Below are positions 1 to 64,000 of a stretch of 64,000 nucleotides of DNA, in pieces. Made by a program: the position numbers and the translations under genes. The DNA comes from Tubiluchus corallicola (lineage: Eukaryota; Priapulida; Priapulimorpha; Priapulimorphida; Tubiluchidae). The first letter of the stretch is position 1. Each line of letters opens with the position of its first letter. The notes beneath the pieces were generated by a model that saw only the letters and a program-made list of their open reading frames with translations, did no database searches and had not been told where the DNA came from. Where the stretch lies: contig JAQGDQ010000127.1 in NCBI GenBank assembly GCA_030141605.1, forward strand, positions 496,001 to 560,000. Direction: 5' to 3'.

Positions 1-1680
1 AGAGATATAAAAGTGTAAACGCGAGGCTAAAAATGTTCATACTGTTTATGCACTGTAACCTTATTTCTTGCATTTAAACAATTTGTAAATGTAGAAGCGT
101 AAATGCAGAAGGTACAGGACAGATATACTTACGAAAAATGAATGTTCTTACTCATTTAACAATTAATATTACACATTATTGATAATTTACATGTATGTTA
201 CATACATGCACATATAAGTAATGTTAAATCAGAAGGCATGCACAGGACCTCCAAACTAGACGTCAAGCATTCAAAACAATTATACTACTGTTACCAAGTA
301 GTAGGTACTAACCGAAAACAAATAAATGATACAGAAATGGTGCATTTCGTTTGTGTGCAGGATGCGGAATGATTAGGTTTCAACGTGCGGTAGTAGCCAG
401 GACGTGCAACAATGTACTAATATTCGTTTGCAAGATTTTTATGCTGTCTAATTCTTTCACTATGGCTTCACGAAACTGTGTATTAGCTCAGACTCCTGTT
501 ACTAATCAAATGTAAAAAAACGTGTTAAATTCAGCTCAAATTAGAAAAGCAACCAATTGCAAACCAGGCAAAAGAAAACTAGACAGTAACCGAAAACTGG
601 GTAAATTAAACCCTCAACAGTGGCATTCAGATCTCTATGCACTAGCAAAAAATGTAAATATTGACAGTTTTGTCAGAAAATCGTGATATAGTATTGAGTC
701 CTGTTAAATGATATAATTTCTATAATTCTGACGCAGCAAAATTGTTGAATAAAAAGCACAAATGCACGAATAAAGTTTGTAATAAAGTCAACCTACTAAA
801 ATGCAGATTAGAGACAAACGGAAATGTCATTTTGCAAGTTAATTTACAACAAGCAACATCTTTGAATTAGGACATTTAGGAAAAGGCTGAACACACCGTA
901 TTGAAAATAAAGCTTTAGTTAAATAAATAACAATAAATGTATATTGACTCACAAAGAATTTGCTTTTATAGCCTATATGTAAATTCACATCTATCAATAA
1001 GGTGTATGCGGGTATCCTAATAAATTGGATCACGCGAAGCGAAGAAATTCAATTGACGGCGACAAAAGGTTTAGTACCTTTGCCGCTGACTATAAAAGGG
1101 TTACGATTCCCAGGCTGGAACGGAGCTTTCATAAAAATGTTGCAAAAACACAGCTACAAAATGTAGGACAAAGTGCGAAACGCTGAGCAGCAAGAGTTAA
1201 TTGGCTGTTTTCCCTGGTAGCCCAGGACCACCAGACTTATTAAACAAGTGTAACATTCGTTCATGCTAGCGTAATCATATTCACGCACAATAAGCTGTGT
1301 AGACAATAGATAATCCAATAATATAAATGTATTTTGTTATAACAGCGAATGTGTACAGTATGCATTAACTCACTGTCGATTCTGAACACCACAAGTTTGC
1401 ATATTTTACAGTACCGTACAATGCAGACTAGCCGTACAAATAGTCAACGATGAGTTATAATCACCAAAAAAATAAAGAAAGAAAGAATTTTAACGAAAAA
1501 TTCAATCTAATATTACAATGATTATTTTCTTTTTTAGCCGGAATATGTATTTTTCATCTGTGGATAAATTATTACATACACTACAATAGCAGTGAGTGCA
1601 TTTTATTTAAACTTTAATTATTTTTACACTTAAGTATGATGTGAAAAATCATTAGTTTTGTCTTCTAAGTATGTAAAGCT
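1..1680. other. AT-rich non-coding DNA
   Basis: No exon, RNA gene or clear repeat is visible on either strand. Frames are short and lack paired splice signals. An isolated donor-like sequence on the minus strand near 132 has stops close upstream in all frames and was not accepted. Confidence 0.5.
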
Positions 1681-1847
1681 ACATTTCAGACATACACGTC
1701 GATTTAAAACGAATTTCTTTTTATATATATCTATATATCTAATACATATATATCTATATATATATATATCTAAGATATATATAGATATATAGATATATAT
1801 ATATAGAAAGAAATTCGTTTTAAAATCAACGTGTATGTCTGAAATGT
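1681..1847. repeat. Foldback / MITE-like inverted repeat
   Basis: The arm at 1681-1720 (starting ACATTTCAGACATACACG) is repeated as its reverse complement at about 1807-1847 with two or three mismatches. The centre is a nearly pure TA-rich palindrome (ATATATCTATATAT type). The whole unit could fold into one long hairpin. A flanking TA on each side is compatible with Tc1/mariner-type insertion but is too short to prove it. No coding capacity. Confidence 0.75.
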
Positions 1848-2950
1848 AAGATATATACATTCTTATATCACGCGTAGTAAGATAAGATCATAAATAAATG
1901 TTTTCCACTTAAAAATCTTTTACTGCTATAAGTTCACTGAGGAAAAACGCATTCTACTCTACATTATAATATACAATGCTATCATGTTCACTTCGGACGC
2001 TGCGTAAGATATCACTAGGTCATATTCAGTGTTTTGTTTATGTTTAAGCTGCGCACACATTTTTACACTGGGCACGTATTTAAGTTAAAATAATGTTGGA
2101 TTACATAATCTTTCCTGTTGCAGTGACTTGACGGTCATTACACATACAGAAGTTCAAATGCAAAATAGGTCACATGAAGGTTAAGCCAACGAAAAGGAAA
2201 CCACACTGCACTTTATTTAAAAAATGGGTAAATATTATAAGCGTATCCAAAAATGTCAATTTGAATTACTTTAACTGTTTCAGAGAGAATATAAAGACAA
2301 AATGTGAGAATTACAACAATATAACCTCACAGGCTCAGCAGACCTAGGCCTACTACTATTATCACTAACTTGCCTCAACTTTTACTTAATCTAAATTGTA
2401 AAAACTAAAGTGACGTTTAATCACTTCGCTCAATGCCCCCGCCCCCATCCCAAAGGCCTGTGAAGAATTTCCTGATTGTACAATGTTTGTGACTTCCATG
2501 GATATCCAGAGCAGCAAGCTAGCAGAAACAAGAAACACAACAAACGCATGTTGTGGAGATGTCCTTAATTAACCCTTGTTGTTATTTGTTGTGTCAAATC
2601 GCAACAAGGCTGAAGTCGAGAATCTGGAGCAAAAGACTGCAAGCAAATAAGTACTTGGATTTACAAAGAGATTTCGAGACGTGCTTAAAAGTTTTCGGCA
2701 ACACGCCCACAAACAAGTAAGCAAATAGGATGAACTGGAACATGGTACATAAACACTACAAGCTGAGAAATCCCTTGCAAATAAACTTTACTTTGCCGGG
2801 GATCTAATTAATCCTTGTACTGTAAAATTCGTCAATTCGAGATTACCGACCTTACAAAACAATTAAAAGACTAATTAACGATCATTAAAATAGGTAATGA
2901 CAAAGTGGAAAGGGCAAAAATGATAGAAGTCCTAAAAGATGTACCACTTT
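1848..2950. other. Non-coding DNA, possible upstream part of a dead LINE
   Basis: No gene is seen. Between about 2600 and 2800 a short plus-strand frame could belong to the same dead retroelement as the reverse transcriptase remnant that follows, but it is too decayed to assign. Confidence 0.35.
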
Positions 2951-3620
2951 ATTAAAAGCGATCGGACACATGTACAGCACAATCTCTTAGTTACAAATGT
3001 GGAGTCAAACAGGGATGTCTGCTTTTATGCATGTACATTAATCCGCTTGTGCGTGCCTTGAAAGATTTGTTGAAGACGGATGGCTGAGAAACTTCCACGA
3101 TCTTATTTACATGGATGATACCACAATTTTCGCTAGTAATCGCTAAAAGTATGTGGACAAACTTGACATACTAATGCATATTTGTTCTGAGTACGTAACA
3201 AATTAAATTTATGGTAATCAATGGAAATGATGCGGACCGACAAGTTCTATGTATAAATGGCTTAACAGTACAAAGTACGTCTCATTATATGTACTCGTTT
3301 AAGTGCTACGATCACTGCAGGCCTGAAGAACAAAACTATGTTTACAAGATACGTAGGTCATAAAGAAGCGCAGGTATTAAAATTTTATGCATTCGTGCAA
3401 AAAGAAAAAAGTTCTTGACTGGGCTCTATTAGCAGGGGGTGTCTACACTGCTGAAGCGTGAAATTCCAGTGTCAATCTTATAATACCACAAATATTTTAC
3501 CTAAAATTAACAAAGTCCTTACTGAGAGTCAGAAAAATCTACTTTAATGATTTGGTAGAGTCCGGCTACCGAAGCTTCAGGGCATGGCTGAAAGTACGAC
3601 AACCCAAATGTGAAAAACCT
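2951..3620 (+). pseudogene. Dead non-LTR retrotransposon reverse transcriptase fragment
   Basis: Plus-strand frames interrupted by stops and frameshifts still carry reverse transcriptase landmarks in the right order. GVKQGC, the motif before the catalytic core, is at 3001-3018. LIYMDDT, the catalytic YxDD box, is at 3102-3122 in a shifted frame. Weaker C-terminal similarity runs to about 3600. YxDD plus GxxQGC is typical of LINE-type reverse transcriptases. The many stops make it an inactive relic. The ends cannot be placed precisely and the clade is not determined. Confidence 0.65.
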
Positions 3621-3752
3621 TGACGACTAATCCGAAAAAGCGTGAACCATTGATGAATGCTTTAACTCTTGCTTTCTCAATGCGCCCTTAGCTTGTCTCG
3701 GTTGAGGCTAGTTAACATCCAGGAATGGGCAAATGCCGAAAGACTTAACCAA

Positions 3753-3859
3753 GGCCCAGTTTCACAGAGCCATCACTAACGTAACGATGTCGTTATTAAT
3801 AGTTAAGTGAATGTAATAACGACGTCGTTAACTTCGCGACGGCTTTGTGAAACCGGCCC
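3753..3859. repeat. Small foldback MITE
   Basis: GGCCCAGTTTCACAGAGCC on the left mirrors GGCTTTGTGAAACCGGCC on the right, and the inner arms (AACGATGTCGTTATTA and TAATAACGACGTCGTT) are also complementary. About 107 bp in all, able to form a near-complete hairpin, with no coding capacity. The terminal GTTTCACA(A/G)AGCC motif is of a type seen in dispersed foldback elements of marine animals. Confidence 0.7.
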
Positions 3860-4344
3860 CTGGCTAATTCGGAAAGAAACAGTAATTCCTTAAAGCGAGT
3901 TACATATTGTCAACTAAATCCCACACTCGAACCACTCCTAATTCCTCAAAAAACCTTCGAATTACGCATTGAATAGATTTCACCCGACTGCGTTTACAAT
4001 CACATCGTCTGAAAATTGAAACAAGACGGTGGAGCCGCTAACCAAAAGAACAAACTTATTCCCATGTGGATCCATACAAACGGAAGATTATACATTAATG
4101 AGCTGTCTTCAAACTAATCACTTGAAAAGACATTTTGATGTAGACTTCGAATCACTAACTTTAATACTCTCTTGCAACAAAGCCTTTAAAATTTGTTTTC
4201 TTTTTTTGAATGTGTTTGAACAGTGAGGTATACATTTAAGTTAAATTTATTTATGTGTGAATTAATAGTTTAATAGTGAAACTGTACCTAATGATAAACG
4301 ATTAATTTCTCAAATAATAATATAAATAAACTCAAGATTACAGG

Positions 4345-4740
4345 GGGTTTGAACACAGGACTATTTCGACACAAACATTTTGGACACAGAACACTTTGCA
4401 CACGTTAGTTATTTAGACACAGGCAGTTGGACACATAAGTCATTTGGACACAAGGTAATTTCACAAATTTGGACACTTAGGTTATTTGGACACGTGGGTT
4501 GTTTGGACACATAGGCCATTTAGACACCAGATGCTTTGCATACATAGAACATTTGGATATTGTGCACTTAGGGCACGTATAGAAGTAAGGTGTAGGTTGA
4601 CCGTTTGCAAACAGATTGGACACAAAGGTAATTTGGAGGTATAGTTTGAACACAATCTATTTGGACGACAAGTCACAATCATTTACATTATGTAATTTTG
4701 GGCACGCAAGTCCCTTACATACAGCTTATTGTGACACGTA
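4345..4740. repeat. Degenerate GGACAC minisatellite
   Basis: A diverged tandem array of a 15-20 bp unit of the form ATTTGGACACATAGGTC. TTTGGACAC or a one-base variant recurs more than ten times with variable spacers. The frame on the minus strand through this stretch is a by-product of the repeat. Confidence 0.75.
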
Positions 4741-6010
4741 AGCATTTTGGAGATACATAAGTGATCTTGAAAGTCGGATGTGACTGATAGGTACGGTGAC
4801 TGTGATAGATACGGCGCGATTTCTTGCTGCACTTTTTTCACGCTAATAAAACTGAGAAACGGTACTGTGTGATAAATCTTTATAGATTAAAATGTTCAGG
4901 TGTTCATTAATAAAATAAATTTTGATAAAACGATAAAACGATATTGGAAGAGAAGTTTTTGCCGGAAGTTTTTTGTTTACAAATTATTAAATGGGCAATA
5001 AAAAAACTTTTTAGTTCGTACACCGCAAGTATCACTATGTACGAATTTCGGCATTCTCGCTATAGTTACAGTCGCTGATAACAGCAAGCACAGCTTCGAC
5101 GATGTGCATGGCTACTCTGATGAGTTATATATGTTTGTAATTACAAAAATATCAGCTTACTTATTCAGTGAAAAAAAATCTACGAAACTACCGAATTCGT
5201 TAGTGTGCGAAGAAAGTTGTAACGTGTTTTGGAAAAGAAACAATGGCAAATGTTTCAAAACATTTTAATGTTTTTTAACACTTTACACACTGTTATTTCA
5301 ATCGATTTGATTACCGACTTTAACTGCTTACAAAAAAGTCAACGTACGTTCCACGCGCCCAGTGAAGAACGTGGCTTCTGCGCCAAAACCAACAAGGAGA
5401 TAAGCGCGTTCTCAACAATTAAATGAAGCCATTAATCACCCAGAATCCTGAACGTTCAATCACCCCGCGTTTACTAAGCTCTTGCTAGACTGTGCTACAC
5501 AGAAGCTTGTTGCAAAGATTCGATACACGTGTGAGCTTCATTTCGTATCTTGTACGACGTTATTTACATGCTTCTCGAAATTTCCCTTCACCTTGCAAAA
5601 TTTCAAGAAAATCTCCAAGACTATCTCAAGACTAATTTTACTTCTTTGACTGATGCAAGTGGTATACTGATTCTAGTAAACTAATAAATCACTTCATGTG
5701 ACCATGCTTGAATTATATGGAAATTCACTTAGTCATTGATAACTGTCTCAATTTAGGTACTCATTTCAACAAGATTCCTTACAAAAGACATTTTACACGC
5801 CTGTACAATGCGTTTCGCAATATTAGTAGTTAGGGCAAATCCTAAAGTAATAGACCTGGGCGTGGGGAGGGTATGCTAAAGTTTTCTCGATTGATTCCTA
5901 CGCAATTTTTCCTGTAGAATCGAACAAGTAAATGGGCCAATTCGTATTCGTATTCATATTTAATGCACAGCCAGTCTTCAAAATGTGTGCAAATTTCGTA
6001 GTCATTTATA
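4741..6010. other. AT-rich non-coding DNA
   Basis: No exon pair, RNA gene or clear repeat is visible. The short plus-strand frame near 5229-5426 lacks splice context and recognisable similarity. Confidence 0.4.
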
Positions 6011-6014
6011 TAGA

Positions 6015-6265
6015 TTCAGTTACCATGGCTCTATATTTAACAAATACCATTACTACGTTTACTCTCTGCAACCGTATCTATAAAGTTGCATAGATTATGA
6101 AAATACCAACAAATGCGGTTTCCAGTAATATAAAATGTTGCCAGAGTGTCCATAAAATCAATTTAAGTCGATGTTTCTTTAATTGTATCTTATGTGTCTC
6201 CCCTAAAAATAAAATAAGCTCAGGGGTGTTTGGTATCTTGTATAATTAATGAACTAAGTTGCATA
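6015..6265 (+). repeat. Inverted duplication, left copy
   Basis: This stretch reappears as its reverse complement at about 7025-7290. The best core is TTTCCAGTAATATAAAATG followed by an almost identical ..GAGTGTCCATAAAATCAAT.., flanked by looser similarity that includes GTTACCATGG on one side and AGCTCAGGG on the other. Identity falls away from the core. It has no coding capacity and is most likely two old copies of one interspersed element in opposite orientation. Confidence 0.7.
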
Positions 6266-7024
6266 TTCTAATGTCGACACAAATTGTATGTGGTGTTTTG
6301 CTTTGCGTATGTCTCACTGTAATGCATGAATCTGATAGCACTTACTATTGTTGCAAAAGCATCAACGTTTTCTGCAAAATTCATTTCTTCTCAGAAAAGT
6401 ATTCTGTATTAATAAAATTTACAGTTATTAAGATAATAACGACTATTCTAATGTACTGCAGCTAAAATGCTTTTAAAAGTACGAGCAAGGCTCTGCTGAG
6501 CTTGCCATCTTTAACATAAAAACGTTTAACGCCCTATATAGTCTCACAATTATTTATTTATTTCAGGAGCATTCACCCTAAAGTTCCTCATCAGGTGAAA
6601 AAATTGCTGATAAAATGTTAAAACAGTGTGTACCAGTCAGTGTGAAAGTAGAACATTAAAAGCAAAAATAGTAGCCAAACAGCATTTATTTAGTTATAAT
6701 ATGCAAATTATCTAATTATAAATACATTTTAAATTCATTCATTACAAAATATACATATACGCTATAGACAAATGTTTTCTGCACACACCCATGCATCATT
6801 TGAAAGCAGTTAAGCTGAAATTAAAGCAAATTATCTTAATCCTGTACTTTTCAATAAATTTTCGTAAGTAAGGCAACATGCACATTTATTTTTTCGAAAA
6901 TATTAATATTATAATATAATATTAATTTTGCAGTAGAAGTTCAGGCTTTGAAATAATAGTAACAGTATCTATTATACTGCATTGAGATGTACCCAAAGCA
7001 AATCCCGACACATAAGGTGTATGC

Positions 7025-7290
7025 GACATATTGTCAAAATAAGCAAACCAGCTCATTAACTACGAAAAAAATAAAATGGCCCTGAGCTTTATGATCTCGG
7101 GGGGAACGCACAAAGTACAATTAAAAAACTGATTTACATTGATTTTATGGACACTCTCGCAACATTTTATATTACTGGAAACTGCATTTGCTGATATTTT
7201 CATAACAAATATATGCAAATTTCTATGTATACGATTGCACAAAGTAAACATACACACGATATTTAATAAATATACCACCATGGTCCATGG
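7025..7290 (-). repeat. Inverted duplication, right copy
   Basis: Reverse-complement partner of the copy at 6015-6265, separated by roughly 0.75 kb. The conserved core on this strand is the complement of TTTCCAGTAATATAAAATG. The two copies could be dispersed repeats in opposite orientation or the long terminal inverted repeats of a single element of about 1.3 kb; no target duplication was recognised to decide. Confidence 0.65.
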
Positions 7291-7632
7291 TAACCAAATA
7301 TATTAATCTTACATAAAAGACAATGAAATTTATATAAATTACGGCCCATATTGTATTTTTCTCAGTTATGCTTTCCTGAGTTCATCAACCTACGTTAAAT
7401 GCTTGACGTCTCGTGATCAATAAAACAGGCTTTTTAAGAATTTGGAATATTTAGGACTAAAAAACAACGTGATCAATTAATAAGCAGCTGTACGTGACAT
7501 GAATAAGCTGCCTGGTTTCATTAACGCCTATAGGTTACACAAAATCATACGCAGGTTCACCGGATTTCCACCCCCATACGATAACGGGTGAATAAACACA
7601 GAAGTCAGTGGGAACTAGAATATGTGATGCAG

Positions 7633-7955
7633 GTGCATGAATTTAGAAGCGATGGAATCATGTGTGCGTCAAAGTCACTCGGAAGTAATTCATTTGTCTA
7701 TAATGCGTGGTTTGAATCGCAACGGTAGTAACATTTTGACCATTTTTTCTAAAAGGCGAAAAAAAGTTGCATAAGCTGTCTTCCCTTTACTTGTGTGAAT
7801 GTAGAAGCGATGGAATAATTCTAATGTATGCAATCTACGGCAGAGTCAAACTCAGAAGTAATTCGTTTGCCTATAATGCGTGGTTTGAATCGTAAGGGTA
7901 GTAGGGATTTTTGTTCATTTGTTTATGAAACACGAAACATAGGCTGTCTTCCTCT
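7633..7955. repeat. Two-copy tandem duplication, about 160 bp unit
   Basis: Copy 1 (about 7633-7793) and copy 2 (about 7794-7955) share GAAGCGATGGAAT, then (C/A)GGAAGTAATTC or a close variant, TATAATGCGTGGTTTGAATCG, and a closing GCTGTCTTCC. Between these blocks they are diverged. No coding capacity. Confidence 0.7.
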
Positions 7956-9709
7956 CAAATCAAATCAGAGTTAATAGGGAAGACAAGGCGGGGAGGTAGA
8001 CCGCAATATGCAATAATACATATGCATCTATACATAATATCACTGTACTGTTCGCAAAATCAAGAGACTAATGCTTACATGTGAATGGGAAAGATTGAAA
8101 CATATTACTTGCTGACATTGCAATCTTCTAGATATAAGATTTGTGGCAAACAGCAGAAAAGACAACCCTCATTCGTTACCACCTTGCTGTAAAAGAGCAA
8201 AGTGACTCATAGCTATAACATTATTATCTTTACTATATATATAGCAGTGAAAACAACTTCAAATCTACCTCTATACTAAAATGGCCAAGCCTAACAAGTC
8301 TGCCTCCACACGAGTTACGCAGTGTTACTTTCACTAAGTGCCCACATCGGATCTGTTCAAACGATTAGGGCATACGATATCCGAAATGTGCCAGTCACTT
8401 TACATGCGATTCATTCTGCGAAGGTGGAACTACCGCAACTCCTTATTAATAAACATATCAATAAAAACTGCTCATGCATAACTTGCGCGTATTTCGCAAC
8501 ATTTGTCGCCCGACGAACGAAAACTGCCGGGTCATTCTAACGTACCGCATCTTCAATGGCACAGCTATCGCATGCACTGTATACAAGCACTTAGCTGCCG
8601 AAAGAGTAAGATGAAGTAAACACAAGAAAAAAAAATTCACATAAAATTAATGTTGAAAATAGCACTAGCAAAAGATAAAAAAGTAACAATACAATTGTAA
8701 AACAAGATAGCAAAAGAGACAACTGTAATAAATCACTAATAACGACAAAGGCAAAAAGACAACAGTAAAAAACAAAGATGAATAAGGCAATGGCTACACA
8801 GCAGAAATAAAAAAAATGGACAAGTTACAGGAAGATAGGTGTACTCCTATTTTTATTCAATGGTTGTCTTGTATACTATTGTCCGAAAGCTCCCCTACCC
8901 TATTACTGGCTTTACGTAATTTAGACTTATTTACCTTTGTCTTTTTTAATGACCCATTTTTACATTTCTTTTTTTTACATAAATCGTATCCTTAACTAAC
9001 TTATCACCATTACGACGGCCTTTTCATCTATTGATTTTTAAACCTTCGTCTTTGTTTTGGATGTCTTTTTTGTTTTCGTCATCATACCCCGTGCATGTAT
9101 TTCGTTATCACAGTACGACTTTAGTACGCATCTAGCGCAATCACAATGAATAATACATGACAAACAGAAAAGTGATTTCTCTAAAAACTTGTTTAAAAGC
9201 GTGCTCATAATCATGTATGGGTCACACATACATTTAGGATATGAATTAGGTATATTCCATGAGTATAGTAACGTACTGGATTTATAATTATAATTAACTT
9301 AGTGCTTCATTGGACCTCGTGGCCCTATGCTTATGTTTCTTGCGACAATACTGGGCATTTACTGACAAAAGCTTGGAGAAAGAAAAGTATAAAAAAACTC
9401 GGCTGATTTGAAAAAAGTCAGCGAGTATAATAACCGCAACAGCAACACGACAATAAAAGAATCTGTTCCATACACACCCGTAACGAAAATTTCTGGTACA
9501 GGCCAAATAACCGAGCCCATACAACCCACACATGAAGCGTAGCTACAACAAAATGAACAAATGCTAATCTACATTATAACCCGAGTAGATTTAATCAACA
9601 AAGAGATATGGCGTAACAAGTTTCTTCGCGTAAAGACAATAGGCGATTAAGTTCATAGCTATTATCGGCGTGTGCTCAATTACAGGGCACACTCAGGAAG
9701 TGAACTCAC
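7956..9709. other. AT-rich non-coding DNA
   Basis: No gene recognised. It would lie in the 3' flank or 3' introns of the minus-strand gene. A-rich runs occur around 8620-8830. Confidence 0.35.
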
Positions 9710-9734
9710 TTTCGTAATCCCATTAGCATAACAG
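9710..9734 (-). CDS. Candidate small exon near the 3' end of the minus-strand gene
   Basis: 25 nt bounded on the minus strand by a strong acceptor (GTTATTTATGTTAG) and a donor GTGAGTTC. If the preceding candidate exon is read in its hydrophobic frame, this exon gives LLC then a stop; in another frame it gives CYANGITK and stays open. The frame is therefore unresolved, and the exon rests on splice signals alone. Confidence 0.3.
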
Positions 9735-10267
9735 CTAACATAAATAACAAACGATATGACGATTAAATGACGCAGCCCTATAATCAAATGGATTAGCCTA
9801 ATTTATACAATTTCAAAAAGTCCCATAGCTAATGATTTTGTATGACAAATACTGTCAAATAATCACTCAAAGGTATTCATAGTATAGTGTAAGCGGGTGT
9901 ATGTCTTTATAATTAACTACATCGCTACTTATTAAGCATTTTGCACCATTAATAATGGTAGTTGTCAATACTGTAAGTTGGCAAAAGAGAACTATAGAGG
10001 ACATCATTATATAAGTTTTCGTGCAGACCTTAAGCATACACAAATTGTATCGCTTTGTTCAAATAGCACAGAGATCAGCTCGCATGTACAGTTTTATCGC
10101 ACATTTTCACACGCTCTAATCTGTTAAGTCAAAGTTCAGTTTGCTAGCTGTTTTTATCCACTCGTTCTTAAAGAAAATGTTCTTTTCCTAAGTAGCACAA
10201 CAATAAACCACTTCAAACGAAAAAGCACAAAGACAACATGCAATAGTGAGGCTAACAGTAAACTTAC

Positions 10268-10309
10268 TGTGAAGTTGCACAGCTCCAAAAACTTGACGGG
10301 AAAATTACA
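10268..10309 (-). CDS. Candidate 42-nt exon of the minus-strand gene
   Basis: Flanked on the minus strand by acceptor GATGTTATTTGTTTAG and consensus donor GTAAGT. Frame 0 reads CNFPVKFLELCNFT with both borders in phase 0, which fits the phase-0 end of the larger exon at 10504-10686. A second frame is also open. Confidence 0.4.
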
Positions 10310-10503
10310 CTAAACAAATAACATCAAATGAGACGCCGCCGCATATAATACAAATCACGTAAAAAGATCATTCAGAGCGGTCTTGAACTATTCAACTTCC
10401 CGGATTGATGGTTCTAAGCAGACTAAATATACCCGCCTGTATACTTTATATTATTTCACTGACACGAAAAAGCAATTTTTAGGTTTAAACAGTGGCAAAG
10501 AAC

Positions 10504-10686
10504 CTGTTTGCAGTCAACGCTGCTTGACAAAAACCCTGTAGCAAAAGCTATATCCAAACTCAAGCCATCTAAAATTCTCTCACGTGGAACTGACCATAAA
10601 TGTCTAGTAAAGAGTATAATAGGAGTTGATAAATCTTGATTACAAATGGATGCCGCTCCACCTTCCGTGCAATGTCTCGCCGCTTC
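10504..10686 (-). CDS. Probable 61-codon exon of the minus-strand gene
   Basis: On the minus strand the acceptor GAGTTTCCTTGTGGCAG precedes a 183-nt open stretch starting EAARHCTEGG, containing LWSVPRERILDGLSLDIAFA and ending VDCKQ. Composition is protein-like. The donor CAG|GTTCTT is weak; if it is not used, the frame runs on to a stop at about 10456. No family recognised. Exons linking it to 17740-17818 were not found, so membership of the same gene is inferred from strand and position. Confidence 0.5.
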
Positions 10687-12272
10687 CTGCCACAAGGAAA
10701 CTCAGTTTATTATCAACAAATGGCAGTCATATATACACAAATTGTGGAAAAAAGCTCAAGATAAAACCCAGAAGCAAAGTAAACATGGCGGGCATTGCTG
10801 TGAAAGCACATTTTTGCTTCAGCATTAGATGCAAGCTTTCGTTTTTCTCGGCAACATTTCACCATCCGGAAATCATCATGTATATTTCAACAAACCAAAG
10901 TTCTAGAAAAATATATACTGAGTATACTCACAAAAGAACAAACATTCCGTGAACGTTGAAAATATGAACCAGATTTCTCTCATCGAAATTTTCAATCAAG
11001 ACACGTGCTGAGTATCAAATACTGCATAGCTGGATATAAATAAGATGCTTAATTCGCCTAAGAAAGCAAACTGGCAAGCATAATATCGTTGTGTAAGCAT
11101 TTGGGTGGAATCTGCCTAATATTAAAATCCTCACAGAAAATTTCCAACAGTCATGAATAAAATAATGACCAAGTTCTGCTCAGTACTTGCTAAACTGTCA
11201 GTCCACAAAAGAGATCACATTTGGAAGTGATTACAGAAGGGCAGTTTAGCATGATAGTGGCAAGTACTCAAAACATGCGTTAAAAAGTGTTAAAGGCAGA
11301 AACGATGAAAATCAAAGCATTCAAAAAGCAGCACCACAGAACAAACACTCGAAAGACGAGGAAAATCTTGATAAAACTTACGAACTGTAGACGTGTGCTT
11401 CAAAGCGATTGCCACTCTAACTAAGCCATTCGAAGTATTTTCTCGAACTTTTCTTTTCACTTTCGAGTTTCACTTCGCAAACTATTACAAGACTGATGTT
11501 GGAGCCACCGAGAAAGTATATGGGAAAACTACACCGTTCAACTAAAAGCCAACCCAATTATGTTAGCGCGCAAGCATGACCTGGTGTAAACATACCGAAA
11601 GATTCTCAATTGACTTTTGTTATTCTATTTCGAAGAGAATCAACATTTCTACATACATTTCTCACTGGATGGTTGTTTTTCTTAGCGACAAAGCCAAAAC
11701 TCAGTCCGCATTTACACGCAGACTGGGCCAATAGAATCCTAACGATTCAAAGATATTTTCCTGGTTTCATTCTAAACCGTGCCTTTATTCACCAAGTTCA
11801 CGACTCACCCATCAAGTGCCACTAATTCCCAATATTTGCATTTGTTGAATATTTTTGTTTTGGCTACATTACAAGTTTTTGTGTTTTTAGGACGTAAACT
11901 AAAGCTTGCGAAGTTAAACATCGTAAGCTTAATTACATTGCTTATGCATATAATTGTAACAAGGCTGCCCAGTGCCCGCAGGATTTAGAAAAATTAAAAG
12001 TTTGATATGTCTCCCATACACGTGGTTTTAAATGCTTATATATAATACGCATATATCAGTCATGCTCATTACCGCCTATTTGTTTCTGAATGCAGATTAA
12101 TTATTAAGTAAGCGTATGCACCTGGCGAACTAGTCGACCACTCAATTGCTTCATCTGCAAATAAAATGTAACAGCTCCTACTTGGAGGACAAAAAATTTA
12201 TTGCCAGTATTTTGTTATACAACTTAAAGTCAACTCATGTTACAAGAGATCATAATTTGCCTGATGTTCTGA

Positions 12273-12302
12273 TTCTCATCAGAACAAGCTGTCTGATGAG
12301 AA
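12273..12302. other. Perfect 11-bp hairpin
   Basis: TTCTCATCAGA at 12273-12283 and TCTGATGAGAA at 12292-12302 are exact complements with an 8-nt loop. The left arm also overlaps a competing palindrome, GTTCTGAT/ATCAGAAC. No gene context or downstream signal gives it a function. Confidence 0.45.
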
Positions 12303-12626
12303 TAAAGCGCCACAGAGTAGGAGGCGCCGCAATGTGTGTTTATTTCAGACAGTGCGCAGAATGTTATTAAAATAATGATATAACGCGGGAATACTTATTA
12401 TGCTAACACAATGAATATTCTTTCAGACAGCAACAAACCAAAAAAGTGTTTCAAATTTAAACTATTTAAGAAAGTAATCATTGACATTTGAAACGCAAAA
12501 GGACGGGGGTGTTTTTAAATACGAACATTTTATAATAAAAAATATTGACACTTATGACAGAAGGGCAAACAAGTCTCAAACAGCATCATCAGATAGGCTA
12601 TGTACGTGAAGTCCAAAAACGATTAA

Positions 12627-12763
12627 ATTTTTTTGTTTTGTTTTTTGTTTGTGGTTTGTGTGGGGTGTTTTGGTGGTTTTTTGTTTTTGTTTTGTGTTGT
12701 TTGTTGTTGGTTGGTTTTTGTTGTTTTTGTTTGGTTTGTTTTTGGTTTTGTTTGGTTGTTCCG
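12627..12763. repeat. G/T-only low-complexity block
   Basis: About 135 bases composed almost wholly of T and G on the plus strand (runs of TTTTGTTTG and TGGTTTG), so strongly strand-asymmetric. Frames through it are not believable proteins. Confidence 0.8.
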
Positions 12764-15700
12764 AGTCTTCGTCTGAAAGCAACACTGGTGGTCCAGACTC
12801 TTCCAACAATTTCAGCAGAAGTTTGAAGACAGAGTTTTAATACCAAATACCAACTTGCTATGCGCATTTAATCTTCCGTTCCAGACAATGACAAAATCCA
12901 CCTGCATTGCCGGCACAATGTCTGGGACTATGTTTGCCAACAACCATCTGGGCGTGTGGACCAAAGATGAACCTCAAAGACGACCACGACACACAAACAA
13001 AGACAGGTTTGCTAGACTTGATATTAATATCCCTAATCATAATAAATTAGTAATATTGCAATTTCCTCAGTTAGAACAAGAGTAATTATAGGCATATATA
13101 TTGTAGCCAGACTGTCTGCAGACTGTGTGCTTTTGAATCTGCCAAAGCTTTTGTTTCATATCGACCCTTCTGGACGGGTAGAAACACAGAGAGAAGCGCA
13201 GCCCAACATTATACACAATTTTATAGCTGGACGAACAAAGGGACCTTACACAGAATGCAAACATGAACATTGAAGACTTTTGCCTATAAACACCGACTGC
13301 TTTGTACCAATTGTATTTATACAGTCACAGCACCTGAATTTGTTGCAAGTCAGCTAGTATTAATATTTGCCCTGCAGCGTCAAACATCATCAAGTGGAAC
13401 TAATCGGATGGGCGTTTATTATTGTCATCGTCTCTGTAGTCTGCTAATGATGCTGCTGATCGAGAGCTTGGCTGCTTATGATGGCTACGGATCCTAAAGC
13501 CTGCAGCTATGATCAATTATGAATATTCATATTAGACGCGTTGTTTTTGTTAAAGAGTGAATATTCTGTCTGAACAGTCACGAGGAAGAGGAAGATAGAG
13601 AACTTATAAAATGCCTTGCATCACCTGAATACATAACAAACGTTTTTTTAATAAAGCACAAGCATAATCTTGTGGTATAACCGAAAATTAAGAAAGTTTG
13701 AATGAACTTCGCCATTGCTATTCGATATCTGATTTAGTTTCAACATTTAGGATATTTTCTAACAAATGGCCACACCCAAAAAGGCGTGCAAATGATGTTA
13801 GCCATTGAATTTATTTGTTTGACCAGAAAAGCTAAAATTGATGTTAAAGATAAGGAACGAAAATGATTTTATCTCGTTTTGGCTGCCTGCTGACACATGT
13901 TTTCAGCCGCTAATATGTTCAACTACACTGACCACTGAATAGTCATGGAACTTACTTAACCGTGTAAGACTAATATGCTTAGTGTTATATCTGCGGACAG
14001 AAACGCCTAATATCAATAAACAGAATTCGATGAATGACCCAAGTGTGAAGATAAATGACCTTCTCTACACTTGCTTCACATCGGGAAAGCTGCAGGATTC
14101 TCACTAAACAGTTAACAGATAAACGTCAAACACCCTTCCATGCAATGCTAATCCATATATTTAAATCCGCCCCTAGATGATTGGCTATCCACGCAGTCAA
14201 AATAATAAAAGTGAAAGTACACTTGTCATTGAAGCTGTTAAAATCTTGTAAAACAATCAAAATGACACTAGTTATTTGCCAGCAAAACAGTAAAGAGGGT
14301 GATCGCTGGTCAGTGGACCAGATGGATTTCATTGGTTAGGACACAAAGGCTGCCCTAAATACGCTAGTGCCATGGTGAGAAGCAAATAAAATGCGAAGGG
14401 AATGCCCTTTGAAGTTGCCTATGTAAATAACCTATAGACACACAACACATGATGTATAAATTTCGTGTGAAAAAAGAACGTTTTAAAAAAAAACAAAATA
14501 TGAATTACATTATAAAATAAGCAAAAACTTAATTACCTAATTAATCCATTCAGCAAAACTTTATAATTTACGTCAATTGACAAGGGACTATAGGTACATT
14601 TTTGCAAACTAACTTGCCACACATATATTACTTCTAAAGATTAAGTTTTAAAGTGTTAACAATAAGTTAAAAATTCTGCAATGTAAATTGGCAATTCATT
14701 TTGCCGTTTTGTTACACCTTGCCCATTCTAAAGTTACGCAACCCAAAAAGGCCCTTGCGGCCCAGAAACTAGGAATTCCATGAAAGAATAACACACAAAT
14801 TAACACTAATTTAAGAATCTGTACTGATTACAGAATCCATTTTGCTGTGTGTACCTCATAAATTTTGAATGATAAGAAGTCATCCGTTTAGCATAGGTGA
14901 CCGCTGACTGCTGTATCTGCTAACAAAAAAAGCAACTACCGACTAGAGTCGTCCATAGAAAAATGCAAAAAGACACCAACAAAAGATTTGTTGCCATTAC
15001 ACATCAGCATAATACAACACTGATGAACTGGAACTCAAATCGAAAAGCCATTGCAGAAAACCATCAAGTTAAGAAGGTAGCACAAGTATTACTCATCGCT
15101 GTCTTCAGTCACAAAACACTTCAGGCAGGTAATTCAAATAGAGGGGAGTGGTAATTTAAGCAACTCAAATCATGGGCCAGCAGCAAGGACAGCTCTAAAT
15201 TGCTACAAACACGCTTTTAAGAGGATGCCGGATGACTATCTTATACAGAGACTTCTATGTTAAATAATCGGGCCAGAATCACGTCTGTGTTCTTATACCC
15301 CCCGTTATTTGAAGTTCAAAATCATAAAGATGCGCAAGACCTCACGTACAAAAAGGGGGATCATAAGAAGTTTAATCATTTCATACATTAAGTTGACAGC
15401 TTGCCCACAACATGGGTTTGGCCCCAAACAAACCAGTGCTAAAAACAAACATGTCCAGCGCATTAAACTATGCGTTAGGCGTTCGATCGAACATGTGCAA
15501 TCGAAATGAAATGAGATGATTATAACATAATCACTATATGTACATGGTTTAATATTAATAATATATTGTTGTTATACTAGCTTTAATCAGCTGTTACATA
15601 TCATTTGAGAAATATGAACATTATTATTAATAATGTAACGTTAGTGCATTCGCTGATCATCATCGATTAATCGTTTATCAAAAAATTTATTGAGATCTAC

Positions 15701-15804
15701 ATCAATATTAACGAATGCTACCAAATAATTTTGGCTCGAATTAAAACAAATGGAAACACAGCAGGCTTAATCGTGGCCACAAGCGTTTTTACTCGCGATC
15801 CTTA

Positions 15805-15860
15805 CAACACACACATGCACGCACTCACGCACGCACGCGTGCGCGCGCACACACACATAT
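15805..15860. repeat. Alternating purine-pyrimidine tract (CA/CG)
   Basis: CACACATGCACGCACTC runs into repeated CACG, then GCGTGCGCGCGCACACACAC. Alternating purine-pyrimidine with a CG-rich core is the type of sequence that can adopt Z-DNA. Confidence 0.8.
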
Positions 15861-17739
15861 AAAACAGACGTTCTCAAAAATTCCTTCCAAAACTATGGGA
15901 AAGAGTCTTGAAGTATTTCTGCTCACTTTTGTTGAGTTTTCAGGCTGAACAACAAATAGGTATTTGCAAACAGCGGGACTGGTCAGCCAAGAATTAATAT
16001 CGCCTTACTGTATGCTGAACAAGCAATTCAGACAACAATCAATTGGCTTTGTCAAGGATTTCTTCTGCGCAAGATGATGCACGGCGTTAAACACGATTAA
16101 AGGTGTGTACGTACACATGCACGCACATTTGTAGGGACAGAATATTTCACGTAGATGAATATTTCGCGACAGTGTATTTCATGTAGAAGATCTGGCAGGT
16201 ACATTTGGCGACAGTTGACGTCATCGGGTAGGGTGATGTCTAGTGCCCCTCTTGTGTTAGCACCAGGTGAAACTGCAGAAGGACGGTCTTCCAGACATAT
16301 GTATTTCATTCGCCTACCTACTTCTGACACGCATATTTCCGCCGTTTTCCGGCGTATGTGTTAACTGTGTATATGCCCTAAAACGTGGAGTATTACTAAT
16401 ACTAGGGAGTTGTAATCGCAGTCCTGCTAATATAAACTGCGTGGTATTGTTGTGAATTTACGCAAACTTTTACGAACTAAAAAAACTAAATCCTCCAGTA
16501 AACTCTCATGTAATATGTGTGTAGGTGCGGCCACATTTTTATAAAACCATCAGACTCAAAGTTTTATTAACTTCGGTTTACAGCAAAAATCTCAGTATAG
16601 TAAGAATATACTGAACAGCTCATTAACATTAAAGCGACAACTTCTTAGCAACGCAAATGTAGAAAATACTTATTAATTTAATGGAAGTACACATTCGACC
16701 ATTCATACACATTCAAGTACATATTCAACCATGAGTTCATGACCTAAATTTCAAAACATAAAACGAAAAAATACGGTCACAAGTTTGTAGATAAAAATTT
16801 CATTTAGTAGTAATTGTTAGTTAACATAATTAATGTTGATATACCTTTTCGATTTTGGTACCTGTCACACGCCAATTCCTAAGTCGAATTCACACACAGC
16901 TTGCAGTTGAAGATGGTCTTAAAATACAGTACTGATACAATAGTCAGTGGTGTGACACATTATATATCAAGTAACTGTAAAACTATTGACAGGCAGCTAT
17001 TATAAGTGCCACTCTAGTGCATTCATCTCAATTTCTAATCGTAAATTGCGCAATAATGATGGAACAAACGGACAACGGTCCAAACCGATGCCTCGGGTAA
17101 GCTGATTTGAAATTAAGCGTTATGCTAGTCAGCACCCAAGTAAAAGCTTAAACTTGGTAAATATTCCAGCTGGTGAACATAGTGGAGACGATGAATATGG
17201 CGCACTAAGATTAACAGTAGATCAAAGCTACCGCGCCATTTATACGATCACCAACAGTACAGTCATATGCAGCCATGGTTAATAACCTAAGGCGAATTTT
17301 ATACTTATCTTAAAGTAGAAAATCGGATGACTCCAAGTTGTAAAAGCGACGACAGGAAATCGTAACAACGCGTTAATAAACATTACTTGAAAGATGAAAC
17401 TCTTTATGTATAGAGGCTGAGAAAGAAAGAACAGTTTTGATGGAAATTCACCGTCTTCTACCCTTTCTCAACCTTAGGATTCTGCATTGGAAGGCAATCA
17501 CATAACGTGGTTTTATTGACCTCTTCCTCGAAGTTCAAATTCACGATGAAGCAAGGAAAAAAGTATTTACTACCAATGATCGATTAAAAAATAAATGACA
17601 AATTGTCACTATGAGAGAAAGTACTCCAGACAGCAAAATGTACATCCCATGACGTGATGCAGCAGTAAACAAACCATTTTTGCCTGAATAAAAATAACGC
17701 TGTTTTGTTGCATACTGTAGAGTGCGATAAAATACTTAC

Positions 17740-17818
17740 GGACGTAATTGAACGGTCTCACAGACTCACACCGAAGTACAGATTGACAAACGTCGGTTTT
17801 CTTGCCTATATGGGTTAG
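17740..17818 (-). CDS. Probable exon of the minus-strand gene
   Basis: A consensus donor (GTAAGTATTTT) ends an open stretch reading LTHIGKKTDVCQS and ending RPFNYV. The start drawn here, just after GAAGAGAG, keeps phase 0 with the previous exon at 20747-20935. An acceptor 4 bases earlier would change the phase, so the 5' border is uncertain. Confidence 0.4.
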
Positions 17819-20746
17819 CTCTCTTCAGATGAATTATTAAAAATAAAAGGCAACGCGGTACATTGATGAAACGAGAAACTTTGACAAAATATTTACAAAT
17901 GTAATGTATTACAACGACCGAATACAAAACGTTAGTTAATTCAAAATATCAACTTTCATATACTGTATACAACTAGATGTATACAATTATAATCACTATT
18001 GAAGAATGTAAAAGTTGATTGTATCATTTGAGAGATAGATGTAAAAGTTCTTTTACAAAGGTCTATTATAGACGGAGGCTATACTTCTTGTTTTCATTTT
18101 TAAAGAATGAAATTTAATAAAAAGCGGTTGCAACTGTCATCGGCTTAAATAATAGCTTATAGTTTCGAATTAACGCGATGAAACTGCTGCAAACAAAAAA
18201 ATTAAAAAATAAGTGTATCAATAAGTATCTGTATCTTCGGAATAAAAATGTTGACGATAAATTGAGGACGACTTGAAACTGAAGAGGCAATAAATAAATT
18301 AACATGCGTATTCTCCACCTGAAGTAAACCCATGAGGATGGGAAACTGAAGGAATCGACATTACGACAGCTCAAAAAAACATTAACCACACAAACAGTAA
18401 AGTTCAGTACAGAGGTAGCTCACCTTGCAACATCGTTTGACCTACTAAAACTATTTTTGAAAGCTTAACCTGACAAAAACGCCCAGCAGCAGTGAAATGC
18501 CACGTGAACTCCAACTTACTTCGGTGAGAATTTTTTCTCAACAACTAATGCTTACATTCGGCAGGAGCCAAGTGAAGGAAGACGACTAAAGTGGCTAGTT
18601 GGAACTGAGTGTATCATTGCGCGGGCGAATGTCGCATAATTATGTACTGAGTGAAACAGCCTGGGTAATACATAGATCACAGAACGTCAACCAAACAGTG
18701 GTGGTCCACCTCGCAATTTCCATTCAGACCCGCTGTATTTTTGCTATAACTACTTTTCAATTGCTGGCGCCTAGACTTACTCGCAAGCTCAACGACATTT
18801 ACATGTGAAGCGCATAATACACAGAGAAAGTGTGTATTCATGATTGTTTTTACTTATTAAATTCATTAAACAGCAATGAAAGAGAGTATAACATGTGAAG
18901 TGTTTTGCCTGGGGCATATGTAATATGAATGTTCGGTACCCATCATTCAGCAACATGAATAGTTCAACAAATTCAAAATTAATAAAAATCCTGCTGTCTG
19001 CTCAAAGTTTACCCATTTTGTTATTGTTTTATTGTTATACTGCTGGTTACATGTGGAAATGCGGCGTGCTACATCAAAACTTAACGCAGTGGAATAATAT
19101 ATTTGATCATATTTCAGATATTATACTGTACAGCATAACATAAGATTTCGTTCGTTGCGTATGGCTATATAAATAAACACTAGTCTGTACATTTTGCAAT
19201 TATGAGTACAATGTGATTATAATATGAGTACAATCCCATAATACTGAAATAACTTGAGTTGACTTAAGCGAATTAACTAACGTTAAGTAATATTTAAAAT
19301 ACTCAGAAGGGAAATTAAAGGTCTTACGATGCAGACAATTAAAAGTAAAATGCTAAATGTTGCACAATTCCTCCTGGAATGCAAGCAAAAGAAAATCTCA
19401 TATATCCAGTGAACAGACTAACTGGCCAGCCTCTCAAAACTCAATAAATTACAATTCATTGGCGAGCATCACGTAGACGAGCATTGTCATTAAACCTGTA
19501 AATGTTGGCACATCAAATTTGTAAGAATTGGGTCAAATAAAAAGTCCTGCTGTGATTCCGATTTACGACATAACCTCTAGAAAAATGAATTGCATTGAAA
19601 GCGATTAAATGAATCAACTTGGCTCGAATAGACACAAAATTACAGGATTTGTTATGCTATAAGAGATACAGTAAATCCATATTATTGAAATTAAATACTA
19701 ACGAAATGAGGACACTACAAAGCAGTATAAAGCAGTTTCAGCCAACTAGCACCTTTATCAAATTTACTTGAGTTTTATGACACAATTTGCCAATTTTGTC
19801 TTACATTGATTTTGTTTTTGCTAAATTACAAATATTTTTAATTAATTAATTAGTATCATTTAATAAAAATTTATGCAACACTAAAAAAACCTAACAACAA
19901 AGACAATTATCCCAAAGTGACAGAAATAGAAGGCATAGTAAATAAAACACAAATAATTATAAAATATTATATTACAAATACAGTTACCAAAAGTATAACA
20001 TAAATATGGGGTATCTTCCTCTTCTATTTAAAATGGGTTACCTGTGTGAGATTTCGTAATTTCAACCAGAACGAGATTTCACATAAGGCCAGGACAAACT
20101 GATATTACAGAATTTGTAATACGCAGGCTGAGGAACGTAATATAAAGTACTTTGTACAAACCAGATCGGATTCAAATTTCAGATTGAACCACTCTGAAGT
20201 AATATATACCCTGGTCCAGATATAGCTTTGTGACTAGTAACAGCTTTATACTGCCGAATATAAACTCTTGATCAGACAAGTCACAATACTTTCTATACAT
20301 AATCAGACGCGGCTAATTATTAACATGATCCCATTAGAAGTTTTTTCAATTGAAAAAGTCATCATTCTCGCTAATAACACAATCTTGAAAATTATTGCTG
20401 GAATTAGCATTATCAAAGAACTGGATTATAGGACTCAACTCTTTCCCAACTAAGTCGATTAATATTTAAAATACATAACTCTGTGCAAACTATTTTAATC
20501 TAAAAGCCAACAGTATCTAGATATGACTAGGATCTAAGTCCTCAAATCAGGACACTGTTCCGGCCCACCTCAATTTCACATTTTGAGTTTATAGGCCCAC
20601 AATCCCAGATTTGTAGGCATGTACTCATTTACTGTTGAATGCTGATACAACAATGTTTTTGCCAAGTCATAAAATTCTAAACTTCACAAATCAGTTAAGT
20701 CAAGTCCACATATGGAAAATTTTATTTTCAAATTTATGTTATTTAC
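17819..20746. other. Presumed intron of the minus-strand gene
   Basis: AT-rich with no recognised repeat. A possible 18-21 nt micro-exon around 18425-18445 (minus strand, donor GTGAGC) is noted but not supported. Confidence 0.4.
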
Positions 20747-20935
20747 CCTGGATCTTTTCTTCAGTCTTTCTAACAACTTGGCTGCAGGATAAAGGAACTG
20801 CTTGCAGAATCCTATGGTGTTGCCCTCGAAATCGTTGTTAAGCAAGTGCTGCAAACAGGCAGTAATTGTAGCTAAAGCTGGAGCCGAATACAGAGGTCCC
20901 AGGACACGCTGGGCGTGACTGTTCAAGTCAGATGC
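20747..20935 (-). CDS. 63-codon exon of the minus-strand gene
   Basis: The clearest exon of this gene. On the minus strand the pyrimidine tract and acceptor TCTTTTTGTTTTTTAG precede 189 open nucleotides, phase 0 at both ends, closed by donor GTAAATAAC. The peptide starts ASDLNSHAQRVLGPLYSAPA, continues with ITACLQHLLNN and ends KLLERLKKRSR, a pattern of amphipathic helices. The other two frames hit stops within four codons. The family is not recognised. Confidence 0.8.
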
Positions 20936-23236
20936 CTAAAAAACAAAAAGAAACGGTTATATGCTACCAAATATTAATGCTTAAATCATATATTTAAAAA
21001 TGCAAACTTTACAGTTTATTTACTTTTACAACTCAAGATAATACTGCCGTATTGTAGGCTATTCCTAATCCTACACTAACAGCTGTCAATCTCCATGGAC
21101 AACATTGAAAATTGACAGAATTTCTGGAACCTTCCCCTATGGCGCAGGCTACCAAGGGAAAGGAATAAAGATGAAACGAGTCTAAACATAACATGTCACC
21201 ATATAACAGAAATGACGAAATAACATACGTACACGTCGTACATGGCCTGGTCTGGTAATAACATCAAAGTTTTACATGCATTATCAAATTAAGCCCAAAG
21301 AGCACGCCTTGTTTCCAAAAAGAGCAAAGCCATAGATTCAACTTTCTTCTACTTTTCAGTGAGTCATACAATGTACGATTGCACTGTATCGCCTTTAACA
21401 AAAGCTTTGCAACTTAAGGCCTCGAATGCTACAAGGGTGAAAAAACAGCGTGTCATGTGAGCCACAGAGAAAACAGAGATGTACAAATGATAACTACAAT
21501 ATCTTACCGTGAGACCTGTCATTATTCACATGTAAAACTTAGCTGATGTCCAAAAGATTAACAACATTCTGCGCGTAGGCGCAATCGCTAAATCACCCCT
21601 GACCCAACAAAAGCACAAAGAAAGGCATTCCTATCCAAAAATTTCTACAACCACCTGCATGAGTCATTAATTCCCAAACAGGAAAGGCCTTAGGCTACAA
21701 ATAAAACTCATGCAGAAGATAAAAAGTTACGGTTGCCATGGAAATATGGAGGTTAATTTGGTAGGCCGAGTTTCTCATCAATCCTATTAATTCCTGACAC
21801 CATCATCTGATTCAAATAGGGACAAAATAAGATGAACAGAAATAAAAAGTTGGAAGTCACGCACGTTAAAACAAGAACTTATATAAAAGAAGAAAAATAC
21901 ATGATCTTTTCTTTCCTCTTTTTTAAATGCTATACACATGTACTTCATGTGATATACTCAAACACCCAAACTGATACACTCAGAGTCTTAATGTTTATAT
22001 CGTCTCACAAAGACTCGCCTCACACTACAAATAGATGTAATCACTTGACGGGGCTTCCTGACATTACATTCAAATCTGAGCTTTCGTTAATCTTTCATGT
22101 AAGGAAGTTGTGTTAATTCCGAGATGTAAATAAATACCACAGTTGTCCCTCGACTTTTCTGGGTATTAATATCAGATTTACGGAATTCGGAAGGAAGCGA
22201 TAATATAGTAAGCAGTAACCTGTTTAACAATACAAGAGTTTGGACAACTATTTTTAAAAAAACGAAAAAATGATCTGTCATTAGTAAAATAATGTTATCT
22301 CGTTAGACAGTTCACTACACAGTACACATCCGTATTCATATTCTAGGCAAGTGGATCTTTCTATATCGTGATCAGTTTATTTAGTACTGGGAATCATTAA
22401 CTTGGGCCGTTGGGCGGACGGCTGGCCGCATTTTCTCTCGAAGCCATCGATATTGTCACATTGCTATACATAAACAATGGCTTTTTCAGGCTGGCGTAAA
22501 TAATACGTATGGATAAACGATAAAGAGACAAAGTGCCGGTGAGTATTGAATGGCTTCAGGCGGAGCACTCAAAGAGCATTCGTTATGCTACAAAGCAGCT
22601 GAATGTCACTGAAGATAAACGGTTACTTCAGAGACTGACAGTTACTGTACTAATCCATTGAATACTATAGTAAGATCCAGCTAATAAACGAGTGTAAATG
22701 TATTTCTAGATCTAGTTTTATGACGTTCAGAATTTCTGCCTGAATTAAATTAAGTTTAGTCATAATTTGAGGAGCAACTGGGGATGTTATTAACATAATT
22801 ATGATATTATTTCACGCTCAGTCAAGCCTTAAGGTAAATAGGAGACTCAGGAGAATTAAACTTAAATTGCACAGGGATTGACAGAGACGTGTTCGCCATT
22901 GCTTCCAATAAAGCCTAAATTCAGCAGCAGAGAAAACTTGAAAGTAATTTATAGCAAATACAATTTTATCTTGAAATGAGTATTGATTTAAACACAGTTC
23001 TCAAGTATACTGTAATAATCCACTTTCGACGCACAAGTTTTGTTGTTCCGAGAATGAGTTGCTATAATACTTCATTTGGTAGCCTCTGACAGCCATTTTT
23101 CACAAATTTTGCTATTTAGTTACACGCACATATAAACTTATGAATACGAAATGCATGAGTTGGGTGTTCATCAGAATTATTTAATAACTGATAACTACAA
23201 TAAACGCAGTACCACGAATACATTCACCGCACTCAC
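20936..23236. other. Intron of the minus-strand gene
   Basis: AT-rich. No repeat recognised. The donor-like sequence at about 21507 (minus strand) has no phase-compatible exon. Confidence 0.5.
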
Positions 23237-23276
23237 TGATTTCTGTTGCGTGCCGAACATTGAATTTGCAACTTGC
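23237..23276 (-). CDS. 40-nt exon of the minus-strand gene
   Basis: Minus-strand acceptor GTGTGGCAGTCTAG and donor GTGAGTGCGG enclose 40 nt. Joined to the previous exon, which leaves CT, the first G completes CTG (Leu) and the rest reads QVANSMFGTQQKS, ending in phase 0 exactly as the exon at 20747-20935 needs. Confidence 0.65.
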
Positions 23277-23547
23277 CTAGACTGCCACACATTTTCAAAC
23301 GGATAAGGAAGTAAAATTTAAAGTTGAAATGAATAATCCACTAGTGTGAGTCACAGAATAAATATTAAACTGCGAACTGGGCTGTTTGCGAATAAAATAG
23401 GTAGCTAAATTAGCTCTCAGTAACCAGAAAATGCAAACCATTTCATTAACAATATCTATCCCAATTAAAATTCAACGTACTGGAAGAGAATGAAAAATCC
23501 AATATGGTCAAGCTTATAATAGGGAGGAAAGTTATGTATACGATGCA

Positions 23548-24530
23548 CGGTAAAATATGACACAGGTAAAAATGGAGTAGGAAAAAATGGCACAGTAAAA
23601 ATGGCCTAGGAAAAAATGGCACAAGAACAAATGCCACAAATGGAAAACTATGTAAAAATGGCACAAAAGTAAGTAAATGTGTCGCATGTTATTTTGATGC
23701 AACTGATTTCTAGAATGCGCTCAGTAGGAAGCAGATTTCTGCCAAAGACAAACAATCCTAAACTTATTCGTCTGATTTTTTTTTGAGAAATAAATTTAAC
23801 ACAAAGATAAACAAACATACAAAAATGTACAAGTGCTGGTATTATATAGACTAGCAAAAGACTTACAAAATATTTGTTCATTAAATAGATTTGTAATTAA
23901 TAATGCACGAATATTCCACATAGCGTTTACCTACCTTTTAACCATTAATTTTGGTGATGGTAATGGACTGACAAATATATGCGTATTTACATTGCACGTA
24001 CCAAGTCACCTTATAAGGCTATACCCATTAAAGAGCAAAGGTTATAGACAGCGTTACACAGCTTTACAGAAACTCGTAGAACTTTGTTTGTCCAAATGCA
24101 GATAACAAAAAAGAAGTACTAAACATTCCGTTTGAGTGTCCACAAACGTTACACAGCTTTACAGGAACTCATAGAACTTTGTTTGTCCAAATGCAGATAA
24201 CAAAAAAGAAGTACTAAACACTCCGTTTGACTCTTCCAGAAAGTGCTCAAAATGTTTTTGTATGTGGTATTCGGTCAAGTTTTGCGAAAAAAGAATTTGA
24301 GAAAAGATTTCCATTTTGGCAGACTAAAACAACCAAACAAACTGTGCGGAAGCATAACTACTTTGGCAGAGGCAAAAATAACTAAAATAATTATCCCCCA
24401 CTATAACACTAACCCTAAACACATATTTTACTAGGTGTGTCATTTTTTCCTGTGCCACATTTTTTACCTACTTTTCCATTTGTGCCATTTTTACCGTGCC
24501 ATTTTTTTCTTATGCCATTTTTACCTACAT
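23548..24530. mobile_element. Foldback element with inverted tandem-array ends
   Basis: The left end (about 23548-23665) is an array of GTAAAAATGGCACA-type units. The right end (about 24434-24530) carries the same array as its reverse complement (TGTGCCATTTTTAC). Tandem short repeats forming long terminal inverted repeats are characteristic of Foldback-type, non-coding DNA elements. The middle holds a 95-bp direct duplication and no gene. It lies in an intron of the minus-strand gene. No target duplication was identified. Confidence 0.6.
24053..24230. repeat. 95-bp tandem duplication
   Basis: GTTACACAGCTTTACAG starts at 24053 and again at 24148. The two units are almost identical for about 83 bases, with only a few substitutions, so the duplication is recent compared with the surrounding repeats. 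Confidence 0.85.
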
Positions 24531-25401
24531 TATTACGACGTATGCGTAAGTGACGTCACGCATGGATATAATCATATAAAATGTTACAAAATTCACAGGT
24601 ATGTGTTTCTTTTTGAAAAAATGATTAAATGATCACAAAAATCGGCAGTAGTAGTAATGTAACTTAAGTAGCAATAGCAATAATGTAAGTAGTGCTGTAA
24701 TGTAAGTTTTGAACAATCTGTTAAGTTTGATAACTACAGAAAAAAGAAAAAAAAGAAAAAAACAAGCCATTTCAGGTGTGTCTTACTTAGTAGTCAAGGA
24801 GTATTACTTTTTAGGGTCTTTATTGACTAGCAAGTGCAGATGTGTCTTTTCGTCGGTTACTGATTGGCACCAATTTAATAAATCTAGAGAATGGTTGAAA
24901 TATTTGCATGGTTATGGAAAGATGTTGATTTTTTTATTAGTTATTGAAACTTGACCAATAGAACGACTCATTACTTCTTGTCTGGTGTATATTTAGGTTT
25001 ACCCTCTGTCAAATGGTGCATATTTTATGAAAATCTGGTAAGATGTTGTACAGTTATTCACAAACAAAATTTAAAAAGCACTGTATAAATAACTTTTTCC
25101 TTTGGACATTGTACGTTAATGCTGTGTATGTTTGTGCGTAAGGCAGTAGTTCTGTAGTGCTCAGACCACATATCTTGACGTCCATTTTTCTAATGATCGT
25201 AAAAATGAAATAAAAGGAAAGGAGTTCAGAAAGTGAATGCATCACTAACTGTATAAAGCTAAAAGCCCTTTCAACAAGTAGCTATCCAGAAATTAAGAAT
25301 TCAGTTTAACATCAAAAAGACGGATAGTGAAAAACGAAAATTGGAAAAAAATTATTTATAAAAATACAAAGCTTCCATTTCTAGAGAAGAATACAACTTA
25401 C

Positions 25402-25448
25402 AGCCCTACCACAGACTCAATCAAGGTGGACGCAATATAATCTGCGGA
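25402..25448 (-). CDS. 47-nt exon of the minus-strand gene
   Basis: Minus-strand acceptor TACAATAGGTAATTCAG and consensus donor GTAAGTTG. Only one of three frames is open: SADYIASTLIESVVG plus two bases (CT) carried to the next exon. It begins in phase 0, matching the exon at 30353-30384. Confidence 0.65.
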
Positions 25449-28400
25449 CTGAATTACCTATTGTAGTATCCAAATGGGTAAATTAGTTTGGTGAATGGTG
25501 AAAATTAATTTACCTTTTAAGGTAGTGTTACTATGGACTGCGTGTACACTGTGCGACATAACGAAGGTCTGCAATGTAGTGTGTAGTGATTTAAACAAGG
25601 TTATTTCCCAATTCCCGGGGAATTTTACATGGCAACGCCAAACATTCACTATAAAGCGGGGCGCATATCAGAAATTTTTACAAAAACATTGAATGTTTTC
25701 GTAATTAAATGTTTTTGCAAATCAATAAACCGAATCACTTTATTTGGATCTTTTTTGCACTGATAGTCTTTCCCAAATATTTGCGTATTTGTTAAGCTCG
25801 ATTTTTGTCATGTATGAATGATCTCTGTTTTGAGGAGAGGCTTATACGTTTCATTCAATACACTACGGCGCAGCTTATCTCTGACCATTTATGATTACGT
25901 GCTCACATTATTATTGTTCTCAAAGGGAGAGGGGTCAGGGCTATTGTACTGTACGCATTCACAGTGGCTGCTCGGATATTAGCTACACTGAAGAGTATAA
26001 GTCATGAAAGCCTTACATAATTTATTTTAAGAGCATAACCCTTTGCCCTTACTGTTTGCATTCACAGAGTGCTACAAGTATGCTTGTACCAATCGTAAGA
26101 AAACACAGTACAACTAGGAAAACGCGTGAACTCACGCACACACACACAGGCATATATAATATATGCGCTTATGTTTATCTATTTGGAATAATAACATCAA
26201 AGTATTGTTTTACTTGATATCAAATGTGATATTTTACATTTTATGCAATATTCTACATTATAAACACACATATCTCATTTAGCGTTTGCCACAGCAACAC
26301 GACACAGGACGTATCTTTATGATACATTTTACTCCTCTTCCTCCCCCACCCCTCAATCCTTTGTGAAGAACATGTGTAACTGTGGTGATGACAACAGCTG
26401 AAGTAAATGGACAGACTGGACAGCAGATGAAGGTTGAGACTGTACTGATTTGATCACTAGCGAGTACTGAGCAGCGTGAAAATCTCAAATGAATCCGAAG
26501 AACGCTACAGAAGATGGGCATTACAAACTACACGAAGCTCAAGGACAGAGAGATAAAAAAGCCAGTCTCATCAGAGTGAAATTGATCAAAGACATCTCTC
26601 AGCAGCATAGCGTCTTTGATAACGTACTTTTACAAATGAGACTGTGTGATGGATGTTTGGTTATCGTAAGTTGCGTTTTACTCTCCGACTATAGGAGGTG
26701 GTGTTTAGTAAATTCATTGAAATGAATTATCAATTTACTCTTCCAAGAGCAATTAACGCGACATTGTACAATTGTTCTGCAATTCATAAAGCTAAACGCA
26801 ACTCCGGAGGACATTTCTGAGAAGACATGGGACCTCTATATTTGCTTTTAGTACCAACAGGTTGGGTGGCTTGCGTGCAGTCTGAGCAACTTTTGTCATG
26901 CATCCGTCCAAAAGCAAGTCAAGTTCAACACCTGCATAGGGATAACCACACAACACAATAGGAGTGCAAGTACAATTGAATTTGTTTGCAAATGTTCTGG
27001 TAAGCTCTTGCTTGCAGATAAACAAGCTATTTATCAGTTTGCTAGTTGACAGTGTCCAAGCCCCTAGACAGCAACTCACTGCTAAACCGTGCTGTTTTCA
27101 AGAACAAAGATGATAGAATGAATCAGCTATGGTATTTGGACACACTTTGCCCAAGCATTCCCCTACCCATGGTCCTGTGACTTATCAAAAATCATTAGGT
27201 TTATCTTTACGACAAACAGATTAAGAGGTCTTGAACTACACTCCATTGTTAATATAAGATGCAGCGAAAAGTAGAATACCAAATGCCACAGACAGCATAA
27301 CCACTGCTTCCTACTCGGTCACCCAGTGCCTCCTTTCAAGAACAAGAATAACAACAGCAACAACAACAGCAACAACAACAATAACAACAACAGCATTTTC
27401 TCTCTATAAAAAGGATAAATTTAAGAGGCAAAAATCTGTTAAGATCAATGGCATAAGAAACTTAAAGGCTAATTCTGAGGGTTTAACATTCAACCTATAT
27501 GGTCGTCCACAAATTGACTTGAAGACGTTGTACACAAATGAGACAAACAACATGTTGTAGTTAAACACAAACAGAGAGTTTTCAAGTACCTCTGTAAACT
27601 AAACTGGTGCAGATTCGGTTCAAGAAACAAATAATTACAATTCTGACGGGAAACATGCGACTCAAGCAGCGCAAACACATGAAGAGATTTCAAGAACGTG
27701 AGTTATCCCCGATTTGTATACTTACTGCACAAAAGTGTACATACAGCATACCATGTACAGTTTGCCGCTGGGCTAACTACAACGTACATGCTTCAGAACT
27801 GTTATAATGACTAATCAAAGCTTACGAGAAATTTATCATTTTACTCCTAATATAAAATTTAGCAAAGTTTATGAAAAATCGAGAATCTTCAATTGACGGG
27901 CATTCTAAACCAAACAACTGTTAATATAATTCTATCTGGTTGAATTAAATTAACATCCTATTGACTAGCTCTCAATTCGTAAGCCTATGAATCATGTGTC
28001 TCGTACAGCTTTCTACTTCAAGAAATAAAAAGTTCATCAAGAAATGAAACGTACGTCTACAACTATTTGTGGCTGCAAATTTCAAAACAGTGCCTGTTAA
28101 ATTTCACACACTTTCAAATTTAGAAATATTTGCATATTTGCCCAGGTTAAAAAATCATCTGTTCTAGTGAAGGAATAAAATTTATAACTTGTAATTATTT
28201 ATAAAAGCACAGCTATTTACATCAATGCATGCAACACACATGATACAATTAAGCGAGAACTCTGTGACAAGTGTTTTAAATGAGTCAAATGTGCGACTTG
28301 TGTGTATAAACTCGAAGCTGAAAGCTCAGAATACACTATCAAGTTAGGAAAAGGTGCTCCGAGAAAGCGAATAGGCCTTGTAACATTATTTTCATACAAC

Positions 28401-30352
28401 TACAAGACTTAAGTGTTCACATGATTGGAACACCTTTAAACGGCATCGGAATTATCACTTTACATTAAAATATACCGGTACCAATAGGCTAATAACTATT
28501 ATTATACGAATCAACATTTTAATTACATCAGCTAACTACAAAACCAAACTTTAAAGAAAGTTAGACAAACATTAATTCACTAATGATTAGCTTAAAATAC
28601 CATTTATGTTGCCCTGGCATGTGTTCTTTGCATTCCAAACTAACGCTGATAAATTCGCTTGTCGGAGAAAACTGTAGAAAGAGTCACAACAACTTCTACA
28701 CTATATAAATACAAGCATCTGTTTCAGTGATTACAGATTACTGATGGCGTGCGGCCACTTCGCTAGCGTGGCAGTGTGTACTGTATGCTCACTCAGACAA
28801 CTGGAACATGCCATTATCGACGCAGAACAGGGATGAGGCATTGTCTGCGCACTCAGATATATCAGAGTGAGGATTTTCCTTCTTTACCTTTTACTCTCTA
28901 CAAGTTTATCACATAAAGTTGCGACGTATCACTGATAGACTTTGGGCACAGCTTTTAAGTACGATACGTCGTGTCAACGAAATTTAAAGTGTTTCTACTT
29001 CAAAGGTAATTGCCATTTTTAGCATTTAAATAGAAATTCGGTTTATGGAGCATTTTACACCAAACTATTTATTTAATTTTGCCCGAAACCACAAACTAAC
29101 GTGTAACTACTGAAAGACAACATTCATTGTAACAACTTTCATTATTACAGGTTAGCTGAGATAGGCTCGAATGTACTTAAACGAAAAATATACTATTTAA
29201 AAAGCCAGTTTGTGAAATTATTTGGTTTCAGTAAAATTATAGGCTTTGTTCTAATAATTCTGTTTTGACTTATTAGATTTTCACAGAGGAACATATTTAA
29301 GCTTGCATGAACAGACTAAGGAAGCAATTTAAAATAACTTATTTTCTTGTGTTTTATAAATTAACCGAAAACCATAATCCGTTTATTAATAAGTCACAAT
29401 AAAAATGACTACATTTTACCATTCTACTTCGGCCTGCACGGATTCTAATAATAAATGACTTGGCGTCTTAAAGTAATCGTGCCAGAAGCTAAAAAGTATT
29501 GTATAATTAGTATCAACTATCAATCATAGTCCACCTTTCTATCATACCTTTTGTATTTATCTATCAAAACAAGCAAACAAACAAATCAAACGGGCAGTGT
29601 GGTTTTGTTTTTAAAATTAATGCATTCCAAATAGCATTATTCAGTCTTCTCTTTTATATCTATGTACCAATCGTGCTTTACAATAAATGAGCAACAAAAA
29701 TATTGAGTCTCTCTTGCTTTTAAACATACGAACATCAAGCCTGCGATGTATTTCTCTCTATTAATTGATCATGTGCTCGTCTGCAGGATTTATTAATTTT
29801 TTGTATTTTACAGTTTACGGAAATGGAATAAATTTGATTGTTACACTCCATAAACGACCCTTATATCGAGTGCCCAAGTCACATGTCCCAATGCTATCTT
29901 GTAACTATGTTTATAACAAGAAAAATAGCGTAAAATTGGCTAATATTACATTGACGTATAATATAAGTTTTGGCCACATTTGAATTCATGTTTACTGTGA
30001 AGATCTCATTGAGGTTTATAAAAACTGGCCAGAAAAGAAAACATTTTGTTTTGTCCTTATTTAAAGTTAATAAAACAGGGCTTTTTATCTAACTTGCAAA
30101 ACCATAAACTAAACTAAACTGCGTATTTTCTTGATTGCATAATGGTTTAATCAGCAAATCATAGATGTAAACATTGTGCGTTTCTTCCTATAAACAAAAC
30201 TAGACTATATATTTCCACTAATTCACTTTCAATTTCAATTGACAGTAATAAAATCTAGAACCAGGCTAATATTTCTCCCGCTAACTAATGATAAGTTGAG
30301 CATTTTTCATAACAGTGTTAGACAGAGCTGTAGCTAAATGTCCCGAACGTAC
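25449..30352. other. Intron of the minus-strand gene
   Basis: About 4.9 kb, AT-rich, with a (CAA)n microsatellite. The minus-strand frame at 26792-27079 was examined as an exon and not accepted. No transposon recognised. Confidence 0.5.
27341..27394. repeat. (CAA)n microsatellite
   Basis: Imperfect ACAACAGCAACAACAAC array of about 50 bases in an intron. Confidence 0.85.
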
Positions 30353-30384
30353 CTGCTGCAGGGGTGTGTGAAATAACTTGCACG
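30353..30384 (-). CDS. 32-nt exon of the minus-strand gene
   Basis: Minus-strand acceptor TTTTTGTTGACTGCCCAATCAG and donor GTACGTTC. The first two bases (CG) complete GCG (Ala) with the G left by the exon at 30781-30866; the rest reads CKLFHTPLQQ and ends in phase 0. Confidence 0.65.
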
Positions 30385-30780
30385 CTGATTGGGCAGTCAA
30401 CAAAAATGATTGACATTATATTAGACGTCAATTATGGAAGGATTGAATATGATGTGCAGTGTAATTCTATTCTGCAGGGTGTGTGCGCTTAATAAGATTT
30501 TGGCCTGAAGCATTTGTGATTTGTGAAAGTGTTTAATATAAATTTTGAACATAATTGGAGAATAAAAATTAAGATGGTCTTCTTAATTACAAAACAACAA
30601 ACAGAATCACGCATAGGCAAAATAATGGTATGAAAATAATTTATGCCCCTGCCCCCTTGCCATATAGCATGGTGATGTAGCATACGCACAACGAAAGTTA
30701 CAACAAAAATATTTAACTGAACACAAACAATAATTGTGAATAGCTGTTCTACATTTCAACGTGTATATGAATATACTTAC

Positions 30781-30866
30781 CGACAGAAGCCTTTACGGTC
30801 TTAAAATTAACATGGGCCAAATTAAGCCTCTTCGGCAACTCTTGTCTCACAATAATATGGATGGCA
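30781..30866 (-). CDS. 86-nt exon of the minus-strand gene
   Basis: Minus-strand acceptor GATTATAAATAATTTAGCCTACAG and consensus donor GTAAGTATA. One frame is open: after the first base it reads AIHIIVRQELPKRLNLAHV, continues NFKTVKASV and leaves a G. The other two frames contain stops. Incoming phase fits the exon at 35601-35635. Confidence 0.75.
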
Positions 30867-33109
30867 CTGTAGGCTAAATTATTTATAATCTAATAATACT
30901 TTAATAATCATGCCAGACAATAGACACAAACCCAGGAATCCAGCAATCACTGAGCAATGAAGCTAACTTCTTGGCCATCGGGAGTTACTCTGTGGCCAAA
31001 TGATTTTATGTTTCCTTTTCGTACGTTATTCGAGCTTATGTAAACTAGCAATGGGTTTTCATTAGCGAACAGCGATGGAAAAATGATGATAACGAGCTAC
31101 AGGCGCGACCCCACAGGGTCAGCCTACCAAGTTCTAAATTTATCATATTTTCAGTTAAAGCTGCTGTTGTTACTACATTTAGTACATTTAATAATTTCTC
31201 CAGCAACTTTCGAGCAAGCATTTACATTCAGACATGCCCATGAAAACAATTCTTACCCGAGGCTTACAAATGTTTGATTGGGGTGATTGCTCAACAATTT
31301 TTAATACCGTGATATAGGCCTACTTTCGAAACAGATCACTAATGGTCAGTAAAACAACAAAAATATACAATAGAGATTGTGTCTATATCGTCAGTAAGGG
31401 CAAACGACAAATTTTTCACAATGAGTGAATCTAGAGTGTCGCGACATTTGCAGTAATTTAATGCGTTAGATACATAATCAGAACACCACCCTCAGTACCA
31501 TAGCTTCTAGGCAATAAATTTGCCAGGGTTGTGCTGCCATCTATCAGCGGCGCATCTAACTAGTTGAGTAAAATTCGCAGCCTCTTGAAAACTGATAACC
31601 AGTGCGTATGTGTCGGGTTTGGGTAAATCTAAGTTTGTTTCCATTAGTCTGAGCGTTTGGTCTATCCCGTGGAACAAGTCAAAATTCACAGCACAAAACT
31701 ACAAATGCTTTCAAAGCAAAGTACATGTATATTGTTTACAACGCGGGATCTACACTATACTTCAAATTCAAAAACGATTAAATGTCTAATGCTACAGACA
31801 CATTGGAAGCTTATGGTTACGTTGCACTAGACTTCAAAATTCTCTAAGTCCTGCAAATTAAAAGTAGTCTATTAATAATTTATATAATACAAAGACGAAA
31901 ATCTGTTCATTTTGTCCGTCTTTTATGCGCGTCCATCCATGGTCATGCTACAGCTTACCCCCAAATGCAGGGTGTGCAGTAAGAACCAGCATTGCCCCAG
32001 AAGGTTATAAAAGGTCAATTTAGATCACCACCATGGCGGCGTAAAAATAGCACTTTGTAGAACATTCTTTTGTAGTCGTCCATTGTTTTATTAAAGGTTT
32101 TAGGAGATCTCAATTTGGGCCATACCCACGCCTCACAACCGATGTCCAAAAATCAGTCAGTCTCAGCTAGTTATAATAAAAATAAAAATAACAACAAAAA
32201 AGAAAATTCCGCAATGACTTGCAGAATCTTAATACTGTTGCACATTTTCGGTTTACTATGGCAATGCAAAGTTACCTGGGGGTTCGAGTGCGACACAGGC
32301 AAACAATAGTATTTCTATACAATGGCACATTGCACACCTGGTGTCAGCAGACTTTGCAGACCTCCACCTGTCAACGACAACTGGAAACGACACAGGTAGT
32401 AATCGGCTGTTAATGAACGTGGTGTAGCATGAAACATTGGAATTATCGCATTTTCAATCATCATGAATTCTAATAAAATGGACAAAATCACATTTTCTTT
32501 TAACATATATTGTAGAAACAGGCTTTTACTTTCACTACGATGCATTAGCACACGGCTATCAGCAGGGAAAAAGAGTAACTTAGCTTTCTAACGTAATCTT
32601 ACGTTTAGCAACGTTGCGTTTTAATCGTAAAATGATTAGGTATCCTATAAATTTTAAATAAAGATTTGTTTCACCGCACATCAGGTTCAGCACGACATAA
32701 GTAACCTATAAGCAGCTAACCACAAACATAGTGTGGTTAGAAATCCAAAAACATTATAATCTAATATCTTTGAACCACTAATACTAGTATAATATTAACG
32801 TAGACAGCAAATTTTATAATAACACCAGTAAAAATTCGAATTACACTAAAATGTCACCGCTTATTGTCTCAAAAGACTATAACTACGCTGTAATTAAGTG
32901 TACAGTATTCAGTTTATCCGGTAAGCCTTCGAAAAAAATTTTACAGGACTGACAAATCAACAGAAACTTTATCATGGTTCAGAATCGCACACCTAGATAA
33001 AATTGTACAATTCTTACAATTGTACAAATCTTAATAATTAAACTCTTTAGTCACAAATAAAAACGCTAAAATAAAATAAATGACGTTAAACGAAATTTGA
33101 ATTTCTTAC

Positions 33110-33129
33110 CGATTGCAGGAAGTGAACAT
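33110..33129 (-). CDS. Possible alternative first coding exon
   Basis: On the minus strand an ATG opens MFTSCN plus two bases, followed by a good donor (GTAAGAAATTC). Those two bases (CG) join in frame to the exon at 30781-30866, giving Arg. It could start a shorter transcript. A GCGCATGCGC palindrome lies about 240 bp upstream on this strand. Support is only the donor and the phase match. Confidence 0.2.
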
Positions 33130-33369
33130 TTTACGTTAAGAAACTAGCTAGCTACAGTCATTTAAAATCATAAGATCATAATGAGATCATAATGGTATTA
33201 TAAGAAGTGTGAATGACGTTATTACATCATAATTTTGAACAGTGTATGCCAAACAGTAAGCAAGGGTGGGTTATGAAAGGTAATTCGATCGAAATACTAT
33301 ATAAAACATCTGAGAGTTACAACAAGATTATTATATTCATTCATCATACCACTTTCAGTTAACAGCTTG

Positions 33370-33379
33370 GCGCATGCGC
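33370..33379. promoter_or_regulatory. NRF1-type palindrome GCGCATGCGC
   Basis: A perfect match to the palindromic binding site of the NRF1 family in animals, unusual in this CG-poor stretch. It sits upstream of the possible alternative first exon of the minus-strand gene. Function is inferred. Confidence 0.3.
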
Positions 33380-34105
33380 TTATGCCGATTCTGACCGAGA
33401 ACGTAATCCTTCATAAGCATTCACCTTCGCCGCATAAAACAAACATGAAGGTATGTGATTCCAACCCAAAACTGGTAAAATAATCCCTATTCCACGTATT
33501 CCATTAGAAAGTCTTTTCACTAGAGATCATCTCACCGTTACACAGTCAGCTATCACTCATGATGTACCGCAGTCGAATGAAACCGTTTCACATTACGCGG
33601 GGATAGAGGCGTATGGGTAATCATTTTCACATTAGCCAAGGTAGACAGCCAGCCATCGCTAACGTGAAGAACACCTGCTCATAGAACGCAGTGGTACATG
33701 ATCATTGCGCACAGGAAATGAAGTGAAAATAAGAGTCAATTTCGCGTTAGAACAAAAGCAGATCGTATTATAAAAGCCTTGCCAGCCAGTGGGCATTCAT
33801 CAGTTAATGACCCGAGACCTAGCAGATAGGACCTGACGTACTAACTGCAGAATGAATCTGAAATTCACAGCTGTACAATTTCGACAAATCTTATATGTAT
33901 ATACAGTCTAATCAGGCGTCTCTCTGAGCTTAGCTCTAGCAAATAAAAATCTAAATTTACCCTGGAATTTTCCGTTAAAAGTCTATCCATAGGTTACAAC
34001 ACTAAAGTAGTTCCAAAATTTTGCTTACAAATTCAGTTTCGATACTTAACAGGTAGCCATTTCACTATTTGAGTCGTACTGGTGAACACAGTCAACGTTC
34101 TGAAC

Positions 34106-35571
34106 CAGCTGTTTTCAACCAGTGGTCCATGAACCGCAAATTACAAAAGAACCTTTGTTTTCTTCTTCTACTTTTTTGTGAATATAAGCGAGGATTCTGT
34201 CAAAGAGTAGAAAATTATATAAAAATAATTATTTCAAGAAAAACTTCATTTTTACACAATTCTCGTTGCGTGCCCTTTATGTAATACTTGTACTGGGAGC
34301 ATCGTGCATATTTGCCCAAAAATGGCATAATGGTCCGTAATGCGTCTTGACGTTTTCTCCTAAAGGCCGACTGGGCCCCAGGCCGAAAGAAGTTGGCAGC
34401 TCTACACCATTCCCACTTTCGAGAGAAACTGTGATGGCCGATGGCTACACCAGCAAAAACGAAAAAATAAAAGTTTAACTAAGCTGCGTGGCTCATCTCT
34501 CTTTGTGTAAAAAATCTTACAATGTTTCTTAATTTAAAGTATTGCTTTTGTTAGCCACTGATCCGAATATAAAATTTGTTATTCAGTTCGACAAGCCAAG
34601 TCGAGCCGGGTATTACAGGTGAAGGCACATTTACTGAATACTATCTGCTGACTTCAAAATTTCGTAAAATGGACAACTCATCGTTCTTGCATGTCAAAAA
34701 GAGCGAAATTTGGAAGCCACTATATATTAATTGTTTAAAACTTCCCAATTGTGCAATAATTTTTGGGTTGCTCTCTTGCTGAATAACTCTATAAAGAAGT
34801 TTATTTCGCCATGAAGTCCATGATGCCGGTCTAGTTGGCACTCTCGTTGTTCATATAATAAGTTTTACACAGTTTTATATCGTGAAATCACAACAAAGTT
34901 ATTCCGTGTTCTAATTTTTTAGAAAAAAACGAATTCATGAAAACGGTGGATAATGGTCTAAGTGACATATATAGGCGGACGGCAGAAAATACTCAGTAAG
35001 CAGCTATTCCAATATTTCGCATTCCGCTTTAGTTATGTAACACATAAACAGACAAATAGAAAGAGTTTTTAAAGGTCAATCTAGAGTAAAAACTTGAAAG
35101 TTTCCTATAAATATATGCAGGTTCTAAGTGTTTAAAAAACTGTCTTCGCATCCATATGTCGCTGATACTTTTTTACTAAATTAGTAATCTCCTTCTAAAA
35201 CTGTGAAACAGAAACAAGACTCCTGCGTAAAAAAAACACATAGCCTACTAAAGCTGTGTGATTTGTCATGAAAGAAAATCATGAATGAATGAAAGAAAGA
35301 AAATTTTGTTTGACATGACAGCAAACAAAATCAATGGTCTAGTAAGTAAACGAAGTAAAATCTGTATTGGAAAACGCTCGTTCTTTGTGTATTCAGTAAT
35401 ACGATTTCCTGCAGATTACGTACAAACTGTAAAATTGTATAATGCAAATTGTATATTGTGTAATATTCGAGTAGTTCGAGTCTGCCAGTCTATGGTCCCA
35501 ATTCTACCCTTGAAAAGTCAAAATTGAAAATTCTTCCCTTGGGGGATGGTCATCCCGGTTGAGAACCACTG
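34106..35571. mobile_element. Probable non-autonomous hAT-type element
   Basis: The left end CAGCTGTTTTCAACCAGTGG and the inverted right end CAGTGGTTCTCAACCGGG match well and resemble hAT termini of the CAGTGGTTCTCAACC type. The 8 bases outside (TTCTGAAC and CATGAACT) do not match, so boundaries or integrity are uncertain. No transposase domain is seen in the roughly 1.47 kb. A related right end lies at 59885-59968. The right end is within 30 bp of an exon at 35601. Confidence 0.5.
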
Positions 35572-35600
35572 CATGAACTAAACAGACTAGGTCCGCTTAC

Positions 35601-35635
35601 TGTTTTCGTCTGCAGATAATCTTTCTGAGCTCTTT
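35601..35635 (-). CDS. 35-nt exon of the minus-strand gene
   Basis: Minus-strand acceptor TCAGTTACTGTGTCGCTCAG and donor GTAAGC. Phase 0 in; reads KELRKIICRRK and leaves CA, which with the T of the next exon gives His. The intron before it is only 61 bp. A second acceptor a few bases on (GAGCTCAG) is possible. Confidence 0.6.
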
Positions 35636-35696
35636 CTGAGCGACACAGTAACTGACATAAATATTATTGTTGCTCGGGCAATTATCCATAACTTAC

Positions 35697-35762
35697 TTGT
35701 TGTTCAGAAGCGTCTAATTCTTGGTCTTCTGCTGTTTCTTCCAACTTTCGATAATTAAACAA
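35697..35762 (-). CDS. 22-codon exon of the minus-strand gene
   Basis: Minus-strand acceptor TTTTTTGATTTTTACAG and consensus donor GTAAGTTATG. Only one frame is open over 66 nt: LFNYRKLEETAEDQELDAS then EQQ, phase 0 at both ends. Acidic, predicted helical. Confidence 0.75.
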
Positions 35763-36782
35763 CTGTAAAAATCAAAAAATATTTGGGAATTTTTTGCAAC
35801 ATCTCATTAACATTACATAAAAGTGAATATTATTAATTTGGAACACTTGTGTTTGCCCCGGTCTATTATAGGCTTTTAATAATCATACTAAGTACTTGCA
35901 AAATAAATATTGTGTGCAGTTTTATACAGTGTTACCGTGTGGGCAAGTGCGCCATGCTTGACAGTATGCTTGGCCGACAGATTCTTGCCAGAAACTAGAA
36001 AACATTTCCCAAATGTTAGGGTTATAGTCGTCTGCGTCTCTGAGGAACTATATATGTTATTAATGACATGTTGTAATTCGTTTTATTGCTGAAACCTTCC
36101 AGTCTTGGATAACGGTACATCGACACAGAATAATTATGTCGAATGCCAGACGGCTTGCTTGGTGCAACTGAAAGATAGCTCCTGCTTTAAGCTCTAAATT
36201 TTTTATTATTAAAATCATAAATTACGAAAGAAAATTCCTCTCAAAGTGGAAAGCAAATAAAATTCTTAAGATGCTAGGGAGAAATACTAGACGCTGAACA
36301 GCTTGTCAAACTGACAACGTGGTGATGATTAATCAGTAACGGCAGTTTACAGGGATAATATTCCATGCAATAAATGTAATAAAGACTTTCAAAACGTGCG
36401 GATGTGTCGATGAGTAACTGTAGCGCCATTACTTATTCTCAATCTCCATCTGTTCTTGCTGAGATCATAAATAATTATTAAACTACACTGTATCTTCTCA
36501 GACATTGTCACATATGACATCTGCATGGTCCTGATGAATTAACAATGATAAGCTTGTATTACAAGATTATTAAAGGGGGAGAAAACGGAATTTTATACTA
36601 TGTCTCAAAAAGCTTTACGTGTAGAGTTACATTACTTAGTACAACACTTGTCTGTTTGAAAGACATGTAACTGAAAAAGAAAATTTTTAATAATTTAACA
36701 TGTTCGCGATAGTTGGTAAAGCGTCACTGATTCGCAGTCCCAGTGTGCATCAAAAAAACGTCATTGATTCAACAAAACATAC

Positions 36783-36826
36783 CTTATTAATCTGAAGTGA
36801 AGAGGTAAAGTGATTTATACTTTCGT
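36783..36826 (-). CDS. 44-nt exon of the minus-strand gene
   Basis: Minus-strand acceptor CACCTTACCAACTAG and donor GTATGT. The first two bases complete GAC (Asp) with the G left by the exon at 38023-38120; the rest reads ESINHFTSSLQINK and ends in phase 0. Confidence 0.65.
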
Positions 36827-38022
36827 CTAGTTGGTAAGGTGCGTGCCACGAATGCTCTACGCACTGTTATTTAAACACTTGTTTCAAACGGCTTAACGTC
36901 AAAATGGCTGTGCCTAACAATCACAATGCGAGCTTAAACTTTCAAGTTTTATACAGTGAAGTTGCTAATCAAGCTCTGTGCGCAATAAGACAGTATGCAG
37001 GTGATTTAAAATTTCAAGACGAATTTTTTTAGTCTATGTAAGTACAGATTTATGTTGTCCTTTAAAATTACTCAAAGTGCACCTTGTTATCAAATTGTTC
37101 ACGTCAATCGTTGGCGCTACAAACAAATTAATGACCGCAGATTTTTTGGTGTAACCACGTCACGGAATGGCCAAGTGATATTAATGATAGAAATTTCAAA
37201 TTTACTAATTAAAATGCTGATCAAAGCAAATGATGGGTGTAAGTGAACTGTAGGAATCTTTATGGCCGCTACCCTGCACGTTTGGTAGTCAATCAATGTA
37301 TTCTATAATTATAGACATTTTACAGTCAGAAATGACCCTGCACTCTGCCAACTAGCTTTCAGCGCTTATACTTTCACTTGACTCTGCTTGACATTATTAA
37401 GATGTATAGGAAAGGAATCACCATTTGTAAAGACAGATATTGCTCCATAAACCCAAATACTAAACAGTTCTACTGTGCGTATAGAACGCTACGTTCTAAG
37501 CGACTTGAATTGTGGAAACTTTCGCTGAAATGAAAGCCAGTCTAATGTAAATATGTAAATTAGTGAAGGTGTGGTACTTTGAGAAGCGTACCTACTTATT
37601 ACACGCTTGGTGGACTTTTACAACACACCTCACTGGTCCTTTCTACTCCATGGTGAGAAACTCAAAACAAGAGAAAATCTAACTTTACAATTGAGATACA
37701 ATAAACTTAGAACATCTGTAAGAGTATTAATCCACTTATTTATTGCTGAGTGAAACGCACACTGAGAATTTAATTACAATGCAAAGTGATTCTTTGTGGA
37801 TACTATGTGGAATCTATACTATATCGAACCCGCCGATTACCTATTAGTTTAATGACCAGCTTTAGTGCTGTTCTTAACTTCTGCCACCAAGTACACGCCA
37901 TGACCACACGGCTATTTATCCATGGCCATATAATGCATAAATACCGCAGCGTCTTGAACTGCTGCCAGAAGCTGTTTTTCTGTGCAAAACTCAATTAACG
38001 TTACGTATACGTGGATACTTAC
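36827..38022. other. Intron of the minus-strand gene
   Basis: About 1.2 kb, no recognised content. Confidence 0.5.
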
Positions 38023-38120
38023 CATAACTTTTGCTAACCTGAAGAATACACTCCACGCCATTATTTTCAAAGGCAATGATATTCAAAGTCAAAATTTGCG
38101 GGAGCGTAATTCTTGTTTGG
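38023..38120 (-). CDS. 98-nt exon of the minus-strand gene
   Basis: A consensus donor (GTAAGTATCC) ends an open stretch reading QTRITLPQILTLNIIAFENN then GVECILQVSKSY, leaving a G. The acceptor (CATTGAAACAG) has a poor pyrimidine tract, so the 5' border may be off by a few bases; another AG lies 9 nt inside. An in-frame stop upstream limits how far it can extend. Confidence 0.65.
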
Positions 38121-39119
38121 CTGTTTCAATGGAAACTGTTTCACACGGAATAATAAGTCGTAGAATACACCTCTGCATGTTTATATTTCTCCAAACACTC
38201 TAACACCCGTCACTTTTTTTGCTTGAGCAACGGTGAAATATGAGTCTCGTATTCATGATGCTTTCGAACTTATCTGTAAAACTAACTTTATGGAGCCATC
38301 CAAAAAAGTATCTACTAGGCTGTCCCCAAATTAACTGAACTGGATACTGTAACTTAGAAGATGGCGAAACAAGTTTCTATCATGCAGTCTGAATTTTGTC
38401 AAATTGCCTCGCAAGTCTTCTCGCCAAAAAACTTAACTACTAAAACTAAAAAGCAAACTTCACGAAACAAACGAAAGGAGATTTACGAAATTGCATCTGT
38501 TCATCAACAGCATCTACCACATTTTCCACCATCTGTTTTTATTAGATTAATCCATTGAATTAAGGAATGCCAATGAAAGTAAACATATGCAGAATAGTGC
38601 CGTGCTAATCCGCGCACTGTTGTTATTTTTATTCTAAACACGTACTTTACTGTGCATTTAATTATTGTCATGAAAATGTTAGAATCTTCACTTCTTTGTG
38701 TCATCGCTTACTGCATACTGCAGTAATCATTGCCGATCAAATCATAGCATATGGTTTGCAGAACGTCATAACAATAGCTGTCACATAGCAATTCATTGTA
38801 CTTTCCTATTAGGAACCAGTCCTTTGCACGCCAGAAGGTCAACCTTAATTTTATTACCCGTCACACATAATACACCTAACTGATGATACTGTTGAGTATA
38901 ATTTCATCGTTTCCGGTACGCCTTTCCTGCTTCACAGCATAGCTCTTCAGTCTTTAGTATGCACTATACAGCAAAGTGAATTAATAAAATATACTGCATC
39001 ACTTAATCATAGCGGTTAAATCTCATTATTAGTAATTTTCTCTCCGCCTTCTTCCAGTCACTCATGACTGTACAACAACTGTTATGACACTGACGTTGGC
39101 GCGCATAAGAGTCAAGTAC

Positions 39120-39142
39120 CGGTTAATAATTGAACAATATAT
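39120..39142 (-). CDS. Candidate 23-nt exon upstream in the minus-strand gene
   Basis: Minus-strand acceptor TTTTTCTTCTAAACTGAGTTAG and donor GTACTTGAC. In phase 0 it reads IYCSIIN and leaves CG, which completes Arg with the first C of the exon at 38023-38120. Splice signals and phase agree, but it is very short. Confidence 0.35.
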
Positions 39143-40029
39143 CTAACTCAGTTTAGAAGAAAAACGCTGTGGGTGGAATACCATTTTCTAGAGAATGGTT
39201 ACTTCTCAAAGCCCAGGGGGTGCTGGTCTGCTCTCAAAAAGAAATCACAGACTCGAATTAAAACACGGCTGAATAGCAACAGAAAGCTATGACCCTGTAG
39301 CCGACGTATGTTCACACTGCGCATAGCTTTTTGCATGCGGTTCTCACAAATGAGAGGAACAAAAGCTATCTTTTCTCAGACTTCTGCATTCTGATCATCA
39401 TTCTTGGGGATCGAGTGGAGTTCTATACAAGGTGTTCTGCAGGCCCGAGATTCTGACATTTGGTTTTTGTAAGTCAAATTTATAAGTAAGTGTAATTTAT
39501 GTGCATATCATCTATAGTTTGTAATAGTGTAGCTGTACCCGAAAATGGCTGCATTAAAATTTATTATTTATATCTACCCTATCCCCTACAGTAACATCTC
39601 TATTAAACGTTCTTCTTGTTTTCGTTTTTGATGGTTTTGCGCAATAATCGTGTTTGACTTGGTTTAGTGTGAACTCTTATCGAGGTTACTAATCGGTAAA
39701 CCACGGAACAGTATAATCTCGGCATTCTTGTTGAATATTAACGAAAAGGTTAAAAACTGTCACACGCAAATATTTAACAACATTGACGTTTTCGAGGGTG
39801 TATGCACTACTGCGCCTGCATGTGCGTATTGTGAGAGAGCATCAATGTTCTACAATACTGCAAATGCACATTGACCGTTGACCAACCTGATCTGCAGAAT
39901 ACAAGTTATTTACTTTGAATCTGAAAATGAAGATCTATTGAGCCCCTAAGGGACATGAGAAAAAAAATTTGTCGTTCCCCGGAGTTACTATCTTGTTCCC
40001 CGAGTTACTAAGTCGTGCGTCAAAGAAAA
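39143..40029. other. Non-coding DNA upstream of the recognised minus-strand exons
   Basis: The first exon and promoter of the minus-strand gene should lie here or further right, but no start exon could be chosen. Confidence 0.35.
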
Positions 40030-40460
40030 ACGCTTTGTGAACGAAAACCATAAGTCGTACCGGGGCGTGCGATACATTCGATTCGCCGAAAAACGTGAAA
40101 TCTGATACAAAATTGCGAGCCGCGTTTCATCTAACCAGAAAACGGCGATAAAAAGATGTCCGGTCGAGTATTTTACATTCAGAATCTGCTGTTATTTCCT
40201 GTGCTGTTTAGTTTCCGAGATACCGATCTTTTTGGAATAACTCAGAAACTATATGAGGCTTCTTAACCAATTTGGTGTTCCTGTAGCCAGGCTAAAGGGC
40301 TATCTTAGTCTGTAATTTCGGGCTATGACCGTTTGACCAGTCTTATTTATGACCCAAAAATCGTCAAAATATGTTCAGTTTTGAAAAGCCATTATTCCTA
40401 CAAGAAGTGTCATCTACACAAACGGGAAAAGGCCAGGTAAACTACCACATCTTGGCTATC
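40030..40460 (+). repeat. Direct repeat of about 420 bp, copy A
   Basis: Shares with copy B (40780-41203) the blocks CGTGCGATACAT, GCGAGCCGCGTTTC, CCAGAAAACGGCGATAAAA, GATGTCCGGTCGA, TTTTGGAATAACTCA, TAATTTCGGG and AAAAATCGTCAAAAT in the same order. CG-containing motifs are much denser than in the neighbourhood. No coding frame is conserved between copies. Confidence 0.8.
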
Positions 40461-40779
40461 CATCTTTGCTCAGATATTTTTACCTTAAACAGTTACCGTT
40501 TAATAAGGCCTCAAACATAACAGAGTTATGCGAAGACCTAAACTTTATCACATCATTGCTTAAATTTACCCTTAAATTACTTATGACAGAAACGCCACCT
40601 ATCAATATGGCGGTCAGTAATGATAGTCCAATCAACTCTGTGCCCAACGAGGTGCCACATAACCGCCACCGACTTAAGGCTGCCACGCTACAATGTTTTT
40701 TTGGTGCACAGGTCGGTCCTATGGTTACTGTACAGTTGAAAATAGTCATATAGCCAAAAACCGACATGCTTTACTTTAA
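40461..40779. other. Spacer between the two direct repeats
   Basis: About 320 bp. Overlapping 95-codon frames exist on both strands, but neither shows recognisable similarity, and frames open on both strands at once are most simply a composition effect. Confidence 0.4.
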
Positions 40780-41203
40780 AAGCTGTTTGAACGGAAATAG
40801 TGAGTCGAAGCGTGCGATACATCATTCGGATTCGCCACGAAACGTAAAATTTAATACATTGCGTCGAAATCGCGAGCCGCGTTTCGTTTATCCAGAAAAC
40901 GGCGATAAAAGGGATGTCCGGTCGAAAATTTTACATTCAGTCTGTTGTCATTTTCGTTCTACGCTTTTTAGCTTCCGAGATACGCTTCCTTTTGGAATAA
41001 CTCAAAAATTAAGTAAGGCTGCTTGATCAAGTCTTGGCGCATGTAGCCAGGGTAGAGGGCCATTTTATCCTATAATTTCGGGTCTTGGCCTTTTGACCCG
41101 GTTAAGTTATAGTCCAAAAATCGTCAAAATTTGTCCATTTTTGAAAAGCTATCATTGCCACCTACCCAAACGGAAAAAACAAGTAAAGCACCATGTCTTG
41201 GCT
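40780..41203 (+). repeat. Direct repeat of about 420 bp, copy B
   Basis: Second copy of the repeat at 40030-40460, same orientation, starting about 750 bp later and diverged by substitutions and small indels. Its end abuts the LINE 3' fragment that follows, so the repeat could belong to that element. Confidence 0.8.
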
Positions 41204-42100
41204 AATGACGCGTCATCAACCACGCTGACAATAAAAAATTCTATAATCGAACAAACTCATAATGTTAAATTTTTGGGCATACTGGTAGACAATAAATTTT
41301 CATCGGATGAACACTTTAATAACATATACACAAAAATAGCATCTAGCACATCATATATCCGACAAGTTAAAGGGCAACTAACACAACAAACTAAGATACT
41401 AATACACAAAACTTTAATACTACTACACTTCTTATGTGGATGTACACTACTTCAAAAAACAAAAGAGAAAATAACTTAAAATTAAATATCCCTCAGAACT
41501 ATGCAGTGAGATTGATAGCTGGGTACTCATACAAACATAAGGCAGGTAGACAAAAATTCAAAACTTTATCAACTAATCTAAGAAAAACTTTAAAACTTCC
41601 AATCACTGAAGCACACAAAGAATATTTTGCTCTGCTTTTTATATTTAAATACATTAACAACATCAGAAAACTATTTCAAAATAACAGATTCAGCTTTTTT
41701 CTAAATCCTATCGTCAATTCCAGAACAAGTAATCTAAAGCAAATTAGGACAAATACCCAGTATGCAACCAACTGTGCAATCAAGCAAGCAATTCTACTTT
41801 GGAATTCTCTACCATTACATGTTAAACAAATCAGCGTTTTAAAAGCAAATTAAAATCATTAATATTAACTAGATATGAAATACCATGACACCAGTACGAC
41901 AACAACTAATTCAGAATTTTTATATGCACTGCATATTAATTAACTAATAATTTTTAATTCTTGTGAATAGTTGTAAATACGTTTTATTTTTATTCGAAAC
42001 CAGTGGTTTCGATTGCACTGACACATTTTCCTTTAGCAGTGTAAGTTTTTCTTAACTAACACTGATTGGTCATCTCTGTAAAGTCTTTATATGTATTTAA
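41200..42100 (+). pseudogene. 5'-truncated LINE: C-terminal end of a reverse transcriptase protein
   Basis: Two overlapping plus-strand frames (to 41479 and 41434-41853) hold the conserved region after the RT core of non-LTR elements. The first has NVKFLGILVDNKFSSDEHFN, the YLG-type motif, and IYTKIASSTSYIRQVKGQL. The second has NYAVRLIAGYSYKHKAG, ALLFIFKYINN and ILLWNSLPLHVKQI near the C-terminus. A frameshift near 41440-41470 separates them. About 150-250 bp of AT-rich 3' sequence follows. The order matches CR1/jockey-like elements. The fragment is inactive: it lacks the endonuclease and catalytic core. Confidence 0.8.
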
Positions 42101-42575
42101 ATACTTTACCTAGACGTTTTATATAATATCTATGATTTATATAAAATGCGTAAAGTGACTTTAGCGTGGTCTGTCTTGAATCGAATTCTTCCTAGATTTC
42201 CTTTTTTGTACATTACAGGTCTCATCATTCGATGGAATGCGTAAGACGACCTAGTCAATGTACTAAGCCGTTCAGGCAAGCGGTGAGCTAATTATTTAAC
42301 TGGTAAAGTGGCTTACGGATACAATACCACCATCACTGAATAGGCTTCCTCTATGTGTATTAGGTGGATCACTTTCCAGAGTTAAGAATTACGATTCTTA
42401 CGATTTTTTTCGTAAACTTGTTTGTGCGTAGGAACGTTCTTAGCGTTACGCACGGATTCATTTTCTAAAAATATTCAAAAAAGTCAGTTTTCCTAAAAAT
42501 CTTCTTAGACCCCATCTTAAAGCTTGCGTAAATACAATTTTGTTTGTAGTGCATGGCTATGACGTCATGTCTCTC
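42101..42575. other. Non-coding DNA
   Basis: No exon or repeat recognised with confidence. Confidence 0.4.

Positions 42576-42659
<84 letters not shown>
42576..42659. repeat. (TC)n microsatellite, about 80 bp
   Basis: Nearly uninterrupted CT dinucleotides on the plus strand. The long RE and SL peptide runs on the two strands are translations of this tract. Confidence 0.95.
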
Positions 42660-42662
<3 letters not shown>

Positions 42663-44170
42663 GCGACACGAGAAAAAGCCGACCAGCCAATGCAATTTCA
42701 AACAAATTTGAAAACACGTTCAAACGTGACTTGCTTCAATTTCACACGTTCTCTAAAATACAAAACTGTATAAAGTGCCTACGAAAATTATGTTAGAACA
42801 ATTGAACATTTGTTTTATATTTATGTTAATTAAAATTTATTCGACATTCGGATATCTAGGGAAAAGTAAAATTAAAATCTAAGAATTACACACTCTGCAT
42901 ATAGACAGACTTTTGCATTGCACCTTTATAATACCTAGAAAAAATGAAGCAGAAACTATTTTAGACATTTTACTTTGGTTTGTTTCAGCACTCTATAAAA
43001 TGGATAGGCGTTCTATAGAATACACGGTTTCACATATTGCCTGTATCAGACGCAACGTGGAATTAAAGCAACAGGCTGAGGCAATCGGTTTGAGAGCTGA
43101 GGGACACCGACGTTGGATCTAAAAATCTTCCATTAGTATTGCCTAGTTTTATATGAAGCGTTATATCTCTAAAAAGAATTTGTCATCGTGGGTAGTTAGT
43201 TATAAGACTGATTTTAAATCATCATAATAACTGTATTACCGATAATAGTAATATAATATATTATTCAATATAATATATAATATTAATGTAATATATAATT
43301 ATTATTTTGTTTTATTTATTATAATTTTCGTAATTACCTAGCTGTGTATTGTGACATTTATTGAACATCTGCATTTGCTTTTGCCATTAATGTAATCACT
43401 GTTATGCAGCAATTCTCATTTCGACTTCTTCTGTTGTCATTTTTACTACATGAGGTTGCTGAGAAGTACTTTACATTGCATTTTGTTATGTTTATTTTTT
43501 CCTTTTGCTTATTGCTTTTTTGTGATCATTCCGACCATTTATGCGTATTAACCAAAGTTCCAGCCAGTACCTATCATCACAATTTATTCTGATAATCATA
43601 ATAATAAGGGTGACCTATGGTCTTTCCTCGCTCTGCTCGACCTTTGGGTAAAGTAAAGTACATGTAATATCACTGGAGAAAATAAACGTCCATGTCTACG
43701 TCTATGTATAATGCCTTTACTCGAGATCAGTAACATCGATCAGCTATCGCTGATTTCAGTGGTTCGCCAGTTTTTTTGTCACTATGTAGGACTGGCCGTG
43801 CATTGGCGCCGCAATCATCAGAACCAGCTTCGTGTGAGTCATGAGACTCGTGACGTCCGTGCCTGACGCGCCGACTATATGTTGAAGATATCCGTTATTA
43901 CCGAAAGTCACATGTCATTCCATTGAAGATAGATCTTCAACAAGCCATAGAACCAGCTAAAATACCTGCAGGACGACAAATGTGAACAAATTTAGATTTT
44001 GCACAGAAATATTTAAACACTTCAGCATTGATCCTTAGAAATAAAGGCATTTGGGGCATTGCGGCAAGCAGGGAGTCCTGACATAGAGAGGTGAACAGAA
44101 TCATGTCCCTGAACGTATGATTCATTGGATGATGATAACTGACCGAATTCGCGTCTACCTGTTCTCCCCA
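42660..44170. other. Non-coding DNA
   Basis: No gene recognised. Includes a palindromic TA-rich stretch at about 43240-43310. Short frames at 42913-43122 and 43404-43592 lack support. Confidence 0.4.
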
Positions 44171-44590
44171 TTTTGGTGGACTTGATGAACGTAATTTTTG
44201 ACGCAATGAACGTATGTTGAACACCTGTGTACTGATGGGCTTGGGTAATTTTGGACGTAACTTCGAGTGTTTGTTCATTAAATTAAAGACTATTTTGATG
44301 GACGTGATTTAAGGTCCATTTACTTATGTTATTCGAACTCAGCGGACGTCCACTTGGTGTGTGTATTTGAACGCGATGGACTTAATTGCAAGCGTCCATT
44401 CACAAAATAACGATGGACCTACGTAATTGTTGACGTGGTGGGTTTAATGTTTAGTGCTAGCTGAACGTTAGTTTAAACGTGATGGACTCCGTATCATATG
44501 TAAATCAATTTGATTGGTGTTTGCCACGTGATCCATCACGTCCGCTGAATTAGTGAATAAACGTCCATATTACGTTCATCACGTCCACTC
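44171..44590. mobile_element. Inverted-repeat element with GGACGTGATGAACGT motifs
   Basis: The left end (GGTGGACTTGATGAACGTAA, from about 44174) is mirrored by the right end (TTACGTTCATCACGTCCACT, to about 44589). Between them TGGACGT and ACGTCCA-like motifs recur on both strands about ten times. It looks like a short non-autonomous DNA element built from repeated subterminal motifs. No transposase; no target duplication was made out. The 113-codon minus-strand frame at 43937-44278 overlaps its left end and is not credible as a gene. Confidence 0.6.
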
Positions 44591-45901
44591 ATTTAGGATT
44601 TGCTGAGTCTACCAACTGCTTGAAATATCACCTCTTTCTACAGCATTACGTAAGGCTGCCTCTCTAGTTTTTGAGAAATTATGATGTGTATGCACTGTGC
44701 CGTCAATACAGTGCATATGTACCACTTTTTTTTACATTGGTGCCACTTTTAATGATGTTAATGAAAAACATAAAGTTAATAAATCCAGTAACGATGGTCT
44801 TTCAAGCTTCATCGTGAACTTGATTTGCACTGTATAGTATATTATACATTCTATAACAAAATAATAAATGATGTACAGTGATTTTTTGCTAATAAATACT
44901 TTTTTCTTCTGAATCTTTGAACTGTATCTGGAGAGCTTGAACTATGATGATTATGTTGAAACTGTATTACTCTGTGTATTTGATTATGTGATCCCATGTA
45001 AGAAGCATGAAAATGTGTAAAAATTGATTAGCAAATCACAGAATTCAGTTTAGCTGGCTGCTCCAATAGACAGTGCTTTCCTTACAGCACTTCAGTTATA
45101 TTTTTTCTGACACTGGTTCTCCGTATTTCAAGCTTCTTTTTCATGTATTTTAAATAGAAATAGTGAATAAATCAATGTGAAACAAATTTATAATATGTGT
45201 GCTTACAAACCAAAACCACCTGTAAGTCGGCATACTTAAAACTACGTTATGATGCCTCAAAGTAGAATGCACCAAAAATTTGGTAAAATGTCAATTTTTT
45301 GTTTTTATAGAAACAAATGCTAAATGTATTGGACTTATACCCTAGCATCAAGAAAATGTTCAAACAATACTAAAAATCTAATTTTATAACACTGTACCCA
45401 ATTTTTTCGCTCAAAACTAGTATTGCAATTATGAAAAACTTGTATTTTCAAACTCTGATTGTAGCTCCTGGAAGCTGTCATTTTCCTTGGTTTTTTTTCT
45501 GTTTCTGAAGCCCAGATCTCCATCAAGAAGAGTCATCTACTGGATTTAAATACAACTCCAATGTGGCCTTGTAAAGTCTTGCAAAATGATCCTCATGAAA
45601 TGGAGATTCAGGATATGTTAATAACTAGAAAAGCTTAATTGACGACTTATGGACGATTTTGCTATGCAAGCATACATATGATATGTGATATACCACCAGC
45701 ACGAGTACATACATATATTCATAATCATTGTCAGGTTATATAATTATAATATTTTCAAATGATGAATTAGAAATCACCAAACTATATTTTTTTATTTTTG
45801 TTAGTAGGTGTTACCTGGTATATGCACTTCCTCTGTTGTACTTGGTGGATATTCCTGCAATCAGCTAGATCATCCTAGAACATTGCTTATATCTCACTGA
45901 T
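44591..45901. other. Upstream region of the ENOSF1-like gene
   Basis: Mostly AT-rich non-coding DNA. Just before the coding start (45,810-45,880) a pyrimidine-rich stretch followed by CTGCAATCAG and AGCTAG could be a 3' splice site for a non-coding leader exon. No core promoter motif stands out. Confidence 0.4.
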
Positions 45902-47242
45902 ATGGCACCATTATCAACAAAAATTATTGATTTCTCTGTCTATGATATTAGATTTCCCACATCATTGGAACAACATGGATCAGATGCAATGCACACTGAC
46001 CCTGATTATTCATGTGCATACGTAATTATATCTACTGATGATGGCACAAAAGGACATGGCTTCAGTTTTACAATAGGTAAAGGTACAGATATAGTAGTGA
46101 AGGCTATTAAAGTACTGGAACATTTGTGTGTAAGCAAGAAAGTGCAAGACATTTTTAATGACTTTTCAACATTTTGGACAAAACTAACTAATCACACCCA
46201 GTTGCGATGGGTAGGTCCAGAAAAGGGTGTGATTCATTTAGCAACGGCGGCTATAATTAATGCATTATGGGACCTTTGGGGAAAACTTGAAGGCAAGCCT
46301 GTGTGGAAACTTTTATCTGACATGACATCAGAGCAAATTGTATCACTAATTGATTTTCGGTATCTGACAGATGCTTTAACGCCCCAGGAAGCTTTAGATA
46401 TTTTAAAAGCAAATGAAAATTCAAAGCAAGAAAAAATAGAATATCTAAACATGTATGGGTACCCTGCTTATACAACAGCAGTGGCATGGCTTGGTTATAG
46501 TGATGAAAGAGTAGAAATACTTGCAAAAAAAGCTCTAAGAAATGGTTGGACTCGATTTAAAGCAAAAGTTGGTGTTAGCGTAGAAGATGATGTCAGGAGG
46601 TTAAAGAAAATTCGTGAAACAATTGGCGAAAAGAATGTCCTTATGATAGATGCAAATCAGCGTTGGGACGTTGACGAAGCAGTGAAATATATGCAACATT
46701 TACTCCCATTTAAACCTTTATGGATTGAAGAGCCAACATCTCCTGATGATGTCTTAGGCCATGCATTTATAGCTAAAGCTCTCAAATCTTATGGGATTGG
46801 AGTAGCAACAGGAGAGCAATGTCATAACAGAGTTATGTTTAAACAATTTTTACAAGCTGAAGGCATGCAGTTTTGTCAAATAGATGCCTGTCGTCTTGCA
46901 GGGCCTAACGAAATCATTGCAGTGTTGTTAATGGCTAAAAAGTTCAATGTCCCTGTTTGTCCGCATGCTGGTGGAGTTGGTTTGTGTGAGCTTGTTCAAC
47001 ACATGTCATACTTTGATTATATTTGTGTTAGTGCTTCTATGGAAAACAGAGTTGTTGAGTATGTTGATCACCTACATGAACATTTTACAACTCCAACAGT
47101 AATCAAGAATGGTTCTTATTTTCCACCTAGTGATCCAGGTTATTCGAGTGAGATGAAAACTGAGTCCATACTCAGTTATGAGTATCCAAATGGAAGTGTA
47201 TGGCAGCATTTGTTTAAAGAGGGGAAGTTCAGACCAACTTAA
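45902..47242 (+). CDS. ENOSF1: L-fuconate dehydratase-like enzyme, enolase superfamily (ENOSF1 type), intronless
   Basis: A complete 446-codon frame, close to the length of animal ENOSF1, with a G at -3 and a G at +4 of the start. The protein has the enolase-superfamily layout: an N-terminal capping domain to about residue 180 and a C-terminal barrel with all expected active-site residues. These are the KxK pair K220/K222 (FKAKVG), metal ligands D250 (LMIDANQRW), E276 (WIEEPTSPDD) and E305 (ATGEQ), and the D328/H355 pair (QIDACR, CPHAGGVGLCE). Bacterial relatives dehydrate L-fuconate to the 2-keto-3-deoxy acid in fucose breakdown; the animal protein is thought to act the same way. There is no obvious N-terminal targeting peptide. 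The striking point is the absence of introns in an otherwise intron-rich region, suggesting an old retrocopy or intron loss. No frameshift or stop disrupts it, so it is probably functional. Confidence 0.95.
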   Translation: MAPLSTKIIDFSVYDIRFPTSLEQHGSDAMHTDPDYSCAYVIISTDDGTKGHGFSFTIGKGTDIVVKAIKVLEHLCVSKKVQDIFNDFSTFWTKLTNHTQLRWVGPEKGVIHLATAAIINALWDLWGKLEGKPVWKLLSDMTSEQIVSLIDFRYLTDALTPQEALDILKANENSKQEKIEYLNMYGYPAYTTAVAWLGYSDERVEILAKKALRNGWTRFKAKVGVSVEDDVRRLKKIRETIGEKNVLMIDANQRWDVDEAVKYMQHLLPFKPLWIEEPTSPDDVLGHAFIAKALKSYGIGVATGEQCHNRVMFKQFLQAEGMQFCQIDACRLAGPNEIIAVLLMAKKFNVPVCPHAGGVGLCELVQHMSYFDYICVSASMENRVVEYVDHLHEHFTTPTVIKNGSYFPPSDPGYSSEMKTESILSYEYPNGSVWQHLFKEGKFRPT

Positions 47243-48300
47243 AAATTCTTGCTGTCAAAAAGTGTCAATGAGGATGGTTTTAGCACCAAAATAATAACTT
47301 GGAAAAGATGAAATGTTTGATAAATTAATTGTTTTTTACAGTATGAAGTACGTATATTTCAAAAAATTGTTGTTAGTACTGAGGTGAACTGAAGGAAAAG
47401 CTTTTTTAGCAGCACCAATTAATTAAGAAAAAAAGACAACTTTTATCCCTTAGTTTGTAACATAGTTTGATTGCTATGTCTACCTCATGTCTGGTTGTCA
47501 CGAAAAATTGTGGTTTTGCGATAGGCTTTAATGGGCGTCACCTTTCATTACCATCTCATCTGATTTTCAATGATATGAAGGATTATGATTCATTAATTTG
47601 TGAAATGAGTAGTGTTTATGTATTTATGTATGTGTTATTTTTGACTGCTTATTGCATTTAGATAAATCAGTAAGTAAAATCACTGACCTCATGTGAAGTT
47701 TACTGATTTTTAGTATTTTCTGGCATATTTGTATTGTTTGTAAGTTTTGTATTTTAGGACTGAGAAAATAGCTCTCACAGAGAGTTCTCACAGACTTGTT
47801 CTTAGTAAATGAAATTATGCAATGCTTAGTAAACTAGAGCGCCCACAGGAGAAGAGCATAGTTGCCCACTGAACTTGTCATACTTTGAGACTACTGCAAG
47901 ATGTATTTTCTGCATTGACACTTAAGATGATAATGATACTAAATTCTTGTGAAAAACCAGCTGCCATTATGAAGAGCATCATATAGACCTATTATATGTA
48001 TAATGTGTTTGGGGTCTTACCATATATGCAGCCCTCACCAAAATAATTAGGCTGGATGCCAGTTTGCATGGTAACTACATATATATGCAATATGAACAAT
48101 TCAATTTTGGTGCATAATGTTATTGTGCTAAAAACATTAATACTTTATTTAGTTTTGTTAAGCACTCACTGTACTAGTATAGTATAAAAGCATTGTGCTT
48201 TTGTATGATAAAAGTTATGATAACTGTGATATAGCTTTGATAAAATTTTGAGATGGATTAGAATATTTTCTCTATAATACAGTTGTTTTTCTAATAAAAT
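47243..48300 (+). other. Likely 3' UTR of the ENOSF1-like gene
   Basis: No open frame of interest. A canonical AATAAA lies at 48293-48298, about 1.05 kb after the stop, with another at about 48403. Neither a genomic poly(A) tract after the stop nor flanking direct repeats of recent retroposition were seen. Confidence 0.4.
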
Positions 48301-49575
48301 AATTTTAAACTGGAGTGGACTGACTGTACATTTTTCTAACAACACATTTATTGGGAAACCTGTGTTAACGTGTTTCTAATTTTTTTGGTAATGCTATCTA
48401 TAATAAACAATAACGGTTTTATAATACGACTGGAATTAAGACAATTTATACAGGCGGTCCACATTATCATTGAAAGAAACAACTGTTGTTAAAAACTTTA
48501 AAACAAAATATTTACATTGAATTTCATGTAGTAGTTATGTACAACATAGGGAATATTATTAGTTAATAGCAACATTAATTTATTTTGTGCTTGCTTGTGT
48601 GTTTGAATTGTTCTAATGGAAATGTTCAGCTTTCATAATTACCTACTACTATTGAATATTCATGCTAAATAATCAGTTTGTTGCTAAATAATTAGTAAAT
48701 AGGTTGTGCGTCTTATCTGCAACTTTGAATAGATTAGCAGCACAATCAGTTCAGCCGACGAGACTCATTAGGGCAAAAGCTCCTGGAAGAAATAAACCTA
48801 TTATGAGACTACAAAAGGCATTTTAATCATGTTAAAGATGACAAGTCTCAGGAGAGTTCTCTCAAATATTAATAATACTTAAATTATCAGCTTTGAGTCA
48901 TTAATTAACATGATTAATTATTGGATTCCAGAACTAATGTTTTTAATACACGTATTTCATGCTTGAGTTTAAAAAGGCCCACTCTTCTGGCCTAATTACA
49001 GGTAATTAAGCAATAAATAATAACAGTTTTTAGCACCTCATTTAAATTTTGCCTTATTATGAGGTAGGCCTACTATAAACATGGACAGATGAGATGTTTA
49101 CCTCCAGCATCATTGCAAGAGGCCTAGCTATTCATTATTTCATTATAACTTATTATTACTAATAAAAATATTACATTATTCAAATAAGATAAATAATTCA
49201 AGTTATTGTTATGATCAAATCACTGAGTCCAGCAGCCAAAAGGTCAGGTTTCTCTGAATAACTGACGCTTTGCCGTGATAATTGTATTTCAGATTCCCCT
49301 TAGATGGATGTGTAATAAAGCTGAAATCATTTGCCGTTTAGTTTCGGATTAATGGATAATAATCAAAGATTTTTCCTTTTGTCAAGTGGCGCAAACTTGA
49401 AAAAGTTAAACGCAAAGAATGAGCCACTGAGACAAGCTACTGACATAGCGGAGTCTAGTTTTTTTGCTGTATTAACTGTTGTCTTTACCTGTTTCTTTTT
49501 TTTAGAGTTCTGTCCGCCAAATGTCTACAATAGACGTAACGGGCATATGATGATGTTGATGACTGAGTGAAAGTG
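48301..49575. other. Intergenic, AT-rich
   Basis: No gene or clear repeat. The plus-strand frame at 49331-49570 has no recognisable content. Confidence 0.4.
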
Positions 49576-51075
49576 AGGTTAGAAAATGTATCAAGAAACT
49601 TAGAAACGGTAAATCTCGTGGGATGGTTAGTATTATTAATGAGTATCTAAAATGTTTCAGTGATTTTTATGTAGTTTATTTACCAAGTTTTTATCCTCGT
49701 TTTAGCAAAAAGTATTGTACCCCAAAAGTTGGGTTAGTAATATTGGTATTAATAAGACCTATAATCCATAGGCTATATATATTATATATATGCAAACTTA
49801 CACTTACAGGTCGATGTGATGGCGTAAACTCTTATAGATGTATTACTTTGCTTAGCTATGTTGGCAAATTATTTACATTTATTTTAAATGAACGGTTGTC
49901 AAAGTTCCTTCATATAAACGGTTTTCTTTGTGAAGGACAGACCGGTTTCAGAACTGGATATTCATCAATGCATAAGAGTCTTAGTTTTATCATTAATATG
50001 TATTTAAGCTAAAGAAGAAAGCTATATTGTGCCTCTGTAAATTATCGAAAGGCATTCGACTCTGTAAATAGAACCATTTTACAGAAAAAAATTAATGACT
50101 GCAAATGTTAATGGCTTGTTTTTAAATTGTGTTTACAATATGTAATATTCTGCCAAGTCTTGTGTTTAATCTGGTTCTTGTGATATATCTGATTTTTTTT
50201 CTAGAAATTTTGGTGTTAGCCAAGGAGAAATCTGTCTCTTGTTTTATCTCCGGTTTTTCTAAATAATATAATTCCTTTTGTATCTACAAAGTTTCAAGGC
50301 TTGAAGGAACTTTCTAGTGTAAGCAATGAAAACTTATCTGATGATACTGTTTACTTAAGGTTATATGCCCTATTGTATTCAGGCGACACTTGAAGTGGTA
50401 TATAAATACTCGTATTTAGGTCTCACGTATAATTATAATGGAAAATTTAGGGTAGCTCAGAAAAATTTGTATGTCAAAGGTTTGAGATCTATGTTTGGGC
50501 TTTTAGCAAGATGTAGAAGATTATATTCGCCAATTGATATTCAGCATAAACTATTTGATATCAACCATGCCATTATAAAACCAGTAGTTTTATATGCTGC
50601 GAAGTTTGTGCTTTGATGACATCAGTCTTTGTGATAATTTGCAATTAAGAGTCATTAAATTATCACCCTAATTAAACACCTACTGTTAAGCTATGGAGTG
50701 AATTAGGTTGCTTCTCTGCCACTATTGATGTTAAGTGTAGATGTATAAATTTTGGTTTAAATTGTGTTCTGAAAATAAAATTTACAAAATATAAAAAAAT
50801 GTGCTATGATTGTATACATAAAATGTTCCGCACTAATGTATTTGTTCATTCTTGGATCGACTTTGTCAAAAATTGTTTAGATAACTTGTGTTTATTTTAC
50901 TTATTTTCTAACTGGCTTTAATGTAAATTTTTGTTGGTTCAAATATTTGATTTCAGTACTCAAGGTTAAAAGATGCTTATATGCAAAATTGGGTTAATGA
51001 GGTTCAGATTGCAGATTATTGTAACAATTATAGACTGTTTAAAAAACATTTGCTCTTGAAAAATGTTTAATTAAT
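49576..51075 (+). pseudogene. Decayed LINE: reverse transcriptase and C-terminal region
   Basis: Plus-strand fragments follow a non-LTR RT protein in order across several stops and frameshifts. They are VRKCIKKLRNGKSRGM (about 49580), VNSYRCITLLSYVGKLFTFI and GFLCEGQTGFRTGYS (to 50012), LYCASVNYRKAFDSVNRTIL (about 50020-50090, the first catalytic Asp region), YKYSYLGLTYNYNGKFRVAQ and KPVVLYA (50400-50610), then WIDFVKNCLDN and a short C-terminal tail ending near 51069. The catalytic YxDD region is too decayed to read. It is a different family from the fragment at 41.2 kb. Inactive and 5'-truncated. Confidence 0.8.
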
Positions 51076-51849
51076 TAACCTAAGGCCGACAATAAAAACA
51101 CTACTGTTTCCATACTGGAACATTAGAAGTTTAACTGTTGAAGTTCTCAGCCAGGTGAATTTTTAATTCAGCCTAGACAACACAAGATTGCATACTTACA
51201 GAGATTACTATGGCATTACTGGAACGCAAACCACTCCTGTTGTCAAGGTTTAAATTGCAGCTTAATTACATAAATTACAATGTATGCCAAGTTTCAAAAA
51301 ATGTCTAAGACCGTGTCACTAATAGACAGGTGTGCAGGATTTATTGTGTCAGCTATGTGAAGCCAATGTTCCAGTGAATATACTAGCTGCACAAATTCTA
51401 GGCACTAAATTAAAGGCTTCATTTCATTTCAGTTCCACATCTATTATCATGTCTGGACGTTTGCAAAAATGTAAAACAAATTGATAATTTATTGCTATTT
51501 TTTAAGATGGAACGCTGTATCTCAACTTGTTTACTTAACATTTATCCAATTTCATAACTAGATGCTCAAGGCAGTGTGCGTGCTTCTATAACAATAGAAA
51601 TATTAGAGGGGCAAAATACGGTATCAAAGAAAATTTATGTCAAGAAAATCTTAAGAGATAAATGATGCATTGTCACTTATTCTTAAAAACTACATAAATT
51701 ACTTTGAAAAGCTATTTAAGAAAACTTTGAACAAATAGACTGTAAGTAGAATTTTAGGTGCATGACTATTTGCTATACATAACTAACTGAGTTTTCAATC
51801 CTGACAGATTTATTGCTTTGATTTTTGCTGCACATTGCACCATTTACAG
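51076..51849. other. Upstream flank or 5' intron of the Schlafen-like gene
   Basis: AT-rich. It ends in a strong 3' splice site (TTTGCTGCACATTGCACCATTTACAG), implying at least one earlier exon, probably non-coding, that was not located. Confidence 0.5.
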
Positions 51850-52029
51850 AGCACCAATGGCAGTAGCTGGATTAAATCAAAATTTCTATATAAAGAATGT
51901 TGTTGTACCATTTGAAGAGGACCAAACCCATGAATTTAAAGGTCACCGGTGCTTGTCAGTGGATGAGCTGCCAGGATTTGCTTTTTTGAAAGATGAACAT
52001 GGCCAAATGAGCAGAAAGCCAGTTTCCAG
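51850..52029 (+). CDS. Schlafen-like gene, first recognised coding exon
   Basis: Acceptor CACCATTTACAG, donor AG|GTACTTG. ATG at 51857 opens MAVAGLNQNFYIKNVV and leads to the conserved EEDQTHEFKGH. The frame is also open back to the acceptor (two residues, AP), so translation could begin in an earlier exon. Ends in phase 2. Confidence 0.85.
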
Positions 52030-53078
52030 GTACTTGTTGTTATATTGTTATACAACTAACAATCTATTTGCATAAGCTCACATCTTGTCAGATTTGAAAT
52101 ACCTCTGACAAATTTCTATGTTAATAACTTAAGAGCAGCATTTAGAAATAAAATTGTAGTGTCTGGAATTAGTGGCGCACATTGCTTGTTTAGTGTGGTG
52201 CACTTCAATACAAAGTAAGTGTGCAGAGCAAGAGAGAGAAAGCAATGATCGGAACGATGTAGTATTAGATGACATGTTTTAAACTTTTATCGAATTTATT
52301 ATTATATAATTAAATGTTAAACAAGACTCTTTTTTGTCTTCAAATACATTATAAAAATTGTTGGAAATTTTCTCATGTGTGGCTTGATTTTAAGGCGGGA
52401 ATAGATAGCAAAAGCCATTTAAAGTGTGGATAATGTATGGATAATTGAAATCGTAAATCAGTATAATGTTCTTTTTCTGAGCAACTATTACTACATGTAT
52501 TACCAAGCCTATTGCATATAACTGGGCTTTATTTTATTGAGCGACATACAGATATCTAGTTAATTTCAATGCAGTTTGTAATTTAGGTGTGTACGTACAC
52601 ATACACTGTCACACACACACACTTATACACACTTTCTAAATTAAAATGTGTTCTCTATGTTTAAATATGAACTATGAACATTAAACTGAGCAACTAATGT
52701 TCGCTGCTATGACAATATAATACTTGTATCTAAGTTTCTTTTGTATTTATCACCACTGAGTAAGGAGTGCATTTGTCAGTCTATCACCGTCATTACATTT
52801 TTAAAGAAAAGTATACGAAACATTATGTGAAATGCTTGCATATTATTGAATATAATAATTTTAGTTGATTCTCTTTTGCGGGGATTTTAGTTTTAATTGT
52901 ATTGTAGTGTTGTCATTGTTGTCTTTGTGTGGTGTAGGTTGCTGTACGTTTATGTACAAACTATTTTAAGGGCTTGGGCTGCTGTTCAATTAAAACTCTT
53001 AGTTTTTATGCTCTTATGGAAGTAAAAATTTTTTTAAAGTTTTTTCTTTACTTATCAATTGGTAGTTTTGTTCTTCAG
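52030..53078. other. Intron 1 of the Schlafen-like gene as drawn
   Basis: About 1.05 kb, AT-rich, with a short CA-rich tract around 52587-52630. No recognised element. Confidence 0.7.
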
Positions 53079-53178
53079 ATACTTGAATGCTTTTCTGAAT
53101 ACTGGAATTGGAGGAGTTGTTTATCTTGGTATTATTGATGACGGTGTAGTCAAAGGGATACGTTTAACTGAGTATCAA
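53079..53178 (+). CDS. Schlafen-like gene, exon with the AlbA_2 glycine-rich turn
   Basis: Acceptor TTTTGTTCTTCAG, donor CAA|GTGAGAG, 100 nt. Its first base completes Arg; the rest reads YLNAFLNTGIGGVVYLG then IIDDGVVKGIRLTEYQ, the most conserved part of the domain. Ends in phase 0. Without splicing the frame reaches a stop about 13 codons later. Confidence 0.9.
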
Positions 53179-53748
53179 GTGAGAGACTTTGCTACGTATT
53201 ATAGGCCCAGGCTTGATTAATTGGTTTGTAATTTCCTCAGTGTACATAGCCATTATTTAGAGTGAAATAATGCGAATGGTTTATCAATGTATGATGTAGG
53301 TAAATATAGAATTTTTGACTAAATCTAAAATACAATTTTAGTGTACCAAGTGTAGCTTTAAAATTCGAGATTATTAAATTTAATAGAGTTCTGTATCATT
53401 TAGACATGCTGATTGGCAATCAGAAAGTTCCGATTTCATTTCGAGATTATGATATCCATTATCTTATAGGCAATAGTGTCAGTGAGTATTGCTTGGGTAA
53501 TGACCAGGGGCGTCGTGCACCCAAAAAAATTGGGGGGGCCCGACTATAATGGCGGATTTTAACTGTTTAAATTTTAATTTTTGAAAATTTAATTTTGAAA
53601 AAAATAAACAGTATTTTGCGTGCAAGAAAAACGATTTATTTAACATGGCATTTAACTTAAAGCTATAGCAACGGAAACTTAATTAAAATTAAAAATTAAA
53701 TTAAAATTTAATTAAGTATTTATCAGCTGTCAGGAATCCGACGCAGAA

Positions 53749-53905
53749 CTATCGACGCAGAACATCACTCCAGAAGAGCTCAACCACAGACTTCAAGTCC
53801 ATATTCTTTGTTTTCTCAGCCTCAACTGCAAGGATCATCAGGTCACTCAGTCGCGTCTGACTCATTGTACTGCGGAGAGCATTCTTGACAAATTTAAGCG
53901 CCAAA
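53749..53905 (-). pseudogene. hAT transposase, C-terminal fragment
   Basis: In the next frame, FVKNALRSTMSQTRLSDLMI followed by LAVEAEKTKNMD corresponds to the extreme C-terminal dimerisation region of hAT transposases (the .STMSQ.RL..L..L..E pattern). It directly abuts the N-terminal fragment, so several hundred codons between them are deleted. Confidence 0.75.
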
Positions 53906-54184
53906 CACACGACACGGGAAACAGAATGCAGCATCAATATCTTTTACGTATTCCAACCATGACCTATCGTTGAACCACTGACCCTGAAATGATCTCGATT
54001 TTCCTCCCATTTTGGTCTTTGGGTATGCATCCACTACGTCCCGCAATGGCCCGCGACGGATGTACGCATCCTTTTGGATTCGTTCTGTTGGAATCGACGT
54101 TACAGTAGATACAGACGCCGTAGAACCTGGGTCGGGAACACGGTTGGACTTGAAAAATGAAGTCAGATTGGACTGCCTCGACAT
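53894..54184 (-). pseudogene. hAT transposase, N-terminal fragment
   Basis: Begins MSRQSNLTSFFKSNRVPDP and runs to WLEYVKDIDAAFCFPCRVFG, the TTF-type zinc-finger region found near the N-terminus of ZMYM1-like hAT transposases, then stops at once. The DDE/RNase H-like catalytic domain is missing. Confidence 0.8.
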
Positions 54185-55377
54185 CGTTTAAGAAATATAG
54201 CTAAAATCGCAGCGAAAACTAGCAAAGATTTTCCTAGCAGCAGAAAAATGATGAAATGTGCTCAAAATCACGCCCTTTTATGCAGCAAACTCGTGGGAAA
54301 GAGTCACTAAGGAGTAGCAAAGAGTCGTTAATGTCCAATCAGGAGGTGGCTGAGCCATGGCTCATCAATTGGTATCTCCCAAACCGACTCTCTGGTACTA
54401 GGCTAGCTGGACAAACTGACTCTCTGGTACTAGGCAAGCTCAACATGACTTCAATGTTTGCATTGTTTTTGCTCTATTATTTCACTTATTCTCCATTATA
54501 ACACACTGCTGAACGAAGCTCGAGTGCTAACTGAGCCGTTTTGTTAACTAACAGTCTTTTGTGCAAAGACGCTAATGCTACTAAACGAGCTGCTTTGTTA
54601 ACTGTTCCTGCCTGCCTCCTGAATAGATAGATTACAGGCCAACAAATTAACTACATCCTGACTTTCAGGTAAACACATACTCATGCTCATACTGTTCGCA
54701 TTTATGGAGCGCTGGCCGCGTGTCAAAAAGTCGGAAATAAATTTGCTTACCGGTCTCATTACGAGCCGCTGACGCCCTTCAAATTTTTGACATTTTCTAA
54801 AAAAATTGGGGGGCCCGGGCCCCCCCGGGCCCCCCCCCCCCCCCGGGCCCCTATGGCACGACGCCACTGGTAATGACATTCAAATCCATTAATTAGCAAA
54901 CTCACCTAGTTGCTGTTAACGATGAACAAAGATAATAACTGTTTTAGACAAACAGTTGGCTGATAAAGCTAATCTGGCATCCTTAAACTGTTACGATATT
55001 GATAATTATCACACAGAAATTTGTTCGATCTTATGTAGTTTTTAAAGAAGTAATATGAGTATCTGAACATAACTGGTTTTTAACAGGAATGAATTGTATG
55101 CCATACAATTTTACCTTTAATATTGTCCTTACTTTAATAGTATATACTTGTTTATTCATTGTCTTGTGACAAGTCTAATTAACTAAAGTTATTTTACCTG
55201 AATTATTTGTGTCATCGTCGTATTCTTGAACGAGGACGAAACAAAATGATACATAGACACTGCATAATCAATTTTAGTACAAAAATATTTTGATTGCTCT
55301 TAAAATGAAAATACATTACGCATTCTACATAACCACATTTTTGTTTAATAAAATATTTTTTTATGTTTTTACCATAG

Positions 55378-55520
55378 AAAGATCATGTTCGAGCAAGTGT
55401 TGATGATTTGTTGGTATCTCGATACATTCCTGCAGTGCCTAAACATCGTTACTGCGTCAGATTTGTGCCAGTCATTGAAGATGAATCAGACTTCCCAACT
55501 TTCTTACACTATGTCAGAAA
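55378..55520 (+). CDS. Schlafen-like gene, third recognised exon
   Basis: Acceptor TTTTTACCATAG, donor AGAAA|GTGAGG, 143 nt, phase 0 in and 2 out. Reads KDHVRASVDDLLVSRYIP, then VPKHRYCVRFVPVIEDES and FPTFLHYVR. KDHVRASVDD directly continues the LTEYQ of the previous exon, as in AlbA_2 proteins. Confidence 0.9.
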
Positions 55521-58500
55521 GTGAGGACAAAATGTCACATTTTTAGTGTAGAGAATGTAGTATAGGGCTTCTACTGAATTGTCAACGATGTTTACATGGG
55601 TAACAAAAATCTGATTTAAGTACCTTATTCTTTATATTATATTCGGATACCCGGGTACCCACTATTGTTAAGAAACGCTAGTGAAGAAACTGCAATCATT
55701 TGTACTCACAAATGAAAACCACTGGTGCACTTTAACTAACTGCACTGTTAAGAATAACAAGCATTCGTTTATTACACATTGAAAGCCTAAACACACCAGC
55801 TGTGAATCACGAAAGTTAATGTTTTCCCACACAAGGCATTTGACATGTGGTTTTATCTGTCGCACCCTATTTACTTCATTGCTACGTCAGCTTCCTCACT
55901 AACACTATTAATACAGTATAGGTATTAAGGGAATAAAATAATCTATATTATCCTATTTATGTGCTGTTAAACTTAACAATTTATTTATTTGTGTCTTTGT
56001 TAGTGGCCTGAAATAGGTTTTTAATGGCTATAAACAGTTTCATTTGAATAATTAACCTCTTGGTAAAAATATCAGCTTGTTTTTTGTAAGTCATCCCTAT
56101 GACAAAAGCGGTTTGACTGCCGCCTCCCTTCTGGCTGTTGGCCTGGCACACTGCCAACACAATTAATAGTCAGCTAGTAGGTATATGTACCTACTGTAGA
56201 AGTGCACAGCAGAAATTGGCATTTTAATTTTAATTCTCTAGCAATGGATGTTATATTACAAGTAATGTATGGATTTTCATCGTTGGAACTGGGCAGAAAT
56301 ATTAGGCTCAGGTAATAAACAATGCGGGTAATTAATCGGGTACCCGATGGAAACACTAGATACTATAGTGTAACCCACTTATAACAAGCCTCTGGTTATG
56401 ACGAGGAAACTTCAATGTCCTGCCAAATCTTAGGTTTAAACAATGTGTTTAAGCCTTGCTTACAGGGAACTCCGATATTACATGTTTTTGCTTATTACGA
56501 GGAAATTTAGCTGCCCTGTGATTGTATTTCCTTTGTATATAACAAGTGTATATTCTAAAACGATGGGCAAGGGGCTCCATTCCCAAAGGGCAAAAAGATT
56601 ACATAGATGGTGCATAAAATGTTTTGTATTAAGTAAAGTACATGCAGATTTGCTTGTGAGTCTGCAGCTGTGCGCTTTGCTCTGATGAGGCGGGCACGAT
56701 GTTTCAGACGCAAAAAACAACCAGTTTATCAATAGGTTAAATTGAATGACGCAGTTGAAGCCATTGCTAAATTTCAGCAATTTTTAAGTCGTCACCAGCA
56801 ACTGATAATGATGTGTTGTCATGCCTTTCAAAATTTGATAGCTCAGTTAAATAAAGTTGTGGTGTAGTTTAATATAAAGTAGGCAAAATAACCAACTTTC
56901 TCAAAAAAATAAACTGTTTTGCTTCGCAAAATAAATGTTTGTGTGATTTAAAGTTTAATTTTTAATAAAGTTTAAAGTAGTTGACGTAGCTCTTGCTGAA
57001 ATGCTTATTATCATAAATTATTATGCACCCACACAACTGTGTTTCCCACCCACCCGCAAAAAGCCAGAGTCTTGTGCAAGCATGTAAATGATTGTAACAC
57101 CCACACAAAACACGCTCTGCTATCAGCAGATGTCACAATGACTCACAGCTGTGGTTTAGAAAAACAATTTGCACGACCATTTTATGCAGAAATTTATTGT
57201 ACAAAATACTGTCTTAATCCTTGAAATAATGGTTTAACCACTATAAGCAATTACTCTTTTGTGACAAAATAGTTGCTGAACAGTGGCAGTCATTTAAGAA
57301 ACTTGTACAAGTCTCAAAAGAAAGTGCTCTTTTATTATTACATCACATCTACCTGGTAGGCCATTTTTATCTTTTACATACATTCAAACAATTGACCTCG
57401 GCTATAAAGTGATTCGCTTATAGCGAGCAATTTTTCGCGGTCCCTTGAAACTCATGATAAGGAGATTATACTGTAAATGTAGACTTATTCTGCACCAATT
57501 CACATATAGCAAAACCACAATAATTTAAGTTTTCTAATTATCTAGTGAAAAGAGGTGTGCTGTTTGATTTAATGAACTTGTTTAATGTTTGATTTTGAAC
57601 AATAATTACATTATCTTTTCGATTGAAAATCAGTAACTGAAGTTGCAAAATTATTGATTAGTCAGAATGATTGATTGATTGATCAGCCATGTTCAGATTG
57701 ATCAGAAAGTCATGTTCTTCTACTGCAGGACCAGAGATATTACAACTATCCCAAGGATTATAAGTTGGCATCTCACTGATTGTGTAGGAGAGGTAATTAG
57801 GGCATTGAGCGGGAAGGGAGGTTGCAGCAATGGTGTGGAAGTTTAAGAAAAAGTCTCACTTCTAACATGTCAGGTTTATTAGTATTCTCACCACTTGCAT
57901 TTCCGCCATTATCTTCATGAATATTGATTAACGTCAGAAATGGATTTAAATGATTTAAAGCTGTGATGCTTAGAATGACAAGACTGTCTTACTTTATATT
58001 AGATATTGTTCCTTGAGATTTCTTAGACCTATACTAAGGAGCTCTTGGTTTTGTTTAGCTCAGTTAAATCACACAATATAAAAACAATCATTCTGGAAAA
58101 CATCTCACCAGTCTAAGCACTTGTTATTGCCAATGCTGCTTTACTACTGAAGGTAGTATTTAAGAATGCTATAAAGTAATTAAACTGTGCCGTTTATAAG
58201 ATATTAGGACCTGTACTGTGGTTGGTGACTACCCTAGGTGGCAAAGCCTCTTTGCCAAAGCAGTTATAATTTGAAGTCAAATTCTGAAATGTGTCGCTTG
58301 AAATTCTTGTACGTTAGGCTACTGCGAAAATCAGGAACATCTTATTGTAACATTTTTGTAGTAGTAGGCTTATTTATAATAAATTACAGAATGAGATTGC
58401 CAGCAAGCCGCAGTAACTGCATAATTATGCACGTACGCCTTGACAAACATTCTATTGATGCCAAGTCTGCAAGTGTATTTTTTAGCAGAAGTATTTGAGC

Positions 58501-59113
58501 ACGTAGGGAACAAATTGATGTACATGTGTGCCCCCCAAAATAATAATTTCGTGTTAACTTTTGAATTTAGTGGATATTACAATGCAAAACAGTTCTGCTA
58601 ATAAAGGAAGGAAAGCATCTAAACTTCTTTTCATCAAAAATTTGAGGAAAAATGTGCGAGAAGTGTCTCGCAGACTATGCCTATGTAAAACTAAATATGC
58701 GAAGGTACTTTAGTACATTACAAGGTCTCCAGGCAACGTTTCAGTGTTTCTTATGTCTTCTTGCAACTATACTATGAAAATTATAAAAACGTATTTTAAC
58801 TATGCATCCTAATAATTACAATAATTAGTAGTTGCATAACATACAAATGTCAAGTTAAATTTGAGATTTTGTAAACTTTTAATTCAAGCTGTTGTTTCAG
58901 CTGCTTGCAAAATCGGCATCTACTTAACACCGATTTGAGACATAAATCGTCATTCTTCATTCTCACTGAAGTTTGAAGAAGCTAATAATACTTGAAATTA
59001 AATTGTACTAAGTTAGTAGACGTAATAATTCAGAAGAAGCAAATACATTTAAACTGTTCTTGAACAAATTTTCCATTAAGTCTGTGTTACTTTCTAAATT
59101 ATTTTTCTTTTAG
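55521..59113. other. Intron 3 of the Schlafen-like gene
   Basis: About 3.6 kb, AT-rich, with no recognised element or nested gene. Frames on both strands around 56443-56780 overlap each other and lack support. Confidence 0.6.
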
Positions 59114-59210
59114 TCATGTGATTGATGAGGAAATCCAGGCAAGGCCTCATCTTCTAAGGACTTCTAAATACTGTTGGTGTGATAAGGATGCAGTTGCTCA
59201 GTTTAACAGT
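59114..59210 (+). CDS. Schlafen-like gene, fourth recognised exon
   Basis: Acceptor TTTTTCTTTTAG, consensus donor GTAAGTTTC, 97 nt. The first T completes Asn; the rest reads HVIDEEIQARPHLLRTSK then YCWCDKDAVAQFNS. Phase 0 out. Confidence 0.85.
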
Positions 59211-60338
59211 GTAAGTTTCTACGAAAACTCTAAAATTCTAATTTAAGTTTTATTTTATAGGTAAAGTGGATTGCTTTAGGAAAGCACTTTTACTTTTTTC
59301 CAAAACTAGCAAAAGCAATTTTATTGCAATTGCATTTTAAACTTGGATAACTATGATTAGTGCAAGGACATGGATATTCATCTAGAAGCTAATTTATTTT
59401 GTTCCTTCCTGTCTTTTTTGACAAGGTTGAACAATACTAGTACTGTAATTAACTGTGATTCTTTTGCCTTCTGTTTACCTCAAGAAAGCTGTAATTTTAT
59501 GGTACTTTAGCTTGGAACTCCATTTTGAGCATTATTTCTCAGCTCTATGTACCCTTTTTCCTTTTGTCTGATTGGTATTCCCCACCTCTTTCCAAAATTG
59601 CTTTTTTAGTGTATTGTGGTGTAGTATTATGTGCTATTTTTTTTGCAATATGTCAGGATGTCACCCCATCTTCGAATGATTGTCGGACTTTGCACATTCT
59701 AGATTTCTAGATTTACTTGAGTTTTTTGCAGCGGATTTTTACTTGTGTATTACTCATGAATAAAAATGGTGACTGGCTTTAAAACTTGTAGGTTTAAAGT
59801 AACCTATGAAATTAAACACTGTGATAACTTCTAGGTTATGTACAATTTATGGAATTGTAGTTCATGTTGATGATCCATATTCCAGGCAGCCTGTAATCCC
59901 TTAAATTCCCCCTCTCGAAAAGTTAAGGGTTGAAAAGCTTGGGGGAATTCCGTACTGGTTGAGAACTGTTTTAGGACTAGTTATTCTGATAGATTTTGAC
60001 TATTTTAAATTTGTCAGCTTAGTAAAGAGGCACCTAAAAGTAATTTAGTAGGATAATATGGTTCCCAGATATACCTGTAATGCTTCTTAGCAGCATATTT
60101 TTATTCATACTTGACAACAGCAGCAAACATTTTTAGTACCAGTCGCATCCAATACTTTCTAAAACATTACGGAGAAGCCAGACTACATGTTGCAGCCGAG
60201 TTTATGGCTAGTTGTTCTGTTTATTGCTTTGGGTAACTATTATAGATGCTTCCAGATAACTTCGATAGGAATTTTGTTTAAATAAATGTTTATCATGACT
60301 GCTTAGAAGCTATATCTGACGTGGTTTGTTCTCATATG
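59211..60338. other. Intron 4 of the Schlafen-like gene, left part
   Basis: AT-rich. Contains the hAT-type end at 59885-59968, listed separately. Confidence 0.6.
59885..59968. mobile_element. Solo right end of a hAT-type element
   Basis: Aligns with the right end of the probable element at 34106-35571. Shared features in order are CAG(T/C)CT(A/G)T, CTTGAAAAGT or a close variant, TTGGGGGA and CGGTTGAGAAC or TGGTTGAGAAC-CTG. The left end was not found, so this is a truncated or badly decayed copy. Confidence 0.6.
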
Positions 60339-61054
60339 CAGAGGCGGATTATGATTTTATGGGCCTTAGGCTTGAGCTTGGAACGGGCCTTTTAAATGTT
60401 GCTACACTGCTGAGCTGACGTGTTTTTGTGGAGCTCTCGTCGTTTGTAAGTTTGTTTAATTTTGTGAGTTTTTGCCCACCGATTGTGATAAAAATTATAT
60501 CTTCTTGATCCTTGAGTTGTGGACTAGGACAATATAAACACGATTACAGCTTGGTGAGTTTCTGGGTTAGATGTCATCTAAAATAAGCCAATCAGAAACT
60601 CTGAAAGTAACTTTAGTTTCTTACTAATTTCTTATATCTCTAAAGGATGACAAATTAAACAATTTATCACTGATGCATATTGAGTCAGATATGTTGAAAA
60701 AAATGGACTTTTCAGAAATTATAACTGACTTTGCCCCCAGAAAAATTCGGAAACTGAAATTTTGAACTTAAACTTAAACTGTGTAAACGTGAATTGTGTA
60801 AACTTAAATTGTGTAAACTTGAATTGTGTAAACTTAAATTGTGTAAACTTGATTTGTGTAAACCCGATTTGAAATATAGTGACTGACTTTTGAAAAAAAA
60901 CTTTTTTCTATATTTTATTTTGGCGGGCCCCTTGCTCTTTTGTCAATTTATTTTTTTTACAAAAAAATTTTTTTTTCGTTTTATTTTGCCGGGCCCCTTT
61001 TGATCCCGGGCCTTAGGCTTCAGCCTATTCAGCCTATAGGGCTATCCGCTACAG
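60339..61054. mobile_element. Non-autonomous hAT element with perfect 8-bp target duplication
   Basis: 716 bp between the exact duplications CTCATATG (60331-60338 and 61055-61062). Ends are CAGAGGCGGATTATG on the left and, inverted, CTGTAGCGGATAGCC on the right; GGGCC..TTAGGCTT motifs recur near both ends. No transposase coding. It contains a 15-bp tandem repeat (about 60775-60868). Its right end is only 27 bp from the next exon, so it may have supplied the branch site of that intron. Confidence 0.85.
60775..60868. repeat. 15-bp tandem repeat inside the hAT element
   Basis: Five to six copies of TTGTGTAAACTTAAA, with G/A and T/A variants. Confidence 0.85.
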
Positions 61055-61081
61055 CTCATATGTATCATTTTTTGTTTTCAG

Positions 61082-61243
61082 GGTTTGATTCATGCAGAGT
61101 ATGTGATAGAAATTTTAATAAAGAAGTGGGATCCAGGTGATCCCAGAAATGCGAATGCCGTACCTACGGAATATAAAATTCATCCGATCCACTTGGATGA
61201 AGAGAGAAATTGTTACTTTCGCCACCAGGCCAGCATTAAAAAG
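61082..61243 (+). CDS. Schlafen-like gene, fifth recognised exon
   Basis: Acceptor ATCATTTTTTGTTTTCAG, then 54 codons in phase 0: GLIHAEYVIEILIKKWDPGD, NANAVPTEYKIHPIHLD and ERNCYFRHQASIKK. The donor AAG|GTTGTT is weak (no A at +3); if unused, the frame stops five codons later at VVKL. The next exon is phase-compatible, which favours use of the donor. Confidence 0.8.
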
Positions 61244-63713
61244 GTTGTTAAATTATAATTTCATTCAAATATTGTTCATTTTCTACAGTGACATGCACAG
61301 AGCTGAAAGTAGTTGATGCTACTGATTTGTTTCATTAGTTGTAATTACAATAAGATTTAGTCATGGTAAAATTTTATTGTGTTTTTTGTATAAAATATTG
61401 CTGTGATACAGTAATTGATATATTCTTTCTGTATATGATTAATTTTAATGTCTTATCTCTAATTTTGGCAAGTGTATACTTTAACATTGTGGTACTTACT
61501 TAACAACCAAGCTTAGTAGAATTTCTAACCAGTCACACAGATTTGTAAGCTTTTGGCTTTTTATGTAGACTACAGTAGACTATACACAATTAGGTTCTGT
61601 GCAACTCAAAATACCATTCATCTCAGACAGATTCGCTAGAAAGGATTTGTTTCTCTACATCTTAATGCTTAAAATAATCGTTAAACTCAGTATTTTCAAC
61701 TCATGTATCACTGAATTTGGTGTTTTTAGGAAACTATTTTCGTAACACTCTTTGTATATGCTCTGCTTATCTCGGACACGCAGGAACATTGTCAATACAA
61801 TGAATGCGCACTTTCTTGGCTATCCCATTAGTTAGAATGCAAAATTATCAGTAAATACTGCAGCATATTTATGCATGTGCCACGTGTGAATTGCTTTGTT
61901 TCCTGAGTGCCAGTAAGTCCACTGATTCTGCCAATTTAATAAAATGACAAAGCAGAAAATTCTGACTTCCACTGTCAGTTGGGCCTGACAGACTGTCTTT
62001 CTCAGTACATTTAGATGGAGTTCTTGTCCGCGCATGCAAGTGTTTAAACGTTGCATATCAAATATCACTGCTGATTGTTTAATTATGATAACTGGGCAGT
62101 TCCATCTTGAGCTGTGCTGCTGTGAGTGTGCAAATACCATTAGGGCTAGGTATTTTCTAAACAGAGTACTCAAAACAAATGGAGTCAGTCAAAAATTAGT
62201 TATTTTGAAACAAACTAAGTACCATTTGACCATGAAAGAGGGTCCTGTTTCAATAAATATCTACATGATAAAGTACGTTCTAGTTTCTGTAAATAGCTAC
62301 ATGCAAGCATAGAGTGTACAACTGAAAAATGAATGCACAAATCTACACCTTCACTGAACTCAGTTTATCATGGAACTTGGACAGTTTTTTGGCCCCTAGC
62401 CATCTGAACTATGCAGAGTTTACATATTTAATTGACATTTCAGGAAAATAAACTAAAACACGACCTTGTTATACCCCATAATTTAACAAAATTGATATTA
62501 CAACAAAATAAGAAACAAGATAGTAAAAGTTTGATAACTTTCTAGCAATTACACTAAATTATTGTACTGTTCCTATTTGTAATTTAAAATCATTATAAAT
62601 TTTCTAATTTTGATTTTTTATAGTTTATTGTATTGCATGATTTATGCTTCATGTTAAACTTATAAAAACGAATTCAAAAATTTAACTTTGAAGCTATTGT
62701 ATACAACGAGTGATTTTGGATAAAATTTGAGTTCGGATTATTTGATTTTCAAACTGTCTCTATGGCTGATTCTACGCAGGCATTGTTGGTCAAAATAAAC
62801 GTGCACGAATTCTAACTTAACAAAAAAGAGTACGTAATGAAAGATACTGCAAGCATTGAGGAGATTTGTCAGTGAATTGATATGTGACTGTCTTCATATC
62901 TTGATCTGACTGTTTATGATTCTGACTGTATATTATACATACATCCAAAAGTGAGTAAATTAAAGATATTTCTGGCCGTGCTGCTAAATGCTGGGTTCTG
63001 GCTTGAAGCTTGCTAACTGTATAAGAAAATCTGTATAGCAAAACATCCTGCAATATATGTTTCATACAGTCAAACCACATCGTAAAGGCCCCTTTATAAT
63101 CCCAACCTCGCTTGACATCAAAATTTGGGGCAAAACAAAATGTCTATTGTTGCATAATCATGTATGTATTAATACACCTCAAATTATAATATCCCAAAGT
63201 GGACGATATAAAGAAGTTTGACTGTATGTACATTTTTTAACATCACACACTGACGTGGTGTCCCCAACCGGACACATGCCTTGGTTATATAGGATTTCTC
63301 CAGGCTAATCTGAATAATTTTTTATATCAGACAAGTAGAAATGGTGGATAGTAGATAATGTAGAAAATGCTAAAAATTGTAAATTCTAAATTGTTATCAA
63401 CTATAATGCAGTTGATCACAATTTTACAAACTGTCTCACAAAACTCTTGATAACTACAGGGCAGCTGAAATGTGAAGCTTACTGTACACAGTTTAAACAT
63501 GACATTTTGAGAGTGGTCCCACAAATGGGGCTGCGCTGCACCACCCCACAAAGCCCGCGTGCAATGAACGTACGTAGTTACTATCTAGTACATTTTATAC
63601 AATTATGGTCAACTGCATCATAGTTGAAAATATGATTCAGGCAATAAGTGCTAACGTTCACTCTGTTGTCTAAAATAGTAAAAACATAAATTCACATTTT
63701 GTGTTTTTGTTAG
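61244..63713. other. Intron 5 of the Schlafen-like gene
   Basis: About 2.5 kb, AT-rich, no recognised element. Confidence 0.55.
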
Positions 63714-63784
63714 TATGATGTGCAAGGGATACAGCATATTACTGCATTTGACATTAGAAGCCATTATCAGCCAAAAATTGAAAG
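63714..63784 (+). CDS. Schlafen-like gene, sixth recognised exon
   Basis: Acceptor TTTTGTGTTTTTGTTAG, donor AAAG|GTAAAC, 71 nt. In phase 0 it reads YDVQGIQHITAFDIRSHY then QPKIE and leaves AG. The gene continues beyond the window. Confidence 0.7.
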
Positions 63785-64000
63785 GTAAACAAATTCGGTC
63801 TAGGTAACTCAAGGACTGTCACTAGCCTACTGGCAAGTGCACTGTTGATTTACAAGTTTGTGAGTTCATTGAATGATTTACTTAATGACTTATAGATAGA
63901 CCATCTTATGTCACTTATGTTCTTTCATCCTGTATGCTAACTTAAATATTATATTTAGTGCAGCTAAGGTGACTGTTATAGCTTTCGAATCTATTAATAC
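63785..64000. other. Intron of the Schlafen-like gene, cut by the window edge
   Basis: No further exon is visible before the end of the window. Confidence 0.6.

Follow-up and report, generated by a model that had tools for sequence, protein, structure and literature searches.

Among the kinds of gene described in animals, those closest to the locus examined here are the taxonomically restricted, or orphan, small protein genes, with which it has in common a small size, few exons, the lack of a Pfam family and a single genome copy. It differs from them in that the candidate is known from the sequence of one genome alone. The C-terminal part of Sec5, a subunit of the yeast exocyst (PDB 5yfp_B), gives a weak alignment over 31-46 residues that is not significant (E 0.15 to 0.36), and Sec5 has 971 residues against at most about 104 for the protein proposed here. 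It is plausible that the candidate is a small orphan gene, or genes, of the ordinary kind, and if so an invertebrate genome would gain one or two small genes without an assigned family.

The window, a stretch of 64,000 nt from a contig of the priapulid Tubiluchus corallicola, carries an initial annotation of a hidden minus-strand gene between 38120 and 20747, composed of nine small exons and assigned to no recognised family. One part of that description stands up to analysis and another does not: coding-like exons are present, and some of the minus strand from 38120 to 20747 is probably genuine coding sequence. The chain of nine exons is not supported, and a nine-exon gene as first described probably does not exist.

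Sequence and scoring

The minus strand was read from 9000 to 38700, with flanks of 20 kb to the left and 7.8 kb to the right of the window added, and second copies were sought in the genome assembly (343.5 Mb in 2344 contigs). Coding potential was scored with a frame-aware model trained on 25 coding sequences of the same genome (36.9 kb), drawn from open frames at kinase loci and from the window's enolase-like gene; generic weights served for the splice sites. Acceptors were ranked among 4579 AGs (84 kb of minus strand) and donors among 5241 GTs. A trial of the splice weights on this genome's myosin exons returned an acceptor-donor pair from 17 of 20 loci, the three without a pair (L034, L038 and L042) being dropped; median acceptor and donor scores were 2.0 and 2.5, with medians that retain L030-L033 despite their implausible acceptors and with L031 and L032 resembling copies, and the coding score was 0.043 +/- 0.037 bits per nt. 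The candidate gene's acceptor and donor scores lie inside or above the range of the myosin exons from these 17 loci.

Candidate internal exons were enumerated within 38120-20747 as open AG...GT intervals and given a combined splice and coding score. The simulated null, a lenient one, consisted of 300 order-4 Markov sequences of equal length, and the choice both of thresholds and of pieces for comparison was made with the data already in view.

Candidate exons

The firmest coding exon (exon 3) occupies 20935-20747 on the minus strand, with 63 codons in a single open frame and phase 0 on both sides. Its acceptor at 20935 ranks fifth among the AGs, its donor at 20747 is fair, with rank 156 among the GTs, and its GC content is 0.481 vs 0.358 and 0.322 in the adjoining DNA. 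An exon as long and as well scored appeared in none of the 300 simulations. The coding likelihood ratio of 1.6 is low for an exon of this length: 13.6% of real 189-nt pieces have as low a coding score, and 6.2% of open non-coding pieces have one as high. Neither protein nor DNA search found a second copy in its own genome, where matches beyond the exons themselves reached E 0.5 to 1.0 only, one of them being the site of the proposed first exon.

The gene had originally been ended at 20747. That position is a donor site, however, and 1.4 kb downstream, at 19373, stands the acceptor that scores highest on the strand (rank 1 of 4579), in a phase matching 20747, where it would open a terminal exon at 19373-19353 (minus strand, phase 0, outside the span first described) that encodes EELCNI and a stop. 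Because the coding part of this proposed exon comes to only 0.9 bits, the case for it rests on the acceptor; and since the acceptors ranked 2, 3 and 4 sit in the left flank, where no gene is proposed, a top rank taken alone is weak evidence. A frame that runs on past the donor at 20747 and stops at 20684 was considered as well; it is possible but unneeded, the extension scoring -1.2 bits.

Further upstream on the minus strand, exon 2 at 35762-35697 holds 22 codons with phase 0 on both sides, a coding likelihood ratio of 14.7 and a donor that ranks 28 of 5241; an internal exon scoring as high was found in 5 of the 300 simulations. The proposed first coding exon, 38061-38023 on the same strand, runs for 13 codons from an ATG to a phase 0 donor ranked 18 of 5241, and its coding score is about zero. 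An in-frame stop lies seven codons upstream of the ATG at 38061, which is a better start than the border at 38120: an exon beginning at 38120 would depend on an acceptor that scores poorly (-1.0), and its open frame has a coding score of -6.1.

Between exons 2 and 3 lies an alternative terminal exon, 26931-26792 on the minus strand, which is closed by a stop and forms the last part of an open frame of 100 codons. Its score of 18.9 is the best of any terminal exon in the span, and it belongs to the span's best coding stretch (23.6 bits); neither value was reached in 300 simulations. A small optional exon at 32380-32338, also on the minus strand, provides an in-phase link from exon 2 to this terminal exon and is weak alone (11.7).

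Comparison with chance

Real comparison DNA amounted to 253 kb, made up of flanks of kinase and myosin genes, taken antisense, and of other parts of this region, which possibly bear genes themselves; L032 was omitted. It contained exons as good as 35762-35697 six times (0.41 per span), as good as 20935-20747 twice (0.14 per span) and as good as 26931-26792 twice (0.14 per span), together with three coding stretches that equal or exceed 23.5 bits (0.21 per span). These rates are rough, because most of the matching exons are on the strand opposite a kinase or myosin locus (four of six for exon 2, two of two for exon 3) and because several myosin loci overlap, with the result that one stretch may count twice (compare two coding stretches of 56.3).

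Rates of this size favour the view that no protein-coding gene lies here, and that chance alone produced these open frames and splice sites, within an intron or between genes, or else that the pieces belong as exons to a transcript that is non-coding. The region's plus strand lends itself to the same view, since four of its exons score 44.5 where no gene is proposed and where the 95% point of the simulations is 41.3, which is what marks the simulated null as lenient. The low coding ratio of exon 3 is in keeping with it too, as are the searches of Pfam, NCBIfam, PDB, viral contigs and prokaryote genomes, which returned no relative. Two results speak against it: Firstly, the real strand has 50 strict candidate exons, as against a simulated mean of 25.3 +/- 7.7, and not one of the 300 simulations reaches 50. 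Secondly, the joint chance of finding exon 2, exon 3 and 26931-26792 within one 17-kb span is about 0.006, a figure worked out by hand for pieces picked post hoc. In view of this joint chance, itself derived from rough rates, we consider the absence of any gene somewhat unlikely.

Gene models

The explanation that we prefer is that the minus strand would carry a small protein-coding gene, or more than one, built as metazoan genes ordinarily are, in which the firmest exon, 20935-20747, would be spliced in phase 0 to the short terminal exon 19373-19353. What lies upstream may take one of two forms. In the first, 38061-38023 and 35762-35697 would be joined directly to 20935-20747, giving a single gene of four exons, in phase 0 throughout, with 315 nt and 104 residues; a total as high as its 43.0 (6.6 + 16.7 + 11.2 + 8.5) occurred in 6 of the 300 simulated regions. 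In the second, there would be a pair of genes, or of 3' ends, one running from 38061 via 35762-35697 to 26792 and the other a compact gene of 74 residues, composed of 21522-21508 (an alternative first coding exon of five codons on the minus strand, chosen in all three parser runs), 20935-20747 and 19373-19353. The compact gene scores 26.1, which was reached by 30 of 200 simulations and is below the 28.5 of a compact three-exon gene on the plus strand. Both the 104- and the 74-residue versions read through in phase, between good splice sites, to a stop.

When the gene parser was run at three exon costs, exons 2 and 3 fell into separate genes every time, and for this reason the single 104-residue gene is not preferred over the two-gene version; the strength of the terminal exon 26931-26792 likewise supports a split. 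That the candidate exons are transcribed, and how they are grouped, we infer from the sequence, and as the best explanation of it a small minus-strand gene or genes built on 20935-20747 and 19373-19353, with either upstream version, would seem to have about an even chance of being correct.

A related possibility is that only the upstream gene is real, consisting of 38061, 35762-35697, perhaps 32380-32338 and the end at 26792 (about 95 residues), and that 20935-20747 is a chance frame. Such a gene, with the exons 38061-38023, 35762-35697, 32380-32338 and 26931-26792, outscores every other four-exon gene in the region, its 53.9 being reached in none of 300 simulations, and nothing in the span has a better coding score than its terminal exon. 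Set against this are the length and borders of 20935-20747, unequalled in 300 simulations, and the finding that neither the 95-residue join nor the terminal exon 26931-26792 has a match in Pfam; on balance we judge the upstream gene by itself to be improbable. For comparison, the best five-exon gene of the region scores 57.6, which was reached by 1 of 300 simulations.

The nine-exon chain

A larger gene would comprise the nine exons first described, or some chain that takes in additional exons from the span, and would continue as one protein through 20747. As the initial annotation gave no exon borders, it was the rarity of the chain property that was tested, with the simulations limited to internal exons. 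The matching of phases at all eight junctions had been held unlikely by chance; phase-matched nine-exon chains nevertheless arose in 134 of 300 simulations under strict thresholds and in all 300 under loose ones. The real strand has 931 such chains under strict thresholds, as many being found in 19 of 300 simulations, and 5.4x10^9 under loose ones, compared with a simulated median of about 2.1x10^8 and a match in 6 of 300. That only the used frame is open in most exons, which had also been offered as evidence, is a common property, true of 28 of the 50 strict candidate exons.

The best nine-exon score of the real strand was reached by only 3 (strict) and 1 (loose) of 300 simulations. Removal of 35762-35697 and 20935-20747 made that score ordinary, reached by 51 of 300 simulations (strict) and 76 of 300 (loose), and the measurable internal-exon signal therefore amounts to two exons, not nine. 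In favour of a longer chain, candidate exons stay numerous once these two are dropped (44, matched by 4 of 300 simulations). If the exon at 26931-26792 is real, its stop would split the chain in two. A single larger protein is accordingly very hard to credit, and the exercise carries a lesson of method: in AT-rich DNA, phase agreement among hand-picked small exons is almost uninformative, and it is the stepwise removal of exon sets from a scored chain that reveals the few pieces worth checking against RNA. We think it no easier to credit that 20935-20747 continues not to 19373 but to 10686, where an acceptor and a 76-codon open frame lie in matching phase and in one genome copy, given an intron that would be 10 kb long, an acceptor ranked 67 of 4579 as against 1 for 19373, and a frame whose score is 2.6 for 102 nt but falls to -19.2 for 231 nt, with another frame there scoring 11.4 over 102 nt.

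Homology and predicted product

The small gene or genes ending at 19353 would, in the 104-residue version, encode a protein of 11.9 kDa with a pI of 6.1, in which an acidic linker follows the first 20 residues. Compared with a mitochondrial presequence, which would be basic, amphipathic and free of acidic residues, these 20 include four basic and no acidic ones, but over the first 18 the helical moment is not special, 22% of shuffles attaining it, and the first exon is itself uncertain. AlphaFold2, given 20935-20747 alone as a single sequence, returned three helices (residues 2-12, 18-33 and 40-61) with a mean pLDDT of 74.3 and a pTM of 0.46; the earlier portrayal of the protein as helical is borne out to the extent of this one exon. 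No fold stood out when the model was compared with others by Foldseek (three matches, best E 5.1) or by VIA-align (best Z 2.6).

Sequence searches agree with the earlier view that the family is unrecognised: in Pfam and PDB, no family came over the cut-off for 20935-20747 alone or for several joins, no model matched in NCBIfam, a library built for bacteria and archaea, and no relative of 20935-20747 was found among viral contigs or prokaryote genomes. The best Pfam match of this exon is DUF7071 (PF23257), over 20 residues at E 0.026; membership was rejected, since the 14.7 bits compare with a curated cut-off of 27 and the match covers positions 3-22 of 68 only. A PDB entry, 6xi3_AAA, was returned for 27091-26792 at E 1.5e-5 over the whole, with no single stretch passing, and was deemed unreliable. 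No ordinary human protein is known to match, a comparison not counted as evidence.

Going by its predicted sequence, the likely product may be a small non-enzymatic helical protein that binds other proteins or helps to assemble them, a suggestion to which we attach appreciably less than an even chance. Rather unlikely is the fuller proposal of a real, expressed, lineage-restricted protein of a family absent from the libraries searched, with a three-helix core derived from one 189-nt exon and perhaps with alternative 3' ends at 19353 and 26792.

Other kinds of element were also considered. Within the window, ARAGORN found no tRNA, and an Rfam scan of its whole length gave no match. A transposable element or dispersed repeat was rejected as the source of the exons, as neither 20935-20747 nor 27091-26792 has a further copy in the genome (by protein search in the case of the latter). 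A dispersed repeat does occur close by, at 19013-19208 or, by narrower limits, 19022-19203, with 26 further genome matches at 68-89% identity. It covers the AATAAA at 19033, the sole one between 19373 and 18300, which was discounted as support for the gene on that account. Within the stretches searched for copies, the only repeats are this one and one at about 27333-27399.

Neighbouring genes and exon-like frames

An enolase-superfamily gene occupies a single plus-strand exon at 45902-47242 (Pfam MR_MLE_C, 9.4e-57; MR_MLE_N, 1e-7), and we take its product to resemble ENOSF1. Elsewhere in this genome, contigs C1962 (64% identity) and C2123 (61%) each carry a further uninterrupted copy. Further along the same strand, a predicted exon pair at 51850-53178, perhaps extending to 61258, gives when joined a weak match to the Schlafen AlbA_2 family of Pfam (E 0.00043), its 21.2 bits falling below the cut-off of 25.3.

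On the minus strand, the top-scoring internal exon among the 84 kb formed by the window and its left flank is an exon-like open frame of 680 nt (226 residues) within that flank (L028:3151-3830; G000:C1805:489151-489830); another good exon follows 1.4 kb beyond it. The 226-residue frame matched no Pfam family above cut-off and no PDB sequence with E < 0.35. An exon-like stretch of 103 nt at 10584-10686, also on the minus strand, ranks third among internal exons on that strand (total score 18.9) and stands alone, unjoined to other exons.

Mobile elements and repeats

Two overlapping plus-strand open frames at 41027-41853 (150 and 152 residues), for which a Pfam search returned no family above cut-off, presumably resemble the end of a non-LTR retroelement. 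Within the proposed large intron, what looks like a small mobile element occupies 23545-24524, where inverted arms of 64 nt each, 78% complementary, spaced 802 nt apart and containing many AAAAATGGCACA-like units, enclose a 95-nt tandem duplication. Immediately downstream of the proposed terminal exon (19373-19353) lies a dispersed repeat of approximately 180 nt (19022-19203), for which the genome gives 26 other matches (68-89% identity).
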